Origin: Sphingobacterium olei
GTDB lineage: Bacteria > Bacteroidota > Bacteroidia > Sphingobacteriales > Sphingobacteriaceae
Direction: 5' to 3'
NCBI RefSeq assembly: GCF_005048855.1
Contig: NZ_SUME01000003.1
Coordinates: 62,001-126,000, forward strand
Length of the DNA stretch: 64,000 nucleotides
Shown: positions 1-64,000 of the stretch, piece by piece
Numbering within the stretch: the stretch's first letter is position 1
Layout: each line of letters opens with the position of its first letter
The notes under the pieces: generated by a model
What the model saw: only the letters and a program-made list of their open reading frames with translations
Database searches by the model: none
Told to the model about the DNA's origin: nothing
Translations under genes and position numbers: made by a program

Positions 1-2183
1 TCGTTAGGGCGAGTACGATAGAAGATGCAGGAGCGTTTAATGTAGCCCGGATTAAAGAAGTGGTCCCTACCGTGCAATTATATTCTTCTAATCCGCGTAA
101 CACGACGTTAAATATCAGAGGATTAGGTTCTACTTACGGTTTGACCAACGATGGAATTGATCCAGGGGTCGGTTTTTATTTAGATGGAGTTTATTTGGCA
201 CGTCCCGCCGCAACCTCATTAGACTTTATTGACGTTGAGCAAATAGAGGTACTACGCGGACCACAGGGAACATTATTTGGTAAGAACACCACATCAGGCG
301 CATTTAACATTACATCTCGTCAGCCCGAATTTACACCTAATGCAAATTTTGAATTGAGCTACGGTAACTACGGCTTTATACAGGCTAAAACCTCCTTAAC
401 TGGTCCATTGGTCAAAGATAAGTTAGCTGCCCGCGTTTCCTTTTCAGGAACACAACGTGATGGAACATTATATAACGTCTACTCGGATCGGCAGATCAAT
501 GATATCAATAATTTAGGTGTTAGAGGACAATTGTTATTCACGCCAAACGATAATTTGAAGATATTATTGGCAGGGGATGTCACGGCACAGCGTCCAGACG
601 GCTATGGTTGGGGTGTCGCCGGTGTGGTCGAAAATCAGCGGTCTGAATATAGACAGTTTAATAGCATCATCAAGGATCTGGGATATGAAATTCCGTACAA
701 AAGCGCCTTCGAAAGAAAGGTCGATCTGGATACCCGCTCAAAGGCAGATAACGAATTAGGTGGAGCATCATTAAACGTGGACTATAAAATAGGAAATGGT
801 ACCTTGACTTCTACATCTGCATGGAGATATTGGAACTGGGTGCCATTAAATGATAGGGATTACCTCGGCGTGCCGGCCTATACCATCTCTGCGGGTAATT
901 CGGTTCATGATCAATGGTCACAAGAGTTTCGTTATTCAGGCAATCTCAGTGAGAAGGTAAGTGGTGTAATAGGTGTGTTCGGATTGTGGCAGGATCTAAG
1001 AACAGATCCTGTACATACCGAAGAAGCGGGTGATGCGCTATGGCGATTTCAGCAAAGCAGTGCATCTCAGACACAATGGGCTCCAGGTTTGATCGATAAG
1101 GTAGGTATTCGTACGAAATACGGTATCAAGAGCACCAGTTTGGCCGTGTTCTCTCAAGTAGATTGGGCGATAACCGATAAATTGCATGTGTTGCCAGGAA
1201 TACGCTACAACTATGATAAAAAAGTAGCCAACTACGACCGGACGAAATACATTGATAACAATATCGAATACACAGCGGAGCAACTTGCTGCAGTAAACAG
1301 CATTTATTCCAATCAGACCTTCGATGTTAATGCGGATGCCGGAAATCTGTCGGGACAATTATCCTTGCAGTATAAATTTACACCAAATTACAATACCTAT
1401 GTTACTTATTCGAATAGTTATAAGCCAATAGGTATTAATGTCGGTGGGCTGCCGGTTATAGATGGGCAAGTAGCAACGGATTTAGCCGAGGTAAAACCGG
1501 AGTCCGTAAATCATGTGGAATTTGGCGTAAAAACTAACCCGAGCAGGAATTCCTTCCTAAACCTTACGGTGTATCAAACCAATATCACAGATTATCAAAC
1601 GCAGGTTCAAACACCAGATCCTGGTGTAAACAGAGGATATTTGGCGAATGCAGAAGAAGTTCGGGTAAAAGGATTTGAGTTAGATGGATCTATCCGACCT
1701 TGGAAGTTCCTTCGGTTGAATGGTGCTTTGGCTTATACTGATGGGAAATATGAGAAGTTTACGAATGCACCTGTTCCGTTAGAAGAAGTGGGCGGCGCAC
1801 AGGCATTCAAAGATATTTCAGGAGGTGAATTGCCTGGAATTTCTAAATGGTCTTGGACGCTGGCTGCAGAATTAACAACAAAAGGGAATTTTCTGAACTT
1901 ACAAGGGAATTACTTCTTGGGCACAGATCTTTTTTACCGTTCAAAATTTTCTTCCAGTCCATCCCCCTCGCAATACCTAAACATAGACGCATATGCTTTA
2001 TTGAATGCGCGTGTTGGATTTAGAGCCACCAATGGACTGTCTGCCATCGTATGGAGCCGTAACTTGACGAATAAGGATTATTACGAGCAGCTGCTTGCAG
2101 CACCAGGAAACTTTGGCCAATATGCTGGTGTAATCGGCGATCCGCAAACGTATGGTGTAACGTTGCGCTATAATCTTAAATAA
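1..2183 (+). CDS. TonB-dependent outer-membrane receptor, 5' end outside window
   Basis: The reading frame is already open at base 3 and runs to a TAA at 2181-2183, so the signal peptide and start lie upstream of the window. The visible part begins in the plug domain (STIEDAGAF..., then an IRGLG motif and DGVYLARP), continues with the typical plug end VEQIEVLRGPQGTLFG and a 22-strand-type barrel, and ends in the aromatic-poor LRYNLK. It resembles the siderophore/small-molecule receptor class rather than the SusC class: no SusD follows directly. A cysteine-containing leader ORF begins only 19 bases after its stop and no promoter is visible between them, so it is probably co-transcribed with the SusC gene downstream. 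Substrate unknown; a sulfur compound is an inference from context. Confidence 0.9.
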   Translation, partial: VRASTIEDAGAFNVARIKEVVPTVQLYSSNPRNTTLNIRGLGSTYGLTNDGIDPGVGFYLDGVYLARPAATSLDFIDVEQIEVLRGPQGTLFGKNTTSGAFNITSRQPEFTPNANFELSYGNYGFIQAKTSLTGPLVKDKLAARVSFSGTQRDGTLYNVYSDRQINDINNLGVRGQLLFTPNDNLKILLAGDVTAQRPDGYGWGVAGVVENQRSEYRQFNSIIKDLGYEIPYKSAFERKVDLDTRSKADNELGGASLNVDYKIGNGTLTSTSAWRYWNWVPLNDRDYLGVPAYTISAGNSVHDQWSQEFRYSGNLSEKVSGVIGVFGLWQDLRTDPVHTEEAGDALWRFQQSSASQTQWAPGLIDKVGIRTKYGIKSTSLAVFSQVDWAITDKLHVLPGIRYNYDKKVANYDRTKYIDNNIEYTAEQLAAVNSIYSNQTFDVNADAGNLSGQLSLQYKFTPNYNTYVTYSNSYKPIGINVGGLPVIDGQVATDLAEVKPESVNHVEFGVKTNPSRNSFLNLTVYQTNITDYQTQVQTPDPGVNRGYLANAEEVRVKGFELDGSIRPWKFLRLNGALAYTDGKYEKFTNAPVPLEEVGGAQAFKDISGGELPGISKWSWTLAAELTTKGNFLNLQGNYFLGTDLFYRSKFSSSPSPSQYLNIDAYALLNARVGFRATNGLSAIVWSRNLTNKDYYEQLLAAPGNFGQYAGVIGDPQTYGVTLRYNLK

Positions 2184-2202
2184 CCATCTAGCTGAAATAA
2201 AT

Positions 2203-2301
2203 ATGAACAATACCAACATCATACCAGAAAGGACGTTCTGGAAATCAATAGATTTTATTAATCTCTATTGCCTGTCCCTTCGAATGCGAATGTGTCGCTA
2301 A
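2203..2301 (+). CDS. 32-residue leader peptide ending in RMRMCR (copy 1)
   Basis: An ATG at 2203 preceded by A-rich sequence opens a 32-codon ORF ending at TAA 2299-2301. The peptide has FWKS at residues 12-15, YCL at 22-24 and RMRMCR at 27-32. It aligns without gaps to the ORF at 10861-10959 with 16 of 32 residues identical, and both lie about 125 bases upstream of a SusC gene. The last 23 bases (CGAATGCGAATGTGTCGC-TAA and following AT) are identical in both copies. It sits between the receptor gene and SusC without an obvious promoter of its own, so it would act inside an operon. Too short and too basic for an enzyme; a regulatory leader is the best reading. Function inferred, not known. 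Confidence 0.75.
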   Translation: MNNTNIIPERTFWKSIDFINLYCLSLRMRMCR

Positions 2302-2308
2302 ATCTCCC

Positions 2309-2355
2309 TCCCTTAATATAGCAACAGAAAGGGAAGCCGAGGCTTCCCTATTCTG
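2309..2355 (+). promoter_or_regulatory. Leader hairpin with competing fold (copy 1)
   Basis: Eight bases after the leader stop, TCCCTT (2309-2314) can pair with AAGGGA (2329-2334). The same AGGGAAGC also pairs with GCTTCCCT, extended outward by CAGAA/TTCTG with one bulged A (2325-2355). The two folds exclude each other, as in attenuators. The second stem is not followed by a T-run, so calling it an intrinsic terminator is not justified. The equivalent structure at 10966-11010 differs in loop and in one pair (A-U versus G-U) but keeps the stem. Confidence 0.55.
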
Positions 2356-2543
2356 TTCAATAATGAAACAAGTAATCAATTGGCGTTGGCACTTGCAAGT
2401 ATTCACTATTAAAACGTAATAAAAATATGAAAAAATACGGAGTATTCCGCTATTCTTATATACTTATCCTATCCATATTGAGCTTTCACAGCGTACACGC
2501 TCAAGAGGAACCTAAACCCATCATTAATGCATCGCTTGTAGGA
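2353..2543 (+). repeat. Duplicated 5' cassette, copy 1 (UTR plus SusC signal peptide)
   Basis: From CTGTTCAATAATGAAA through codon 39 of the SusC gene this block matches 11008-11199 with three substitutions and one A insertion/deletion. The flanking SusC coding sequence beyond codon 39 is clearly diverged, so identity stops sharply just after the mature N-terminus. The block contains the perfect 10-base palindrome ACTTGCAAGT in both copies. Confidence 0.85.
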
Positions 2544-5500
2544 ACAGTTGTTAATGCACAAACAAAAGAGCCTATAGCTGGAGCGACGCTACAACTGGAA
2601 GCAGTGACACATAGTGTCACGACCGATAAGTTTGGAAAATTTCAATTCGTTACCGGACAAAAGCTTCCTTTTACGGTAATTGTATCTTATTTGGGGTATG
2701 AAAAGAAAACGTTGGTTATAACGAAATCACCAACTGTCATTGAACTTGCTCCTTCCGAAAGAATTTTAGACGAGACTGTGGTAGTGGGATATACCACGGC
2801 CAAAAGATCAAGTTATACCGGATCGGTAGCGGTGGTGGGTGCTGCAGAATTGGATCGATTACAGATTACCTCTATTGGTAAGGCGTTACAAGGAACCGTT
2901 CCGGGACTTCAATCCATTGCGCAGTCGGGACAGCCTGGAAGCGATGCAGACTTGTATGTGCGTGGCGTCGGTTCTGTTAATGCCTCAACAGCACCACTCT
3001 ACGTTGTTGATGGTATCCCAGGTGCGAACCCTAATAACTTAAACCCGAAAGACATTCAATCTATTTCCGTATTGAAAGATGCCACGGCAAGTGCACTATA
3101 TGGATCGCGTGGTGCTAATGGCGTGATTGTCGTTACAACGAAATCGGGAATCCTAAACTCGAAAACAGCAGTAAATTTCTCGGCCAACTATGGCTACACA
3201 GGTCGTGCGGTGGCAGATTATGAATATTTATCTCCGCAGGAATATTATGAATTACAATGGGAAGCCATCCGTAATACACAGCTGGATCAAGGTAAATCGG
3301 CTACTGATGCAGCGATATATGCAACAGATTATTTGGTCGACGGTTCGCTGAAAGTAAATATCTTTGGCCCGCAATATGCTAAACCTGTAGGTTTAGATGG
3401 CAAATTGGTTGCTGGAGCCACACCTTTGTGGAACGACAACTGGGGTAAAGCGATCTCACGTCCGGGACGTCGCCAGCAATATGACTTGAGTGCAAGTGGC
3501 GGTAGTGCCAATACGAGATATTATTTTTCAGGAGGTTATTTAAATGAAGAAGGTTGGATAAGAACATCCAACTTCGAAAGATATAATGTTCGGACAAACA
3601 TACAGTCAAAAATAAATAATTGGTTTGAAGCAGGGGCAAATGTATCGCTTTCATCGGGTTTTCAACGCTCTCCGAACCAAAGCGATAGCAACACGGGGAA
3701 TTTCCCGAATTTCCAGCGACTTATTTCCAATATTTATCCGATTTACGAGCGTCATCCTGATGGATCGTACATACTAGACGAAGATGGTAATAAAAAATGG
3801 GACTACGGTAGATGGCGTCCCACAACTGCTGTCAGCGGTTCAAATATTCTGGGAAGTGCAGAACACGCCATATCAGGTAGCCGGACAGATGCCGTTTTAT
3901 TGGGAACAAACGCGAGTATTAAGTTTTTTGAAGGGTTGTCTTTGAAGACAACTGCAAATGTGGATTATCGTGCGGGTAGTTCGCATTCATACTCTCATTC
4001 TTATTACAGTACTGGCGTTATCACAGAAGGCGCGGGATCAGCAAGCAGAAGTGCAAGTCGCACGCTTAATTACACGGTAAACAGCTTTCTGAATTATGCT
4101 CTTGATTTGGATAGTAAACACCATGTCAGTTTATTAGCTGGTCCAGAAGTATATGTGGAGAATTCTTCATCTTTGTCTGGTAGCCGTTCCGGTTTTCAAG
4201 TATTGGGGAAAACAGAACCTTCAGCGGGAACCGTAAGCGGCACATTTAATGGAACTTCCAGTGATTACCGCCTGGCCAGTTTGTTAGGTCAGTTAAATTA
4301 CGATTATTTGGGTCGTTATCATTTTTCGACGAGCTTTCGAAGAGATGGTTCTTCTCGCTTTAGCAAACAGTCACGATGGGGTAATTTTTGGTCCGTGGGT
4401 GCCGCATGGAATGTTAAACAGGAAAACTTCTTAAAAGATGTATCTAATATCGACAATCTTAATCTTCGTTTAAGTTATGGAGCACAAGGTAATGATAAGG
4501 TTGGTAATTTTGCCTATGGCGGGTTTTACTCGATCTACAACAGTTTAGATATGTTGGGACTGTTACCCTCTGATCTTCCTACCCCAGAATTGAAATGGGA
4601 GACAAACCTGAACCTCAACTTCGGAGCGGATATTTCCTTGTTCAATAATCGATTAGTAGCCCAAATTGATGTTTTTGATCGACAATCGAGAGATTTGTTA
4701 TTTACGAAACCACTTTCTCCTTCAACAGGTTACGATGGTATAAATGCCAATATCGGTTCCTTGAGTAATCGGGGTATTGATGGACAGATCACTGTTGTCC
4801 CCTTTCGTAATCAAGATTTCCATTGGAATGCGACCATTAATTTTGGACATTACACCAACAAAATAACCAAACTGCCCCAGAAGGAAATACTCACCGGTTC
4901 GATAGGGCAATATGGCAACACAAAGAAAATGGTGGAAGGGGGATCGATTTACGATTTCTACATCAAAGAATGGGCTGGAGTTGACCCCGAAAACGGGAAA
5001 GCCACCTGGTATAAGGATGTTGTTGACGACAGCGGCAATATTACAGGAAGGACCACTACCGCAAATCAAACTGAAGCAACCCCTTATTTTCAGGGAAGCT
5101 CACTTCCCGATCTATATGGTGGTATAAGTAATACCTTTGCCTATAAGGGCTTTGAATTTTCATTCCTTGTATCATACAACATCGGCGGGAAAATTTTTGA
5201 TGGAGATCAACCTATGATTATGCATGTAGGATCTGCACCAGGGCGCAATTGGTCAAAAGAAGCATTGAATCGCTGGACTCCAGAAAACACGGATACAGAT
5301 TTTCCAAGACTCTCTTATGTTTCCGACCCGTGGAATACAATTCCTTCGACACGCTTTTTGTACAGTGCAACACATGCCCGTTTGAAAAATGTTAACCTGT
5401 CTTATAGATTGCCAAATGATTTGGTATCTAGATGGTCTCTCACAGATGTGCGGCTTCGTTTTGTAGGTGAAAATTTGTTGACATTTTATGGACACCAAGG

Positions 5501-5591
5501 ATTGGATCCCGAGCAAACTGTTTCCGGTTCAACGTTTTACCGATATCCTGCACAGAAAGCGTATTCACTCGTACTTAATGTATCATTCTAA
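2427..5591 (+). CDS. SusC-like TonB-dependent transporter (operon 1)
   Basis: Outer-membrane importer subunit that forms the barrel beneath a SusD lid. It has a signal peptide ending at VHAQ (about residue 25), a CarboxypepD_reg-like domain (about 35-110), a TonB-box-like ETVVVGY, a plug with PLYVVDGIPG and SVLKDATASALYGSRGANGV, and a long beta-barrel, 1054 residues in all, normal for SusC. The SusD gene follows after 20 bases. With a TlpA-type thioredoxin and an M14 peptidase downstream, peptide uptake (as in RagAB-type pairs) is more likely than glycan uptake; this is inference. The signal peptide and upstream leader are nearly identical to those of the SusC at 11083. Confidence 0.95.
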   Translation: MKKYGVFRYSYILILSILSFHSVHAQEEPKPIINASLVGTVVNAQTKEPIAGATLQLEAVTHSVTTDKFGKFQFVTGQKLPFTVIVSYLGYEKKTLVITKSPTVIELAPSERILDETVVVGYTTAKRSSYTGSVAVVGAAELDRLQITSIGKALQGTVPGLQSIAQSGQPGSDADLYVRGVGSVNASTAPLYVVDGIPGANPNNLNPKDIQSISVLKDATASALYGSRGANGVIVVTTKSGILNSKTAVNFSANYGYTGRAVADYEYLSPQEYYELQWEAIRNTQLDQGKSATDAAIYATDYLVDGSLKVNIFGPQYAKPVGLDGKLVAGATPLWNDNWGKAISRPGRRQQYDLSASGGSANTRYYFSGGYLNEEGWIRTSNFERYNVRTNIQSKINNWFEAGANVSLSSGFQRSPNQSDSNTGNFPNFQRLISNIYPIYERHPDGSYILDEDGNKKWDYGRWRPTTAVSGSNILGSAEHAISGSRTDAVLLGTNASIKFFEGLSLKTTANVDYRAGSSHSYSHSYYSTGVITEGAGSASRSASRTLNYTVNSFLNYALDLDSKHHVSLLAGPEVYVENSSSLSGSRSGFQVLGKTEPSAGTVSGTFNGTSSDYRLASLLGQLNYDYLGRYHFSTSFRRDGSSRFSKQSRWGNFWSVGAAWNVKQENFLKDVSNIDNLNLRLSYGAQGNDKVGNFAYGGFYSIYNSLDMLGLLPSDLPTPELKWETNLNLNFGADISLFNNRLVAQIDVFDRQSRDLLFTKPLSPSTGYDGINANIGSLSNRGIDGQITVVPFRNQDFHWNATINFGHYTNKITKLPQKEILTGSIGQYGNTKKMVEGGSIYDFYIKEWAGVDPENGKATWYKDVVDDSGNITGRTTTANQTEATPYFQGSSLPDLYGGISNTFAYKGFEFSFLVSYNIGGKIFDGDQPMIMHVGSAPGRNWSKEALNRWTPENTDTDFPRLSYVSDPWNTIPSTRFLYSATHARLKNVNLSYRLPNDLVSRWSLTDVRLRFVGENLLTFYGHQGLDPEQTVSGSTFYRYPAQKAYSLVLNVSF

Positions 5592-5611
5592 TAAAAATTA
5601 CTCATCAGACT

Positions 5612-7114
5612 ATGAAACTGAAATTTAGTTATATATTGACTGCTTTGGCACTATTAACATCCTGCAGCGACGATTTTTTTGATACCGCACCAGCGACACA
5701 GATTACCACGTCGGAAGTATTCTCTTCGGAAGATAATATCAATGCTTTCGTCAATGGTGCGATTCGTTACCTTTTGGAAAATAGTACCTCGCAGGATAAT
5801 CCAGGGCTTCCTACAATTTTTCTTACGCACGATGTAATGGGCGAAGATGCCATCGCCCGGGATGGAAGATATGGATTCCGTGATTCGTATCCATATCGCG
5901 ATCCCTTCGACAATACAACTCGTCGTGCGCTGTTTTTTTGGACATTGCAGTATACATCGATTGATCATGCTAACAATATCATCGCCAACATTCCGATTAA
6001 TGAAGACAGCAAACCGAGTTTAAAATATCTTAAAGGACAAGCCTATGCACTACGAGGGCACAATTATTTAAACTTGGTGCGACAATATCAGTTTACGTAT
6101 GCGAAAGATGCAAATGCTAAGGCCGTCCCGATTTACACAGAACCTACAACTCCAAGTACAGAGCCTAGACCGCTCTCTACAGTAAAAGAAGTATACGATC
6201 AGATCATAGGCGATCTAACGGAAGCAGAAAAACTATTGCCTGGATTTGAGCGCAATGTGAAAAATCGCCCCGATCTTAACGTCGTTTACGGACTACTGGC
6301 CCGTACCTATCTCACACTCGAAAACTGGGATCTTGCTGAAGCGTATGCTGCTAAAGCACGTATAGGGTATCCTATTATGACTGCCGAACAATACACCCAA
6401 GGGTTCAGTGATGTGAGTAATCCCGAATGGATTTGGGGACATCCACAAACACAAGCTCAAAATAAAGGAGGTGCATCGTTTTTAGCTTATATAGAGACCA
6501 CACCCTATGCTACCGATGCCAACGGGACGAATTTGTATTATGGGTACAACAGTATCATCCCTGATCCTCATTTTATTGCATTGTTTGCTGATGGAGACAT
6601 ACGCAAGTCATTGTTCGAAATTGCCAAGCAACCCGCGGAAGCGATTTATAGGTCTTACCGGTATAAAAAATTCCGAAATAAATATCCCAATCATGACGGA
6701 CATATTATTTTGATGCGTGCTTCAGAACAGCTTCTTATTGAGGCCGAGAGTAAAGCGAGGCTGGATAATGTAACAGGGGCGATAGAGACATTAAACGAAT
6801 TGCGGCGAAAGAGAAATCTTTCCGATTTGTCCGCCAATGACTTTAATAAGACGACGATAATTGAAGAGATTCTGCTCGAACGCCGGAAGGAACTTTGGGG
6901 CGAGGGCTTTCGTTTATATGATATCCTGAGGACGCAAACTGCACCCGTGAGAAAGGAAACTACGGAAACGTTTGTTGACAATGCAGGAAACACAGTTGGG
7001 GTATTAGGACATTGGATTACAAAGTTTCCGGACAATTCAAATTTGGTGCCTAATAGTAAGTATTATCTTTTCCCGATTCCATTAAATGAAATCAGCACCA
7101 ATCTCAATTTGTAA
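5612..7114 (+). CDS. SusD/RagB-like outer-membrane lipoprotein (operon 1)
   Basis: Surface lipoprotein that captures substrate for the SusC partner encoded just upstream. The N-terminus has a lipobox (LLTSC, Cys at residue 18) followed by the acidic SDDFFD stretch common for surface-exported Bacteroidota lipoproteins. The TPR-like SusD fold is supported by the ALRGHNYLNLVRQYQ helix and by the C-terminal signature IEEILLERRKELWGEGFRLYDILR. At 500 residues it has family length. Substrate cannot be read from sequence. Confidence 0.93.
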   Translation: MKLKFSYILTALALLTSCSDDFFDTAPATQITTSEVFSSEDNINAFVNGAIRYLLENSTSQDNPGLPTIFLTHDVMGEDAIARDGRYGFRDSYPYRDPFDNTTRRALFFWTLQYTSIDHANNIIANIPINEDSKPSLKYLKGQAYALRGHNYLNLVRQYQFTYAKDANAKAVPIYTEPTTPSTEPRPLSTVKEVYDQIIGDLTEAEKLLPGFERNVKNRPDLNVVYGLLARTYLTLENWDLAEAYAAKARIGYPIMTAEQYTQGFSDVSNPEWIWGHPQTQAQNKGGASFLAYIETTPYATDANGTNLYYGYNSIIPDPHFIALFADGDIRKSLFEIAKQPAEAIYRSYRYKKFRNKYPNHDGHIILMRASEQLLIEAESKARLDNVTGAIETLNELRRKRNLSDLSANDFNKTTIIEEILLERRKELWGEGFRLYDILRTQTAPVRKETTETFVDNAGNTVGVLGHWITKFPDNSNLVPNSKYYLFPIPLNEISTNLNL

Positions 7115-7139
7115 ATAGAAACAAACAAAGTATATACAT

Positions 7140-8120
7140 ATGAAAAAGATTTTAATATTAATTGCAATCGTTTTTGTCCTCTCATCGGGCAAGAACCACA
7201 ATAACCTAAATATTAAAGGTAAGGTTGAAGGAGTTCAGTCCGGCAAGGTGTATTTGCAGAAGTTTTACAATAAGATGTTCTTCGTTATTGACTCCGCAAG
7301 TATCGTGAATGGAGAATTCCAATTTGCTAAAAATGTAGAACTCCCCGAAATATATGGGCTGACGTTGGATACCACTAAAAGTACATACCTGGTTTTTTTG
7401 GATGAAAATCCGGTAACTGTACAATTGGACACATCAACCTATTACCGAAATACGGTAGTGAGCGGATCCAAATTACAGGATCAATATGTGGAATACGGAA
7501 AGCAACGGGGTGTCAAAATCGATGAATTTATAAAAGCTAATCCAGCATCATTGGTTTCTGCTTATGTCTTTTATCGATACTATTCATACCGTCTGTCCCC
7601 GGAAGAAATTAAATCTAATATCCAATTACTGAATCCTTCTTTAAGAGAAACACCTTATGTACGGGTTTTGACCGAATTGACAGAAACGCTTGAAACGGTT
7701 GCAGTAGGCAAGTCTGCCCCTGATTTCACTGCAAACGACACAGAAGGAAAACCTCGTGCTTTCTCAGCTCACTTGGGTAAGGGCTATGTGCTTTTGGATT
7801 TTTGGGCGGCTTGGTGTGGACCATGCCGAAGGGAAAATCCAAATATCGTGAAAGCCTATAATAAGTACAAAGAGAAAGGATTTGATATTGTCGCCGTGTC
7901 TTTAGATAAAAATAAGAATAGCTGGTTAGACGCGATTGCAAAAGATAATTTGACTTGGGCACATGTTTCGGATCTATTGTTTTGGGATAGTGAGCCAGCA
8001 AAATTATATGGCGTAAGAGCCATTCCTGCCAACTTTCTGATAGACAAAAACGGTGTTATTGTCGCGAAAAATCTACGTGGGGAAGATTTGGATAAAACTT
8101 TGGGAGAATTGTTAGACTAA
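7140..8120 (+). CDS. TlpA-type thiol-disulfide oxidoreductase with DUF4369-like N-domain
   Basis: Periplasmic redox protein. An N-terminal hydrophobic segment (about residues 3-16) is followed by a beta-rich DUF4369-like domain (about 22-110), a linker, and a C-terminal thioredoxin fold beginning GKSAPDF and carrying the active site W225-C-G-P-C229. The cis-proline loop reads RAIPANFLID. 326 residues. It is 25 bases downstream of susD and 15 bases upstream of the M14 peptidase, so it belongs to operon 1. Such proteins reduce disulfides in the periplasm; here it could act on cystine-containing peptides brought in by the SusCD pair (inference). Confidence 0.92.
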   Translation: MKKILILIAIVFVLSSGKNHNNLNIKGKVEGVQSGKVYLQKFYNKMFFVIDSASIVNGEFQFAKNVELPEIYGLTLDTTKSTYLVFLDENPVTVQLDTSTYYRNTVVSGSKLQDQYVEYGKQRGVKIDEFIKANPASLVSAYVFYRYYSYRLSPEEIKSNIQLLNPSLRETPYVRVLTELTETLETVAVGKSAPDFTANDTEGKPRAFSAHLGKGYVLLDFWAAWCGPCRRENPNIVKAYNKYKEKGFDIVAVSLDKNKNSWLDAIAKDNLTWAHVSDLLFWDSEPAKLYGVRAIPANFLIDKNGVIVAKNLRGEDLDKTLGELLD

Positions 8121-8135
8121 TTTATCCGGATAAAC

Positions 8136-10637
8136 ATGAGAGTATTATCGTTATTAACCATCTGTTTTTTGTGGCTATCTGTTAGCGGTGTTAAAGCGGA
8201 AAAAATAGATTATTTTTTTGGTTCTGAAATTGTATTTGATCCTAAAATCCCGTCTCCTCAGGAATTTTTAGGTTATGAAATCGGAAGTCGTGTCACCGAA
8301 CATAGTCGGGTCAATTCTTATTATGAAAAACTCGCGGAACTTTCGGGTCGTACATCCCTAGTAGAAATAGGCCGTACGCACGAAAACCGTAAAATCTATG
8401 TGCTGATTGTTTCGTCTGCAGACAATATTAAAAACTTGGAGCGTATAAAAGATACACGTAAGAAAGTGCGTCAAGGAGAGCGCGTCACTGGTCCACTTGT
8501 TGTATTTTTAGGAAATACGGTGCATGGTAACGAAACGTCATCTGCCGAAGCAGCGTTGCTGTCTGCATACTATTTTGTTGCTGCGCAAAACGATTTTGTG
8601 AAGAAGCAACTCGAAGAAGGGATCTATTTCATCGATCCTGTCCGTAACCCCGACGGGCAAGAACGTTTCGCTTCGTGGGTAAACGCGAATTCAAGTGTGA
8701 ATTTTTATAACACGTCTTCTATCGATAGGGAGCATACGGAAATATGGCCTCGGGGCAGGGGTAATCACTACTGGTTTGACCTGAACCGTGATTGGGTGAA
8801 TATCGTGCATCCCGAGAGTAAGGCACGAGTTTCTCTGTATCAGGATTGGCTTCCACACGTGCAAGCCGACCACCACGAAATGGGGACAAATAGTACATTT
8901 TTTTTCGAACCGACAGATCCCGATGGAAACGAATCTCGGTTTGTACCGCAATCTACATACAAACTTAATAGGCTTTTTGCTGACCATTTTGCCAGGGCAT
9001 TGGATAAAATAGGATCTTTTTATTACACAAAAGAGTCCTATGATAATAAAAACCCAAATTTTGGTTCGACCTACCCTGATTATAATGGGGGTGTAGGGAT
9101 ACTGTTTGAGCAAGGGTCTTCTAGAGGGCTACGTCAAGAATCTAATAACGGTTTGGTGACACTTGAGCATACCGTTCGAAATCAGTTGGTAACCAGTATC
9201 GCCACGGTCGATGCCGCTCATGCGAACAAAGACGGTTTATATGATTTGCAAAAAGAATTCTTCAATCCAGCACGCTCTGGTAAAGAGGCTTCGAAATCTT
9301 ATATTATCGGTGACAACTATGATATATCCCGTTTACACAAATTTGTAAAACTGTTACTCGATCACAAGCTGGAGGTATATGAAAATGCAAATGACGTTAC
9401 CATTGACAATGTGAAGTATGAAAAGGGTAAATCGTATGTCATTCCGGTAGGACAACCCAACAGCGCATTGGTTGGAATTATCTTTGATGATAAGAAGGAT
9501 TATGCAGATGCAAGTAAATTAGGTTATGGGGCCGGATTTTCAGTTGCATACTCTACAGGTCTTTCTTTCGCGATTTCAACACCATCGCGTGGAGCGAAGG
9601 TGGAAACATTGCCACAAAAGGCTGTGGACAATTTGCAACAATCGGAGTATGCTTATTTGGTAGATTTTCGCGATTCAAAGAGTCAACATTTGCTGTTGAG
9701 GCTGTTGGAAGAAGGTGTTTTGCTAACTACTGCTTCCAAACCATTCTCTATCAATACCAATAATGGAGCTAGGGACTTTTCGTATGGTACGTTGCTTATC
9801 CCAGTTGCAAATCAATCCATTCCATCCGCAGAGTTGTTTGCCAAATTAAAAAAATTAAGTGAGCAAGAAGAGGTCGACCTGATTCCTATATCGACCGGTT
9901 TCAGCGTTAAGGGAGTAGATTTAGGGAGTAGTGCGTTTAGAAAAATAGACAAACCAAAGGTTCTTGTTGTAACCGGAGAGGGGGTAACATCTACGGAAGC
10001 AGGTGAAGTTTGGCATCTGTTCGATCAGGTCTTGAAGTATCCTTTGGTACGCGTAGAATCTAATGTCTTTGGACGGGCGGATCTTCAACAATTTAATCGA
10101 ATTGTATTGGTAAGTGGTGACTATTCTTTTTTGAATCCAGAGGGTATTGAAAATTTAAAAAATTGGATTAAGAATGGGGGGACACTTATTACGATTAATC
10201 GAGCATCCCAATGGGCGATTAGCAACAAGATAGGTTTCGAAAGGCGGGTAGAAGCAAATGAATCTGACGAAAAGCAAAGAACCGGAAGTATTCCGACATC
10301 TATCTTTCAAACCAAAGTTAAATTGGAGCATCCGTTGGCGTTCGGGTTAACCAGCGCATATTTACCTGTAGTCCGCGAGGGATTTTCGTTTATTTCTTCG
10401 TCAGAAGTTGGAAATGTCGTTGCTGCTTTTACTGATGATCCATTGCTCAATGGCTATATCTCGACCAATCAATTACAAAGTTTAAAAGGTTCTGTTTCTC
10501 TAGCAGTAAATTCCTTTGGCAGAGGAAATATAGTTCTTTTTGCCGATAACCCTTTGTTTCGTGGAAGTTGGGATGGAACGAGTCGCACGTTTATTAATGC
10601 TATCCTCTTTGGTGGAGGTACTTCGGCAAGATACTGA
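8136..10637 (+). CDS. M14-family zinc carboxypeptidase-like protein
   Basis: Secreted or periplasmic metallopeptidase of the M14 family. Signal peptide about residues 1-21. Zinc ligands are visible as H130-G-N-E133 and H246/H247 (QADHHEM), and the catalytic glutamate as E325 in ILFEQG. The peptidase domain covers roughly 50-370; the rest (about 400-833) resembles the glutamine-amidotransferase-like C-terminal part found in large Bacteroidota M14 proteins (LVVTGEGVTSTEAGEVWHLF, then an ITINRAS stretch). It is the last gene of operon 1 and is followed by a strong terminator. It probably trims peptides for use with the SusCD pair; substrate not known. Confidence 0.92.
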   Translation: MRVLSLLTICFLWLSVSGVKAEKIDYFFGSEIVFDPKIPSPQEFLGYEIGSRVTEHSRVNSYYEKLAELSGRTSLVEIGRTHENRKIYVLIVSSADNIKNLERIKDTRKKVRQGERVTGPLVVFLGNTVHGNETSSAEAALLSAYYFVAAQNDFVKKQLEEGIYFIDPVRNPDGQERFASWVNANSSVNFYNTSSIDREHTEIWPRGRGNHYWFDLNRDWVNIVHPESKARVSLYQDWLPHVQADHHEMGTNSTFFFEPTDPDGNESRFVPQSTYKLNRLFADHFARALDKIGSFYYTKESYDNKNPNFGSTYPDYNGGVGILFEQGSSRGLRQESNNGLVTLEHTVRNQLVTSIATVDAAHANKDGLYDLQKEFFNPARSGKEASKSYIIGDNYDISRLHKFVKLLLDHKLEVYENANDVTIDNVKYEKGKSYVIPVGQPNSALVGIIFDDKKDYADASKLGYGAGFSVAYSTGLSFAISTPSRGAKVETLPQKAVDNLQQSEYAYLVDFRDSKSQHLLLRLLEEGVLLTTASKPFSINTNNGARDFSYGTLLIPVANQSIPSAELFAKLKKLSEQEEVDLIPISTGFSVKGVDLGSSAFRKIDKPKVLVVTGEGVTSTEAGEVWHLFDQVLKYPLVRVESNVFGRADLQQFNRIVLVSGDYSFLNPEGIENLKNWIKNGGTLITINRASQWAISNKIGFERRVEANESDEKQRTGSIPTSIFQTKVKLEHPLAFGLTSAYLPVVREGFSFISSSEVGNVVAAFTDDPLLNGYISTNQLQSLKGSVSLAVNSFGRGNIVLFADNPLFRGSWDGTSRTFINAILFGGGTSARY

Positions 10638-10742
10638 TCCTAATAAATTATAATAGGATCGTCGATTATACAGGATGATTGAAGTATTGGAAAATCCAAT
10701 GTAGTACGTAGTGAATATTACTTGTTCTAATAAATGAATTAA

Positions 10743-10787
10743 ATATTTTTTAAAAGTCTATTAATTTAGTAGACTTTTAAAAAATAT
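10743..10787 (+). terminator. Perfect 18-bp inverted repeat ending operon 1
   Basis: Arms 10743-10760 and 10770-10787 are perfect reverse complements with a 9-base loop; A/T runs flank the core on both sides, so it could terminate in either direction. It lies 105 bases after the M14 stop and directly before the promoter of operon 2. Confidence 0.85.
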
Positions 10788-10790
10788 ATT

Positions 10791-10798
10791 TATATTTG
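10791..10798 (+). promoter_or_regulatory. TATATTTG promoter -7 element of operon 2
   Basis: A perfect TAnnTTTG Bacteroidota -7 element. Transcription would start near 10805, giving about 55 bases of 5' UTR before the leader ORF at 10861. The -33 region is not clearly conserved. Confidence 0.6.
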
Positions 10799-10860
10799 TG
10801 GTGTGATCATTGAAATAGATTGATAGCGAGTTGTTTACTAAATCAAAATAAATTAACACA

Positions 10861-10959
10861 ATGAGAAAAACTTACCAAAACTCAACGGATTTTTTCTGGA
10901 AATCTTCAGCAAATAGGAATTTTTATTGCTTACCTTTTCGAATGCGAATGTGTCGCTAA
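10861..10959 (+). CDS. 32-residue leader peptide ending in RMRMCR (copy 2)
   Basis: ATG at 10861 after AACACA, stop TAA at 10957-10959. Residues 12-15 are FWKS, 22-24 YCL and 27-32 RMRMCR, at exactly the same positions as in the ORF at 2203-2301. The N-terminal half differs (16 of 32 residues identical overall) while the end is identical also at DNA level. It lies between a TAnnTTTG promoter and the SusC of the sulfatase operon, 123 bases before the SusC start. Position, length and the conserved C-terminus with Cys next to last point to a regulatory leader peptide. The Cys codons suggest cysteine or Cys-tRNA as a signal; this is inference. Confidence 0.78.
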   Translation: MRKTYQNSTDFFWKSSANRNFYCLPFRMRMCR

Positions 10960-10965
10960 ATTTCT

Positions 10966-11010
10966 CTCCCTTATAGAAACAGAAAGGGAGGCCTAAGCTT
11001 CCCTCATCTG
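10966..11010 (+). promoter_or_regulatory. Leader hairpin with competing fold (copy 2)
   Basis: CTCCCTT (10966-10972) can pair with AAGGGAG (10984-10990). Alternatively AGGGAGGC (10985-10992) pairs with GCTTCCCT (10997-11004), extended outward by CAGA (10980-10983) and TCTG (11007-11010). The two folds share the AGGGAG strand and exclude each other. The upstream strand would lie under a ribosome paused at the leader stop. Confidence 0.55.
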
Positions 11011-11199
11011 TTCAATAATGAAAACAAGTAATCAATTGGCGTTGGCACTTGCAAGTATTCACTATTAAAACGTAATAAAAATATGAAAAAATACGGAGTA
11101 TTCCGCTATTCTTATATACTTATCCTATCCATATTGAGCTTTCACAGCGTACAGGCTCAAGAGGAACCTAAACCCATCATTAATGCGTCGCTTGTAGGT
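11008..11199 (+). repeat. Duplicated 5' cassette, copy 2 (UTR plus SusC signal peptide)
   Basis: Matches 2353-2543 with three substitutions and one extra A. It covers the end of the leader hairpin, the spacer with the ACTTGCAAGT palindrome, and the first 39 codons of the SusC gene. The similarity drops sharply afterwards. Confidence 0.85.
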
Positions 11200-14133
11200 G
11201 TTCTCGTGGATGCGGATACGAAGGAACCCATAGATGGCGCAACGGTACAGCTTGAAGCGGTTACACATAGTGTAAAGACAGACCGGGATGGGAAATTCCA
11301 GTTCGTGACCGGTCAGAAGTTGCCGTTTACATTGATCATCACATATGTAGGTTATCAAACAAAGACTATTGTCATTTCTCAATCTCCAACAGTCATTGAA
11401 CTGAAATCTGATGATAAAAACTTGGATGAAGTGGTTGTGGTAGGATATGGTACCATAAAGCGTAAAGACTTGACAGGTTCTGTTGCATCGTTACCAAGTG
11501 ATTTACTGAAACAAAATGTATCATCGTTGGATCAGACGTTGAAAGGAGGGATTTCAGGGGTTCAGGTTACACAGACATCAGGACAACCGGGAGGTGGGGT
11601 GAGCATTCGAATTCGTGGAGGAGCTTCTATTCAAGGTGGGAACGAGCCACTCTATGTTATAGACGGTTTTCCTATTTATAACCAGACAGAAAGTACTGGT
11701 GTAGGGTCTGGAGCATCAATTAACCCATTAGCGAGTATCAATCCTTCTGACATCGAGAGTGTTGAAGTGTTGAAAGACGCTTCTGCAACAGCGATTTATG
11801 GTTCTCGTGGGGCGAACGGTGTGGTATTGGTTACAACAAAAAAAGGTGTGACGGGGCGGGCCAAATTAACGTATGATGGGAGCTTTGGTTTACAAAAGGT
11901 ACTGAAAAAAATTGATGTATTAGGTGCCAAGGATTTCGCAATTTTAAGAAATGAAGTCTTGTATGATGCAAATCCATCATTAGGAACAAATCAATACTTG
12001 ACCCAATCGCAAATCGATGCTTTAGGGGAAGGTACAAATTGGCAAAATGAGGCTTTCAAAACAGCTCCTATTCGTAATCACCAATTGTCCCTGACAGGTG
12101 GTGGAGATCAAGTGCAATACTTTCTTGGTGCAAATTACTTTGACCAAGAGGGTGTAATTGTAAATACAGATTTTAAGCGGCTAGGGTTTAGAAGTAATAT
12201 CAACGCTAAACCCTATGAAAGGCTGAGTGTCGGAGCCAATCTGTCCATAAATCGGACTCAGGGTCAGGTTGCCCCATCAGGCATCGTAAATTCATTATTG
12301 ATCATGCCTCCTACCGCCACTATTTATGATGCTGATGGTTCATATACATTACGAAATCCTTTTGAAAATATTTTTGCAAATCCAATCGCAACATTGTTAG
12401 AAACTACGAATCAGGAAGTCGTATTACGTACACTCGGGACAACCTTTGCACAATACGATATACTTGACGGACTACAGTTAAAAGTTCTATTGGGTGTAGA
12501 CCTGAATAATAGAACAAACAAGTATTATCTACCATCTTACATTTATGAGGGATCGGGTAGCAGTGGTAGGGCCAACCTTGGTAATTTGGATTATTATTCC
12601 TGGCTGAATGAGAATACATTATCCTATAACAAATCTTTTAACAACCATAATTTAAATGTATTGTTGGGATTTACCCAGCAAGAAGCGCGTAATGCCGTGT
12701 TTGGTGCCGGGGCAGAAAATTTTGTCACAGATGAATTGTTGTACAACAATTTACAAAGTGGATCAACATTATTAAGACCGACTTCAGGAACCTACGAATG
12801 GGTGCTTCATTCTTTTTTAAGCCGTATTAATTACAATTATCAAAATAAATACTATGTATCAGCAAGTTTAAGAAGAGATGGTAGCTCTCGGTTTGGTGCG
12901 GAAAACAAGTGGGGTAATTTTCCATCTTTAGCATTCTCGTGGCGAGCCAGTCAAGAAGGTTTTATTAGGGACAATCTATCCTTTCTGAATGATCTTAAAC
13001 TACGCACAAGCTTTGGTACGACCGGGAATCTAGAGATCGGGCAATATCAATCTTTATCGACATTGTATTCTTTAAATTACCTTATCGGAGGTAACATACT
13101 TACAGGCTTCACCTCTCAACGGATCCCCAACGAGAATTTGGGATGGGAAACAACATATCAATATGATGCAGGAATTGATTTTGCATTGTTCAACAGTAGA
13201 CTACAATTCACTTTTGACTGGTATTATAAGAAAACGGAGGATCTGTTGCTGAATGTAGAGATCCCATGGACTTCGGGATACGCAAGTTCGCTGCAAAACT
13301 ATGGTTCAGTTCAGAACAAGGGGGTCGAGTTTAATGTAAAGAGTAAGAATATCGATAATGACTTCTCTTGGTCGACAGACCTAAACCTATCTTTTAACCG
13401 GAATAAAGTATTGTCGATAGGAAGTGGAACGTCATACATTACAGGGAACTACATTATAAAGGTAGGTAAACCTTTAGGAACATTTTACGGGACAGCGACA
13501 GACGGGATTTTACAGGTAGGTGAAGAAGCTGAAAAAGGAGATTTCACGGGTAATGCTACTCCGAAGGCCGGAGATCGACTATATAAAGATATCGATGGCG
13601 ACGGAAAATTTACGACGGCGAATGACCGTACAGTCATTGGTAATGCGCAGCCAAACTATATTTTTGGTTTTACCAATACATTCAACTACAAAGGTTTCGA
13701 TTTGAATGTCCTTTTACAAGGTTCGGTGGGCAATGAGATATTGAATATCAATAGACAGAATCTGGAAATGTTCACCGGTCAACAAAATGCTTCAACAGAT
13801 GCGTTGCAACGTTGGACTGCAGGTAATCCTTCTCAATCATATCCCCGTGCAAAATTAGATCCTGCTCCTGTTTTTTCGGATCAGTTTGTTGAGGATGGTT
13901 CTTTTGTAAGATTGAAATCACTCCAGTTCGGATATACAGTTCCGAAGACATGGATTCACAGATCATTGTCGAATTTAAGGTTCTATGTTGTTGGTCAAAA
14001 TCTTTTGACATGGACAAAATACGCCGGCTTTGATCCAGAAGTAACTTCGGGAAGCAATGTGCAAATTGGTTCAGATGCAGGAATCTATCCAGCTTCAAAG
14101 TCATTTTCATTTGGAGCATCAATAACATTTTAA
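11083..14133 (+). CDS. SusC-like TonB-dependent transporter (sulfatase operon)
   Basis: Outer-membrane importer of operon 2, 1016 residues. Signal peptide ends at VQAQ; a CarboxypepD_reg-like domain occupies about 35-105; a TonB-box-like EVVVVGYGT precedes the plug with PLYVIDGFPIYN and VEVLKDASATAIYGSRGANGV; the rest is barrel. The first 39 residues differ from the SusC at 2427 by one residue, while plug and barrel are only distantly similar. Co-location with two sulfatases and an FGE suggests it imports a sulfated substrate. Confidence 0.95.
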   Translation: MKKYGVFRYSYILILSILSFHSVQAQEEPKPIINASLVGVLVDADTKEPIDGATVQLEAVTHSVKTDRDGKFQFVTGQKLPFTLIITYVGYQTKTIVISQSPTVIELKSDDKNLDEVVVVGYGTIKRKDLTGSVASLPSDLLKQNVSSLDQTLKGGISGVQVTQTSGQPGGGVSIRIRGGASIQGGNEPLYVIDGFPIYNQTESTGVGSGASINPLASINPSDIESVEVLKDASATAIYGSRGANGVVLVTTKKGVTGRAKLTYDGSFGLQKVLKKIDVLGAKDFAILRNEVLYDANPSLGTNQYLTQSQIDALGEGTNWQNEAFKTAPIRNHQLSLTGGGDQVQYFLGANYFDQEGVIVNTDFKRLGFRSNINAKPYERLSVGANLSINRTQGQVAPSGIVNSLLIMPPTATIYDADGSYTLRNPFENIFANPIATLLETTNQEVVLRTLGTTFAQYDILDGLQLKVLLGVDLNNRTNKYYLPSYIYEGSGSSGRANLGNLDYYSWLNENTLSYNKSFNNHNLNVLLGFTQQEARNAVFGAGAENFVTDELLYNNLQSGSTLLRPTSGTYEWVLHSFLSRINYNYQNKYYVSASLRRDGSSRFGAENKWGNFPSLAFSWRASQEGFIRDNLSFLNDLKLRTSFGTTGNLEIGQYQSLSTLYSLNYLIGGNILTGFTSQRIPNENLGWETTYQYDAGIDFALFNSRLQFTFDWYYKKTEDLLLNVEIPWTSGYASSLQNYGSVQNKGVEFNVKSKNIDNDFSWSTDLNLSFNRNKVLSIGSGTSYITGNYIIKVGKPLGTFYGTATDGILQVGEEAEKGDFTGNATPKAGDRLYKDIDGDGKFTTANDRTVIGNAQPNYIFGFTNTFNYKGFDLNVLLQGSVGNEILNINRQNLEMFTGQQNASTDALQRWTAGNPSQSYPRAKLDPAPVFSDQFVEDGSFVRLKSLQFGYTVPKTWIHRSLSNLRFYVVGQNLLTWTKYAGFDPEVTSGSNVQIGSDAGIYPASKSFSFGASITF

Positions 14134-14152
14134 TTAGGAGGAGTAGAACAAT

Positions 14153-15622
14153 ATGAATGGTAAGAATATTTTAATCGGATTTATCGCTTTGGCTACCTTG
14201 TTTTCATGTTCCAAATTGGAGGAAAAACCAGACTCTATTTTGGTGTCCGAACAATTCTATTTAAATGAGGAACAAGCAATATCAGCAGTAACAGGTACGT
14301 ATCGTAAACTATATGAAAGTGGCCAGTCGCTTTACAACAGTTTGTTTCAAATAGGTGTTGAAATGGCAACAGATGATTACGAAGCAGGGCCGCGTGCACG
14401 TAACGCACATGTACGTGCCATTAGTGGATTAACACACGACCCGTCAAATGATCGAATGGAACAGCTCTGGAAGCAGAGTTATGATGCGATAAACGCATCG
14501 AATCTGAATATAAAGAATATCAGTGAAATGACGGAGGGTCAGATTACTTCCACTGTCAGGGTACGTCTTGTTAACGAAGCAAAGTTCTTAAGAGCATTAC
14601 ATTATTTCAATTTAGTAAGATGGTTTGGCGATGTTCCTCTGGTAACTGAACCGGTATCAGTGTTAAGTCCGGAGCAATTGTATGTGTCAAAAGCCTCTGA
14701 AGAGGATGTTTATACACAAATCGTAACCGATTTGTCCGATGCGGAGAGTTTGCCGAATTATCTTGAATATGGAGATAAAGACAAGGGAAGGGCTTCACGA
14801 GGCTCTGCAAAGAGTCTATTGGCCAAAGTTTATTTGACGCAGAAGAAATGGGAATTGGCCCGAGCTAAGGCGAAAGATGTCATTGACAATGAAAAATATG
14901 ATTTATTCGAGGATTTCGTGGATGTGTTTGCGGTGGATAAAAAAAATGGGAAAGAACATATCTTCTCAGCACAATTTCAGGGAAATAGCGGATATCATGG
15001 GAATAGTTTAGCGAGTCGTTCTGCACCGGCAGATATTCCGGGGATCAACGGAGATTACGCCGATGCCCTACATGTAGAAGGAGGCTTGTATGAATCTTTT
15101 GAAGTGCAGGACGAACGTTTGCCTATTACATTTACAGTAGGCAAAGTATCTCCGACTAATAATCAATATTATGCGTTGAGTACACCGCAGTTTAACAAAT
15201 ATTACGATGAAAGTGTCATCGGGAACCAGAGCCAATCATCTAAAAATCTACCCATAATTCGCTACGCTGAAATTTTGTTGATATATGCAGAAGCGGATAA
15301 CGAGTTGACTTCAGTACCATCTAATAGTGCTATTGAATCCCTGAATAAAGTTCGAGGAAGGGCGAATGCAGCGCTTCATGTAGGAGCGGGTTCTAAAGAT
15401 GTTTTCCGTGAGTTGGTATTTGAAGAAAGGCGTAAAGAGCTGGTATTCGAGTATCAACGTTGGTTCGACTTAGCGAGAAGAGGGGCGGAGTATTATGTAA
15501 CTAAGCTGCGTGCTGCAGGTAAAACGCAAGCAGCGGCAAGACACATCCATTTCCCTACACCACAGCGAGAATTGAATTTGAACCCTAATTTAAAACAACA
15601 CCCGGATTGGGTAAATTATTAA
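14153..15622 (+). CDS. SusD/RagB-like outer-membrane lipoprotein (sulfatase operon)
   Basis: Substrate-binding lipoprotein partner of the SusC ending 19 bases upstream. Lipobox TLFSC with Cys at residue 20. SusD fold markers include NEAKFLRALHYFNLVRWFG and the C-terminal ELVFEERRKELVFEYQRWFDLARRG. 489 residues, family length. Ten bases separate it from the first sulfatase gene. Confidence 0.93.
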   Translation: MNGKNILIGFIALATLFSCSKLEEKPDSILVSEQFYLNEEQAISAVTGTYRKLYESGQSLYNSLFQIGVEMATDDYEAGPRARNAHVRAISGLTHDPSNDRMEQLWKQSYDAINASNLNIKNISEMTEGQITSTVRVRLVNEAKFLRALHYFNLVRWFGDVPLVTEPVSVLSPEQLYVSKASEEDVYTQIVTDLSDAESLPNYLEYGDKDKGRASRGSAKSLLAKVYLTQKKWELARAKAKDVIDNEKYDLFEDFVDVFAVDKKNGKEHIFSAQFQGNSGYHGNSLASRSAPADIPGINGDYADALHVEGGLYESFEVQDERLPITFTVGKVSPTNNQYYALSTPQFNKYYDESVIGNQSQSSKNLPIIRYAEILLIYAEADNELTSVPSNSAIESLNKVRGRANAALHVGAGSKDVFRELVFEERRKELVFEYQRWFDLARRGAEYYVTKLRAAGKTQAAARHIHFPTPQRELNLNPNLKQHPDWVNY

Positions 15623-15631
15623 TCAATAGCT

Positions 15632-17221
15632 ATGAAAAGGACACTCAGTTTAATTCTATTTTTATCGCTCTGTGTGATAGGATTTGCACAGGACAAACGA
15701 CCAAATATTATTTTAGTACTCGTTGACGATTTAGGTTTTACGGATATTGAACCTTTTGGAGGACTGGATGTAAAAACACCTAATCTCTCTAAACTAGCCG
15801 CTGAAGGAACACGGTTTCAGGAGTTTTATAATAATTCAATATGTGCACCTACCCGCGCGTCATTATTGACCGGTCAATATGCGCATAAGGCGGGGATCGG
15901 ATATTTTAATGTGAATCTGGGTTTACCCGCCTATCAAGGATTTCTAAATAGGGAATCTTTGACGTTAGGTGAAGTACTGAAAAACGCAGGATATTCTACC
16001 ATTTTGTCAGGAAAGTGGCATGTTGGCGACGATTATGACCAGTGGCCTGCTCAACGTGGATTCGAAAGATCGTTTGGATTTATTGGCGGTGCAGTTAATT
16101 TTTATGAGATCAATGATAGGGAAAATCCTTCTGTTCCTTTGTTGAAGAATAATGAACCTTTTTATTTGCCGAAAGATCGCTATTTGACAGATGAGATTAC
16201 AGACCAAGCTATTTCTTTTCTTCATGAGCAAGACAACGAACAAAAACCATTCTTTTTGTATTTGGCTTACAATGCGCCACATTGGCCCCTACAGGCACCC
16301 GAAGAGGATATACAGAAATATAAGGGAGTATATCAGCATGGTTGGGATAGTTTAAGAACAGACCGTTATCATCAGGCTATTGAAAAAGGGGTATTCCCAG
16401 AAGGGCAAAAAATAGCGAAAAGAGATAGTACTATTCAATTGTGGGACAAATTGACGTATGATGAACAACAATATTGGCAAAGACGTCAACAGGTTTTCGC
16501 AGGAATGATAGATCATGTTGACCAAAGCTTGGGTAAATTATTAGCAACACTTAAAGAGTTGAAAAAAGATGAAAATACCGTAATCATCTTTTTATCAGAC
16601 AATGGTGCACAAGGAGGTGAGCGTACCAGAATATATACGACACGCAATACCGAAACAGTGGGGCGTCCGGGCTCTTATGATGTCCAAAATAACAATTGGT
16701 CACAAACAGGCAATTCACCATTGCGTAGTTTTAAAGACAATCCCTACGAAGGAGGAATCGGAGCTCCGTTTATAGTTTGGTATCCAAAGGAAGTGAAGGC
16801 AAATGTCATAAAAAAGGGAACAGGTCATATTATCGACATCGCACCTACGTTGTATGATTTTGCCCAAGCTAGGTACCCTGAAACATTTAGCACTATCAAG
16901 ACCAATACACTGTCTGGCGTGAGCTTCAGAAATTTGCTCTCCACCAATCAGAATCAAATTGATCGATCCAAACCTTTGTTTTGGGAACGTGCCGGAAATA
17001 GAGCTGTGCGTCATGGAAAATGGAAATTGGTTTCTTTGTACAGTAATAATTATCAAGTCGAGCTTTATAATATTGATGAGGATCGTGCGGAGAATAATAA
17101 TGTAGCTGACCAATTTCCAGAAGTTGTTCAAGAACTGGAAAATCTTTACGCACAATGGGCGAAAGAAACAGGAGTGGTCGACTATGATCGTATAAAACCC
17201 CAAAGAAATTTACTCCGTTAA
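15632..17221 (+). CDS. Cys-type sulfatase (arylsulfatase family), first copy
   Basis: Secreted sulfate-ester hydrolase of the type I (formylglycine) class. Signal peptide about residues 1-19 (ends FAQ). The core starts RPNIILVLVDDLGFTD with the metal-binding Asp pair, and the activation motif is C71-A-P-T-R75, the CxPxR form whose Cys must be converted to formylglycine. Further markers are SGKWHVG, FLSDNGA and GHIIDIAPTLYD. An FGE encoded four genes down can supply the modification. It is similar to the next sulfatase along its whole length, so the pair arose by duplication. Substrate not determinable; the SARP-type arylsulfatase subfamily is plausible. Confidence 0.95.
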   Translation: MKRTLSLILFLSLCVIGFAQDKRPNIILVLVDDLGFTDIEPFGGLDVKTPNLSKLAAEGTRFQEFYNNSICAPTRASLLTGQYAHKAGIGYFNVNLGLPAYQGFLNRESLTLGEVLKNAGYSTILSGKWHVGDDYDQWPAQRGFERSFGFIGGAVNFYEINDRENPSVPLLKNNEPFYLPKDRYLTDEITDQAISFLHEQDNEQKPFFLYLAYNAPHWPLQAPEEDIQKYKGVYQHGWDSLRTDRYHQAIEKGVFPEGQKIAKRDSTIQLWDKLTYDEQQYWQRRQQVFAGMIDHVDQSLGKLLATLKELKKDENTVIIFLSDNGAQGGERTRIYTTRNTETVGRPGSYDVQNNNWSQTGNSPLRSFKDNPYEGGIGAPFIVWYPKEVKANVIKKGTGHIIDIAPTLYDFAQARYPETFSTIKTNTLSGVSFRNLLSTNQNQIDRSKPLFWERAGNRAVRHGKWKLVSLYSNNYQVELYNIDEDRAENNNVADQFPEVVQELENLYAQWAKETGVVDYDRIKPQRNLLR

Positions 17222-17235
17222 TCAAGACTATTTTT

Positions 17236-17294
17236 ATGAAACCTGCATGAATTACCATTCACAAACAGATAGAAGCAATTCATGCAAGTTTCAT
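17236..17294 (+). repeat. 18-bp inverted repeat between the two sulfatase genes
   Basis: Arms 17236-17253 and 17277-17294 match as reverse complements with one mismatch and a 23-base loop. A T-run follows at about 17299-17304. It could be an mRNA processing or partial termination site that lowers expression of the distal sulfatase, thioredoxin and FGE genes. It also masks an in-frame upstream extension of the second sulfatase. Confidence 0.6.
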
Positions 17295-17320
17295 TGCCAT
17301 TTTTAAAAAAAAATATTCCA

Positions 17321-18946
17321 ATGAAAAAGATATTTATAACATTGTTTAGCGCATGCCTTGCTTTTACAGGTTTCGGACAGACAAAAGGCAGACCTAATAT
17401 TGTCGTTATTCTGGCAGATGATCTTGGCTATTCAGATTTGGGCTCATATGGATCAGAGATTGCTACACCGAATTTAGACCGATTAGCAAAGGAAGGCGTC
17501 AGGTTTCAACAGTTTTACAACAATTCAATTTGTGCCCCCACTCGGGCGTCATTGATTACGGGTCAATATCAGCACAAAGCAGGTGTGGGATATTTTTCAA
17601 ATGATTTGGGATTACCTGCGTATCAAGGTTATATCAATACCGAATCACTCACCTTTGCGGAGGTGCTGAAAGCAAATGGTTACGTTACCCTAACATCGGG
17701 TAAATGGCATGTTTCGGGAAAAGACCAGAGTTACCCGTGGCAACGCGGTTTTGACAAGGTATTCCCTAAGAATGATGGTGCCAATTCTGGTGCGCCGGGT
17801 TTTGGTAAAGTAGAAACAGACGCTGAAGGGTATCCTTTATCAGAATATTATTCAACAAATGTTATTAATGCGCATGCTGAGCAATTCTTGGATGAAATTA
17901 AAGACCAGAAGAAACCATTTTTTTTATACTTGGCGCATACAGCACCTCATTGGCCTCTGATCGCATTGCCAGAGGATATTGCCAAATATAGGGGAAGATA
18001 TGACAAAGGATGGTTTACTCTTCGACAAGAGCGGTTTGAGCGTCAAAAACAATTAGGCATCCTCAATCAGGATGCGGTTCTCTCTACTCGAGACCAAGAC
18101 TTATATGATTGGGATAGGTTGTCTTATGACCAGCGGCAGCTATGGGCGAAGAAGATGGAGGTTTTTGCGGCAATGGTCGATAGGCTGGATCAGAGTATCG
18201 GTTCTTTGTTGGATAAGTTAAAACAAAATGGGCAGTTAGAGAATACGGTCATCGTTTTCCTGTCTGACAACGGTGCTCCAGCTGAAGATTTAGTAAAATG
18301 GCACAATGGGGCTCAAAGAAATACAGGTCCGGTAGGAACTACTGGATCTTCTGAATCACAAAGTAAAAACTGGTCATATGCTTCAAACACGCCTTTCAAA
18401 GCCTATAAGGATTACCTGCACGAAGGGGGAATCAATACGCCATTTATAGCGTGGTTTCCAACTAAAATAAAAGCAAATACTATTGTTAGAGGAACAGGTC
18501 ATATCATTGATATAGCACCAACTTTATATGAGTTGGCACAGGCTAAATATCCAAAAAATTATCAGGGGGTCAAATCAAATGAATTGCCCGGGAAAAGTTT
18601 AGTACCTGTGCTTACCAGTAAGGCTGATGCAGTGGAACGTCCAGAAGGGTTGTTTTGGGAACGTGCCGGGAACAGAGCCGCCCGGATAGGAAAATGGAAG
18701 TTAGTCTCCACCTGGCCATCTTATAATTGGGAGCTTTATGATCTGGAAAATGACCCAACCGAAACAAAAGACGTTTCCAGACAAAATCATGCCGTCGTTT
18801 CTCAATTGTCTCAGGCATATTTTAAATGGGCAAAAGAAAATGGTGTCGTAGATTTTGCTGAACTGGAGGACAGAGAGCCTAAGAGCATGAAGGATTTTAG
18901 AAGAAGTAAAGAACAAGAATTGGCACCGCCTGCTTTTGGATTTTAA
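17321..18946 (+). CDS. Cys-type sulfatase (arylsulfatase family), second copy
   Basis: Second type I sulfatase of the operon. I chose the ATG at 17321 because it begins a clean signal peptide (MKKIFITLFSACLAFTGFGQ); an in-frame ATG at 17282 would add 13 unlikely residues and lies in an inverted repeat. The metal site VVILADDLGYSD and the activation motif C71-A-P-T-R75 are at the same residue numbers as in the first sulfatase. FLSDNGAPAEDL and GHIIDIAPTLYE follow. 541 residues. Sulfate-ester hydrolysis in the periplasm after FGE activation; substrate unknown. Confidence 0.94.
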   Translation: MKKIFITLFSACLAFTGFGQTKGRPNIVVILADDLGYSDLGSYGSEIATPNLDRLAKEGVRFQQFYNNSICAPTRASLITGQYQHKAGVGYFSNDLGLPAYQGYINTESLTFAEVLKANGYVTLTSGKWHVSGKDQSYPWQRGFDKVFPKNDGANSGAPGFGKVETDAEGYPLSEYYSTNVINAHAEQFLDEIKDQKKPFFLYLAHTAPHWPLIALPEDIAKYRGRYDKGWFTLRQERFERQKQLGILNQDAVLSTRDQDLYDWDRLSYDQRQLWAKKMEVFAAMVDRLDQSIGSLLDKLKQNGQLENTVIVFLSDNGAPAEDLVKWHNGAQRNTGPVGTTGSSESQSKNWSYASNTPFKAYKDYLHEGGINTPFIAWFPTKIKANTIVRGTGHIIDIAPTLYELAQAKYPKNYQGVKSNELPGKSLVPVLTSKADAVERPEGLFWERAGNRAARIGKWKLVSTWPSYNWELYDLENDPTETKDVSRQNHAVVSQLSQAYFKWAKENGVVDFAELEDREPKSMKDFRRSKEQELAPPAFGF

Positions 18947-18956
18947 TCATAATACG

Positions 18957-19652
18957 ATGAAAACAATATTATTAGCATTATTTATTACTTGGCAACTGGG
19001 ATGTTTCGCACAGGAGGAGAGTTTCAAGATCAGTGCAGAAGATTTTTATTCAAAAATCAAAAAGGAGCAATCGCCTCAAATATTAGACGCCCGCTCAGAA
19101 GAAGAGTATGAACAAGCACATTTTCCTGAAGCGATTCAGATTGATCAAAAATCAGATGATTTTTCGCAAAAAGTCGGAAGTCTCGATCACAAACGACCTG
19201 TTTTTATTTATTCCATACAAACGGGACGTTCTTCCAGGTTAGCTGAGCATCTGAGTGAGCAATCTTTTAAGGAGGTTTATGTGCTGTCTCCTGGTATATC
19301 TGCATGGGTGGGTTCGGGATATCCTTTGGTTGTTTCCCAAACAAATAATAAAAGGGTAACACTACAAGCATTTAAGGATGTCTTAGCATCTAATGACTAC
19401 GTATTGGTAAATTACGGTTCAAATTATTGTGCCCCATGTAAGAAAGTTGTGCCGGTTCTTGATTCACTACGAAGCGAATCTACAGATCTAAAAATTTTCA
19501 AGATAGAGATTGATGTGAATCCGGATATTATAAAGGAAAATGAAATTAAGACTATCCCTACCACAATTTTGTATAAGTCGGGGAATCCTGTTTGGGCAAA
19601 AACCGGTATACCAACTGTTGATGAAATCCGAATAGCGAAGAATGAAAATTAG
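18957..19652 (+). CDS. Rhodanese-like domain (no catalytic Cys) fused to thioredoxin
   Basis: Secreted two-domain protein. I chose the ATG at 18957, which starts a signal peptide ending near FAQ; an ATG at 18936 overlaps the sulfatase gene. Residues about 24-125 form a rhodanese-like fold (ILDARSEEEYEQAHFPEA, then VLSPGISAWVGSGYP), but the active loop reads IYS-IQTGR at 84-91 with no cysteine, so sulfur transfer by the usual mechanism is excluded. Residues about 130-230 are a thioredoxin with C158-A-P-C161 and the cis-Pro loop TIPTTI. It overlaps the FGE start by 11 bases, suggesting coupled translation. A role as reductant for FGE or for sulfatase cysteines in the periplasm is my inference. 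Confidence 0.88.
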   Translation: MKTILLALFITWQLGCFAQEESFKISAEDFYSKIKKEQSPQILDARSEEEYEQAHFPEAIQIDQKSDDFSQKVGSLDHKRPVFIYSIQTGRSSRLAEHLSEQSFKEVYVLSPGISAWVGSGYPLVVSQTNNKRVTLQAFKDVLASNDYVLVNYGSNYCAPCKKVVPVLDSLRSESTDLKIFKIEIDVNPDIIKENEIKTIPTTILYKSGNPVWAKTGIPTVDEIRIAKNEN

Positions 19653-20715
19653 TTTATCCGTGTCTTTTAAAGTAATGCTATCATCTTGTGTGATTTTTGC
19701 AATGATGGGAGAACTGTTTGCACAAGAAGTGCCTTCTTGTTGTGTCGAGGGAGTCGTTTCACGAGGTACATTCCTTGCACAGCAAAATGATAAAAGGGAA
19801 GTTTTTGTCGGGAAGGATAGTGCTAGAATGTTATTTATTCCGGGAGGCAAGTTTACCATGGGGTCAAGCAGATTTCAAGATGCGAATGTGCTCAGAGAGA
19901 TCGAGTTATCCCCTTATTGGATAGATGAACACGAGGTAACGAATGCACAATTTGCACAGTTTGTAGCGGAGACCAGATATGTGACGGTAGCTGAGCGCGA
20001 GTTAAATTCCAAAGATTTTCCCGGAGTTGATCCTGCATTGTTGATTCCCGGTTCAGCGGTATTTAGTCCACCAAAAGAGGCGAACGGCTTAAACAATCAT
20101 TTACAATGGTGGCAATATGTTGCTGCTGCAAGTTGGAAACAACCTGAAGGATCGGGTAGTACCATTGTAGGCCGTGAGGATCATCCCGTGGTACATGTGG
20201 CTTATGAAGATGCTGAGGCCTATGCCAAGTGGGCGGGAAAGCGATTGCCTACAGAAGCGGAATGGGAATATGCCGCAAAAGGAGGAGCAAACTCCGACGA
20301 AACATATTATTGGGGTACAGATCTGAAAAAGAACGGAGGCTGGCAGGCCAATATTTTCCAAGGAAAGTTTCCGGAAGGAAATACGGCTGATGACGGATAT
20401 ACTATTACCGCTCCTGTAAAGTCGTACCCGGCCAACAGTTACGGGCTTTATGACATGTCTGGTAATGTATGGGAATGGTGCTCGGATTATTACCAACCTC
20501 AATACGATAGCATCGAACAGAAAAATCCCAAAGGACCAAACGCCTCGTATGATCCTCAGGAACCCGGACTAATAAAGCGTGTCCAGCGGGGTGGATCATT
20601 TCTCTGTAATGACAGCTATTGTGAACGATATCAAGCCGGTGCCCGAGGAAAGGGTGAGATAAATAGCCCGACAAATCACATCGGCTTCCGCTGTGTGGCA
20701 GATGTAAAAGAATAA
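19642..20715 (+). CDS. Formylglycine-generating enzyme (SUMF1/FGE family)
   Basis: Converts the Cys of CxPxR sulfatases to formylglycine with O2. Signal peptide about residues 1-28 (ends LFAQ), then the FGE-sulfatase domain starting GGKFTMGSSRFQDAN and DEHEVTNAQFAQFV. The two catalytic copper-binding cysteines are visible as C322 and C327 in SFLCNDSYC, spaced as in human FGE, and the C-terminal HIGFRC signature is present. 357 residues. The signal peptide places it in the same compartment as the two sulfatases of this operon, its likely clients. Its gene overlaps the thioredoxin fusion gene. Confidence 0.95.
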   Translation: MKISLSVSFKVMLSSCVIFAMMGELFAQEVPSCCVEGVVSRGTFLAQQNDKREVFVGKDSARMLFIPGGKFTMGSSRFQDANVLREIELSPYWIDEHEVTNAQFAQFVAETRYVTVAERELNSKDFPGVDPALLIPGSAVFSPPKEANGLNNHLQWWQYVAAASWKQPEGSGSTIVGREDHPVVHVAYEDAEAYAKWAGKRLPTEAEWEYAAKGGANSDETYYWGTDLKKNGGWQANIFQGKFPEGNTADDGYTITAPVKSYPANSYGLYDMSGNVWEWCSDYYQPQYDSIEQKNPKGPNASYDPQEPGLIKRVQRGGSFLCNDSYCERYQAGARGKGEINSPTNHIGFRCVADVKE

Positions 20716-20752
20716 GTTAGCGGGGGAAGAATTATCATCAGGAAATAGTCTG

Positions 20753-20760
20753 TAATTTTG
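20753..20760 (+). promoter_or_regulatory. TAATTTTG promoter -7 element
   Basis: Perfect TAnnTTTG 31 bases upstream of the TTG start at 20791; predicted start of transcription near 20767. It marks a new transcription unit after the FGE gene. Confidence 0.6.
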
Positions 20761-20790
20761 TAAATTGCACTATATTAAAATAGTAATTCT

Positions 20791-22224
20791 TTGAAACAAT
20801 ATGATGCGATAGTAGTGGGTTCGGGACCCAACGGATTTGCCGCAGCAATTACGCTGCAACAGCAAGGAATCAGTACGCTCTTGATCGAAGGTGCTGATTC
20901 TGTTGGTGGAGGCATGCGTACCAAAGAGCTGACAATCCCTGGGTTTAAGCATGATGTATGTTCTGCTATTCATCCAATGGCTCTAGCATCACCTTTTTTT
21001 GCAACACTTCCGCTCGAACAGTTTGGGTTGCAGTTTACCTATGCCCCGTATCAAGCTGCACATCCATTGGACAACGGGGAAACCGCCTTTTTACATAAAG
21101 ATATTTACGAAACGGCGGCCGACCTAGGCAGGGATGGAACAACTTATTTAAAACTAATTCAACCCATTGTTAACCGCTGGAAAACTTTGGCTCTTGATAC
21201 AATGGGACCATTACGTTTTCCTAAAGATCCTGTATTCTTGGCCAAATTTGGGTTGAATGCCTTGCAGCCTGCAACATGGATTGCAAAGCGTTTCAAAACG
21301 GAGAAAGCAAAGGCACTTTGGGGAGGAATGGCGGCACACGGCATTCAACCACTGTCTAATTTAACGACTTCGGCCATTGGTATCGTTTTATCTGGTGTAG
21401 GACACAAATACGGCTGGCCTATACCTGTGGGTGGCTCACAATCCATAGCGAATGCCCTGGCAACTTATTTTCGATCTTTAGGAGGTGAAATACAGACCGA
21501 TTTTTGGTTAACCGATACGGCAGATTTGCCCGATCATAAGATTCTTATTTTGGATTTGACGCCACAACAGATATTGAAGATCAAAGGCTTAGATTTGCAG
21601 GAAAGCTATAAAAAGCAATTGAAACGTTACCGGCAGGGAATGGGGGTTTTCAAAATCGATTGGGCGCTTTCAGAACTCGTGCCATTTAAAGATAAGCGTT
21701 GTCAGCAGGCGGCTACTGTTCATTTAGGAAATACATTTGAAGAAATAGCTCGAAATGAGAAGCTTAGTCATGAGGGGAAGTTAGTGGATAAACCTTTCGT
21801 ATTATTTACGCAGCAGACTGCATTCGATAAAACTCGTGCACCCGAAGGGAAACATACCGGCTGGGCATATTGCCATGTACCAAACGGTTCAACGGTTGAT
21901 CGTACGGATGTCATTGAAAATCAGTTGGAACGCTTTGCTCCTGGATTTAAAGACACGATTATTGCGCGATCGACAATCAATACACGTCAATTGGAAGAGT
22001 ATAATCCCAATTATATAGGAGGTGACATCAATGGAGGAGTAATGGATATTTTGCAATTGTATACACGTCCGACCTGGAGCTTCACACCCTATCGTACCTC
22101 CAATAAAAAAGTGTATATTTCCTCCTCAGCAACGCCTCCGGGAGGCGGAGTGCACGGGATGTGTGGATTCCATGCTGCGAAAACGGCATTACAAGATCAT
22201 TTTAATATAAATGTTAATCTTTAA
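20791..22224 (+). CDS. Phytoene-desaturase-like FAD-dependent oxidoreductase
   Basis: NAD(P)/FAD oxidoreductase of the phytoene dehydrogenase/PYROXD2-like family. The N-terminal dinucleotide-binding motif VVGSGPNGFAAAI (about residues 8-20) follows the start directly, which supports the TTG at 20791; a GGGMRT motif and the C-terminal SSATPPGGGVHGMCGFHAA FAD-binding segment are present. No carotenoid synthesis genes accompany it, so a carotenoid substrate is not supported. First gene of a three-gene unit (3-base and 9-base gaps). Confidence 0.88.
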   Translation: MKQYDAIVVGSGPNGFAAAITLQQQGISTLLIEGADSVGGGMRTKELTIPGFKHDVCSAIHPMALASPFFATLPLEQFGLQFTYAPYQAAHPLDNGETAFLHKDIYETAADLGRDGTTYLKLIQPIVNRWKTLALDTMGPLRFPKDPVFLAKFGLNALQPATWIAKRFKTEKAKALWGGMAAHGIQPLSNLTTSAIGIVLSGVGHKYGWPIPVGGSQSIANALATYFRSLGGEIQTDFWLTDTADLPDHKILILDLTPQQILKIKGLDLQESYKKQLKRYRQGMGVFKIDWALSELVPFKDKRCQQAATVHLGNTFEEIARNEKLSHEGKLVDKPFVLFTQQTAFDKTRAPEGKHTGWAYCHVPNGSTVDRTDVIENQLERFAPGFKDTIIARSTINTRQLEEYNPNYIGGDINGGVMDILQLYTRPTWSFTPYRTSNKKVYISSSATPPGGGVHGMCGFHAAKTALQDHFNINVNL

Positions 22225-22227
22225 ACA

Positions 22228-23145
22228 ATGGCAAAAATAATTTTAGCAGGAGGATCTGGAAATTTAGGACAATTGCTGGCTGATCTATTTTTAAGAAATG
22301 GTGATAAGGTTAGTATTCTGACCCGTTCAGCGCGTCAGTCTTCCGTACTGGGACTCGATTATATCCAATGGAACGGTACCACACCCGGGAATTGGGCTAT
22401 GGCATTGGAGGGTGCAGATGTACTCATTAATCTGAGTGGAGAAAGTATCAATACCCGCTTTACGCCGGAGAACAGGAAAAGGCTCGAAGACTCGCGTTTC
22501 CTGCCTACCGCTGCGTTGGGGGAGGCTATTGAACATTCCGAAGACCCTCCCAAGTTATGGATCAACATTTCTGGAATTTCCATTTTTGGAGGGGTACAAG
22601 GCATACAAGACGAAGACAGTCAACACTATGGTCATGATTTTTTAGCGGAGCTGGCGAAAGAATGGGAACGAATTTTTTTGGCATCAAATACGCCAAACAC
22701 AGGAAAAGTTATCCTGCGTTTAAGTCCGGTGCTAAGCAGGTCTTCCGGGATGTTTCAGGAGCTGTATCCCTTAGCCAAATGGGGGCTGGGAGGCAAAGTA
22801 GGGACTGGACAACAGTACATCAGTTGGATAAACGAGCAAGACTTTATCCGCATCGTAGCGTGGATTAGTTCGGGTTCGGCTAAAAATACGCTATATCATG
22901 CCTGTAGTCCTTTCCCGGTAACCAATGCCGAGTTTATGAAAAGCCTGAGGGAATCCGCGGGAACGGCAATTGGTTTACCCTTGCCAAGTCCATTGGCGAA
23001 AATTGGCGCTTTTATCAAGGGTGTCGATGCTAGTTTACTGCTGCAAACCACACCGGTCACGACCAAAGCATTATTGGAAGAAGGATTTGAATTCCGCTAT
23101 CCTGAAATTCATCAAGCATTTGAACAACTTATCAACTCAAAATAA
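22228..23145 (+). CDS. TIGR01777-family NAD(P)-binding epimerase-like protein
   Basis: Extended short-chain dehydrogenase fold. The N-terminal cofactor motif is GGSGNLGQ (residues 8-15), followed by DVLINLSGESINTR, WINISGISIFGG and a C-terminal DUF1731-like tail (TTPVTTKALLEEGFEFRYPEIHQAF). This is the YfcH/SulA family arrangement. The cellular substrate is not known. The gene starts 3 bases after the oxidoreductase stop and ends 9 bases before the YeiH-family gene. Confidence 0.9.
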   Translation: MAKIILAGGSGNLGQLLADLFLRNGDKVSILTRSARQSSVLGLDYIQWNGTTPGNWAMALEGADVLINLSGESINTRFTPENRKRLEDSRFLPTAALGEAIEHSEDPPKLWINISGISIFGGVQGIQDEDSQHYGHDFLAELAKEWERIFLASNTPNTGKVILRLSPVLSRSSGMFQELYPLAKWGLGGKVGTGQQYISWINEQDFIRIVAWISSGSAKNTLYHACSPFPVTNAEFMKSLRESAGTAIGLPLPSPLAKIGAFIKGVDASLLLQTTPVTTKALLEEGFEFRYPEIHQAFEQLINSK

Positions 23146-23154
23146 TATAATTTT

Positions 23155-24411
23155 ATGTCGTCATCAAAAACATTTTCTATTTCCGAAGATTGGGTTGTCG
23201 TCCTGCTCGGATTAGGGATCGTTTTCTTAGCACTGTCCGGTGTAATCGTACCAAAGCCTAGCTTTAGCTGGTCGAACACCACTGAATTAACAGAAAAGGT
23301 ATTTGCTATAAAAAATCTATCGGCCATCGGAAGTCAATTCGTACTGGTATTCGTCACGGCAATTGCAGGCGCGACACTTCTGGGAAAGAATGTGAAAAGC
23401 CTGCTCGTTGTGCTTCCCGTTGTGTATGTCTTGACACTGTTCGCACTTCTCGCGGCTGGTAATGCGGTTGTCAAAGACTACAACCTCGAAGCAGTTATAT
23501 TCAGTTTGGGGATTGGTTTATTGATCAGTAACTTTTTTCGTTTACCGCAATGGTTCAAAAATGCACTCAGTACCGAGCTGTATGTCAAAATTGGTCTGGT
23601 CTTATTGGGGACGACCATTATTTTTGGCGATATCCTCAGAGCGGGTTCCTTAGGACTTATTCAGGCACTGGTAGTAGTGCTATCTGTTTGGTATTTTGCC
23701 TTTTGGGTCTGTAAAAAACTAAAAATAGATAAGGAAATGACGATGATGCTCTCCAGTGCGGTATCGATATGTGGTGTTTCAGCAGCCATCGCCACCTCAG
23801 GAGCGATCAAGGGAGATGCTAAAAAGCTGTCTTACGTCATATCCCTGGTACTGATCACTGCGGTTCCGATGATGATTTTTATGCCGTATATCGCAGAATG
23901 GTTAGGGCTTTCACAGGAGGTAACCGGTGCGTGGTTAGGCGGTTCTATTGATACCACGGGAGCTGTTGTTGCTTCAGGATCCCTTGTAGGAGATAAGGCA
24001 CTGGAAATCAGTACGATTGTGAAATTTTCACAAAATGTGCTGCTGGGGATAGCTGCATTTGCAATCAGCATATATTGGACCTACGCCAAATCTGTGGATG
24101 GGGAGACTAAGCAGGAAAAACCGACACTGAAGATTATCTGGGATCGTTTCCCGAAGTTTGTCATCGGTTTTGTATTTGCTTCGCTCTTATTTTCATTTTT
24201 TGTTTCTTCCGAAAGTAACGCCATGGTCAAAGATAGTCTGAAAAGCCTTCAAGGCCTTTGGTTTGCACTTGCGTTTACTTCGATTGGATTGGAAACTAAT
24301 TTTAAAGAGCTGTTTGGACAGGAAAACAAAAAACCACTTTACGCATTCTTAATTGCGCAGACGTTTAATGTGATCGTGACCTTGTTGATTGCATTGGTTT
24401 TGTTTAGCTAA
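23155..24411 (+). CDS. YeiH-family (UPF0324) membrane protein, putative sulfate exporter
   Basis: Polytopic inner-membrane protein with about 10-12 hydrophobic segments, 418 residues. The family signature SSAVSICGVSAAIATSGAIKG lies at about residues 199-219, with a second conserved region GSIDTTGAVVASG at about 262-274. The family (Cons_hypoth698, YeiH/YadS-like) is annotated as a putative sulfate exporter, though evidence for transport of sulfate is thin. Its position directly after the sulfatase/FGE operon makes a link to sulfate released from esters attractive, but it has its own transcription unit. Confidence 0.9.
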   Translation: MSSSKTFSISEDWVVVLLGLGIVFLALSGVIVPKPSFSWSNTTELTEKVFAIKNLSAIGSQFVLVFVTAIAGATLLGKNVKSLLVVLPVVYVLTLFALLAAGNAVVKDYNLEAVIFSLGIGLLISNFFRLPQWFKNALSTELYVKIGLVLLGTTIIFGDILRAGSLGLIQALVVVLSVWYFAFWVCKKLKIDKEMTMMLSSAVSICGVSAAIATSGAIKGDAKKLSYVISLVLITAVPMMIFMPYIAEWLGLSQEVTGAWLGGSIDTTGAVVASGSLVGDKALEISTIVKFSQNVLLGIAAFAISIYWTYAKSVDGETKQEKPTLKIIWDRFPKFVIGFVFASLLFSFFVSSESNAMVKDSLKSLQGLWFALAFTSIGLETNFKELFGQENKKPLYAFLIAQTFNVIVTLLIALVLFS

Positions 24412-24420
24412 GTGGGCATT

Positions 24421-24455
24421 TCATCAGCACTTGACTTTACGCGAAGTGCTGATGA
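24421..24455 (+). terminator. Hairpin terminator between convergent genes
   Basis: TCATCAGCACTT (24421-24432) and AAGTGCTGATGA (24444-24455) form a perfect 12-bp stem with an 11-base loop. It lies between the YeiH-family gene and the minus-strand gene ending at 24486, so it could serve both directions. Confidence 0.75.
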
Positions 24456-24485
24456 AGATTTCGGTGGATGATGATGTTTTTCTAG

Positions 24486-25223
24486 TTACGTAATGTTAAA
24501 TGCGCCTACTATACTTGCTGGATGAAGTTCTTTGGAGTTAAGCAGTATATCTCTGCCCCTGGAGTTATTCAAATACAACATCGATAATCCAACAAAAATC
24601 GCAGAGCCCTTGAATGCGTTGCAATCTATTGCTATCCGCTCGGCTTCGCGCCAGCCATCCAGCGTTAAGCAATCGATTTCTATTTCTGTGTACGATACTA
24701 TTTTAACGTCTGCGTTAGCGATATCGATAGCCATTGCGTTTATGACAATAACCATCTTCTCAGCAGCATCGTGAAATTTGATGTCGCGATCCTTTTTAAA
24801 CCTCGGAATGTCTATTGCGAGTAAATTCTTCTCGTTAAGTGATAGTTCGACGTCAAAATTGAGGTAATCCTGCGTGTTACTTTTTTCATTGAACTGGAAG
24901 TTAGCCAAGCGGTTCAGTTTGCCCTGCTGAAGACACATTCTGCCGCGTATTTGATCGGGATTAGCACGCATGGTGCGCAGTATTTGTCCGTTGAGCCGAC
25001 TCACCATCCTGCTGTCGTATAAATCCAGGTGGGTGTCTGATAAACACGCCCGGATGAAGCCCCCAAATTTGCTAGCCCGCCCAAAGTCGGTGGAAGCCTC
25101 TTTGGTGGCGACCGTTTGTTTAAACTTACGGGGCCTCGATTGTATAATTTGTTGATTTCCAATTTTTCGTGCCACGAGATTTCCAACTAAACCTCGAATT
25201 GCACCATTTGCTGCTATTTTCAT
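24486..25223 (-). CDS. Unrecognised 245-residue protein
   Basis: No signal peptide or membrane segment. The N-terminus (GAIRGLVGNLVARKIGNQQIIQ and SRPRKFKQTVATKEAS) recalls the start of DUF6266-type Bacteroidota proteins, which also begin with a Gly-rich GxxGN(L/V)V stretch, a RSRP motif and a TxA(T/Q) stretch, but the rest is not recognised. The C-terminal half has alternating hydrophobic residues suggesting a beta-rich fold. Monocistronic between a terminator and a long gene-free stretch. Function not assigned. Confidence 0.7.
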   Translation of the reverse strand: MKIAANGAIRGLVGNLVARKIGNQQIIQSRPRKFKQTVATKEASTDFGRASKFGGFIRACLSDTHLDLYDSRMVSRLNGQILRTMRANPDQIRGRMCLQQGKLNRLANFQFNEKSNTQDYLNFDVELSLNEKNLLAIDIPRFKKDRDIKFHDAAEKMVIVINAMAIDIANADVKIVSYTEIEIDCLTLDGWREAERIAIDCNAFKGSAIFVGLSMLYLNNSRGRDILLNSKELHPASIVGAFNIT

Positions 25224-25780
25224 ATGGTTGAAATTAGTAAATCAAGTGGCTGTAAATCAAATAAATGTGAATTTTTACGAAATTTTAAAAGCGAGTAAGA
25301 ACGCTTTTGCGATTTTCATAATGCCTATTCGAGAAGCCATTATCATTTTCGTAACGGTGTGTAACAAGACAACGTTGATTCTGAGGAAACGTGGAACAAC
25401 TTATCACCAACCCCCAACCAACTTGCCCCTGAAAAAATATTTCCTACATCTTGGGAGCACTGTGCTCCCACATCTATAAGACGATATGAGGAGTCATGGT
25501 GTAGTCAATGTGGACTTAACATGGACTCATGGGCAATTTGGGGAGAAGTTGGTAGCCTTTTGTACCCTTGCTAAAGCAAGCACTGTTCGATACAGTGTTG
25601 CATACGATTCCATTATGGCAATTTGGGATGATGTACTGATATAACGTTATAAAAATTGATGAAAATAATGCAGGATCGGGTATCCGGATTAATGATAATA
25701 CGGTAGAGAAATAGGTTTGGTACGGTTTTGGTTAAATGGGGGGAGATAATCGCATTATCACTTAAACAAAATTTATTAGA
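25224..25780. other. Gene-free stretch with several short hairpins
   Basis: No convincing gene: the open frame 25228-25479 has no recognisable composition. The stretch contains TGGGAGCA/TGCTCCCA (25452-25470), CTTGC/GCAAG (25567-25580) and CACTGT/ACAGTG (25581-25597) hairpins in the same orientation and two copies of GGCAATTTGGG. It could be decayed mobile DNA or an unannotated structured RNA; neither is shown. Confidence 0.4.
25712..25719 (+). promoter_or_regulatory. TAGGTTTG possible -7 element for the small histone gene
   Basis: Matches TAnnTTTG, 61 bases upstream of the ATG at 25781. No clear -33 partner. Confidence 0.35.
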
Positions 25781-25957
25781 ATGAAAGAATTAATCGAAAA
25801 GATCAGTGCCGAATTTGAGGCATTCAAAAGCGACGCCGATGTACAGGCAGAAAAAGGAAACAAAGCAGCTGGAACAAGAGCTCGCAAAGCAACATTGTCC
25901 TTGGAAAAACTATTGAAAGAGTTTAGAAAAGTATCTCTTGAAGATTCAAAAAAATAA
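25781..25957 (+). CDS. Histone H1-like (Hc1 family) DNA-binding protein
   Basis: 58-residue basic helical protein starting MKELIEKISAEFEAF, with the conserved GNKAAGTRARKATLSLEKL core and FRK toward the end. This matches the Hc1-type small histone-like proteins that are widespread in Bacteroidota, normally 55-60 residues long. It binds DNA and probably affects nucleoid structure. The gene stands alone, followed 24 bases later by a hairpin terminator. Confidence 0.88.
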   Translation: MKELIEKISAEFEAFKSDADVQAEKGNKAAGTRARKATLSLEKLLKEFRKVSLEDSKK

Positions 25958-25981
25958 GTCAATACTTGCACAAAGTAAAAT

Positions 25982-26012
25982 AAGATAGCCGCCTTTTTTG
26001 GGTGGCTATCTT
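25982..26012 (+). terminator. Terminator of the small histone gene
   Basis: AAGATAGCCGCC (25982-25993) pairs with GGTGGCTATCTT (26001-26012) over 12 pairs including one G-U, with a T-rich 7-base loop. A short T-rich sequence follows. Confidence 0.75.
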
Positions 26013-26057
26013 GCCTTTTATATAGTTTGTGATCCTTTATACTACAATTTCCTTTTC

Positions 26058-26096
26058 TTAGGGCTCCGTCCAATAAATCTTATAACCATTTTTCAT
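26058..26096 (-). pseudogene. Possible remnant of a RelE/ParE-type toxin gene
   Basis: On the minus strand, 27 bases after the antitoxin-like gene, an ATG opens MKNGYKIYWTEP and then hits a stop. The start resembles the N-terminus of Bacteroidota ParE/RelE toxins (YKIxWT), and the toxin normally follows such an antitoxin. No continuation is found in any frame, so the toxin appears to be lost. The call rests on few residues. Confidence 0.35.
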
Positions 26097-26123
26097 AATG
26101 CTTCTTAGCCTCCAAATGCGGTT

Positions 26124-26339
26124 TCATTTTTTGTTGTCAGCGTTAGCGATTCCCTGCGCGATAGAGACCTTCTCCTCATCAGATACATTATCCCACCAAT
26201 CTTTAGTTTCCTCTTTCCTGAAAGTTGCCAATTTTTCAATGATTAAGCTATCTTCCAACGTGGAAAGCCATTGGATAAGTTCTATCTTTTTATCTAATAA
26301 TTTGGCGTCCATTTCCTGCCTTAAATTTAGTTCTACCAT
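26124..26339 (-). CDS. Antitoxin-like small protein (addiction-module type)
   Basis: 71 residues from the ATG at 26339: a helical protein with LDKKIELIQWLSTLEDSLIIE and the end DWWDNVSDEEKVSIAQGIA, a pattern seen in Bacteroidota addiction-module antitoxins that precede RelE/ParE-type toxins. An upstream in-frame ATG at 26411 would add 24 basic residues; I prefer the shorter form because it matches the usual start of the family and a TAAATTTA element lies just upstream of it. The toxin partner appears degraded. Confidence 0.6.
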   Translation of the reverse strand: MVELNLRQEMDAKLLDKKIELIQWLSTLEDSLIIEKLATFRKEETKDWWDNVSDEEKVSIAQGIANADNKK

Positions 26340-26450
26340 CCTAAATTTACGGAATTTAGTTGCAAGTTGTTTTACATATTTGCTACGATGAAGCATGCCG
26401 CCGTATATCAAAAAAGAGATGGCAAATTTGGGAGATTAGAGAGTTACACA

Positions 26451-26458
26451 TATATTTG
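26451..26458 (+). promoter_or_regulatory. TATATTTG promoter of the CPBP protease gene
   Basis: TATATTTG with a TTTG -33-like element at 26427-26430, a 20-base spacer, and a predicted start near 26465, 20 bases before the ATG. The best-formed promoter in the window. Confidence 0.7.
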
Positions 26459-26484
26459 ATTATTAAGTAATTAAAAACATCAAA

Positions 26485-27291
26485 ATGAACAAGACGACAT
26501 TCTATAAGCCTTTACTATTCGATTTCATTTGGTTTATAGTACTTATTGCAGTTGTCTGGGCCGCACACCGTACAATAATTGGTGTATTTTCAGGTAACAA
26601 TTTGTTTCCGATTGTGGTAAGGTCGGTCGTTACAATAGGTCTTCTGATCTTCTCTTATTATGTAAATTATAGGTTTCTCAGAAGAAATTTGTTGAATCAA
26701 GATATATTGCAGTTCAAATTTCACTCAATTAGTCAATATTTTGGGGGAATTATACTAGGCTGTCTGCTAGTCGCTACTATATGGTCTGTTTTCTACCTGA
26801 TCTATCCTTTTGAAATAATAAAAAACCACGATCCCACAATTATTCCTGGAATTGACCTAATCTCTTATAGTTTGGGTAATACGCTCGAAGAACTATTATT
26901 CAGGGCCTTTTTATTGATTGCATCTGTAAGACTTTTTGGGAAAATAGGTGGTATTCTGGTTGTATCGCTTTTGTTTGGACTTTTTCATCTACAAGGAACA
27001 GGACCTACACCAGAGGGACTAAGCATAGTTATGACAACTTCAACAATGTCATTGCTTTTTATTTCAGTAATATATTACACAAATTCTATTTGGACAGCCG
27101 TAACACTTCATATAACAGGAAACCTGCTATTGCATACCTTAGGCTTTGACGGAACAAACAATGGTCTATTCCAAATTAGATTTTCTGTTTCAAATATGGA
27201 TGGATACAGTATTTCCTTTCTCGTAATATACCAAATTGCCGTATTAACTTTTGCGTTATTAATATTTATAAAAGGTCGAAAGCGAATATAG
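26485..27291 (+). CDS. CPBP-family intramembrane metalloprotease
   Basis: Integral membrane protein of 268 residues with about seven to eight hydrophobic segments. The three CPBP (Abi/CAAX protease) motifs are visible: E135-E-L-L-F-R140 (EExxxR), F164-G-L-F-H168 (FxxxH) and H209-I-T-G-N213 (HxxxN). Members cleave within the membrane or serve as scaffolds; substrate unknown. It has its own promoter and no obvious partner gene. Confidence 0.9.
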   Translation: MNKTTFYKPLLFDFIWFIVLIAVVWAAHRTIIGVFSGNNLFPIVVRSVVTIGLLIFSYYVNYRFLRRNLLNQDILQFKFHSISQYFGGIILGCLLVATIWSVFYLIYPFEIIKNHDPTIIPGIDLISYSLGNTLEELLFRAFLLIASVRLFGKIGGILVVSLLFGLFHLQGTGPTPEGLSIVMTTSTMSLLFISVIYYTNSIWTAVTLHITGNLLLHTLGFDGTNNGLFQIRFSVSNMDGYSISFLVIYQIAVLTFALLIFIKGRKRI

Positions 27292-27400
27292 AATGCCGAA
27301 AAAACTAGCATATCCCACCCGACCCAACGATGGTATTTCTTTATAGTTTTCTTATGGAATTCCGTATCTTGAGGCATCATATAATTAACGTATACTATTC

Positions 27401-27937
27401 ATGGACGAAAAGGAGTTGCTTACATATTACAAACAGACAGGGGATCTAAATACCCTCGGTACATTGTATTCGCCGTATATGTCCTTGTTATATGGGGTGT
27501 GCTACAAATATCTACAGGATGAAGAACATAGTCAGGATGCCGTCATGCAGATATTTGAAGAGCTGATCGTTAAGCTTCGGGGGCATGAGGTCGAAAATTT
27601 CAAAAGCTGGCTTTACGTCTATGCACGTAACTACTGCTTAATGCAGTTGCGAAAAGGGAAAAAAATAACAAATGTCGATATTGAAGATAACCTGTATGAG
27701 AGCGAACAACAGCTTAACCAATCGGATGAAGAGGATTGGACGGAGGGTGATTTTAAAAAATTAGAAACTTGTCTGGGGACTCTAAATAGCGAACAGGAAA
27801 CCTGTGTACGTTTGTTTTATTTGGAACAGAAATGCTATAGAGATATTGCGGAAATAACGGGATTTGATTTAAATAAGGTAAAAAGCTTTATTCAGAATGG
27901 TAAGCGAAACCTTAAAATCTGTATGGAGAAGAAGTAA
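27401..27937 (+). CDS. ECF-type RNA polymerase sigma factor
   Basis: 178 residues with a region-2 segment (about 20-85, with YKYLQDEEHSQDAVMQIFEEL and FKSWLYVYARNYCLMQLRK) and a region-4 helix-turn-helix (about 125-172, with YLEQKCYRDIAEITGFDLNKVKSFIQNGKRNL). It overlaps the start codon of the next gene (TAATG), the usual arrangement of a sigma factor with its membrane partner. Targets unknown. Confidence 0.92.
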   Translation: MDEKELLTYYKQTGDLNTLGTLYSPYMSLLYGVCYKYLQDEEHSQDAVMQIFEELIVKLRGHEVENFKSWLYVYARNYCLMQLRKGKKITNVDIEDNLYESEQQLNQSDEEDWTEGDFKKLETCLGTLNSEQETCVRLFYLEQKCYRDIAEITGFDLNKVKSFIQNGKRNLKICMEKK

Positions 27938-28575
27938 TGGAAAATAATTATCAACTATCAAGAATTCATAATTACGTCATGGGTCTCATGAGTAAGGAAG
28001 AAATGTATGCTATTGAACGGGAGGCTCTGCAGGATCCTTTTTTACAAGATGCCATTGATGGATACAAGATGCAACAAGGGGTTGATGCAAAGCAGCTCAG
28101 CATTTTGCAACAACGTCTGGCTCGACGCGTAGAAACACAGAAAACGGATAACAATAGACGTTTCTTTGGTTGGCAGCGTTTAACCGTGGCATTAGCTGCT
28201 GCTGTACTTTTTGTGGTCGCCTGCTCATTGGTGTTTTTTAAATTTTTCTCGTCGCAACAGGAAAAAAAGACAGAAGTGATTTTAATGGAGCAACAGCTAC
28301 GTGTAGATTCACGTACATTGGCTAAGAATGATGCTATTCCGGAAATGGGCTGGACGCAATTTAATGAGGAGCTGAATTCTGAAGTCCGGGATATTTTATC
28401 AACGGAAAATGTTATTGTACAGTTTGACGTGGAAAATGGCTTAGCCACAGCGGTCGATGTTACCGGCACATCTTCTCCAGCAGCGACGGAGCTGATAAGC
28501 GATTTTATACAGCATAAAATCAAATGGACAGGAACCCACGGTGAAATAAGCATTGCAATTGATTCAAAAGAATAA
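27937..28575 (+). CDS. Membrane-anchored partner (likely anti-sigma factor)
   Basis: 212 residues: a cytoplasmic N-terminal part (about 1-75, acidic and helical, MGLMSKEEMYAIEREALQDPFLQDAIDGY), one membrane span (about 80-104) and a periplasmic C-terminal part. The N-terminal segment resembles the short anti-sigma region next to ECF genes in Sphingobacteriaceae. Start overlaps the sigma gene stop, indicating coupled translation. Anti-sigma activity is inferred from context. Confidence 0.75.
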   Translation: MENNYQLSRIHNYVMGLMSKEEMYAIEREALQDPFLQDAIDGYKMQQGVDAKQLSILQQRLARRVETQKTDNNRRFFGWQRLTVALAAAVLFVVACSLVFFKFFSSQQEKKTEVILMEQQLRVDSRTLAKNDAIPEMGWTQFNEELNSEVRDILSTENVIVQFDVENGLATAVDVTGTSSPAATELISDFIQHKIKWTGTHGEISIAIDSKE

Positions 28576-28598
28576 GAATCGAACCTCATAATAAATAG

Positions 28599-28606
28599 TA
28601 AATTTG
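28599..28606 (+). promoter_or_regulatory. TAAATTTG promoter of the sigma-54 regulator gene
   Basis: Perfect TAnnTTTG; predicted start near 28613, ten bases before the TTG start codon. This supports the short 5' UTR and the TTG start. Confidence 0.6.
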
Positions 28607-28622
28607 TGCTTTATAATTTATC

Positions 28623-29963
28623 TTGAACGTGACGAAAGTACTTGTAATAGACGATGAGGAAAAATTAAGAACTCTTCTCTCAAAAATAATTGGATTTGAA
28701 GGCTTCGAGGTTTTTCAGGCTTCCGGCATCAAGGCCGGATTAAAAAGACTAGAAGGTGCGGACATTGATGTAGTTATCTGCGATGTAAAGCTCCCGGATG
28801 GAAATGGTGTGGCAACGGCTAAAATAATTAAAGACAGGTACCCGGTAGTAGAGGTTATTCTTTTAACCGCTTTTGGAAATATTCCGGATGGCGTTCAGGC
28901 GATTAAAAATGGAGCTTTTGATTATATTACAAAGGGCGATGACAACAATAAAATAATACCGCTTCTATATAAAGCCAGTGAAAAAGTTGTATTGAACAAA
29001 AGAGTTCAGCAACTTGAGAAACAGTTGGGTGAAAAGCATTCTTTTGATAAGATTATTGGGAGGTCTAAATCTATTTTAAAAGCTGTTGAATTGGCTCAAA
29101 AAGTTGCTGTTACCGATGCTACTGTCTTGTTAACAGGAGAGACAGGGACAGGGAAAGAGATTTTTGCCCAAGCGATACATCAAGGTAGCACGCGTGCCAA
29201 CCATAATTTTGTTGCGATTAATTGTTCGGCATTTAGTAAACATCTATTGGAAAATGAGCTATTTGGGCACAAAGCTGGTGGATTTACAGGAGCTGCCAGA
29301 GATCAAAAAGGACTTTTTGAAGAGGCTCATAACGGAACTATTTTTCTGGATGAAATTGGAGAAATGGCACCGGATTTACAAGCCAAAATCTTACGTGTAT
29401 TGGAATCTGGAGAATTTCTTCGTGTGGGTGACACCAAACCGATTAAGGTCAATGTCCGCATTATTGCAGCAACCAACCGCAATTTGGAAGAAGAGATTGA
29501 GAAAGAGCATTTCCGGAGCGATCTTTTCTATCGCCTATCTGTATTTGGTATCCATCTTCCTGCATTGAGAGAACGCCCGAAAGACATTAAGCTTCTGACA
29601 GAGTTTTATGTAGCGTTGTTTGCCTCAAAATCCAATAGAAAACCTTTGCAATTAACGAACGAGTATATTTTGGCATTGGAAAATAATTCATGGAAAGGAA
29701 ACATCCGTGAGCTGAAAAATGTTATTGAAAGAAGTGTGATTTTGGCTGACTCAGGTATATTGGACTTGGACACACTACCCCTGGAACTTCAGTATAGAAA
29801 ATCTGATGTACAGTTGTTATCCGCATTTTCTTTGGCTAGCGCTGAAAAGTTACATATTCGAAAAATGCTCAATCACACCGGTGGCAACAAAGCAGAAGCG
29901 GCAAGGTTGCTTGAGATAGGTATAGCAACACTGTATAGGAAAATAGATGAGTACAAACTTTAA
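28623..29963 (+). CDS. NtrC-type sigma-54-dependent response regulator
   Basis: 446 residues: receiver domain (about 1-120) with the phospho-acceptor D54 in VVICDVKLPDG, AAA+ ATPase domain (about 145-375) with Walker A GETGTGKE and LDEIGEM, and a C-terminal Fis-type helix-turn-helix (LNHTGGNKAEAARLLEIGIATLYRKI). It activates sigma-54 promoters through an upstream enhancer. The sigma-54 contact loop reads G219-G-F-T-G-A224 instead of GAFTGA. Start is TTG at 28623; a GTG at 28629 is an alternative. The likely sensor partner is the kinase at 43764 and the likely target the kdp operon, both inferred from the K+ gene context. Confidence 0.93.
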   Translation: MNVTKVLVIDDEEKLRTLLSKIIGFEGFEVFQASGIKAGLKRLEGADIDVVICDVKLPDGNGVATAKIIKDRYPVVEVILLTAFGNIPDGVQAIKNGAFDYITKGDDNNKIIPLLYKASEKVVLNKRVQQLEKQLGEKHSFDKIIGRSKSILKAVELAQKVAVTDATVLLTGETGTGKEIFAQAIHQGSTRANHNFVAINCSAFSKHLLENELFGHKAGGFTGAARDQKGLFEEAHNGTIFLDEIGEMAPDLQAKILRVLESGEFLRVGDTKPIKVNVRIIAATNRNLEEEIEKEHFRSDLFYRLSVFGIHLPALRERPKDIKLLTEFYVALFASKSNRKPLQLTNEYILALENNSWKGNIRELKNVIERSVILADSGILDLDTLPLELQYRKSDVQLLSAFSLASAEKLHIRKMLNHTGGNKAEAARLLEIGIATLYRKIDEYKL

Positions 29964-29989
29964 AATGACTCTAATATCAAAGTGAAACA

Positions 29990-30931
29990 ATGAATAATTT
30001 GACTAATATAAAGAAAGTCCTGACAATTACGATCAACCCTTGTGTGGACAAAAGCAGTTCTGTAAGCGGTATTGTCCCCGAAAAAAAACTACGATGCCAG
30101 CTTCCGAAATATGAACCAGGTGGAGGAGGTATTAATGTTTCTAGAGCATTAAAAAGATTGAAAGCTGAATCGTTAACGTTGTTTACGTCGGGCGGTAGAA
30201 CGGGCAAGTTGTTGGAGGAACTCTTACGAAAAGAAAACCTGGACATATTTCCCTTCACTGTCGAGCATGAAACAAGAGAGAATTTTATAGTTACGGATAG
30301 CCTAAATGAGCAGCAATTCAGATTCGGATTTCCGGGGATGCCCATTTCAGAACGGGAGCAGATAGCCTTTTTGAATACCATTCAGAAAATAGAAGATTTT
30401 CCGGAGATATCAGTCATCAGTGGAAGTCTGCCAGATGGCGTTGATCCATATTTTATAAAAGAGGTTATTCAGGTCTGCAAACATAAAAACAGTAAAGTCA
30501 TTATGGATACGTCTGGAAAATCGCTGGAAATTGCCGCCGAAGAAGGTGTTTTTCTGCTGAAACCCAATATTGGGGAACTATCCGCGTTGACGGGAAATAG
30601 TGAGTTAAGCAATAGCATGTTGGATGTGGCCGCAGCGCAACTCATAAAGAAAGGCTCGGCGAAGGTCGTTGTGGTTTCGTCCGGAGCGTCTGGCGCCACC
30701 CTATTTTACGATACTAAAAAAATATATCAGCCAGCTCCGCTTGTAAAGGTAAGAAGTACAGTAGGTGCTGGAGACAGTATGGTAGCCGGTATGGTGTCTG
30801 TTTTAGCAATCAATGGAAGCATGGAAGAGATGCTGCGTATGGGAGTTGCTTGTGGCTCTGCTACTACTATGGCAGAAGGTACGGGACTTTTTCAGACTGA
30901 AAATGTCAATAAACTCCTAATGGCATTGTAG
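29990..30931 (+). CDS. PfkB-family sugar-phosphate kinase (1-/6-phosphofructokinase type)
   Basis: Ribokinase-fold kinase of 313 residues with the PfkB family start TITINPCVDKS, the substrate-loop PGGGGINVSRALKRL (about 38-52), DTSGK, KPNIGELSALTG and the C-terminal signature STVGAGDSMVAGMV (about 258-271) with the catalytic Asp. It phosphorylates fructose-1-P, fructose-6-P or tagatose-6-P; the sequence does not decide which. It starts 26 bases after the sigma-54 regulator and is probably co-transcribed with it, an odd pairing. Confidence 0.9.
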   Translation: MNNLTNIKKVLTITINPCVDKSSSVSGIVPEKKLRCQLPKYEPGGGGINVSRALKRLKAESLTLFTSGGRTGKLLEELLRKENLDIFPFTVEHETRENFIVTDSLNEQQFRFGFPGMPISEREQIAFLNTIQKIEDFPEISVISGSLPDGVDPYFIKEVIQVCKHKNSKVIMDTSGKSLEIAAEEGVFLLKPNIGELSALTGNSELSNSMLDVAAAQLIKKGSAKVVVVSSGASGATLFYDTKKIYQPAPLVKVRSTVGAGDSMVAGMVSVLAINGSMEEMLRMGVACGSATTMAEGTGLFQTENVNKLLMAL

Positions 30932-31005
30932 TAACACCTCTATAACAGCATATTGTTGCGATCTCACAAGGTGATGTTATACGTTGCTCTTTATGCCCGT
31001 TTGAA

Positions 31006-31698
31006 CTAGTCGTGTTCTCTTTTTGCAAACTTCTGTAGATCTTCCTTAGCCCCGTAAATAACAATGATATCATCTTTTTGAAGCATAGTTGTTGGTTCCG
31101 GAATGCCTTGTACATTGGCAACTGTTTTACTCTTGCCTAGAAAACTATTTTCCTGTGTATCTCTAATAATGGTCAGAATAAGTATGTTGTGGTATTCCCT
31201 GAATTTTACCTCTTCAATTGTTTTACCGACATATTTATTAGGAAGGACTATTTCTACGATGCTAAAATTTTTATTCAGTTCAAAAGAATCGATCACACCC
31301 TTCAGGCATAATTTTTTAGCCCACCGCTCCGCTGTTTCTTCTTCTGGTCTTACAATTTCGCTTACCCCTATGGCTTGCAATACATTTTCATGAAGGGGAT
31401 TAATAGAACGGCTGATTAGTCTTTTGACCCCTAAGTTTTTGAAGTGGGCCGTTACCATAATGTTTGCTCCTTCGTCTTCGCCGATACAGACCATGACGAT
31501 ATCGGTGTTTTTCAGCGGTAAGTGTGTAATAGCAGATTGGTCGGTAGCATTCATACAGATCGTATGGGATAATCTGTCTTTTAAGGCTGTCACTTTCTCC
31601 GATCTGGAATCCACGCCGATCACTTCGTTTCCCTGCTGTGTTAATTTCTCCGCCAATGAACCTCCAAAGTTTCCTAGTCCTATAATGATAAATTTCAT
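31006..31698 (-). CDS. TrkA/KtrA-type potassium-uptake regulator (RCK protein)
   Basis: Cytoplasmic gating subunit of a K+ transporter. 230 residues: RCK_N Rossmann domain with GLGNFGGSLA (about 7-16) and VIGVDSR, followed by an RCK_C domain (about 145-225, VGKTIEEVKF and MLQKDDIIVIYG). A single RCK unit makes it KtrA-like rather than the double-unit E. coli TrkA. It follows the membrane subunit with a 13-base gap on the minus strand. Confidence 0.93.
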   Translation of the reverse strand: MKFIIIGLGNFGGSLAEKLTQQGNEVIGVDSRSEKVTALKDRLSHTICMNATDQSAITHLPLKNTDIVMVCIGEDEGANIMVTAHFKNLGVKRLISRSINPLHENVLQAIGVSEIVRPEEETAERWAKKLCLKGVIDSFELNKNFSIVEIVLPNKYVGKTIEEVKFREYHNILILTIIRDTQENSFLGKSKTVANVQGIPEPTTMLQKDDIIVIYGAKEDLQKFAKREHD

Positions 31699-31711
31699 TT
31701 TAATTCTCTTT

Positions 31712-33529
31712 TTAGTTGATTAATATTTCATCTGAAGGATAATGATAGTTTGCTTGTTTTGCCTTCTTAAAAAATGCGATAAGAATGGTCAACATGCTCA
31801 CCCTTCCTATAAACATGGTGCCAATCAGCACAATTTTACTTTCATTGCTTAAATTTCCCGTGATACCTAAACTAAGGCCTACTGTACTATAGGCTGAAAA
31901 ACTTTCAAAAGCAATGTCCAAAAGTGGTATATGGTTGTCATAATGCGCTATTAAAAAGACACTGCAGCCGATAACCAGCAACGATAAACTCATCACTGCA
32001 AAGGCCCTTCTTACCGAGATATCTGCTACTTCCCGTCGGAATACTTCAATTTTACGCTTGCCTCTTGCTAGGCTCAGATAGTTTAAGGTAGCAATGGCAA
32101 ATGCACTTGTTTTTATCCCCCCACCCGTTGAGGCCGGTGAAGCACCAATCCACATCAACAATAGGATGAGAATGGTGGATGAAAAATGCAACTGGCTAAA
32201 GTCTATAGAATTGAAGCCAGCGGTTCTCGGGGTAGTTGCCGTGAATAATGCGGTGATTATTTTACCTATCCCACTATGAGGCATTAATACGTTATGATAC
32301 TCTTTTATATAAATTGTAATTGTACCGATCACAATTAGTAAAGAGGTCGTGATCAGGTTGATCTTGTTGCTCAAGGTCAGTATCCAGGGGCGATAATTCC
32401 CTTTTTTGTCGGTAAACCATAAAATATACCTTATAATAAGGTGTTTTAAATACCTGACCGAATTAATTACAATTGGAAACCCTAAACCTCCAAATACAAA
32501 TATGCCTATGATGATAAGCTGCAATGAATAATTATACAGGTAACCGGCTTCCATCATTCCATTGGGTAATGTCGAAAATCCGGCATTACAAAAAGCTGAA
32601 ATAGCATGAAAGGCAGAAAAATATATCCGGTCAGAAATAGAAGGGATAAGTGCTTTGTCGAGGTTAATGAATATCAGTGTTGCCCCAATAGATTCAACCA
32701 AAAAAGTAATCACTAGAATCCGTTTTACGGTGGTAAATACTTCGCCTATCTTTTCTGAATTGGTCATATCACTTAATGCCAGTTGATTTTCGTAAGTCGA
32801 ACCACCTTTAAAAAAATAACTGAAATAGCTGGCAAACGTCAAAATGCCCAATCCGCCTGCCTGTATCAATAACATAATCACGGTCTGTCCAAAAGAGGTG
32901 AAATAACTGCTTGTATCCACCACGATCAGTCCGGTTACACACACAGCGCTCGTTGACGTAAACAAGGCGTCTATAAGGCTGATTCCCTGGTAGGTAGCTT
33001 TGGGAAGCATCAGCACTAATGCGCCTAGAGCGACAAGTCCCATAAAGCTTATGATGAACAATTGCGCTGGGTTCAGGAAAGAGCGCTTATATTTCAACCT
33101 TGGTCGGGTAAATTCCCGTACCAATTTTAAGACAACGGCGACCGGTAGCCATGGGGTGATTTCTGAAACCCCACCTAAACTAGCTTGCTTGAACAGGCAA
33201 TAACAAATAAACAATATGCTTAGTACATCAAAAATAAAGACACTTGGAATAAACTCCCTTCGGTGGTAGATATATTTCAACACGGTATAGAAAACGCCAA
33301 TAAATAGAACGAAAGTATATAGGACCATCACGCCTACTTTTAGGGGCTCTGTCAAACCAAAACCGAGATCGCCAATGATGGCAATCAGGGCCAAAAGGTG
33401 TAGGACAAGAATTAAACGTTGGATCCATTTAGCATATAGAAATTCCTTCATTAGCTTATTTTTCGATTTAATCGAATTAATAATGTCGGCTCGCTGCTTA
33501 CTAAGCGGTAAATAACCTTGAGATCTCAA
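31712..33529 (-). CDS. TrkH/KtrB-type potassium channel subunit with N-terminal membrane extension
   Basis: Membrane subunit of a K+ uptake system, 605 residues from TTG at 33529 (an ATG at 33451, starting MKEFLYAKW, is an alternative). The core begins near residue 155 (NPAQLFIISFMGLVALG) with the first pore loop TSTSAVCVTGL and later filter loops including CNAGFSTL. The first 150 residues hold about four extra hydrophobic segments not present in classical KtrB (about 450 residues). It is divergent from the kdp operon, so the low- and high-affinity K+ systems share an intergenic region. Confidence 0.9.
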   Translation of the reverse strand: MRSQGYLPLSKQRADIINSIKSKNKLMKEFLYAKWIQRLILVLHLLALIAIIGDLGFGLTEPLKVGVMVLYTFVLFIGVFYTVLKYIYHRREFIPSVFIFDVLSILFICYCLFKQASLGGVSEITPWLPVAVVLKLVREFTRPRLKYKRSFLNPAQLFIISFMGLVALGALVLMLPKATYQGISLIDALFTSTSAVCVTGLIVVDTSSYFTSFGQTVIMLLIQAGGLGILTFASYFSYFFKGGSTYENQLALSDMTNSEKIGEVFTTVKRILVITFLVESIGATLIFINLDKALIPSISDRIYFSAFHAISAFCNAGFSTLPNGMMEAGYLYNYSLQLIIIGIFVFGGLGFPIVINSVRYLKHLIIRYILWFTDKKGNYRPWILTLSNKINLITTSLLIVIGTITIYIKEYHNVLMPHSGIGKIITALFTATTPRTAGFNSIDFSQLHFSSTILILLLMWIGASPASTGGGIKTSAFAIATLNYLSLARGKRKIEVFRREVADISVRRAFAVMSLSLLVIGCSVFLIAHYDNHIPLLDIAFESFSAYSTVGLSLGITGNLSNESKIVLIGTMFIGRVSMLTILIAFFKKAKQANYHYPSDEILIN

Positions 33530-33587
33530 CCTAAAAAAGATCTAATAGAGCTGCCCATGTTGGCCTACATTATATATTCCTAAAGTG

Positions 33588-33595
33588 CAAAAATA
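33588..33595 (-). promoter_or_regulatory. TATTTTTG promoter of the TrkH/TrkA operon
   Basis: On the minus strand the sequence reads TATTTTTG, a perfect TAnnTTTG; predicted start near 33581, about 52 bases before the TTG start. Confidence 0.55.
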
Positions 33596-33680
33596 TAAAA
33601 TTCGGAACGATTCTCCCTACAAATAAAGGTGAGATCCTCCGTTAGGAGTGTCTTATTTCTACGGTGAAATAACAACCGAC

Positions 33681-33715
33681 CTATCATTCTGATAATTATC
33701 TTATCAAAATGATAG
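33681..33715 (+). promoter_or_regulatory. 35-bp palindrome upstream of kdp (candidate enhancer)
   Basis: CTATCATT-c-TGATAA-ttatc-TTATCA-a-AATGATAG: 15-base arms with one mismatch and a 5-base centre. It lies in the divergent trkH/kdp region where no terminator is expected, and its centre is about 95 bases upstream of a sigma-54-like promoter, the normal distance for a site bound by an NtrC-type activator. Confidence 0.5.
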
Positions 33716-33790
33716 ACTTATTCTTTTCTTTAACGCTTGATTTGTTTCGTAAATGACTCATTTGTAGTATTTTAATTTGTGTTTTTTTAA

Positions 33791-33807
33791 CTGGCATATC
33801 GTTTGGC
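33791..33807 (+). promoter_or_regulatory. Sigma-54-like promoter of the kdp operon
   Basis: CTGGCATATCGTTTGGC matches the -24 half (YTGGCA) fully and TTG of the -12 half; the expected GC reads GG, and the spacing of the two halves is correct. No TAnnTTTG element is found in the 120 bases before 33832. The nearby sigma-54 activator gene supports the assignment. Confidence 0.45.
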
Positions 33808-33831
33808 ATATAGGAAAACAAAACATAGACA

Positions 33832-33927
33832 ATGAAGATAAAAAATGTGAAATCATATCAATTGTTACTAATTGCATTGATGATGATGTTGATTTTCGGA
33901 GCACTAATGAAATATTTAAGTCAGTAA
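33832..33927 (+). CDS. 31-residue mini membrane protein, first gene of the kdp operon
   Basis: ATG at 33832 after A-rich sequence, stop at 33925-33927. A basic N-terminus (MKIKNVKSYQ) precedes one hydrophobic segment (residues 11-27) and ends KYLSQ: a single-span peptide, N-in by the positive-inside rule. The next ORF follows after 15 bases. Not KdpF, which is at 34400. Function unknown; an accessory K+-ATPase peptide is possible. Confidence 0.55.
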   Translation: MKIKNVKSYQLLLIALMMMLIFGALMKYLSQ

Positions 33928-33942
33928 ATAAAATATAAAAAT

Positions 33943-34026
33943 ATGATAACATCCATTTTAGTAGTAGCGGGACTTGCCTGCTTTGGTTTGCTCTTCAAAT
34001 CGATAGACTTTTTTGAAAAAATTTAG
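33943..34026 (+). CDS. 27-residue mini membrane protein in the kdp operon
   Basis: ATG at 33943, stop at 34024-34026. The hydrophobic segment covers residues 2-18 and is followed by the charged tail FKSIDFFEKI. Its layout (short span, then a polar C-terminus ending near a Phe/Lys-rich motif) resembles KdpF, which is encoded 374 bases further on. It starts 15 bases after the previous mini gene and ends 8 bases before the 119-residue gene. Confidence 0.55.
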   Translation: MITSILVVAGLACFGLLFKSIDFFEKI

Positions 34027-34034
34027 AACAGAAA

Positions 34035-34394
34035 ATGAAAACAAAAATCATAAATACCATTCGCCAGTGGGCTCCCGAAGCCGCGAGTCTTATACCCGAC
34101 ATTGACCATCTGGATGATACCGTAGCAGACTACCAACTATTACACAAATTAGCAGAAGTATGTATGCATAAAATCCATTCGGGGCTGGAAAATGAACTGG
34201 AACGAGTGCAGGAGATAGCAAAAGTAGTTAACCTGCTTTATCAGGGAGGAAATCAATATACCCGCAATGCGATTGAAAATGAATTTCTAACAGCATTGTC
34301 CTTTGAAGAAAGTCCTGGAAGCCTGAAAAAGCATCTGGAACTATTTCCAGTCGAACTTAGAAAAGGATATATCAAAACAATCTTAGAAAACTAA
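34035..34394 (+). CDS. Unrecognised 119-residue helical protein in the kdp operon
   Basis: Soluble, probably all-alpha protein (APEAASLIPDIDHLDDTVADY, then CMHKIHSGLENELERVQEIAKVV). The tail with GGNQYTRNAIENEFLTALSFEE recalls small DUF7674-like Bacteroidota proteins, which share an RNAIEN motif; I am not certain of the family. It ends five bases before kdpF, so it is co-transcribed with the pump. A regulatory or assembly role is possible but not shown. Confidence 0.75.
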   Translation: MKTKIINTIRQWAPEAASLIPDIDHLDDTVADYQLLHKLAEVCMHKIHSGLENELERVQEIAKVVNLLYQGGNQYTRNAIENEFLTALSFEESPGSLKKHLELFPVELRKGYIKTILEN

Positions 34395-34399
34395 AAATT

Positions 34400-34477
34400 A
34401 TGATAGCATTATTCATAGTAGCCATTGGTGTATTTGCTTACATCTGCTACGTACTACTGAAACCGGAAAAATTTTAA
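34400..34477 (+). CDS. kdpF: KdpF, small subunit of the K+-transporting ATPase
   Basis: 25-residue single-span peptide MIALFIVAIGVFAYICYVLL followed by KPEKF, the typical KdpF end. It stabilises the KdpABC complex in the inner membrane. It directly precedes kdpA (81-base gap), the canonical order. Confidence 0.9.
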   Translation: MIALFIVAIGVFAYICYVLLKPEKF

Positions 34478-34558
34478 GTCAGCGAAAAGTTTTTAGTAAG
34501 AAGTAAAAAGTGTCCTCACCTCTTACTGCTCACTTTTCATTCAAAACAAAAATAAAAA

Positions 34559-36247
34559 ATGAACACAGAAATTTTAGGAATAATCGTAATGTTTAGCTTA
34601 TCGGTATTGCTGGCAATACCTTTCGGGAAATACATTGCAAAGGTTTATGGAGGTGAGAAAACCCTTCTTGACCCTATTTTCAATCCGTTTGAAAGACTTT
34701 TTTACAAAGTGAGTGGTATCAATTCCCAAACGGAGATGAACTGGAAGCAACAAATGGTAGCCCTGCTCACCATTAATATGGTATGGTTCCTTTTGGGAAT
34801 GCTGATACTGATGACACAGGGAAGCCTGCCGTTAAACCCCGACAAAAACCCGAGTATGTCGGCATATTTGGCTTTCAATACGGTCATATCGTTCGTGGTG
34901 AATTGTAACTTACAGCATTACTCGGGCGAAACTGGATTAAGCTACATCGGGCAGTATTGGTTGATGTTCTTACAGTTCGTAAGTGCAGGAACCGGTATGG
35001 CGGCGGCTGTAGTCCTTTTCAGGGCTTTCAGGGATAAGAGTACAGCGGATTTGGGAAACTTTTACAACCATTTTGTGAAATCCTGTACCCGCATTTTATT
35101 GCCTGTCTCGCTTATAGTAGCTGTGGTTTTACTTTTCGAGGGAACGCCAATGACCTTTGAGGGTAAAGACAGTATTACTACCTTGGAGGGCGATGTACAG
35201 GAAGTTTCCAGAGGTCCTGCTGCGGCATTCATACCCATTAAGCACGTAGGAACAAACGGTGGAGGTTTCTATGGCGTAAACTCTGCCCACCCGTTTGAAA
35301 ACCCCTCCTACCTGACCAACATGGTGGAAATGGTGGCACAGCTTATCGTTCCGTTGGCAATGGTCTTTGCATTTGGATACTTTATCTGCAGGAGAAAATT
35401 ATCCTGGATGATATTCAGCGTGATGACCGTCGGCTTCTTGATGCTTACTATTCCAAACATCAATATGGAAATGAACGGTAATCCGGCAATCGCTCAAATG
35501 GGAATTGACAATACACTGGGTGCAATGGAAGGTAAGGAAAGTCGCCTAGGGGCTCCGGCCTCCGGTTTTTGGAGTATCGTAACCACGGTTATCTCCACGG
35601 GTTCTGTCAATTCGATGCACGATAGTTCAATGCCATTATCAGGGATGAACGAATTGCTAGCCATGATGATTAACGCCTTTTACGGTGGTGTAGGTGTCGG
35701 TATGCTTAACTTTTTTGTCTTCGTCATTTTAGCCGTATTTATAAGCGGATTAATGGTGGGGCGTACACCTGAATTTTTGGGTAAGAAAGTGGAAGCACGG
35801 GAAATGAAGATAGCGATGGTAATAGCCCTGCTGCACCCATTCTTGATACTGGTAGGTACAGCGTTGTCAGCGGCATTGCCACAATATACGATGGAAACAC
35901 TCAACAATCCGAGTTTTCATGGATTGAGCGAAATGCTTTACGAAAACACGTCTTCGGCAGCCAACAATGGTAGCGGCTTTGAAGGTTTGGGCGATGATAC
36001 GATATGGTGGAATATCAGTACCGGATTTATCCTGATACTTGGGCGTTTCCTGCCGATTATCGGTCCAATAGCCATTGCCGGACTGCTAGCTCAAAAAAGA
36101 TACATTCCCGAGGGCGACGGAACCTTAAAAACGGATACGGCAACATTCGGACTGATGGTATTTGCCGTAATCGCTATCGTAGCAGCATTGGCGTTTTTTC
36201 CTGTATTAACGCTCGGTCCTATTGCAGAGTATTTTTCACTGTATTAA
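34559..36247 (+). CDS. kdpA: KdpA, K+-channel-like subunit of the Kdp ATPase
   Basis: 562-residue polytopic membrane protein of the SKT superfamily; selects K+ and feeds it into the KdpB pump. Family motifs: FNTVISFVVNCNLQHYSGE in the first pore loop and GTNGGGFYGVNSAHPFENP in the second (about residues 230-250). Length matches E. coli KdpA. Start ATG 34559, 20 bases between its stop and kdpB. Confidence 0.97.
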   Translation: MNTEILGIIVMFSLSVLLAIPFGKYIAKVYGGEKTLLDPIFNPFERLFYKVSGINSQTEMNWKQQMVALLTINMVWFLLGMLILMTQGSLPLNPDKNPSMSAYLAFNTVISFVVNCNLQHYSGETGLSYIGQYWLMFLQFVSAGTGMAAAVVLFRAFRDKSTADLGNFYNHFVKSCTRILLPVSLIVAVVLLFEGTPMTFEGKDSITTLEGDVQEVSRGPAAAFIPIKHVGTNGGGFYGVNSAHPFENPSYLTNMVEMVAQLIVPLAMVFAFGYFICRRKLSWMIFSVMTVGFLMLTIPNINMEMNGNPAIAQMGIDNTLGAMEGKESRLGAPASGFWSIVTTVISTGSVNSMHDSSMPLSGMNELLAMMINAFYGGVGVGMLNFFVFVILAVFISGLMVGRTPEFLGKKVEAREMKIAMVIALLHPFLILVGTALSAALPQYTMETLNNPSFHGLSEMLYENTSSAANNGSGFEGLGDDTIWWNISTGFILILGRFLPIIGPIAIAGLLAQKRYIPEGDGTLKTDTATFGLMVFAVIAIVAALAFFPVLTLGPIAEYFSLY

Positions 36248-36267
36248 TTGTTTAAAGAAATTTAGAA

Positions 36268-38280
36268 ATGAGTAAAAATAATAAATCATTGTTTCAGAAA
36301 GAACTGGTTCGAGAAGCCTTAACCCAGTCTTTCGTGAAGCTCAATCCGAAAATAATGTTTCGCAATCCGGTCATGTTTACCGTATGGATTGGAACGCTCG
36401 TCATGCTGATTGTTAGCCTGTGGACATTGTTTGGTGCAGAAGGTCAGGGAAGTTTTATGTACAATTTCGTAGTATTCGTAGTCCTTTTTAAAACCCTTGT
36501 ATTTGCCAATTTTGCTGAAGCCATTGCCGAAGCCAGAGGAAAAGCACAAGCAGACAGTTTACGAAAAACAAGAGAGGAAACCCCCGCAAAATTGAAAAAT
36601 GGCAAGACAATATCATCTGCTCAACTACAAAAAGGTGATGTTTTCGTTTGCGAGGCAGGGGATATTATTCCGTCCGATGGTGAAATAATTGAGGGATTAG
36701 CAACCATTGACGAAAGTGCCATTACCGGGGAAAGCGCGCCCGTTATCAGGGAAGCAGGTGGTGATAAAAGTTCGGTTACAGGCGGTACAAAAGTGCTGTC
36801 GGACAGGATAATGGTACAGGTCTCCACACAGCCGGGCGAAAGCTTCTTGGACAAAATGATTGCATTGGTAGAGGGGGCAAGCCGTCAGAAAACACCCAAT
36901 GAAATCGCCCTGACCATATTACTGGCAGGCTTTACATTGGTATTCATCATCGTGTGTGTAACCCTGAAACCATTTGCTGATTACGCAAATGTCAGCATTA
37001 CCATCGCCTCATTTATCGCTTTATTTGTCTGTTTGATCCCAACTACAATCGGCGGCCTATTATCCGCTATCGGTATTGCAGGAATGGACAGGGCCTTGAG
37101 AGCCAATGTGATTACCAAAAGTGGTAAAGCCGTAGAAACGGCAGGTGATATTGATGTTCTTTTGTTGGATAAAACTGGGACGATTACCATCGGAAACCGT
37201 AAAGCCACGCATTTCCATCCTGCTAACGGTATAGAAGAGAAAAGGTTGATTAAAGCGGTTGTATTAAGCTCAATGGCAGACGAAACCCCCGAAGGAAAAT
37301 CTATTATTGAGCTGGCTGGTATCAATCCTTTAAGCTATATAGTAAAAGACCCGAAATTTATCAAATTCACAGCCGAAACCCGTAGCTCAGGTATTGATTA
37401 TGAAAATATCCGTATCCGGAAAGGGGCAACAGATGCTATCAAAAATCTTGTAATAGAAGCAGGGAACCCTTTTCCAAGAGAAGTGGAAGAAACCGTTAAA
37501 GCCATTTCCCAAAACGGGGGTACACCTTTGGTGGTATCTGAAAACGAAGTGGCTCTGGGCGTAATTGAATTGCAGGACATCATCAAGCCCGGTATTCAGG
37601 AACGTTTTGAACGTCTGCGAAAAATGGGCATCAAAACCGTGATGGTAACGGGGGATAATCCTTTAACGGCAAAATTCATTGCTGAAAAAGCGGGAGTGGA
37701 TGACTTTATTGCTGAAGCCAAGCCGGAAGATAAGATGAACTATATCAAAAAAGAACAGGCAGAAGGACGTTTGGTGGCGATGATGGGTGACGGTACGAAC
37801 GATGCTCCGGCATTGGCGCAGGCAGACGTTGGTGTAGCGATGAACAGCGGTACACAGGCAGCAAAAGAAGCTGGGAATATGGTGGATCTGGACAATGACC
37901 CGACCAAGCTAATCGAGGTTGTGGAGATTGGAAAGCAACTCTTAATGACAAGAGGAACGCTCACCACGTTCAGTATTGCCAACGACGTAGCGAAGTATTT
38001 TGCTATAATTCCGGCATTATTTATCACGGCTATCCCCGCATTGCAGGGATTGAATATTATGCGTTTGCATTCGCCCGAAAGTGCCATCTTATCGGCGGTT
38101 ATTTTCAATGCGATTATTATTCCCTTATTGATTCCATTGGCACTTAAAGGCGTTGCCTATAAACCTATAGGGGCAAGTGCCCTGTTACGCAGAAACCTGT
38201 TTATATATGGTCTGGGTGGTGTGCTTATTCCCTTTGTAGGGATAAAGCTTATTGACATGGTGGTGTCCGTTTTCTTTTAA
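36268..38280 (+). CDS. kdpB: KdpB, P-type ATPase subunit of the Kdp K+ pump
   Basis: 670-residue P-type ATPase. Phosphorylation motif D301-K-T-G-T-I-T, actuator motif TGES (in [10 protein letters not shown], whose Ser is the site of inhibitory phosphorylation in E. coli) and hinge motif [16 protein letters not shown] are all present, so the protein looks fully functional. Followed by a long perfect hairpin before kdpC. Confidence 0.97.
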
Positions 38281-38298
38281 TTCACAAAAATCAATATA

Positions 38299-38342
38299 GA
38301 GATGAAGCTATCAGCAGCAACAGCTGCTGATAGCTTCATCTC
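38299..38342 (+). repeat. Perfect 20-bp hairpin between kdpB and kdpC
   Basis: Arms 38299-38318 and 38323-38342 are exact reverse complements with the loop AACA. No T-run follows, so it is not a typical terminator, and its position inside an operon points to mRNA processing or stability, or to a small repeat element. Confidence 0.85.
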
Positions 38343-38362
38343 CATCAAAACAAATAAATAAG

Positions 38363-38923
38363 ATGAAAAAACATATTTTGCCCGCTATCAAACTTACTGT
38401 TGTTATGATACTTTTTTTTACGGTATTGTATCCATTAGTGGTTTGGGGTATCGCACAGTTTGCTCCCAATTCTGGTAAGGGAGCAATCATTGAACACAAT
38501 GGCAATACGTACTACGCCAATATTGGGCAGTCCTTTTCCGATGATAAATATTTCTGGTCACGTCCATCAGCGGTAGACTACAATGCAGGAGGTTCGGGCG
38601 GAAGCAACAAAGGTGCTTCAAACGAAGAATATCTTGCAGAAGTTCAAGCTCGGATAGATACTTTTCTGGTACACAATCCCGAAGTTAAAAAATCTGAAAT
38701 CCCTGTTGATTTAGTAACAGCAAGCGGCAGCGGACTTGATCCAAATTTCTCGGTACAAGCTGCAAAAGTACAGGTAAAACGTATTGCCAAAGTAAGAGGT
38801 ATTGAAGAGGTCACATTGAATCAATTAATTGAGAAACACACCGAAAAACCTTTATGGGGTATATTTGGCCCGGAAAAAATCAATGTATTAAAACTAAATA
38901 TCGCGTTAGACGAATTAAAGTAA
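38363..38923 (+). CDS. kdpC: KdpC, ATP-binding-assist subunit of the Kdp ATPase
   Basis: 186 residues with one N-terminal membrane span (about 7-29) and the KdpC signature VTASGSGLDPNFSVQAAKVQ followed by VKRIAKVRG. Increases ATP affinity of KdpB and stabilises the complex. Starts after the 20-bp hairpin, 82 bases after kdpB. Confidence 0.96.
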   Translation: MKKHILPAIKLTVVMILFFTVLYPLVVWGIAQFAPNSGKGAIIEHNGNTYYANIGQSFSDDKYFWSRPSAVDYNAGGSGGSNKGASNEEYLAEVQARIDTFLVHNPEVKKSEIPVDLVTASGSGLDPNFSVQAAKVQVKRIAKVRGIEEVTLNQLIEKHTEKPLWGIFGPEKINVLKLNIALDELK

Positions 38924-38939
38924 GTTAAAAAACAAAGAA

Positions 38940-40019
38940 ATGAAGAGAATAATAACGTTCTCCACCATTATGTTGGGAGCAGGAAGTATATTGGCACAGG
39001 AAACAGAAAAAAAACCGCTAACTATCAGTGGATATGCTGAGGTTTACTATCAGCAGGATTTCAACAATCCGAAATCAAATACAAGACCGGGTTTTGTATA
39101 CAGTCACAATCGAAATAACGAAGTAAGCCTCAATGTAGGCTTGATTAAGGCATCCTATGAAAACGAAAAGGTACGGGCTAATCTCGGTTTAGGAGTAGGC
39201 TCGTATATGAATGCCAATTATGCTGCCGAAGAGGGTGTTTTAAAAAATGTTTTCGAGGCAAATGTAGGTGTTAAGTTATCCAAAGAGCACAATTTGTGGC
39301 TGGATGCGGGTATTATGCCCTCCCACATCGGTTTTGAAAGTGCTATCGGAGCAGATTGCTATACGTTGACACGCAGTATGCTGGCAGATAATTCTCCTTA
39401 TTTTGAAACCGGAGCAAAACTGTCTTATAGCACCCTAAACGGTAAATGGGATATGGCAGTGCTGGTCTTGAACGGTTGGCAACGCATCCAGAGAGTGGAA
39501 GGCAACAGTACTCCAGCCTTCGGACATCAATTGACCTACCGACCTACCGAAAAGATTACCTTGAACAGCAGTTCTTTTATCGGTAATGATAAGCCCGATG
39601 ATACAAAACAAATGCGTTACTTCCATAACCTCTACGGGCAGTTTCAGATTAATGAAAAATTCGCAATGATAGCAGGATTTGATATAGGTGCAGAACAAAA
39701 GAGTAAAGGTAGTAGCGACTACAGCATCTGGTACAGCCCGGTGCTGATTGCGAAATACAGCCCAACAGATAAAATAAGCCTTGCAGCAAGAGGAGAATAT
39801 TATCAGGATAAAAACGGTGTCATTATAGCTTCTGGCACAGAAAACGGATTTCAGACTTTTGGGGCTTCGTTCAACGTGGACTATCAGATTTTGTCCAACT
39901 TCGTTTGGCGTACCGAGGTCAAAAGCTTAAATAGCAAAGATGCTGTTTTCTTAGACCGGGATGATCGTATGAAAAAAGGCAACGTGATGGCTGTTACCTC
40001 GCTGGCGATACAATTTTAA
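38940..40019 (+). CDS. Outer-membrane beta-barrel porin of the kdp cluster
   Basis: 359 residues with a signal peptide ending ILAQ (about residue 20) and alternating amphipathic strands (ISGYAEVYYQQDF, then NNEVSLNVGLIKASY, later LAARGEYYQDKNG), ending in the C-terminal aromatic IQF. This is the BBP2-like porin type often found beside kdp genes in Bacteroidota; it may let K+ or small solutes cross the outer membrane. It starts 16 bases after kdpC and is probably the last gene of the kdp transcript. Confidence 0.85.
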   Translation: MKRIITFSTIMLGAGSILAQETEKKPLTISGYAEVYYQQDFNNPKSNTRPGFVYSHNRNNEVSLNVGLIKASYENEKVRANLGLGVGSYMNANYAAEEGVLKNVFEANVGVKLSKEHNLWLDAGIMPSHIGFESAIGADCYTLTRSMLADNSPYFETGAKLSYSTLNGKWDMAVLVLNGWQRIQRVEGNSTPAFGHQLTYRPTEKITLNSSSFIGNDKPDDTKQMRYFHNLYGQFQINEKFAMIAGFDIGAEQKSKGSSDYSIWYSPVLIAKYSPTDKISLAARGEYYQDKNGVIIASGTENGFQTFGASFNVDYQILSNFVWRTEVKSLNSKDAVFLDRDDRMKKGNVMAVTSLAIQF

Positions 40020-40027
40020 TAAAACCA

Positions 40028-40137
40028 AAATGGGTAAAAAGGGGCTGTCTAAAAAGCACAACATCGTCGTCATTCTTCCTCGATGACGCGTTTTCTTGTA
40101 GGTGACGACTTTTTTAGACACCTTCTTTTACCCATTT
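40028..40137 (+). repeat. 110-bp imperfect inverted repeat (MITE-like or terminator)
   Basis: The ends AAATGGGTAAAA/TTTTACCCATTT, then TGTCTAAAAAG/CTTTTTTAGACA, then GTCGTCA/TGACGAC and CGTCAT/ATGACG form nested inverted repeats across the whole segment. GGGGCTGTCTAAAAAG resembles terminal repeats of some Bacteroidota insertion sequences, but there is no transposase. It separates the porin from the glycosyltransferase gene. Confidence 0.6.
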
Positions 40138-40141
40138 ATAG

Positions 40142-40149
40142 TAAATTTG
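40142..40149 (+). promoter_or_regulatory. TAAATTTG promoter of the glycosyltransferase gene
   Basis: Perfect TAnnTTTG; predicted start near 40156, which argues for the ATG at 40172 rather than the TTG at 40151 as the start codon. Confidence 0.6.
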
Positions 40150-40171
40150 ATTGACTGTAAAAATATATGAT

Positions 40172-41416
40172 ATGAAAATAGCCATATTGACATTGGGAAC
40201 AAGAGGAGATGTACAACCATATGCTGTATTGGGAAAAGCACTGAAAGATAGAGGGCACGAAGTTGTACTATCCACAGCGAAGAACTTTGAAAGCCTTGTT
40301 GCTTCTTACGGGCTAGACTTTGTACCTGTTGAACTGGATTTTCAAGAATTGGTTAAATCAAAAGAAGCCGGTAAGTTGATGAAAAGCCCATTAAATGCTC
40401 TTCGTTCAGCCAAAAATCTAAAAAAGCTAATGACTCCGTTAGTATTGGACGCACTCAAAATTTTTTATGATTTATCAAAGCGAAGTGATAAAGTACTTTT
40501 TCATATTAAAACAATGGCAGATAATTTTGCAGACCAGTTTCCGGAAAAGATGATTAAAACGGATGTCGTTCCTGCAAGCCAGCCTACAGCAGCATTTCCT
40601 AATCCCGTCTTTAGTGCATTTTGCTTGCCGCCTTTTCTAAATAGGTTTACTTTTAAGTTGACTGAATTAGGGTTAAAGATGTGGACAAAACCCATTCAGC
40701 AGTTTCGGCAAAGTGTAGGGCTCCCTATTAACTCCAGCAAACCTGATTTGATGTCTATCTATGGTGTCAGCGAACTGCTGCTGAAAAAACCAGATGATTT
40801 TCCAAATAATAGCTTTTTCACTGGATTTTGGTTTGACCATTCCTCTGCCGAATTAAGCCAAGACCTCGTTGATTTTATTGCAGGCGGAGAGCCACCATTA
40901 CTGGTGACATTCGGAAGTATGCCGTTTGATAAAAATCTTGATATTCCCGAGCTCATCAATATGTTGAGCAAACAGTTAAATATACGAATAATTGTAGTAA
41001 AAGGCTGGGGACTTTCCGATACGGAAGCACTCAGCCAAAATCCGGATGTAAAAGTGATTGACGCAGCTCCTTATGATAAATTATTTCCATTGGTAAAGGC
41101 TGTAGTCCATCACGGAGGTATCGGTACAACCGCCTCATGCCTGAAAGCAGGGAAACCATTTCTGACCTGTCCCGTATTGCATCCGCTTGGCGACCAGTTT
41201 TTTTGGGGTAAGATAGCATTTGAAAAAGGCCTAGCCTTATATCCTCTACCGGTTAAAAAATTAACGAAAGAAAAATTTATGGCGGCCATCAAAGCACTTT
41301 TAGGAAATGAAAGCCTTTATATGAAGGCAAGGGAATTTTCAAAACAACTTAACCAGGAAGACGGAATTAAAAATGCGATTGCGTACATTGAAAAGGATCA
41401 GAGCTGGGTCAAATAG
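40172..41416 (+). CDS. MGT/GtfB-type glycosyltransferase (GT1 family)
   Basis: 414 residues from ATG 40172, starting MKIAILTLGTRGDVQPYAVLG, the hallmark of GT-B UDP-glycosyltransferases acting on lipids or small molecules. The C-terminal donor-binding region is AVVHHGGIGTTASCLKAGKP followed by PLGDQFFWG. It could glycosylate a sterol-like lipid or detoxify a xenobiotic; acceptor unknown. It has its own promoter and seems to be an insertion between the kdp pump genes and the kdp sensor genes. Confidence 0.9.
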   Translation: MKIAILTLGTRGDVQPYAVLGKALKDRGHEVVLSTAKNFESLVASYGLDFVPVELDFQELVKSKEAGKLMKSPLNALRSAKNLKKLMTPLVLDALKIFYDLSKRSDKVLFHIKTMADNFADQFPEKMIKTDVVPASQPTAAFPNPVFSAFCLPPFLNRFTFKLTELGLKMWTKPIQQFRQSVGLPINSSKPDLMSIYGVSELLLKKPDDFPNNSFFTGFWFDHSSAELSQDLVDFIAGGEPPLLVTFGSMPFDKNLDIPELINMLSKQLNIRIIVVKGWGLSDTEALSQNPDVKVIDAAPYDKLFPLVKAVVHHGGIGTTASCLKAGKPFLTCPVLHPLGDQFFWGKIAFEKGLALYPLPVKKLTKEKFMAAIKALLGNESLYMKAREFSKQLNQEDGIKNAIAYIEKDQSWVK

Positions 41417-41542
41417 TAGATATTGGAATAGAGAATAAACGCAATATGCTGAAACAACCAATAGTTGCAGGAATACAACTGAAAGTAGCACAAAAACAAC
41501 TAAAGGTAGCGTGATTTTTTCACTAACAAAGACGAAACGAAA

Positions 41543-41550
41543 TAATTTTG
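41543..41550 (+). promoter_or_regulatory. TAATTTTG promoter of the XRE/pentapeptide gene
   Basis: Perfect TAnnTTTG 22 bases upstream of the ATG at 41572; a T-rich -33 region lies at 41514-41519. Confidence 0.55.
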
Positions 41551-41571
41551 TGGTATCAAAAAACATATAAT

Positions 41572-42483
41572 ATGATGCTGAATTCAAAATCAATTGGCAA
41601 TAAAATTGCCGAAGCAAGAAAGAAAAATAATCTTTCCCAGGCGGAACTTGCACAGCAAGTACTAATCAGTCCACAAGCTGTTGGTAAATGGGAACGAGGG
41701 GAATCTATGCCAGATATCACGACATTAAGCAGACTAGCAGAAATTCTTGGGGTCGACCTTAATTACTTCTCTGACAATTTTCAGACCGTTGACGCAACAT
41801 TGGTGGCGCAAGGTGCAGGTAACGATGAGTCTATGGAAATTCCGATACTTAAAACCAATAAAAGGTTTAACCGGAACTGGGATATGTCTCAAGGAAACTG
41901 GGCTGATGCTGATTTTTCAGGTTTAAACAATTTGAAGGAAAAATTTAGTTCTTCAAATATGAAGAACTGTAAGTTTTTGAACGCTGATTTATCAGGACTG
42001 ATTCTCGGAAAGAACAATATTGAGCTTTGTGATTTCTCGGGTTCGGACATCAGAGAAAGTAAAATTCAATCTTCAAACCTCTCAAATAATCAGTTCAATA
42101 AGTGTTCCTTTACAGAGGCTGAACTTTTCAAAAGTAACGTTGAAAAATGCGATTTCTCTGAAGCGGACTTTTCAGGAGCTGAAATTTTGGAATCAAATCT
42201 AGACAGTAATATTGTAAATGAGGTGGTTTGGAAGTTTACGAAATTTTTAAAATCTAACATTAGCAATATTACTTTTACCGGAACTTTTGAGGATTGCCAT
42301 TTTGAACGTTGTGCCTTTTATGGGGTTAAGTTTGAAAATGCAATTATTCTAAACACCTTTTTTAAATATAATGACAGGTTTAAAAAGGTTCAGTTTGTGA
42401 ACTGTAAGGTGGACAGCATAACTTACGCCTTTTTAAAAAACAACCAGGCCAATTTGACCGGCATTACATTATTAACCCAATAA
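41572..42483 (+). CDS. XRE-type helix-turn-helix protein with pentapeptide repeats
   Basis: 303 residues. The N-terminus (about 4-65) is an XRE/Cro helix-turn-helix (IAEARKKNNLSQAELAQQV, SPQAVGKWERGESMPDI); after a linker the region about 110-260 is built from pentapeptide repeats (ADFSG, CKFLNADLSG, CDFSGSDIRES, CDFSEADFSGAEI), which fold into a right-handed beta-helix. Such repeats are known as DNA mimics in gyrase-protecting proteins. The combination suggests a regulator with a protein or DNA-mimic output domain; role unknown. Confidence 0.85.
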   Translation: MMLNSKSIGNKIAEARKKNNLSQAELAQQVLISPQAVGKWERGESMPDITTLSRLAEILGVDLNYFSDNFQTVDATLVAQGAGNDESMEIPILKTNKRFNRNWDMSQGNWADADFSGLNNLKEKFSSSNMKNCKFLNADLSGLILGKNNIELCDFSGSDIRESKIQSSNLSNNQFNKCSFTEAELFKSNVEKCDFSEADFSGAEILESNLDSNIVNEVVWKFTKFLKSNISNITFTGTFEDCHFERCAFYGVKFENAIILNTFFKYNDRFKKVQFVNCKVDSITYAFLKNNQANLTGITLLTQ

Positions 42484-42555
42484 ACAGGGATGACATAAGC
42501 GTATGGACATAGTAGAAGTTGAAACGTCAGACCAAACGATGTAAAGCATTTTGAC

Positions 42556-43680
42556 ATGGAAGAAACAAGAAAAAGTGCCGAACATTTTTTGGATCTAATC
42601 CAGAAGTCCCGCAGGGGAAAATTCAAACTCTATATCGGGATGAGTGCCGGTGTGGGCAAAAGCTACCGGATGTTACAGGAGGCACACACTCTTTTGGACA
42701 ACGGTATAGACGTAAAGATCGGCTTTATAGAGACCCATCAACGGAAAGAAACCCACGCCTTGCTGGAAGGACTTCCTGTCGTCCCGAGAAGAAAACTGTT
42801 TTACAAAGGCAAGGAATTGGAAGAACTCGATGTACAGGCGGTGATTAACCTGCGTCCCGAGGTGGTTATTGTGGATGAGCTGGCGCATACCAACATTGAG
42901 GGAAGCAAAAACGAAAAACGCTGGCAGGATGTAATGAATATTCTCGATGCGGGTATCAATGTCATCAGTGCGGTAAACATCCAGCATATTGAGAGCCTTA
43001 ACGAAGATGTCAGGGAGATAACGGGAGTAGAAGTAAAGGAACGTGTACCGGACAGCGTTGTTTCCCAGGCAGATGAAGTTGTAAACATTGACCTAACCGC
43101 AGATGAGCTTATCACGAGATTGAAAAAGGGAAAAATATATGAGCAGGCAAAAATAGAAACCGCTTTGAATAATTTTTTTAAAAGCGAGCATATTTTACAG
43201 CTCCGTGAACTTGCCTTAAAAGAAGTAGCCTCACAGGTAGAGCGAAAAGTGGAAACAGAGATTACAATGGTCAACCCCTTAAAAAGGGAAAAATTACTCG
43301 CCTGCATCAGCTCCAATGAGAAGACGGCAAAAAATGTTATCCGGAAGACCGCAAGGCTTGCCAATTATTATAACGGGAAATGGTATGTGTTATATGTTCA
43401 GACTCCTAATGAAAGTGCCGATAAAATTGCTCTGGATAAGCAAAGACATTTGATTAACAATCTTAAACTGGCAACGGAACTGGGTGCTGAAATCATAAAA
43501 ACAGAAGGCAGAAACGTTACAAGGGCTATAATGGAACAGTGTGAACAGCGAAAAATTACGACTGTCTGTATCGGGAAGCCCCACCTTAACCTGTTAAAAG
43601 TACTATTAGCGACAGATACATTCAATTCACTTCTGAATAAGCTGTCAAAAGAAAATATTGATTTAGTAATATTATCGTAA
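42556..43680 (+). CDS. kdpD: Short KdpD: sensor domain plus USP domain, no kinase
   Basis: 374 residues, matching only the N-terminal cytoplasmic part of E. coli KdpD (about 900 residues). Residues 15-225 form the KdpD domain with the Walker-like GMSAGVGKS (28-36), GFIETHQR and VDELAHTN; residues about 245-370 are a universal-stress-protein-like domain. No membrane span and no histidine kinase are encoded. Similar stand-alone short KdpDs are known in cyanobacteria and Deinococcus. The kinase encoded 83 bases downstream is the probable partner. Confidence 0.92.
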   Translation: MEETRKSAEHFLDLIQKSRRGKFKLYIGMSAGVGKSYRMLQEAHTLLDNGIDVKIGFIETHQRKETHALLEGLPVVPRRKLFYKGKELEELDVQAVINLRPEVVIVDELAHTNIEGSKNEKRWQDVMNILDAGINVISAVNIQHIESLNEDVREITGVEVKERVPDSVVSQADEVVNIDLTADELITRLKKGKIYEQAKIETALNNFFKSEHILQLRELALKEVASQVERKVETEITMVNPLKREKLLACISSNEKTAKNVIRKTARLANYYNGKWYVLYVQTPNESADKIALDKQRHLINNLKLATELGAEIIKTEGRNVTRAIMEQCEQRKITTVCIGKPHLNLLKVLLATDTFNSLLNKLSKENIDLVILS

Positions 43681-43763
43681 AAAGAGAAAAGTAAGCAGTA
43701 AGAAATGATAGAAATATATCCTTTACTTCGAACTTGTGATCAGTAATTTAAAAAAGTGTAAAA

Positions 43764-45515
43764 TTGAAAATAAAAGCAAAATTAACCTTTGGTGTCGGGC
43801 TGCTGTTCCTGCTCATACTGGCACTGGCAGCAGTGAGCGGCAGGTATATCCATCAGCTCAAAAGAGACACAAACAATATCCTTGTGGCCAATTACAATAC
43901 GTTACAATATTCCAGAAATATGCTGATTGCCTTAGAAAGTATTGGTGAGGACACGACAGCAATAAATACTTTTAATGAGAATTTAATCAAACAGCAACAA
44001 AATGTAACTGAAATCGGAGAAAAGGAAGTGACAAACCTGGTTATGAAGCATTTTTCGATGCTCCGGAACAATCCTGAAGATACCGTTTTAATATCTTCCA
44101 TCAGAGGAGATATTACAGAACTGATGCGGTTGAATATGGAAGCTATTGAACAAAAAAGTAACATTGCTGATGCGACTGCCCAAAAGGCAATCGTTATCAT
44201 TTCAGTTACCGGCTCGCTGTGTTTTCTGATTGCCTTTATTTTATTGGTGAATTTACCTTCGGGTATTGCTAATCCTATTAAGGAACTTACGGAAAGCATA
44301 AAAGAAATCGCAGCGCAAAATTATAAAAAGCGGGTACATTTCGAAAGCCATAACGAGTTTGGAGACTTGGCAAAATCGTTCAATACAATGGCTGAAAAAC
44401 TGGAAGAATATTCCGAAAGCAGACTGGATAAAATCCTCAAAGGGAAGAAGCGGATAGAAACGCTTATTAATAATATGCACGACCCTGTTATCGGGATTGA
44501 TGAAACCAACAAAGTGTTATTCGCCAATGACGAAGCACTGAAAATTACAGGCTTGGAGGAAAAAGATTTGATAGGCAGACAAATTCAGGACATAGCGGTT
44601 ACCAATGACCTGATAAGGGATATTGTCAAAGATATTTTCCGTTCTGAAGCCGGAAAGATAAAATCTGAACAGCTAAAGATTTTTGCAGACGGCAAGGAAA
44701 GCTATTTCGAGAAAGAAATTTTAGACATCAACATCATACCTACCGGGGAAACACAATCTCAATTTATCGGGCAGGTCATTATGTTGCGAAACATTACCCC
44801 GTTCAAGGAACTGGATTTAGCTAAAACCAATTTTATGGGAACGGTTTCCCACGAATTTAAAACGCCTATTTCATCTATACAGATGAGTTTGCAATTACTG
44901 GAAAACAAGCAAATAGGCAACTTGAATATCGAACAGAAAAATTTGGTTGAAAGTATTAAAGAGGACACCCTCCGTTTACTGAGAATTACGGGAGAATTAT
45001 TAAACATCACGCAGGTTGAAAGCGGCTCTATCCAAATAAATCTGCAGCCGTCACCAATAAATCCTATCATTGAATACGCTGTTCATGCTAATAAGTCGGC
45101 GGCGGATCATAAGAAGATAGCTATCGACGTAAATACCGACGATACTTCAATCGTGTATGCCGACAGCGAGAAAACAGCTTGGGTGATGACAAATTTGATT
45201 TCCAATGCAGTTAGATATTCTTACGAAAATTCAATAATTTTTGTTAAATATAAAAAGGAAAATAATAAAATACAATTTTCTGTTGCAGACACTGGTCAAG
45301 GAATACACCCGCAATATCTGACCAAAATATTTGAACGCTATTTTCGTGTTCCAGGTGCTAAGAAAGAAGGAACAGGGTTAGGACTGAGTATTAGCAAAGA
45401 ATTTATCGAAGCGCAAGGAGGTGAAATTTGGGTAGATAGTGAGTACGGAGTGGGAAGTACGTTCTATTTTACTTTAAACATCGCTCCACACAACATGAAA
45501 AATGAGGAGAAATAG
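43764..45515 (+). CDS. Sensor histidine kinase with HAMP and PAS domains, probable Kdp partner
   Basis: 583 residues from the TTG at 43764. Two membrane spans (about 7-27 and 145-167) enclose a periplasmic sensor; then HAMP (about 168-220), a PAS domain (about 230-345, PVIGIDETNKVLFANDEAL), a HisKA dimerisation domain with H363 in GTVSHEFKTP, and a HATPase domain (NLISNAVRYS, DTGQGI, GTGLGLSI). It is the only kinase in the window and probably phosphorylates the sigma-54 regulator at 28623 (inference). No KdpE-type regulator is present. Confidence 0.92.
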   Translation: MKIKAKLTFGVGLLFLLILALAAVSGRYIHQLKRDTNNILVANYNTLQYSRNMLIALESIGEDTTAINTFNENLIKQQQNVTEIGEKEVTNLVMKHFSMLRNNPEDTVLISSIRGDITELMRLNMEAIEQKSNIADATAQKAIVIISVTGSLCFLIAFILLVNLPSGIANPIKELTESIKEIAAQNYKKRVHFESHNEFGDLAKSFNTMAEKLEEYSESRLDKILKGKKRIETLINNMHDPVIGIDETNKVLFANDEALKITGLEEKDLIGRQIQDIAVTNDLIRDIVKDIFRSEAGKIKSEQLKIFADGKESYFEKEILDINIIPTGETQSQFIGQVIMLRNITPFKELDLAKTNFMGTVSHEFKTPISSIQMSLQLLENKQIGNLNIEQKNLVESIKEDTLRLLRITGELLNITQVESGSIQINLQPSPINPIIEYAVHANKSAADHKKIAIDVNTDDTSIVYADSEKTAWVMTNLISNAVRYSYENSIIFVKYKKENNKIQFSVADTGQGIHPQYLTKIFERYFRVPGAKKEGTGLGLSISKEFIEAQGGEIWVDSEYGVGSTFYFTLNIAPHNMKNEEK

Positions 45516-45556
45516 GTGTTGAAATTGATTCAAAAGAATAAGGAGCTTTTTTATAT

Positions 45557-45641
45557 CGTCACTGCGAGAGGCACGACGCGACAGTCTTTCCATTGATGTT
45601 GATAGATTGCCACACCTTCGTGCCTTCAGTTCGCAATGACG
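45557..45641 (+). repeat. 85-bp palindromic (REP-like) element
   Basis: Left arm CGTCACTGCGAGA...GGCACGA and right arm TCGTGCC...TCGCAATGACG are reverse complements with one mismatch in the outer part. The outer CGTCATTGCGA motif is of a type commonly dispersed in intergenic regions of Sphingobacteriaceae. Located between convergent genes, it may also stop transcription. Confidence 0.7.
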
Positions 45642-45656
45642 ACGAAAGTATCTTTA

Positions 45657-46226
45657 TTACTCTTCCCAGCGAACTTTCTCGGCGATAGGATTCCGTACAG
45701 CTTCCCGCTCATCACTCTGGTGATGACCTAAGTAAAAGAGTCCGATACATTTTTGATTCGGTGCCAATTGCAAGAACTCACCCATATGATTGATAAGCCC
45801 AGGGGATGCCCAATAACCACCTAATCCGATAGAATGTGCGGCGAGCCACATGTTCTCAACGGCACAGGCAGTTGCGGCCAATTCTTCCCATTCCGGTAGT
45901 TCGCCCGTATAGTTTACGATGATAGCAATAGCGGCATTAGAAAGCGTTGCTTTTTTTGCCATATTGATCTCTGTAGCCTCCGCGTATTTTTCAACAGGCG
46001 TGATGTGTTTATAGACACGACCAAGTTCGGCACCTAGGCGGTCCAATCCGTCTTTGCGAAACACCACAAATCGCCACGGTTGGGTGCGTTTATGTGTTGG
46101 AGCCGAATTTGCCGCTTCTAGTATGGTTTCTAGATCTTCTTTGCTTACTTCCTGATCCGTAAAATTTACTTGGAATACGGATCTCCTTAAGTGGATAGCT
46201 TTTAATACTTCGTTTTTATAACTCAT
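45657..46226 (-). CDS. Nitroreductase-family FMN protein
   Basis: 189 residues with the nitroreductase core: N-terminal RRSV (FMN-phosphate binding), ANSAPTHKRTQPWRFVVF (about 37-54) and GLGGYWASPG (about 136-145). Members are FMN-dependent NAD(P)H reductases of nitro compounds or quinones. It is downstream of pepT (27-base gap) and probably co-transcribed. Confidence 0.92.
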   Translation of the reverse strand: MSYKNEVLKAIHLRRSVFQVNFTDQEVSKEDLETILEAANSAPTHKRTQPWRFVVFRKDGLDRLGAELGRVYKHITPVEKYAEATEINMAKKATLSNAAIAIIVNYTGELPEWEELAATACAVENMWLAAHSIGLGGYWASPGLINHMGEFLQLAPNQKCIGLFYLGHHQSDEREAVRNPIAEKVRWEE

Positions 46227-46253
46227 TTCTTTTATCGTTGAATATGCGTGCGC

Positions 46254-47516
46254 TTAATTAGTTTTTTCTTCCCATAGGGAAGCGATGTGTAGTATGGTTA
46301 GTACCGCCTTCTCCATATCTTGGCGACTTACCCATTCCTGCTTGCCGTGAAAAGCATGTCCGCCGGCAAATACATTAGGACAGGGAAGTCCCATAAAGGA
46401 TAATCTTGATCCGTCGGTGCCCCCTCGTATACTTCTACGCTCTGGGTTCATGCCCGCCCGTTGGATGGCTTCGATCCCTATTTCCATAATCTGTGGATAT
46501 TGATCCAAGATTTCCTTCATGTTTCGGTACTGTTCCTGCACTTCAAAGGTATAGGTACATTTGGGGTATTTACTTAAGATATTCTTGACATGGTTCTCCA
46601 ATTCTGTTTCGTATCGGCTCAGATTGGACGTCGCGTGATCCCGAACGATAAATTCGATCGTAGCCTTCTCCACTGTTCCTGACATATGTATAGGATGAAC
46701 GAAGCCCTCTTTCCCGGAAGTGCTTTCAGGAGAGAGACGGTCTTCGGGAAGTGTACCGATGATCTTCGAGGCGATTTTAATGGCGCTTTGCATCTTATCC
46801 TGTGCAAAGCCCGGATGTACGGATATGCCATGTATGGTGATTTTAACCCCATCGGCAGAAAAGGTTTCATCCTCTATTGTGCCTGCCTTTTCGCCATCCA
46901 TGGTATATCCAAATTGTGCACCTAGTTTTTCGATATTTACAAAATTTACACCCAGACCGATTTCTTCATCCGGTGTAAAAAGAATTTTGATATCGCCGTG
47001 TTTGATTTCGGGATGATTTAGGAGTAGGCGTGCAGCATCCATGATCTCGGCGACGCCAGCTTTATCATCCGCCCCTAATAAGGTGGTGCCACTCGCGGTA
47101 ATAATATCATTCCCGATCTGGTTGGCGAGATCGCGATGTTCGTCGTAGCGGATTACAATGCTCTTATCGTCGGGAAGCACAAGGTCTTGACCTTGATAAT
47201 TGTGGTGTACAACAGGTTTTACATTTTCGCCGGAAGAGTCGGGCGATGTGTCAACGTGCGAACAGAAGCAAATTACAGGTACATTCTTAGCTGTATTGGA
47301 GGGAATGGTAGCGTATACGTAGCCATATTGATCTAAATGAGCGTCCGTAACGCCCATCGCCAATAGTTCCTCTACAAGTAATTTACTTAGATTCTTTTGC
47401 TTTTCCGTTGAAGGAAATGTTTCTGAACTCGGGTCAGACTGTGTGTCTATTTGTACGTAGCGAAGAAAGCGTTCGGCTACAGAGAAATCTTTTATAGTAT
47501 TGATTATTATACTCAT
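46254..47516 (-). CDS. pepT: Peptidase T (tripeptide aminopeptidase)
   Basis: Cytoplasmic M20-family zinc aminopeptidase that removes N-terminal residues from tripeptides. 420 residues. Metal-site motifs are visible: CSHVDTSPD, the LLGADDKAGVAEI stretch with its catalytic Asp, and FTPDEEIGLG with the catalytic Glu; later SIRGGTDGSRLSFMG and the C-terminal HGKQEWV. Transcribed from its own promoter at 47536-47543. Confidence 0.96.
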   Translation of the reverse strand: MSIIINTIKDFSVAERFLRYVQIDTQSDPSSETFPSTEKQKNLSKLLVEELLAMGVTDAHLDQYGYVYATIPSNTAKNVPVICFCSHVDTSPDSSGENVKPVVHHNYQGQDLVLPDDKSIVIRYDEHRDLANQIGNDIITASGTTLLGADDKAGVAEIMDAARLLLNHPEIKHGDIKILFTPDEEIGLGVNFVNIEKLGAQFGYTMDGEKAGTIEDETFSADGVKITIHGISVHPGFAQDKMQSAIKIASKIIGTLPEDRLSPESTSGKEGFVHPIHMSGTVEKATIEFIVRDHATSNLSRYETELENHVKNILSKYPKCTYTFEVQEQYRNMKEILDQYPQIMEIGIEAIQRAGMNPERRSIRGGTDGSRLSFMGLPCPNVFAGGHAFHGKQEWVSRQDMEKAVLTILHIASLWEEKTN

Positions 47517-47535
47517 TTAATTTGTTTAAGGAGTC

Positions 47536-47543
47536 CAAAGTTA
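47536..47543 (-). promoter_or_regulatory. TAACTTTG promoter of pepT
   Basis: On the minus strand TAACTTTG, a perfect TAnnTTTG; predicted start near 47529, leaving a 5' UTR of about 13 bases. The remaining 190 bases to the GH2 start hold one TAACTTTA (47594-47601) as a weak plus-strand candidate and a hairpin near 47620-47650. Confidence 0.6.
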
Positions 47544-47736
47544 GTAAGAATATGCAAATACGCGAATATGCGAATTCGCAAAAATTGTAACGATAACTTT
47601 ATAGATTAAATATTACCTCCCAATGTCGCTTGCAAAGCAATTGGAGGCATTTTCGGACAGTTCGCAGGACACAGCAGGTTGCCCAGCATGAGAATTAGTA
47701 TTATTATCGCATGGTAACACGTAAAAATAAACCTGA

Positions 47737-50625
47737 GTGAGAGCCTTTTTTATAAGTATTAGCTTCTATTTTCTGTTATGCCAGAGCGGCATTGGACAGG
47801 AGAATTTTATTGATTTAACAGGTACCTGGCGTTTTGCGTTGGATAGTGCGGATCGTGGAGTGCATGAACAATGGTATAACAAAAAGCTTTCACAGGAAGT
47901 CGAGCTCCCGGGATCGCTAAATGAACAGAATATAGGTCACGATATATCATTGACTACGCCATGGACAGGTAGTATATACGATAGTTCCTATTATTTTCAT
48001 CCCCGGTTGGAGAAATACAGACAGCCCGGAAATCTCAAAATACCTTTTTGGCTAACGCCCTTAAAGCACTATGTCGGCCCGGCTTGGTATCAGCAGGAAG
48101 TTCAGTTGGATAAATCTATGCTGAACAATAAACTGATCCTTCACTTGGAACAGCCTCATACGGAAACCACCGTATGGATTAATGGGAAGAATGTCGGATC
48201 GCGAAATAGTATGGTCGTCGCGCACAATTTTGACGTTACACCGTACCTAAGAGCTGGCAAAAATTCGATTTCTATCCGTGTTGATAATCGCATTAAAGAA
48301 ATAAATGTCGGTCCCGATTCACATAGTCTCACCGATCATACACAGGGTAATTGGAACGGTATTATCGGGAAGATTGGAATACTACAACTACATCCTATTC
48401 ATTTTGACGACATCCAGATATATCCAGATATACATGGTCGGCAGGCTACAATACGATTGAACACAACTGTGCCTAGAGCGCAGCAACTGGAGGTGCGATA
48501 TTCTGCAGAGAGTTTCAATAGTAAACAGCAGCACCGGGTCGCCCCGGTTTCGAAATCCTTGACTTTCACATCTGCTTCAGATACCGTTGCGTTAACGATG
48601 GATATGGGCGAGGATATGCTACTATGGGATGAATTCGAGCCCAATTTGTATAAAGTTACCTTTCAACTATACCAAAAGGATAAGCTGCTGGACGAGAGAG
48701 AAGTGACTTTTGGTATGCGCGAGTTTAAAGCCGTTGGAAGGGATTTTTACATCAACGGAAGGAAAACGTTTTTACGTGGAACCTGCGATAATGCCGTTTT
48801 CCCGCTTACGGGATACCCCCCCACAGACGAAAAATCTTGGCTCCGTATCTTTGCGAAGATAAAGGAATATGGTCTTAATCATGTGCGTTACCATTCCTGG
48901 TGTCCTCCGGAAGCGGCTTTTCAGGCTGCCGATAAAATTGGAATTTATCTGCAACCTGAAGGGCCAAGCTGGGCAAATCATGGCTCCTCACTGGGTAACG
49001 GCGAACCCATAGACCAATACATCTATGCCGAGACGAATAGAATGGCAAAACATTTTGGCAACTATGCGTCGTTCTGTATGATGGCGTACGGGAATGAACC
49101 GCGAGGAAATCAGGTACCTTATCTAACTGCTTTTGTTAATTACTGGAAGGCGAAAGATACAAGAAGACTGTATACCGGTGCCTCGGTAGGCGGAAGCTGG
49201 CCTGTGATTCCTAACAATGAATTTATGGTGCGAGCAGGAGCCAGGGGCTTAGATTGGAATAGGCAACCCGAAAGTGTTTCTGATTTTAGGGATAAAATCG
49301 CACAGTTTGAAGTGCCTTTCGTCGCCCATGAAATGGGACAGTATTGTGTCTTTCCTAATTTTGATGAAATTAAAAAGTATACAGGTGCGTACCGTGCCAA
49401 AAATATGGAACTTTTTGAAGAAGACCTGCGCGATCACCATATGGGCGATCAGGGGAAAGCGTTTTTATACGCTTCCGGGAAATTGCAGGCCTTAGCGTAT
49501 AAGTCTGAAATCGAACGTGCCTTAAAAACGCCCGGATATTCAGGATTTCAACTGCTTTCGTTGAACGATTATTCCGGACAAGGAACGGCGTTAGTCGGAT
49601 TATTGGATGCTTTTTGGGAAGAGAAAGGTTATATCACTGCTTCCGAATTTAAGCGTTTTTGTGATACGACGGTTTTACTTATCCGTGCCCCGAAGTTCAC
49701 CTTTACCAACGATGAAACACTGCGGGTAGACGTCGAAATGGCCCATTACGGCAAGGAAGTCATGTCTTCGGTGGCGGTTAAATGGAGGTTATTAAACAAG
49801 GACCGTCAGCCTTATGCCCATGGAATACTTAAGGGACAAGATATACAGATAGGAAATAACAATGCGGTAGGAACGATCGAGATTATATTGGATGGGTTAA
49901 AAGACGCTCAGGAAATGAAGCTTGAGCTCTTGCTGGAGGGGACAAACATTTCCAATGACTGGGATTTTTATGTTTATCCAAAATCACTTCCGAAACTATC
50001 GGAGGAAGTGTATTATGCGAATGAAATAAACGATTCTGTAAAACGGGTTCTGGAAAGCGGCGGTAAGGTGTTTTTGAATCTGTCGGGTAAAATAAAAAAG
50101 GGAGCAGAGATTGTTCAGCATTATCTTCCGGTCTTCTGGAATACGTCCTGGTTTAAAATGCGGCCGCCACATACGCTAGGCTTTATTTTGGATAGATCAC
50201 ATTTGGCTTTTTCGTCCTTTCCAACCCAGAATTACAGTACCATCCAATGGTGGGAAGTTGTGCATAAAGCACAGGTGATGCATCTCGAAGATTTTCCGGC
50301 AGACTTCCGTCCGCTGATGCAGCCTATCGATACCTGGTTTATGAACCGGAGGTTGGCACAAATCTTCGAAGCGAAAGTCGGAAACGGAAAGCTTGTAGTG
50401 AGTTCCGCCGATCTGTCTGACGATTCTAAAAAAATAGTAAGTCGGCAGTTGTATCATAGCCTGATCAACTACATGTCGTCTTCGTCCTTTGAACCGAAGG
50501 AGGTAATTGATTTTAAATTAGTTGAGGATCTTGTCACAAAACCTTCGAAATTGACCTTTGATACATACACTAAATCATCTCCGGATGAACTAAAACCGAA
50601 TATTAATGAATTTTTACAAAAATAA
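47737..50625 (+). CDS. GH2-family glycoside hydrolase (first copy)
   Basis: Secreted 962-residue retaining glycosidase of clan GH-A. The GTG at 47737 is the only possible start, because an in-frame stop lies just upstream and a signal peptide (ending GIGQ) begins there. Domains: sugar-binding jelly roll (about 25-190), Ig-like domain (about 215-330), TIM barrel (about 335-640) with acid/base E454 (MAYGNEPRG) and candidate nucleophile E532 (VAHEMGQY). The C-terminal part is extra. Beta-galactosidase or beta-glucuronidase activity is most likely. First gene of the rhamnose PUL, 1 base before the GH105 gene. Confidence 0.9.
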   Translation: MRAFFISISFYFLLCQSGIGQENFIDLTGTWRFALDSADRGVHEQWYNKKLSQEVELPGSLNEQNIGHDISLTTPWTGSIYDSSYYFHPRLEKYRQPGNLKIPFWLTPLKHYVGPAWYQQEVQLDKSMLNNKLILHLEQPHTETTVWINGKNVGSRNSMVVAHNFDVTPYLRAGKNSISIRVDNRIKEINVGPDSHSLTDHTQGNWNGIIGKIGILQLHPIHFDDIQIYPDIHGRQATIRLNTTVPRAQQLEVRYSAESFNSKQQHRVAPVSKSLTFTSASDTVALTMDMGEDMLLWDEFEPNLYKVTFQLYQKDKLLDEREVTFGMREFKAVGRDFYINGRKTFLRGTCDNAVFPLTGYPPTDEKSWLRIFAKIKEYGLNHVRYHSWCPPEAAFQAADKIGIYLQPEGPSWANHGSSLGNGEPIDQYIYAETNRMAKHFGNYASFCMMAYGNEPRGNQVPYLTAFVNYWKAKDTRRLYTGASVGGSWPVIPNNEFMVRAGARGLDWNRQPESVSDFRDKIAQFEVPFVAHEMGQYCVFPNFDEIKKYTGAYRAKNMELFEEDLRDHHMGDQGKAFLYASGKLQALAYKSEIERALKTPGYSGFQLLSLNDYSGQGTALVGLLDAFWEEKGYITASEFKRFCDTTVLLIRAPKFTFTNDETLRVDVEMAHYGKEVMSSVAVKWRLLNKDRQPYAHGILKGQDIQIGNNNAVGTIEIILDGLKDAQEMKLELLLEGTNISNDWDFYVYPKSLPKLSEEVYYANEINDSVKRVLESGGKVFLNLSGKIKKGAEIVQHYLPVFWNTSWFKMRPPHTLGFILDRSHLAFSSFPTQNYSTIQWWEVVHKAQVMHLEDFPADFRPLMQPIDTWFMNRRLAQIFEAKVGNGKLVVSSADLSDDSKKIVSRQLYHSLINYMSSSSFEPKEVIDFKLVEDLVTKPSKLTFDTYTKSSPDELKPNINEFLQK

Positions 50626-50626
50626 T

Positions 50627-51772
50627 ATGAACCTTAGATTTTTTGTTTTTTTAGGGATGCTGACTACAATGGGTCTGGTATTGACAAACTGTTCCTCCGC
50701 CAAAAAAGCAGTAACGGAAAAGAACAATGCAGACGTATTGCAGGTGATGCGGCTGACGAATCAGTATTTTATGAATAAATGGCCAGACACCGGAAAACCT
50801 ATTTATACAACGCGTTGGAGACCAAGTAACATCTGGACCCGTGCGGTGTATTATGAAGGTTTAATGGCACTTTATCAGATTGACCCCAATAAAGCTTACT
50901 ATGAATATGCGGTAGATTGGGGGAACAAGCACAAGTGGGGTTTACGGAATGGAATAGAGACGCGTAATGCAGACGACCATGCTTGCGGGCAAACCTATCT
51001 GGACCTGTATGAAATTGATCCCCAACCCGAACGGATTAAGGATATTAAAGCGAGTATCGATGGAATCATTGCTTCCGGTAAATACGATGATTGGACTTGG
51101 ATTGATGCCATCCAAATGGCCATGCCGATTTTCGCTAAGCTGGGTGTCATGTACAAGGACGATAAGTACTTTGATTTCATGTATAAAATGTACCACCACT
51201 CGAAACACGTAGAGGGCGGTGGACTATACAATAAAGAAGACAAATTGTGGTGGCGGGATAAGGATTTTGTTCCTCCATATAAAGAACCGAATGGAGAAGA
51301 TTGCTATTGGTCGAGAGGAAACGGTTGGGTAGTGGCCGCTTTGGTGCGCGTACTGGAACTGATTCCCGAGAATGAAAAGCATCGCGCGGAATACCTGCAA
51401 GATTATATGGAGTTGATGGAAGGTGTCGCAGCAGCGCAACGTGAAGATGGTTTTTGGAATGTCAGTTTACATGATCCAACCAATTTTGGCGGTCGGGAGA
51501 CCTCTGGTACGGCCTTATTTGTTTATGGTATGGCCTGGGGTATCAACAATGGTATTCTGGATGCGGCTACCTATAGACCGATGATTGATAAGGCTTGGGA
51601 TGCTATGGTGAAAGAAGCGGTACACCCCAGTGGATTTTTGGGTTACCTCCAAGGAACGGGGAAAGAACCTAAAGATGGGCAGCCCGTTAGCTTTTCAAGT
51701 GTGCCGGATTTTGAAGATTACGGTTTGGGATGTTTTCTATTGGCAGGAGCTGAAGTATATAAACTAAAATAG
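50627..51772 (+). CDS. GH105-family unsaturated rhamnogalacturonyl hydrolase, lipoprotein
   Basis: 381 residues from ATG 50627 (an upstream ATG at 50606 overlaps the GH2 gene). Lipobox LTNCSS at residues 20-25, so surface or periplasmic anchoring is likely. The (alpha/alpha)6-barrel shows ADDHACGQTYLDLYE, WTWIDAIQMAMP and CYWSRGNGWV, the catalytic region of the YteR/YesR family, with the candidate catalytic Asp in DDW. It removes unsaturated uronic acid from rhamnogalacturonan or similar oligosaccharides. Confidence 0.9.
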   Translation: MNLRFFVFLGMLTTMGLVLTNCSSAKKAVTEKNNADVLQVMRLTNQYFMNKWPDTGKPIYTTRWRPSNIWTRAVYYEGLMALYQIDPNKAYYEYAVDWGNKHKWGLRNGIETRNADDHACGQTYLDLYEIDPQPERIKDIKASIDGIIASGKYDDWTWIDAIQMAMPIFAKLGVMYKDDKYFDFMYKMYHHSKHVEGGGLYNKEDKLWWRDKDFVPPYKEPNGEDCYWSRGNGWVVAALVRVLELIPENEKHRAEYLQDYMELMEGVAAAQREDGFWNVSLHDPTNFGGRETSGTALFVYGMAWGINNGILDAATYRPMIDKAWDAMVKEAVHPSGFLGYLQGTGKEPKDGQPVSFSSVPDFEDYGLGCFLLAGAEVYKLK

Positions 51773-51855
51773 AAAATGCCGAACAGCTCATTGCAGATAA
51801 CCGAGTGGAGAGAACTCACACCGAGCTTGCGAGCTCATGAAGTAATAATATACAT

Positions 51856-54303
51856 ATGAACAAAATAAGTAGTGTATTTTGCCTGTTTTTACTTTGTTTT
51901 TCGATGGGAATGACGACAGCGCAGACGGTAGGAAGTTATGTTACCGGGTTTAAAGTCGATGGAAACCGCATTCACTTTAAAAATGAACATGCGCAAACCC
52001 AGGTGGAGGTTTACTCGCCTACTACAGTGCGTATACGACATACCTGGAATTCAGATTTTTCCAATCTGGAAAATTATATGCTAGCGCCAAAGGCACCCAC
52101 AAAAGTAGATTTCACCGTACAGGAGGATGCAACGGTATTCCGGTTGAAAACTGCTTTCCTAACAGTGGAGTTGAATAAAAGCGATTTCAAAACCGTATTT
52201 AAAAACAATGCGGGAGAGATCATCAACCAAGACGAAATTGCCCCCCACAAATCTTCAGAAGAGGTGAAGGTGGTAAAGAAAATGCATGCCGATGAACACT
52301 TCTTTGGATTCGGTGAGCGCATGGACTTTCTGGATCGTCGAGGAAAGACCTTGACCTTAGATGTGGGTCGGGGCAAAGGTATGCCACATGCCGTGGGAGC
52401 CTATGATGTGTTGCAGGCTAATTATGCCCCTGTGCCTTTCTTTATGAGTACCAAGGGCTATGGAATATTTTTTCATACTCCCTATCGAACACACTGGGAT
52501 ATGGGAAGCTCCAGTTCAGACGAATATTCTTTCGCAGCCGTGAATGGCGAAATTGATTATTTCTTTATCTATGGTCCGCAATTTAAATCCTTATTAAATC
52601 AATATACGAATATTACCGGTAAGGCCCCGTTGCTTCCTAAATATGCGCTGGGACTGCATGTCGGCACCTACAGCGGCGGTACCTGGGGACACGAAGAATT
52701 GACCAGCGATGCGTATGTCGTGGAGCTGGCGAGGCGATTGCGTGCAGAAGGTATTCCAACGGATATCCTCTGGTTGGATTCGACCTGGAGACTGTTTGGT
52801 AAAAATGGTGGGAAGGGCGCTACCTCTTTTGAATGGAGGGAGACGTTCAAGGATCCGAAAGGTATGTTTGATCGCATCTATGCCATGGATTATAAGATGG
52901 TCGGGGTACACCTACGGCCGCGATTCGATAATGCTAAAAGTCTTAATCTCTTAGATCAAGCGCGGGAGTTAGGGTATACGTATCCCGAGAAAAATAGTCC
53001 CGGCGAGTTTGTGAATTTTTTCGATCCGAAAGCCGTCGATTGGTGGTTTGAGAACGGTGTGAAGAAAGCGGCGAGCTTGGGCGCTAAATTCTTAAAGACA
53101 GATGAAGGAAGTGCATTTGGTGCATTAGCAAATGAAAGTGATAAAATTGGTCCTACAGGAAAGGAAGCAGAAAGGTTACATAATGTTTTCCCGTTGGTCT
53201 ATGCAAAGGCCGCCTATGAATCTTTTGAAAAATTCAATGGTGTGCGTGGCCTGAACCATACGCGTGAAGGATACGCAGGTATTCAAAAGTACCCTTTTAT
53301 TTTTGCAGGCGACTGGCCAAGCGAATGGCAATACTTCGAACCCGTTATTAAAGCTGGATTGAACATCGGCCTGTCTGGAGTAGGGAACTGGACACATTGT
53401 ATGGGTGGGTTTGAGCATAATGCCGATCCGGAGCTTTATACACGATGGGTTCAATTTGGTATGTTTTCGCCTATTGCCATGGTATTTGGTATGGATCACC
53501 CCGGTTACAAAGAGCCCTGGAATTATGGCGAAGAGGCGTTAGCCAATTTCAAATTCTACGACGAGCTACGCTACCAATTAATGCCATACCTGTATACCGC
53601 CCTCTATCAGAATCACCTCGAAGGTACGCCCCTAATGCGTGCGTTACTTTTGGATCATCAAGATGATGTGAACACCTATTCCATAACCGACCAGTATATG
53701 TTGGGTGACTATTTAATGGTGTGTCCGGTGACGACCAAAGGTGCTATTACACGGAGTATTTACCTACCTGAAGGTATTTGGTTTGACTATTGGACGGGTA
53801 AGAAATACGAGGGTAAACAATATATCCATGTGGTATCTCCGCTAGAAACAATACCGTTATTTGTGAAAGAGGGGGGAATTATACCCATGCAACCGAAAAT
53901 GGCCTATACCGATGAAAAAAAGCTTGATAATATGACCTTAGATTTATTTCCCATAGGTCGCGATAAGGAATCGCGTTTCATCGTATACGACGATGATGGA
54001 GAAAGTCTAGCGTACAAGGACGGAAAGTTTGCGACTTCAACGATTACATGGAACAATGCCATATTGAAAATTGAGCGGAGCCAAGGTGGTTTTTCCGTAC
54101 ATCCGCGAACGTATACCGCGAAAATAAGATCTGTTATGTCAGCGCCACAAGCTATTTCAGAGAATGGGAAGTCGTTGCCTAAAGTGGCTACAGCAGATGG
54201 ACTTTTCGGTGGTAGCTGGTATTATGACGCTACCAACCATGAATTAACGGTACAAACGGCTAATATGAATGCTGTAGATATTCAAGTAAATATAACCTAT
54301 TGA
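51856..54303 (+). CDS. GH31-family alpha-glycosidase
   Basis: 815 residues, signal peptide about 1-23 (ends TTAQ). N-terminal beta-sandwich, then the TIM barrel with the nucleophile D416 (FLKTDEGS) and acid/base D486 (FAGDWPSEW), and a C-terminal beta-domain. Alpha-xylosidase or alpha-glucosidase are the usual activities; the sequence does not decide. In a rhamnose PUL it would remove side-chain sugars. Confidence 0.92.
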   Translation: MNKISSVFCLFLLCFSMGMTTAQTVGSYVTGFKVDGNRIHFKNEHAQTQVEVYSPTTVRIRHTWNSDFSNLENYMLAPKAPTKVDFTVQEDATVFRLKTAFLTVELNKSDFKTVFKNNAGEIINQDEIAPHKSSEEVKVVKKMHADEHFFGFGERMDFLDRRGKTLTLDVGRGKGMPHAVGAYDVLQANYAPVPFFMSTKGYGIFFHTPYRTHWDMGSSSSDEYSFAAVNGEIDYFFIYGPQFKSLLNQYTNITGKAPLLPKYALGLHVGTYSGGTWGHEELTSDAYVVELARRLRAEGIPTDILWLDSTWRLFGKNGGKGATSFEWRETFKDPKGMFDRIYAMDYKMVGVHLRPRFDNAKSLNLLDQARELGYTYPEKNSPGEFVNFFDPKAVDWWFENGVKKAASLGAKFLKTDEGSAFGALANESDKIGPTGKEAERLHNVFPLVYAKAAYESFEKFNGVRGLNHTREGYAGIQKYPFIFAGDWPSEWQYFEPVIKAGLNIGLSGVGNWTHCMGGFEHNADPELYTRWVQFGMFSPIAMVFGMDHPGYKEPWNYGEEALANFKFYDELRYQLMPYLYTALYQNHLEGTPLMRALLLDHQDDVNTYSITDQYMLGDYLMVCPVTTKGAITRSIYLPEGIWFDYWTGKKYEGKQYIHVVSPLETIPLFVKEGGIIPMQPKMAYTDEKKLDNMTLDLFPIGRDKESRFIVYDDDGESLAYKDGKFATSTITWNNAILKIERSQGGFSVHPRTYTAKIRSVMSAPQAISENGKSLPKVATADGLFGGSWYYDATNHELTVQTANMNAVDIQVNITY

Positions 54304-54304
54304 T

Positions 54305-57253
54305 ATGCGTAATCTTCTAACCTTACTTCTACTTATGTATAGCTTTTTCGTATTCGGCAACGATCGTACGAAGTTTAGTTTTAATGCAGGATGGAAGCTG
54401 CATGTCGGAGACATAGCGGGTGCGGAAAAGCCTACTTTTGATGACGGAGAATGGAAGGGAGTCACATTGCCTTATGCCTGGAATGAGGACGAGGCTTTTG
54501 CCAAGCCCATTCATGAGCACAGCACGAATATTGTGTGGTATAGGAAATCTTTTGTCTTGCCAAAAGGCACGGTGACGGATAAGGTGTTTTTGGAGTTAGA
54601 AGGTATTCGGCATGGTGGAGAATTTTATTTGAATGGAAAATTCATCGGCAGACACGAGAATGGTGTGATGGGTGTAGGATTGGATCTATCAGATGCACTC
54701 CTGCCCGATCAGGAAAATATCTTAGCTATACGTATAGACAACAGTTGGTCGTACCGGGAAAAGGAGACGAACAGTACTTATCAGTGGAATGATAAAAATT
54801 TCAACGCCAATTACGGTGGAATTCCGAAAAATGTGTGGATTCATTTCACGGCGCCTGTTTACCAGACGCTGCCTTTATATTCTAATCTAAAGACAACGGG
54901 TGTGTATGTTTACGCCAAGAATATACAGATTGATAAAAAGACGATCGATCTATTCGTCGAATCGGAAGTGAAAAACGAAACGAATGAACCTAAAAGTGTC
55001 AATTTTGTCGTTGAGCTTCGTGATATGGATAATCAGGTTGTCAAAACCTTTGCAAAAGATTATATCGTGCAGCCAGGGAGTACCCACGTTTTGCAAGCCA
55101 GTGTATTTGTCAAGGACGTCAATTTCTGGAGTTGGGGCTATGGATATCTGTATACGGTAACCTCGAAGCTCGTTATTGATGAGCGTGTAGTCGATGCGGT
55201 CGATACCAAGACCGGATTTCGAAAAACAGCCTTTAAAGAAGGTATGGTGTATCTAAACGACAAGGTGTTGATGATGAAGGGGTATGCGCAGCGCACAAGT
55301 AACGAATGGCCGGCAATCGGGTTATCCGTTGCGCCTTGGCTGAGCGACTACAGCAATCGATTAATGGTAGAGAGTAATGCCAATCTGGTTAGGTGGATGC
55401 ATGTAACGCCGTGGAAGCAAGACGTGGAATCATGTGATCGGGTCGGTTTGATGCAGATGTTGCCGGCCGGAGATGCGGAAAGAGATGTTACCGGCAGACG
55501 ATGGGAACAGCGTACAGAACTCATGCGGGATGCGATCATATATTATAGAAATAGTCCCAGTGTGCTTTTTTACGAATGTGGCAATGAATCGATTTCGGAA
55601 GAACATATGGCAGAAATGATTGCTATACGGGACCAGTTTGATCTTCATGGCGGAAGGGCGATAGGCTCACGTGAGATGTTGGATAGTAAAATAGCCGAAT
55701 ATGGTGGAGAGATGCTTTATATCAATAAGAGCGACAGACATCCGATGATTGCAACAGAGTATATGCGCGACGAAGGATTACGTAAATATTGGGACGAACA
55801 TACCTATCCGTACCATAAAAACGGGGAAGGACCGCTATACAAAGGAAACGATGCCAGCGACTATAACCGCAATCAGGACTCTCATGCTGTTGAAGCTGTA
55901 AAAAGATGGTGGGAGTACTGGAATGTTCGCCCTGGAACAGGAAAAAGAGTGAGTTCAGGCGGGGTGAATATTATTTTTTCAGATTCAAATACACACTATC
56001 GTGGTAAAGAGAACTACCGACGGAGTGGCGAAGTGGATGCCATGCGTATTCCAAAAGATGCTTTCTATGCACATCAGGTGATGTGGAACGGATGGGTAGA
56101 AACAGATCCGACGGGTTTGCATATCATTGGGCACTGGAACTATGGGCCTGAAGTGAAAAAGGATATCTTGGTTGTCGCTGCGGGAGAAAAAGTGGAACTT
56201 TTTGTCAATGGTGTTTCCAAGGGCTTCGGTGAGCGGTCGTATAATTTTCTTTTTACATTCCCAAACGTTGCATTCGAACCGGGAGAGATCACCGCGAAAT
56301 CCTATACGAAAGATGGCATGTTGTTAGCGGAGAAATCCCTTGAGACGACCGGTGCCCCTTACCGTGTCAAATTAAAATACCTACATGGAGAAAATGGATT
56401 GTACGCCGATGGAAATGATATGGTAATGGTCGATGTAGAAGTCGTGGATCAAGAAGGTCGACGTTGCCCCACTGCGCTTAATATGATCGATTTTAATATC
56501 GATGGACCAATAGAATGGAAGGGAGGCATTGCGCAGGGGCCTAACAACTACATACTTTCCGAATCGCTGCCAGTAGAAGGCGGTGTGAACCGTGTGCTCC
56601 TGCGTACCCGCTATGGCAAGAAAGGTAAGGTACAGGTGAAGGCTTCTTCAAATGGTTTAATGGCGGATTCCGTCGCGTTTGAAGTGTCTCCGATAAAAAC
56701 AATGGGTGATTACTTTGTAAAAGCGTCGGCTCTGAATCTGCCACTAAATCTGAGTCGGGGAGCCGCTCCGACAGGATCCACTATCGTCCGTACCCGTGAA
56801 ACGTTACCAATTCAAAAAGTTACAGCTGGTGCGAATGCGGAGAGTGGTATGAAATCTTATGACAGCAACGAACTGTCAGATTGGGTAAACGATGGGAAAT
56901 TAAATACAGCATGGATCGAATATACACTGGCTAAAAAATCGGATATTGATGAAATTGATCTGAAATTGAACAATTTTAGATCGCGATCATACCCCATTCA
57001 GATTTTTGTCGACGATAAATTGGTCTACGAGGGTAATACACCGACCACCTTGGGCTATTGTACGATATCCTTCCCAAAAACCAGCGGACGAAAGGTAAAA
57101 GTTCAATTGGCAGGATCGTCTTATATTGCTAGTGAGAATAAACATGAGGAAATCGGTGGAAAAAAACTGGACGATGGTGTACAACGGGACGATATGAACG
57201 CAAAAGGTACATTGAGTATTATTGAAATTGATATTCATAAAAAAATAAAATAG
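54305..57253 (+). CDS. GH2-family glycoside hydrolase (second copy)
   Basis: 982 residues, signal peptide about 1-18. Sugar-binding domain (about 20-190), Ig-like domain, and a TIM barrel with acid/base E428 (CGNESI) and candidate nucleophile E485 (IATEYM), followed by DUF4982-like beta domains (about 590-790). It starts one base after the GH31 stop and ends one base before rhaM: a tightly packed operon. Overall it is only distantly related to the GH2 at 47737. Confidence 0.9.
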
Positions 57254-57254
57254 C

Positions 57255-57566
57255 ATGGAAAAGATTGCATTTAAAATGAAACTCAAAGAGGGACAAAAGG
57301 AAGAGTATATAAAACGACACAACGAAATATGGCCGGAGCTGGTAAGGTTGCTTAAGAATGCTGGAGTGAGTGACTACAGTATTTTTCTGGATGAAGAAAC
57401 AGATACATTATTTGCCGTACAGAAACAGGCGGGTAGTTCTTCCCAAGATCTAGGGGAGGAAGAAGTTGTGCAAAAATGGTGGAAATACATGGCGGATATT
57501 ATGGAGACCCATGCGGATTCTTCGCCGGTATCTATACCTTTAACAAAAGTATTTCATTTAGATTAA
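57255..57566 (+). CDS. rhaM: L-rhamnose mutarotase
   Basis: 103-residue dimeric alpha/beta protein of the RhaM family, interconverting alpha- and beta-L-rhamnose. Motifs: [24 protein letters not shown] with the catalytic His, [16 protein letters not shown], and [10 protein letters not shown] with the conserved Trp pair. It identifies L-rhamnose as a product of this locus and starts one base after the GH2 gene. Confidence 0.94.
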
Positions 57567-57574
57567 TCAAAAAT

Positions 57575-60316
57575 ATGAAGAAGATAGTTGCAGCGGTGAT
57601 GTTGTCTTTGACGAGTTCTATGTCGATTTCTTTCGCGCAGGACCTATGGCCAAGTGTGACCAAGGAAATGAAGCCTTGGACCCGCTGGTGGTGGCTAGGA
57701 TCGGCAGTGGATAAACCTAATCTGGACCGCGAATTAAAGCTGTTCGAGAAGGCGGGTTTCGGTGGCGTAGAAGTGACGCCCATTTATGGCGCAAAAAACT
57801 ACGAGAAAAGATATGTACAGTACCTTTCCCCCACTTGGATGGAGATGCTCGACTTTACGACAAGCACTTCCAACAAACTGGGAATGGGTGTTGATATCAA
57901 TCTCGGTACGGGATGGCCGTTTGGTGGTCCGCAGATCGAGGAAAAAGATGCTGCAACCCGGGTGTTTTTGGACGAGATCATCATAAAGAAAGGCGAAAAG
58001 CTCCACTTTCCAATCAAGGTAAGTGATGCCAAACAAACCTATTCAAGCTTGCAGGCTTTACGGGCTTACACCTCATCGGGCGAAGAAATAAATCTAGATG
58101 CCTTCATCCGGTCGGGAGATCCCGCTTGGACCGCTCCAGAGAATGTAAACATTATTGCCTTATTTTCGGGAAGAACACGGCAGAAGGTAAAACGGGCAGC
58201 TCCGGGTGGAGAAGGCTTTACCCTGGATCACTTAGGTACCTCTTCCGTGCAGACTTATTTTCAGCGGTTTGAAAAAGCATTTTCGGATAGACAGTTAAAT
58301 GTGCGATCGTTCTTTAACGACAGCTATGAGGTATATGGTGCAAATTGGACAGATGGATTTCTAGGCGAATTCGAACAGCTAAAAGGATATAAATTGCAAG
58401 ATCAGCTTATTCATTTTGCAGGTAAAAGTACTGATTTGGATAAGCAGGCTAGGGTTAAGTCGGATTATCGGGAGGTGGTAAGTGCGATTCTAAAAAATAA
58501 TTTCTTAATTCCCTTTACGGCATTTGCCAATAAGCATGGAGCTATCTCTAAAAATCAGGCGCATGGATCGCCCGGTAATTTGATAGATTTGTACGCCAGT
58601 ACGGATATTGCCGAATGTGAAACGTTTGGTTCGAGCAGTTTCGATATCCCGAACTTGAGAAGAGATAGTGCGGATGTACGAAATGTAGATCCGGATCCCA
58701 TGATGGCCAAGTTTGCCACCTCTGCTACAAATACCAGCGGCAAGAAATATACCTCTTCGGAAACCTTTACCTGGCTCACCGAGCATTTCAAGACTTCGTT
58801 GTCTCAGGCCAAACCCGAAGTGGAACAACTGTTTTTGGCGGGTGTGAATCATGTGTTTTATCACGGCACGACCTATTCGCCTCAAGATGTCCCTTATCCA
58901 GGTTGGTTGTTTTATGCGTCTGTTAATTTTACGACCAATAATTCTTTCTGGCCACACCTGAGCGGATTGAATCAATACATAACACGCGTACAGTCAATTT
59001 TGCAAACCAGCAAAGCGGATAACGAATTATTGATCTATTGGCCGATATACGATATATGGCACAACGCGAAAGGTGTGGATAAGTCATTAAGTGTGCATCA
59101 TGTGGACGATTGGTTACATCCTACAGAATTCTACAAGCAAAGTGTTCGTCTGCAAAAAATGGGTTTTAGTTTTGATTTCGTGACCGATGATATTATCGGA
59201 CGAGCATCGGTACAGGATCATCGCATCATCACGGCAGAAAAAGCAAATCCCTATAAGGTAATCTATATTCCAACCTGTACCTATTTCTCGGAAAAGACCT
59301 TTGAAAAATTGTTGCTTCTAGCAGAGCAGGGTGCAACGATTATCTTTGAAGACTTGCCAAAAGAGATCCATGGTCTTTCGGATTCGGAAGGACGAAAAGC
59401 TAAACTCCAAAGTCTTATTGCAAAGCTGAACTTTAATAAAGATGATGTGAACCAATATACCGCCTATGGAAAGGGTAAGGTTTACTTGACCAAAGATGCG
59501 CAGTCTGCGTTGGAAACGGAACAGGTATTTGGTGAACGGATGATACGTACTGGTCTTAAGTTTAGTAGACGTGTGAGTGGTGAGGATACCTATTATTACC
59601 TGGTCAATCACGGGAAGTCTACTGTAGACCAAGAGGTACGATTGAATACGGAAGGAAAAAATTACATTCTATTGGATCCACAAACCGGGGCAAACTATGC
59701 TTTACCTGTTCGTAACAAATCGATACGGGTGCAGCTCAAGTCCGGCTATGCCTGGGTAATCCTTGTTACTGACGATAAACAGGCCGAAAAGACCTATGCT
59801 TATCACGACGATGTAAAAGAGGTCGTTACGTTTTCTGCACCATGGAAGGTAACCTTTACAACGGGCGGGCCTGAACTTCCAAAAGGCAGATCATTGTCAG
59901 AGCTTTCCTCGTGGACGACGTGGAATGACAAAGTAGCAAACAGGTTTTCGGGGACTGCGGCTTATGAAACAACATTCAAGCTGAACAAAGAGCAGGGAAA
60001 ATCCTATGTGTTGGAATTGGGTAAAGTGGCTGAGAGTGCAAAGGTGATGGTCAATGGTAAGAACGTAGGACTCGTGTGGGCGCATCCGTTTGAAGTTAAT
60101 ATTGAAGATTTCCTAAACGACGGCGAAAATACCATTCGCGTTGAGGTGGCTAATTTAATGGCCAATCGGGTTCGGGATCTGGATGTACAAGGTGTGCAAT
60201 GGAGAAATTACCATGAGATCAATTTTGTGAACATCAATTATAAGGAATTTGATGCGAGCGGTTGGAAGCTAATGGATAGTGGTTTGTTGGGGCCGGTTCG
60301 GATTTTAAGTTATTAG
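57575..60316 (+). CDS. GH106-family alpha-L-rhamnosidase
   Basis: 913 residues from the ATG at 57575, where a signal peptide (ending ISFAQ) begins; an earlier in-frame ATG overlaps rhaM. Family markers: WTRWWWLGSAVDKPNL near the N-terminus, GVEVTPIYGAKNYE, GMGVDINLGTGWPFGGP and the FNDSYEVYGANWTDGF catalytic segment, plus a C-terminal jelly roll (VMVNGKNVGLVWAHPFEVNI). Releases terminal alpha-L-rhamnose. Last gene before a strong terminator. Confidence 0.94.
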   Translation: MKKIVAAVMLSLTSSMSISFAQDLWPSVTKEMKPWTRWWWLGSAVDKPNLDRELKLFEKAGFGGVEVTPIYGAKNYEKRYVQYLSPTWMEMLDFTTSTSNKLGMGVDINLGTGWPFGGPQIEEKDAATRVFLDEIIIKKGEKLHFPIKVSDAKQTYSSLQALRAYTSSGEEINLDAFIRSGDPAWTAPENVNIIALFSGRTRQKVKRAAPGGEGFTLDHLGTSSVQTYFQRFEKAFSDRQLNVRSFFNDSYEVYGANWTDGFLGEFEQLKGYKLQDQLIHFAGKSTDLDKQARVKSDYREVVSAILKNNFLIPFTAFANKHGAISKNQAHGSPGNLIDLYASTDIAECETFGSSSFDIPNLRRDSADVRNVDPDPMMAKFATSATNTSGKKYTSSETFTWLTEHFKTSLSQAKPEVEQLFLAGVNHVFYHGTTYSPQDVPYPGWLFYASVNFTTNNSFWPHLSGLNQYITRVQSILQTSKADNELLIYWPIYDIWHNAKGVDKSLSVHHVDDWLHPTEFYKQSVRLQKMGFSFDFVTDDIIGRASVQDHRIITAEKANPYKVIYIPTCTYFSEKTFEKLLLLAEQGATIIFEDLPKEIHGLSDSEGRKAKLQSLIAKLNFNKDDVNQYTAYGKGKVYLTKDAQSALETEQVFGERMIRTGLKFSRRVSGEDTYYYLVNHGKSTVDQEVRLNTEGKNYILLDPQTGANYALPVRNKSIRVQLKSGYAWVILVTDDKQAEKTYAYHDDVKEVVTFSAPWKVTFTTGGPELPKGRSLSELSSWTTWNDKVANRFSGTAAYETTFKLNKEQGKSYVLELGKVAESAKVMVNGKNVGLVWAHPFEVNIEDFLNDGENTIRVEVANLMANRVRDLDVQGVQWRNYHEINFVNINYKEFDASGWKLMDSGLLGPVRILSY

Positions 60317-60373
60317 TGTTACAAAGATGATTACCGGAAATAGTTAGCTAACATACTATTTTATATTGTTTCT

Positions 60374-60416
60374 CAATAGGGAGCAGGATGCCGATATCCT
60401 GCTCCCTATTGTTTTT
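60374..60416 (+). terminator. Strong intrinsic terminator after the GH genes
   Basis: Perfect 16-bp stem (60374-60389 with 60396-60411), six-base loop and a following TTTTT (60412-60416). It separates the GH genes from the SusC gene of the same PUL. Confidence 0.92.
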
Positions 60417-60532
60417 AAGGTTTATAGCTTCTAGGGACAGCACAGCGCCTGTAAGTCCATGATGGTTAGCAAGGAAACTGTTTTTAAATTGCGTTGCACC
60501 TATTGTAAAAATAAACCTCTAATAATTTTGAT

Positions 60533-63500
60533 ATGGATAAACATTTTTTTGCAAAAACTAAGATCATTCCCTTTTTATTTGTGCTGTACTCGATATTTGT
60601 TTGCGCAAATCTGTATGCCCAATCGGATCTTAGAAAAGGCAGAGTTGTTGATGCAACAACGAAAAAACCTATTAATGGGGCGACTTTAAAGATAGTTGAG
60701 ACAGGTCTTTCTGCCTCTTCGGGTTCAGATGGAACTTTTCAAATCTCAGGAAAAAGCACGGAAACATTGGAAGTTAGTGTGGTTGGCTATACGACACGAC
60801 GAGTACCACTCTCAGGCAATATTACCGAAATTGGATTGCAAAGTGAGGAAGAAGAACTGGAAGAGGTGGTCGTCGTGGGATATGGAACGCTGCGAAAACG
60901 GGACGTAACTGGTGCTATATCGCAGGTTTCCGGAGATGAAATTCGCGAACGGCCTGTACAAAACGTCGCAGAAGCCTTGCAGGGTAAGGCTGCAGGCGTC
61001 AATGTATCCAGTAATATTCGTCCCGGAGAAACACCATCTATCCGCATTCGTGGGAATAGATCGTTGACGGCTAATAATGAACCTTTAGTGGTTGTCGATG
61101 GTATTCCTTTAGTAGGGGGAGTATTGGGTGATATCAGTCCCAACGACATTGAGTCCATGGATGTACTTAAAGATGCTTCCGCTACAGCAATCTATGGGTC
61201 ACGCGGTGCGAATGGTGTTATTCTTATAACGACAAAAAAAGGTAAATCTGGTCGTACTTCGGCCTCGTACCGTGGTACTGCTACCGTAGATCGCTATAAA
61301 TCTTTAACCGACTGGATGGATGGTGGTCAGTATATTGATCGTTGGCGGGAAAGTTTAATGAACGGTAACCTGTACAGTACGGCCAAATATACCGATGCGT
61401 TTACGCCTGTAGGCAGAGGTTATGCCGATCCTTTTGAGGATGAAAGGAGAATGAGTCTTGGGCAAGATGCTTTTTCTAGAAACAGGGTCTGGCAAGGCTA
61501 TGAATGGGAGGATTTTGGTAAAGTCGTTAAGACACGACCAACCACGGCTGCAGAACAGGCTATGGGGTGGCCCGCTGAAGTTCCTATCTACAATTCTGCA
61601 AATATTCCAACCCACGATTGGGTTGGAGATGTAACACGCCCGGGGGTAACGCAGAATCACCAGGTATCGGTGTCTAGCGGTAACGAAAAGTCCAGAATCT
61701 ATGCGTCGTTAGATTATTTTGACCAGCAGGGCGTACTAAAAGATCAAGATTACGAGAGATTTAATATAACATTAAATGGAGATATAAATGCGACCGACTG
61801 GCTGAGCTTCGGAGCAAGTATATTTGCATCCACATCGATACAGAATTATGGTATATTAGCACCTAATACATCGAATACGGGCGCAAAAGATATCTTATCG
61901 AGAGCTTTATCACAGTTTCCTTTTGCTGCACCGACCAACGATAATGGAGACTGGATTGTTAATCCGGGAGGTAATCTGCAAATTTTTAATCCTGTTATGG
62001 ATATTGACCAAGTGAAAAACGAGCGTCGCACATACGCGGTATCACCAACTTTATTTACAGAAGTGCAAATTCTTCCGTGGCTGAAGTATCGTCTCAATTT
62101 TGGAACGCAATTTCGTAACTACCGCGCCGGAGCATGGACTGGGCCGAACGCAACATCTCATCTAAATAACCGTCCAAATACCGCAGGATATACCAATGAG
62201 CAACGATTAGGATGGGTAGCCGAAAATTTACTTTTTGTGGATAAGGATTTTGGCGAAGACCATCGTCTGGGTGTTACCTTATTGCAATCTGCACAGCGTG
62301 AGCGTTTTGAGAGTATCAATACTAACGTAATTGGAACAGTATATGACATCAGTTATTGGTACGACCTCGCTTCCAATACTAATGGTAGACCCAATGGTTA
62401 TGGAACAGGGTTTTCGGAGAATACCTTGATGTCTTGGATGGGTCGGGTGAACTATGGTTATAAAGGAAAGTATTTATTAACCGCTACCGGTCGTTACGAC
62501 GGAGCATCGGTATTGGCACCAGGGCATAAATGGCATTTTTATCCCTCTATGGCATTGGCTTGGAATATCATGGATGAAGGCTTTATGTCGGCAGTTACCT
62601 GGGTCGACGAATTGAAATTGCGTGCGGGATATGGTGTTACTGGTAATGCTGGTGTTAATCCATATACTTCCAGTGGCCCATTAAGTCGCAATCCCTATGC
62701 TTTTGGCGATGGCGCCGCAGTTGGCTATTTGCCCCAGCTCGTACGCAATCCGTTGCTAGAGTGGGAGAATACAGCGCAGTATAATCTCGGCTTAGATTTT
62801 AGCTTGTGGAGTAGTCGTATTGGCGGTAGCATCGAGATGTATCAAGGAAATACTTCTTCCTTATTATTGGAGAGATCGCTACCACCGGTGTCGGGATATG
62901 TAAGTAAACTTGAAAATATTGGTAAAACGTTAAATCGTGGATTGGAGATCACATTGAATACGGTTAATATCCAAAAGGAAGATTTTTCGTGGTCAACTTC
63001 AATCAACTGGAACACCAATCGGGAGGAAATTGTCGAATTGCAGAACGGAAAGGAGGATATGTTAGCTGACCGAAGGTTTATTGGTCATCCTACACAAGTC
63101 TTTTTCCATTATGACAATGCCGGCATTTGGCAGAATACGCCAGAAGATATCGCGGAAATACAGCAATTCAATGCGAATGGCCATCGTTTTGCTCCAGGAG
63201 ATATACGGGTCGTGGATCAGAATGGTGACTATAGAATTACTGGAGATGATATGGTGATTCGCGGTACCACGCGTCCCAAATGGGCAGGGGGTATTACAAA
63301 TACCGTTCGTTACAAAGCTTTTACCCTTAGCACGTTTATCTATGCGCGTTTTGGGCAAACGTTTTATGGAGGATATCCCAATTCGTATGGTGGTATATGG
63401 CCAAACGGCCGGGTGGAGAACGATCTATGGTCGTTTGAAAATCCGAACGGCGCTTGGCCTAGAGCCAATTTGATAGGTAATAGAGACAATATCACACCGG

Positions 63501-63784
63501 CCATGCAATACCATGATGGATCGTTTGTATCGGTTCGCAATATATCCCTAACCTATGACTTACCTAAGCTTTTGCTGGAGAGACAGTTTGTAAAAGGAAT
63601 ACAGCTCAATGCCCAAGTGATGAACCCCTTTCTCTTCGGAAAGGATGCAGTCAAAATGGGATACAATCCCGATGATGATACGAACTGGGAGCGATCTTCC
63701 GGGGACGGCAATCCGCTGGGCGGGAACAATAATAATACGATTTTACCACAATCGTATGTATTTAGTATAAGAGCGAATTTTTAA
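60533..63784 (+). CDS. SusC-like TonB-dependent transporter (rhamnose PUL)
   Basis: 1083-residue outer-membrane importer. Signal peptide ends NLYAQ (about residue 33), CarboxypepD_reg-like domain about 38-105, TonB-box-like EVVVVGYGT, plug with PLVVVDGIPLVGG and MDVLKDASATAIYGSRGANGV, then the barrel. Its N-terminus and 5' region are unrelated to the two SusC genes of region A, and no leader ORF is present. Presumed importer of rhamnose-containing oligosaccharides. Confidence 0.94.
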   Translation: MDKHFFAKTKIIPFLFVLYSIFVCANLYAQSDLRKGRVVDATTKKPINGATLKIVETGLSASSGSDGTFQISGKSTETLEVSVVGYTTRRVPLSGNITEIGLQSEEEELEEVVVVGYGTLRKRDVTGAISQVSGDEIRERPVQNVAEALQGKAAGVNVSSNIRPGETPSIRIRGNRSLTANNEPLVVVDGIPLVGGVLGDISPNDIESMDVLKDASATAIYGSRGANGVILITTKKGKSGRTSASYRGTATVDRYKSLTDWMDGGQYIDRWRESLMNGNLYSTAKYTDAFTPVGRGYADPFEDERRMSLGQDAFSRNRVWQGYEWEDFGKVVKTRPTTAAEQAMGWPAEVPIYNSANIPTHDWVGDVTRPGVTQNHQVSVSSGNEKSRIYASLDYFDQQGVLKDQDYERFNITLNGDINATDWLSFGASIFASTSIQNYGILAPNTSNTGAKDILSRALSQFPFAAPTNDNGDWIVNPGGNLQIFNPVMDIDQVKNERRTYAVSPTLFTEVQILPWLKYRLNFGTQFRNYRAGAWTGPNATSHLNNRPNTAGYTNEQRLGWVAENLLFVDKDFGEDHRLGVTLLQSAQRERFESINTNVIGTVYDISYWYDLASNTNGRPNGYGTGFSENTLMSWMGRVNYGYKGKYLLTATGRYDGASVLAPGHKWHFYPSMALAWNIMDEGFMSAVTWVDELKLRAGYGVTGNAGVNPYTSSGPLSRNPYAFGDGAAVGYLPQLVRNPLLEWENTAQYNLGLDFSLWSSRIGGSIEMYQGNTSSLLLERSLPPVSGYVSKLENIGKTLNRGLEITLNTVNIQKEDFSWSTSINWNTNREEIVELQNGKEDMLADRRFIGHPTQVFFHYDNAGIWQNTPEDIAEIQQFNANGHRFAPGDIRVVDQNGDYRITGDDMVIRGTTRPKWAGGITNTVRYKAFTLSTFIYARFGQTFYGGYPNSYGGIWPNGRVENDLWSFENPNGAWPRANLIGNRDNITPAMQYHDGSFVSVRNISLTYDLPKLLLERQFVKGIQLNAQVMNPFLFGKDAVKMGYNPDDDTNWERSSGDGNPLGGNNNNTILPQSYVFSIRANF

Positions 63785-63808
63785 ATGGATCTACAAATTA
63801 GAAATGTG

Positions 63809-64000
63809 ATGAAAAAATATATATTGATACTATTTACGGCGACCAGTTTGTTTTCGTGTAAGGGGTTTTTAGAAGAGGAGCAAGTTGCCAATCTGACACA
63901 AGATTTTTATACGAATGAAGTTGGTTTAGAATCGCTTATAAATGGGCTTTACGTGTATGCGAGGAATAAGCATGAGTGGGACGGGAGTGGAGCAAGATTA
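63809..64000 (+). CDS. SusD-like lipoprotein, 3' end outside window
   Basis: Only the first 64 codons are visible. The ATG at 63809 begins a lipoprotein signal (MKKYILILFTATSLFSC, Cys at residue 17), and the mature start FLEEEQVANLTQDFYTNE fits the SusD family. An in-frame ATG at 63785 would add eight residues ahead of the signal peptide and is less likely. Partner of the SusC ending 24 bases upstream. Confidence 0.85.
   Translation, partial: MKKYILILFTATSLFSCKGFLEEEQVANLTQDFYTNEVGLESLINGLYVYARNKHEWDGSGARL

Follow-up and report, generated by a model that had tools for sequence, protein, structure and literature searches.

Two short open reading frames (ORFs) of Sphingobacterium olei raise the question why peptides that differ over most of their length should end identically, just ahead of two SusC genes. 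We analyzed the stretch of 64,000 nucleotides that contains both (the window; positions are counted from its first letter). A preliminary description had reported two 32-aa ORFs with shared residues and identical terminal DNA, and we could confirm this. Leader 1 (2203–2301, plus strand; MNNTNIIPERTFWKSIDFINLYCLSLRMRMCR) and leader 2 (10861–10959, plus strand; MRKTYQNSTDFFWKSSANRNFYCLPFRMRMCR) have FWKS (12–15), YCL (22–24) and the C-terminus RMRMCR (27–32) in common. Their last 21 nt (CGAATGCGAATGTGTCGCTAA) are identical, whereas the first 78 nt, i.e. the leader bodies, show only 54% identity. A third copy of 32 aa, leader 0 (MKTNYLNREFYFWNSTDLINLYCLSMRMRMCS), has the end RMRMCS and is located some 0.6 kb ahead of the window's first letter; the region thus comprises three leader-receptor units in a row. 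The genes and end elements are:

1–2183, plus strand: 3' part of the TonB-receptor gene governed by leader 0.
2281–2301, plus strand: conserved end element of leader 1, CGA-ATG-CGA-ATG-TGT-CGC-TAA, with the core ATG-CGA-ATG-TGY-NNN-stop.
2427–5591, plus strand: SusC A, a TonB-dependent receptor with a CarboxypepD_reg-like N-domain.
5612–10637, plus strand: operon A after SusC A, with SusD A (5612–7114), a thioredoxin-like/DUF4369 protein (7140–8120) and an M14 peptidase (8136–10637).
10939–10959, plus strand: conserved end element of leader 2, identical to that of leader 1.
11083–14133, plus strand: SusC B.
14153–20715, plus strand: operon B after SusC B, with SusD B, two sulfatases, a rhodanese-thioredoxin protein and a sulfatase-modifying factor.

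The likeness of the two ORFs might be a functionless by-product of a duplication of the receptor cassette, and the 5' parts of SusC A and SusC B are indeed 81% identical over 512 nt. Identical ends behind strongly diverged bodies speak against this explanation, to which we assign next to no probability. It was ruled out by the occurrence of the same end, behind unrelated bodies, in dozens of species. The pattern RMRMC(R/S)-stop matched 17 of 94 Sphingobacterium genomes, and the reversed-pattern control gave 0 matches. With MRMC-X-stop we obtained about 120 matches in 69 of these genomes versus 11 control matches. Matched loci were fetched and a receptor gene was demanded behind the ORF, which yielded a curated set of 51 leaders; a second count with a different filter gave 52 leaders in 46 genomes. 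Examples outside the duplicated cassette, on which the preliminary description had made its case depend, are therefore plentiful: the family has more than 50 members in at least 46 of the 94 Sphingobacterium genomes, about half of the species searched, and extends to relatives. The modal length is 32 aa (33 of 51 curated leaders; 13 of 24 sequence-similarity clusters), with shorter exceptions of 15–22 aa. A fixed distance to SusC had also been proposed. Within the window this holds, with 125 nt (leader 1) and 123 nt (leader 2) to the SusC ATG, but across the family the spacing to the receptor ranges from 49 to 212 nt (mostly 112–127).

Genera with the exact core are Sphingobacterium, Olivibacter and a third genus of Sphingobacteriaceae. 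A phylum-wide family was dropped, as pattern searches in 395 Bacteroidota genomes, about 100 of them of the same class, gave matches at background level. Most loci were gathered via the motif itself, and the end variation described below refers to genomes with a pattern match. When the N-terminal domain of the receptor was used in a tblastn search over the collected loci, 60 of the 73 genes found were located behind an MRMC leader. Receptor homologues without such a leader were distant (29–43% identity), with the exception of one in Olivibacter (52%). This gene is preceded by a 33-aa ORF, MKTNLQPSLSTCLNVNIHYLHVTWRRMPSGCCC-stop (L102:9110–9211, minus strand), which ends RRMPSGCCC and has an operator-like site before it. 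A Cys-Cys-Cys-stop end is what a cysteine-codon sensor predicts.

The RMRMCR end named in the preliminary description does recur, but the conserved unit proved to be ATG-CGA-ATG-TGY-NNN-stop, i.e. M-R-M-C plus one free residue (M-R-M-C-X). M, M and C were set by the search pattern and their invariance is no evidence; the third base of the Arg codon and the final codon were left open. All 51 curated leaders use CGA for this Arg, with other CGN codons permitted by the search, while CGA accounts for 20% of the CGN codons in the genes of the window. The last residue can be R, C, S, I, L, Y, K, N, V or A, and TAA, TAG and TGA are all present as stop codons. Synonymous and nonsynonymous changes, proposed earlier as a test, gave a divided result: end, frame and length are clearly held, but the leader body is nearly free, with a pooled pN/pS of 0.69 that is close to neutral.

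Cys codons are enriched outside the motif as well. In frame they make up 3.3% of the leader-body codons, compared to 1.2% and 1.7% in the other frames (p = 0.006); in the proteins of the window Cys accounts for 0.4%. Cys occupies position -10 in 9 of 27 representatives and forms the C-terminus in 7 of 30. Most leaders contain one or two Cys codons and no run. Furthermore the leader bodies are rich in C and poor in G, with a skew of +0.23 (p = 5e-5 for leader plus 25 nt versus other upstream regions). The recurrence, the Cys enrichment and the CCC variant support the earlier proposal that these ORFs are regulatory leader peptides with Cys codons as possible sensors. The invariant CGA may slow the ribosome ahead of the Cys codon or be part of an arrest motif. 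We also considered that CGA reports sulfur status through tRNA thiolation, s2C32 in tRNA-Arg(ICG) blocking the decoding of CGA. The s2C32-modified tRNA-Arg1(ICG) of E. coli is unable to wobble-bind CGA (PMC5372741), and the S. olei genome contains tRNA-Arg(ACG) genes. However, the C32 thiolase TtcA was not found: in this 99.99%-complete genome the sole match was far below the cut-off, in a 444-aa frame that is probably the related TilS. This highly improbable explanation was dropped.

We then asked what places the leaders in a sulfur context. Upstream of leader 2 two promoter elements can be distinguished:

10753–10779, no strand: palindromic operator AAAGTCTATTAATTTAGTAGACTTTTA, also present before the sulfate-assimilation operon.
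10791–10798, plus strand: -7 box of the leader 2 promoter, of the Bacteroidota type, TATATTTG.

The -7 consensus of Bacteroidota is TAnnTTTG. Leader promoters have a palindrome in common (consensus AAAATCTACTAAATTAGTAGACTTT), usually 18–19 nt ahead of TATATTTG, and the -7 box lies about 47–86 nt from the leader. Leader 1 is intra-operonic, 19 nt behind the TonB-receptor gene, and has no operator of its own. AATCTACTAAATTAGTAGACTT is a putative protein-binding sequence. An operator matrix derived from the leader promoters alone scored 18.4 bits in the promoter of the organism's own sulfite reductase-cysG-cysH-cysD-cysN operon (genes named by sequence and a PAPS-reductase search), which is the best non-leader site in 1.2 Mb of the S. 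olei genome. No other site in the window scored above 8.4 bits. The operator is also found before the Olivibacter leader, before the oxidoreductase gene of a YeiH operon in one species and, in weaker form, before the leaders of a different Sphingobacteriaceae genus (two genomes). Judged by this shared site, the operator common to leaders and sulfate assimilation presumably sets transcription in sulfur shortage.

The receptors behind the leaders are of the SusC/TonB type with one N-terminal domain, and sulfatase operons are frequent among them: the order SusC-SusD-sulfatase-sulfatase was found in 9 of 16 loci of 19 kb. Other leader loci contain a rhodanese/beta-lactamase-fold gene or a molybdopterin oxidoreductase gene, and behind three leaders a TonB receptor is accompanied by a YeiH-type transporter. 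Operon A is no obvious sulfur operon. The link to sulfur made in the preliminary description is thus supported by the operator shared with the cys operon, the sulfatase operons, the enrichment of Cys codons and the poly-Cys leader.

Between leader and SusC the window contains the following candidate RNA elements:

2305–2314, plus strand: pyrimidine segment following the stop codon of leader 1; it shows partial complementarity to the 5' arm of the hairpin downstream and is a candidate half of an antiterminator (single-locus p = 0.13).
2330–2349, plus strand: candidate terminator hairpin AGGGAAGC-CGAG-GCTTCCCT, followed by a weak U-rich tail.
2369–2395, plus strand: hairpin CAAGT..CAATTGGCGTTGGC..ACTTG, with 37 nt between its GTTGG end and the start of SusC A.
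10965–10971, plus strand: TCTCCCT behind leader 2, complementary to AGGGAGG, the 5' arm of the hairpin that follows (p = 0.01).
10985–11004, plus strand: hairpin AGGGAGGC-CTAA-GCTTCCCT, not flagged as terminator-like.
11025–11051, plus strand: hairpin ahead of the start of SusC B, with CAATTGGCGTTGG as its core.

This arrangement is typical of the major subgroup, in which a pyrimidine-rich stretch at about +4 to +12 after the leader stop is followed at about +21 to +35 by a hairpin, AGGGGAAGC/GCUUCCCCU, whose 5' arm is complementary to the stretch. In 18 representatives the complementarity between segment and 5' arm scored 238 versus 206 ± 9.4 in dinucleotide shuffles, and 0 of 300 shuffles reached the observed score; the 3' arm gave no complementarity signal in the same set. 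The pair is missing in several lineages (e.g. the L003 group, the leaders ahead of an 863-aa receptor, the 15-aa leaders), and the U tracts behind the hairpin are weak. The second hairpin, with the CAATTGGCGTTGG core, is the element that keeps a narrow distance, 31–38 nt before the SusC start. Single folds give a stem in most copies, and in many species such a hairpin is also located 26–43 nt ahead of the leader start. In a rigid alignment the covariation of its outer stem did not exceed every shuffle because the stem register varies. The alignment of the entire leader-SusC spacer was too poor for a useful consensus structure.

Could the conserved end act as an RNA element, by pairing or protein binding, with the ORF being incidental? 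CGA is constant at the nucleotide level, and apart from one G-G mismatch ATGCGAAT is able to pair with the CAATTGGCGTTGG hairpin loop. Pairing of ATGCGAATGTG with downstream RNA as the cause of the invariant CGA was nevertheless rejected: the overall mean z of -1.28 stems from the shared hairpin, and loci with a different downstream sequence gave no signal, yet kept CGA. Moreover, the last codon and all three stops vary while frame, start and length are kept, and Cys is enriched in frame, making this explanation improbable.

With a probability of roughly 55% we regard the leaders as translated and as mediating, through the ribosome, a cysteine- (sulfur-) responsive attenuation that gates SusC/TonB-receptor operons for sulfur scavenging. 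What we observed is the anatomy, the recurrence, the Cys-codon enrichment, the shared operator and the complementarity above shuffles; translation, stalling, termination, the direction of the response and the sensed signal are inferred. Points that weigh against this reading are the nearly neutral leader body, the small number of Cys codons in most leaders, the weak U tracts with a leader 2 hairpin that is not flagged as a terminator, the lineages lacking segment and hairpin, and an operon A with no obvious relation to sulfur. A ribosome translating the leader would always meet the Cys codon of ATG-CGA-ATG-TGY-X-stop among the last codons. If Cys-tRNA is sufficient, it would proceed to the stop codon and hide the pyrimidine segment, which spans about +4 to +12. 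The GGGGAAGC/GCUUCCCC hairpin could then form, or Rho could reach the C-rich leader, and transcription would end before SusC by either route. When Cys-tRNA is scarce the ribosome would halt at the Cys codon, 6 nt earlier, so that the segment could pair with the 5' arm of the hairpin, or Rho would be kept off, and SusC would be made. If its footprint has the usual size, the ribosome would extend to about +4 when the Cys codon occupies the A site and to about +10 when it stands at the stop codon; only in the latter case would it therefore hide the segment.

Several of the same observations could also be read as an arrest peptide, in which the nascent M-R-M-C and a slow CGA stall the ribosome on a sulfur metabolite without any shortage of Cys-tRNA, and Rho or the hairpin then decides on SusC. 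The end is strictly kept and the body free, the last residue is as free as an A-site residue would be, and the leaders contain more C than G. There is also a precedent in CruR, a uORF before a TonB receptor with the C-terminal arrest motif RAPP and an involvement of Rho (PMC9426467). The codon-level constraint on CGA can be counted in its favor too, but constraint on synonymous codons is unusual for such peptides. In addition the Olivibacter variant RRMPSGCCC lacks MRMC, and Cys codons enriched outside the motif would be needless for a pure arrest motif. We consider an arrest peptide possible, but rather unlikely.

CruR (DUF2946) of Bordetella pertussis is copper-responsive and encodes an exported protein of 145 residues with CXXC and RAPP; a composition rich in C and poor in G accompanied Rho-dependent termination there (PMC9426467). 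The Sphingobacterium leaders resemble it in their position before a TonB-dependent receptor, the conserved C-terminal motif and the C-rich region, and termination at CruR has been proposed to be ribosome-dependent. They differ in being about 32 aa long, in lacking CXXC and RAPP and in being tied to sulfur genes instead of copper.

In classical attenuators (trp, his and others) the ribosome on the leader senses specific codons and mutually exclusive RNA pairings follow. The leaders described here agree with attenuation leaders in having a short 5' ORF kept in frame across species and enriched in Cys codons. In contrast to the classical systems, there are three segments, not four, the terminator-like hairpin would be favored when a ribosome at the stop codon hides segment 1, and control would act on import rather than on biosynthesis.

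No Rfam family matched the window at gathering score, no NCBIfam family was found for five leaders at E = 0.01, and our literature search found no paper naming such a leader. Within the same phylum, the 5' regions of Flavobacterium psychrophilum (PMC9723704) and of Bacteroides thetaiotaomicron (PMC7366714) are reported to contain candidate leader peptides; the excerpts available of this work concern amino-acid biosynthesis operons and unvalidated sORFs and mention no MRMC motif, SusC or sulfur link. The MRMC leaders therefore look like a previously undescribed family that would work like a cysteine attenuator. More tentatively, AUG-CGA-AUG-UGY (M-R-M-C), closing a leader of set length, might constitute a novel minimal motif for ribosome arrest or codon timing by which sulfur status is read. 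Import by SusC/TonB receptors, rather than biosynthesis, would then be gated by cysteine, as part of a sulfur regulon of Sphingobacterium that has an operator of its own and repeats a CAAUUGGCGUUGG hairpin before both leader and receptor start.

In Bacteroidota, a phylum in which Shine-Dalgarno initiation is rarely used, nutrients enter mainly through SusC/TonB receptors, whose control is usually ascribed to ECF sigma factors, hybrid two-component systems and small RNAs. A sulfur-tied leader-peptide switch at receptors across much of the genus would add a further layer of control and would help to explain when the cells turn to sulfate esters and other organic sulfur. The MRMC end provides a compact sequence signature for locating sulfur-scavenging operons, and the invariant CGA together with the set length poses a testable puzzle of translation.

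Candidate cysteine leaders have been described in actinobacteria, where they precede cys operons and contain a run of Cys codons close to their end; Rho is suspected there and clear terminators are missing (PMC1262725). Like those of Sphingobacterium, they are short ORFs upstream of sulfur genes whose Cys codons lie close to the stop. The actinobacterial leaders, however, precede biosynthesis genes, whereas those of Sphingobacterium precede outer-membrane receptors and are distinguished by the M-R-M-C-X end, the invariant CGA, the modal length of 32 aa and, in one subgroup, the pair of hairpin and complement. As judged by the Cys run the Sphingobacterium leaders fall outside the actinobacterial type: one or two Cys codons are the rule, and an end of three is seen in the Olivibacter variant alone. 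Homologous leaders with Cys runs, also ending RMRMCS, were found on two MAG contigs (labelled Bacteroidota and Prolixibacteraceae). As these lack the operator they may be of convergent origin; one of them precedes a MetY-type enzyme of Cys/Met metabolism.

The two leader-SusC units are 81% identical over 512 nt (window 2236-2747 vs 10894-11402). This stretch starts inside the leaders and runs into the SusC coding sequence, and its spacer and signal peptide parts are near-identical between both units. This similarity suggests a duplication or gene conversion. In one species (locus L092:4625-5870), the second leader, ending in RMRMCR, is followed by only a 298-aa open frame at the place expected for a full SusC gene; perhaps a recent deletion left the leader behind.

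In many species the leader transcript has a hairpin with the core CAATTGGCGTTGG at its 5' end, ahead of the leader start. The hairpin is repeated before the SusC start at a similar distance, and copies in the window lie at:

Window 2369-2395, hairpin
Window 11025-11051, hairpin

The hairpin matched no Rfam family.

The palindrome AAAATCTACTAAATTAGTAGACTTT has the look of an operator for a sulfur regulator not yet described. It was noted at:

Window 10753-10779, palindrome
L080:5511-5537, palindrome
L094:14070, palindrome
L028:7872, palindrome

It stands upstream of leaders and of the sulfate-assimilation (cys) operon. In the YeiH operon of one species it precedes the oxidoreductase gene, and in Olivibacter it also lies ahead of a stretch without gene assignment.

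Homologous ORFs of 42-43 aa were observed on two MAG contigs labeled Bacteroidota/Prolixibacteraceae. They contain CCC/CCCC runs and likewise end in RMRMCS. Behind these ORFs lie a porin-PstS-PstC gene set and, at one of the two, the gene for a MetY-type enzyme:

L033:3872-3892, minus strand, ORF with RMRMCS end
L038:3937-3957, plus strand, ORF with RMRMCS end
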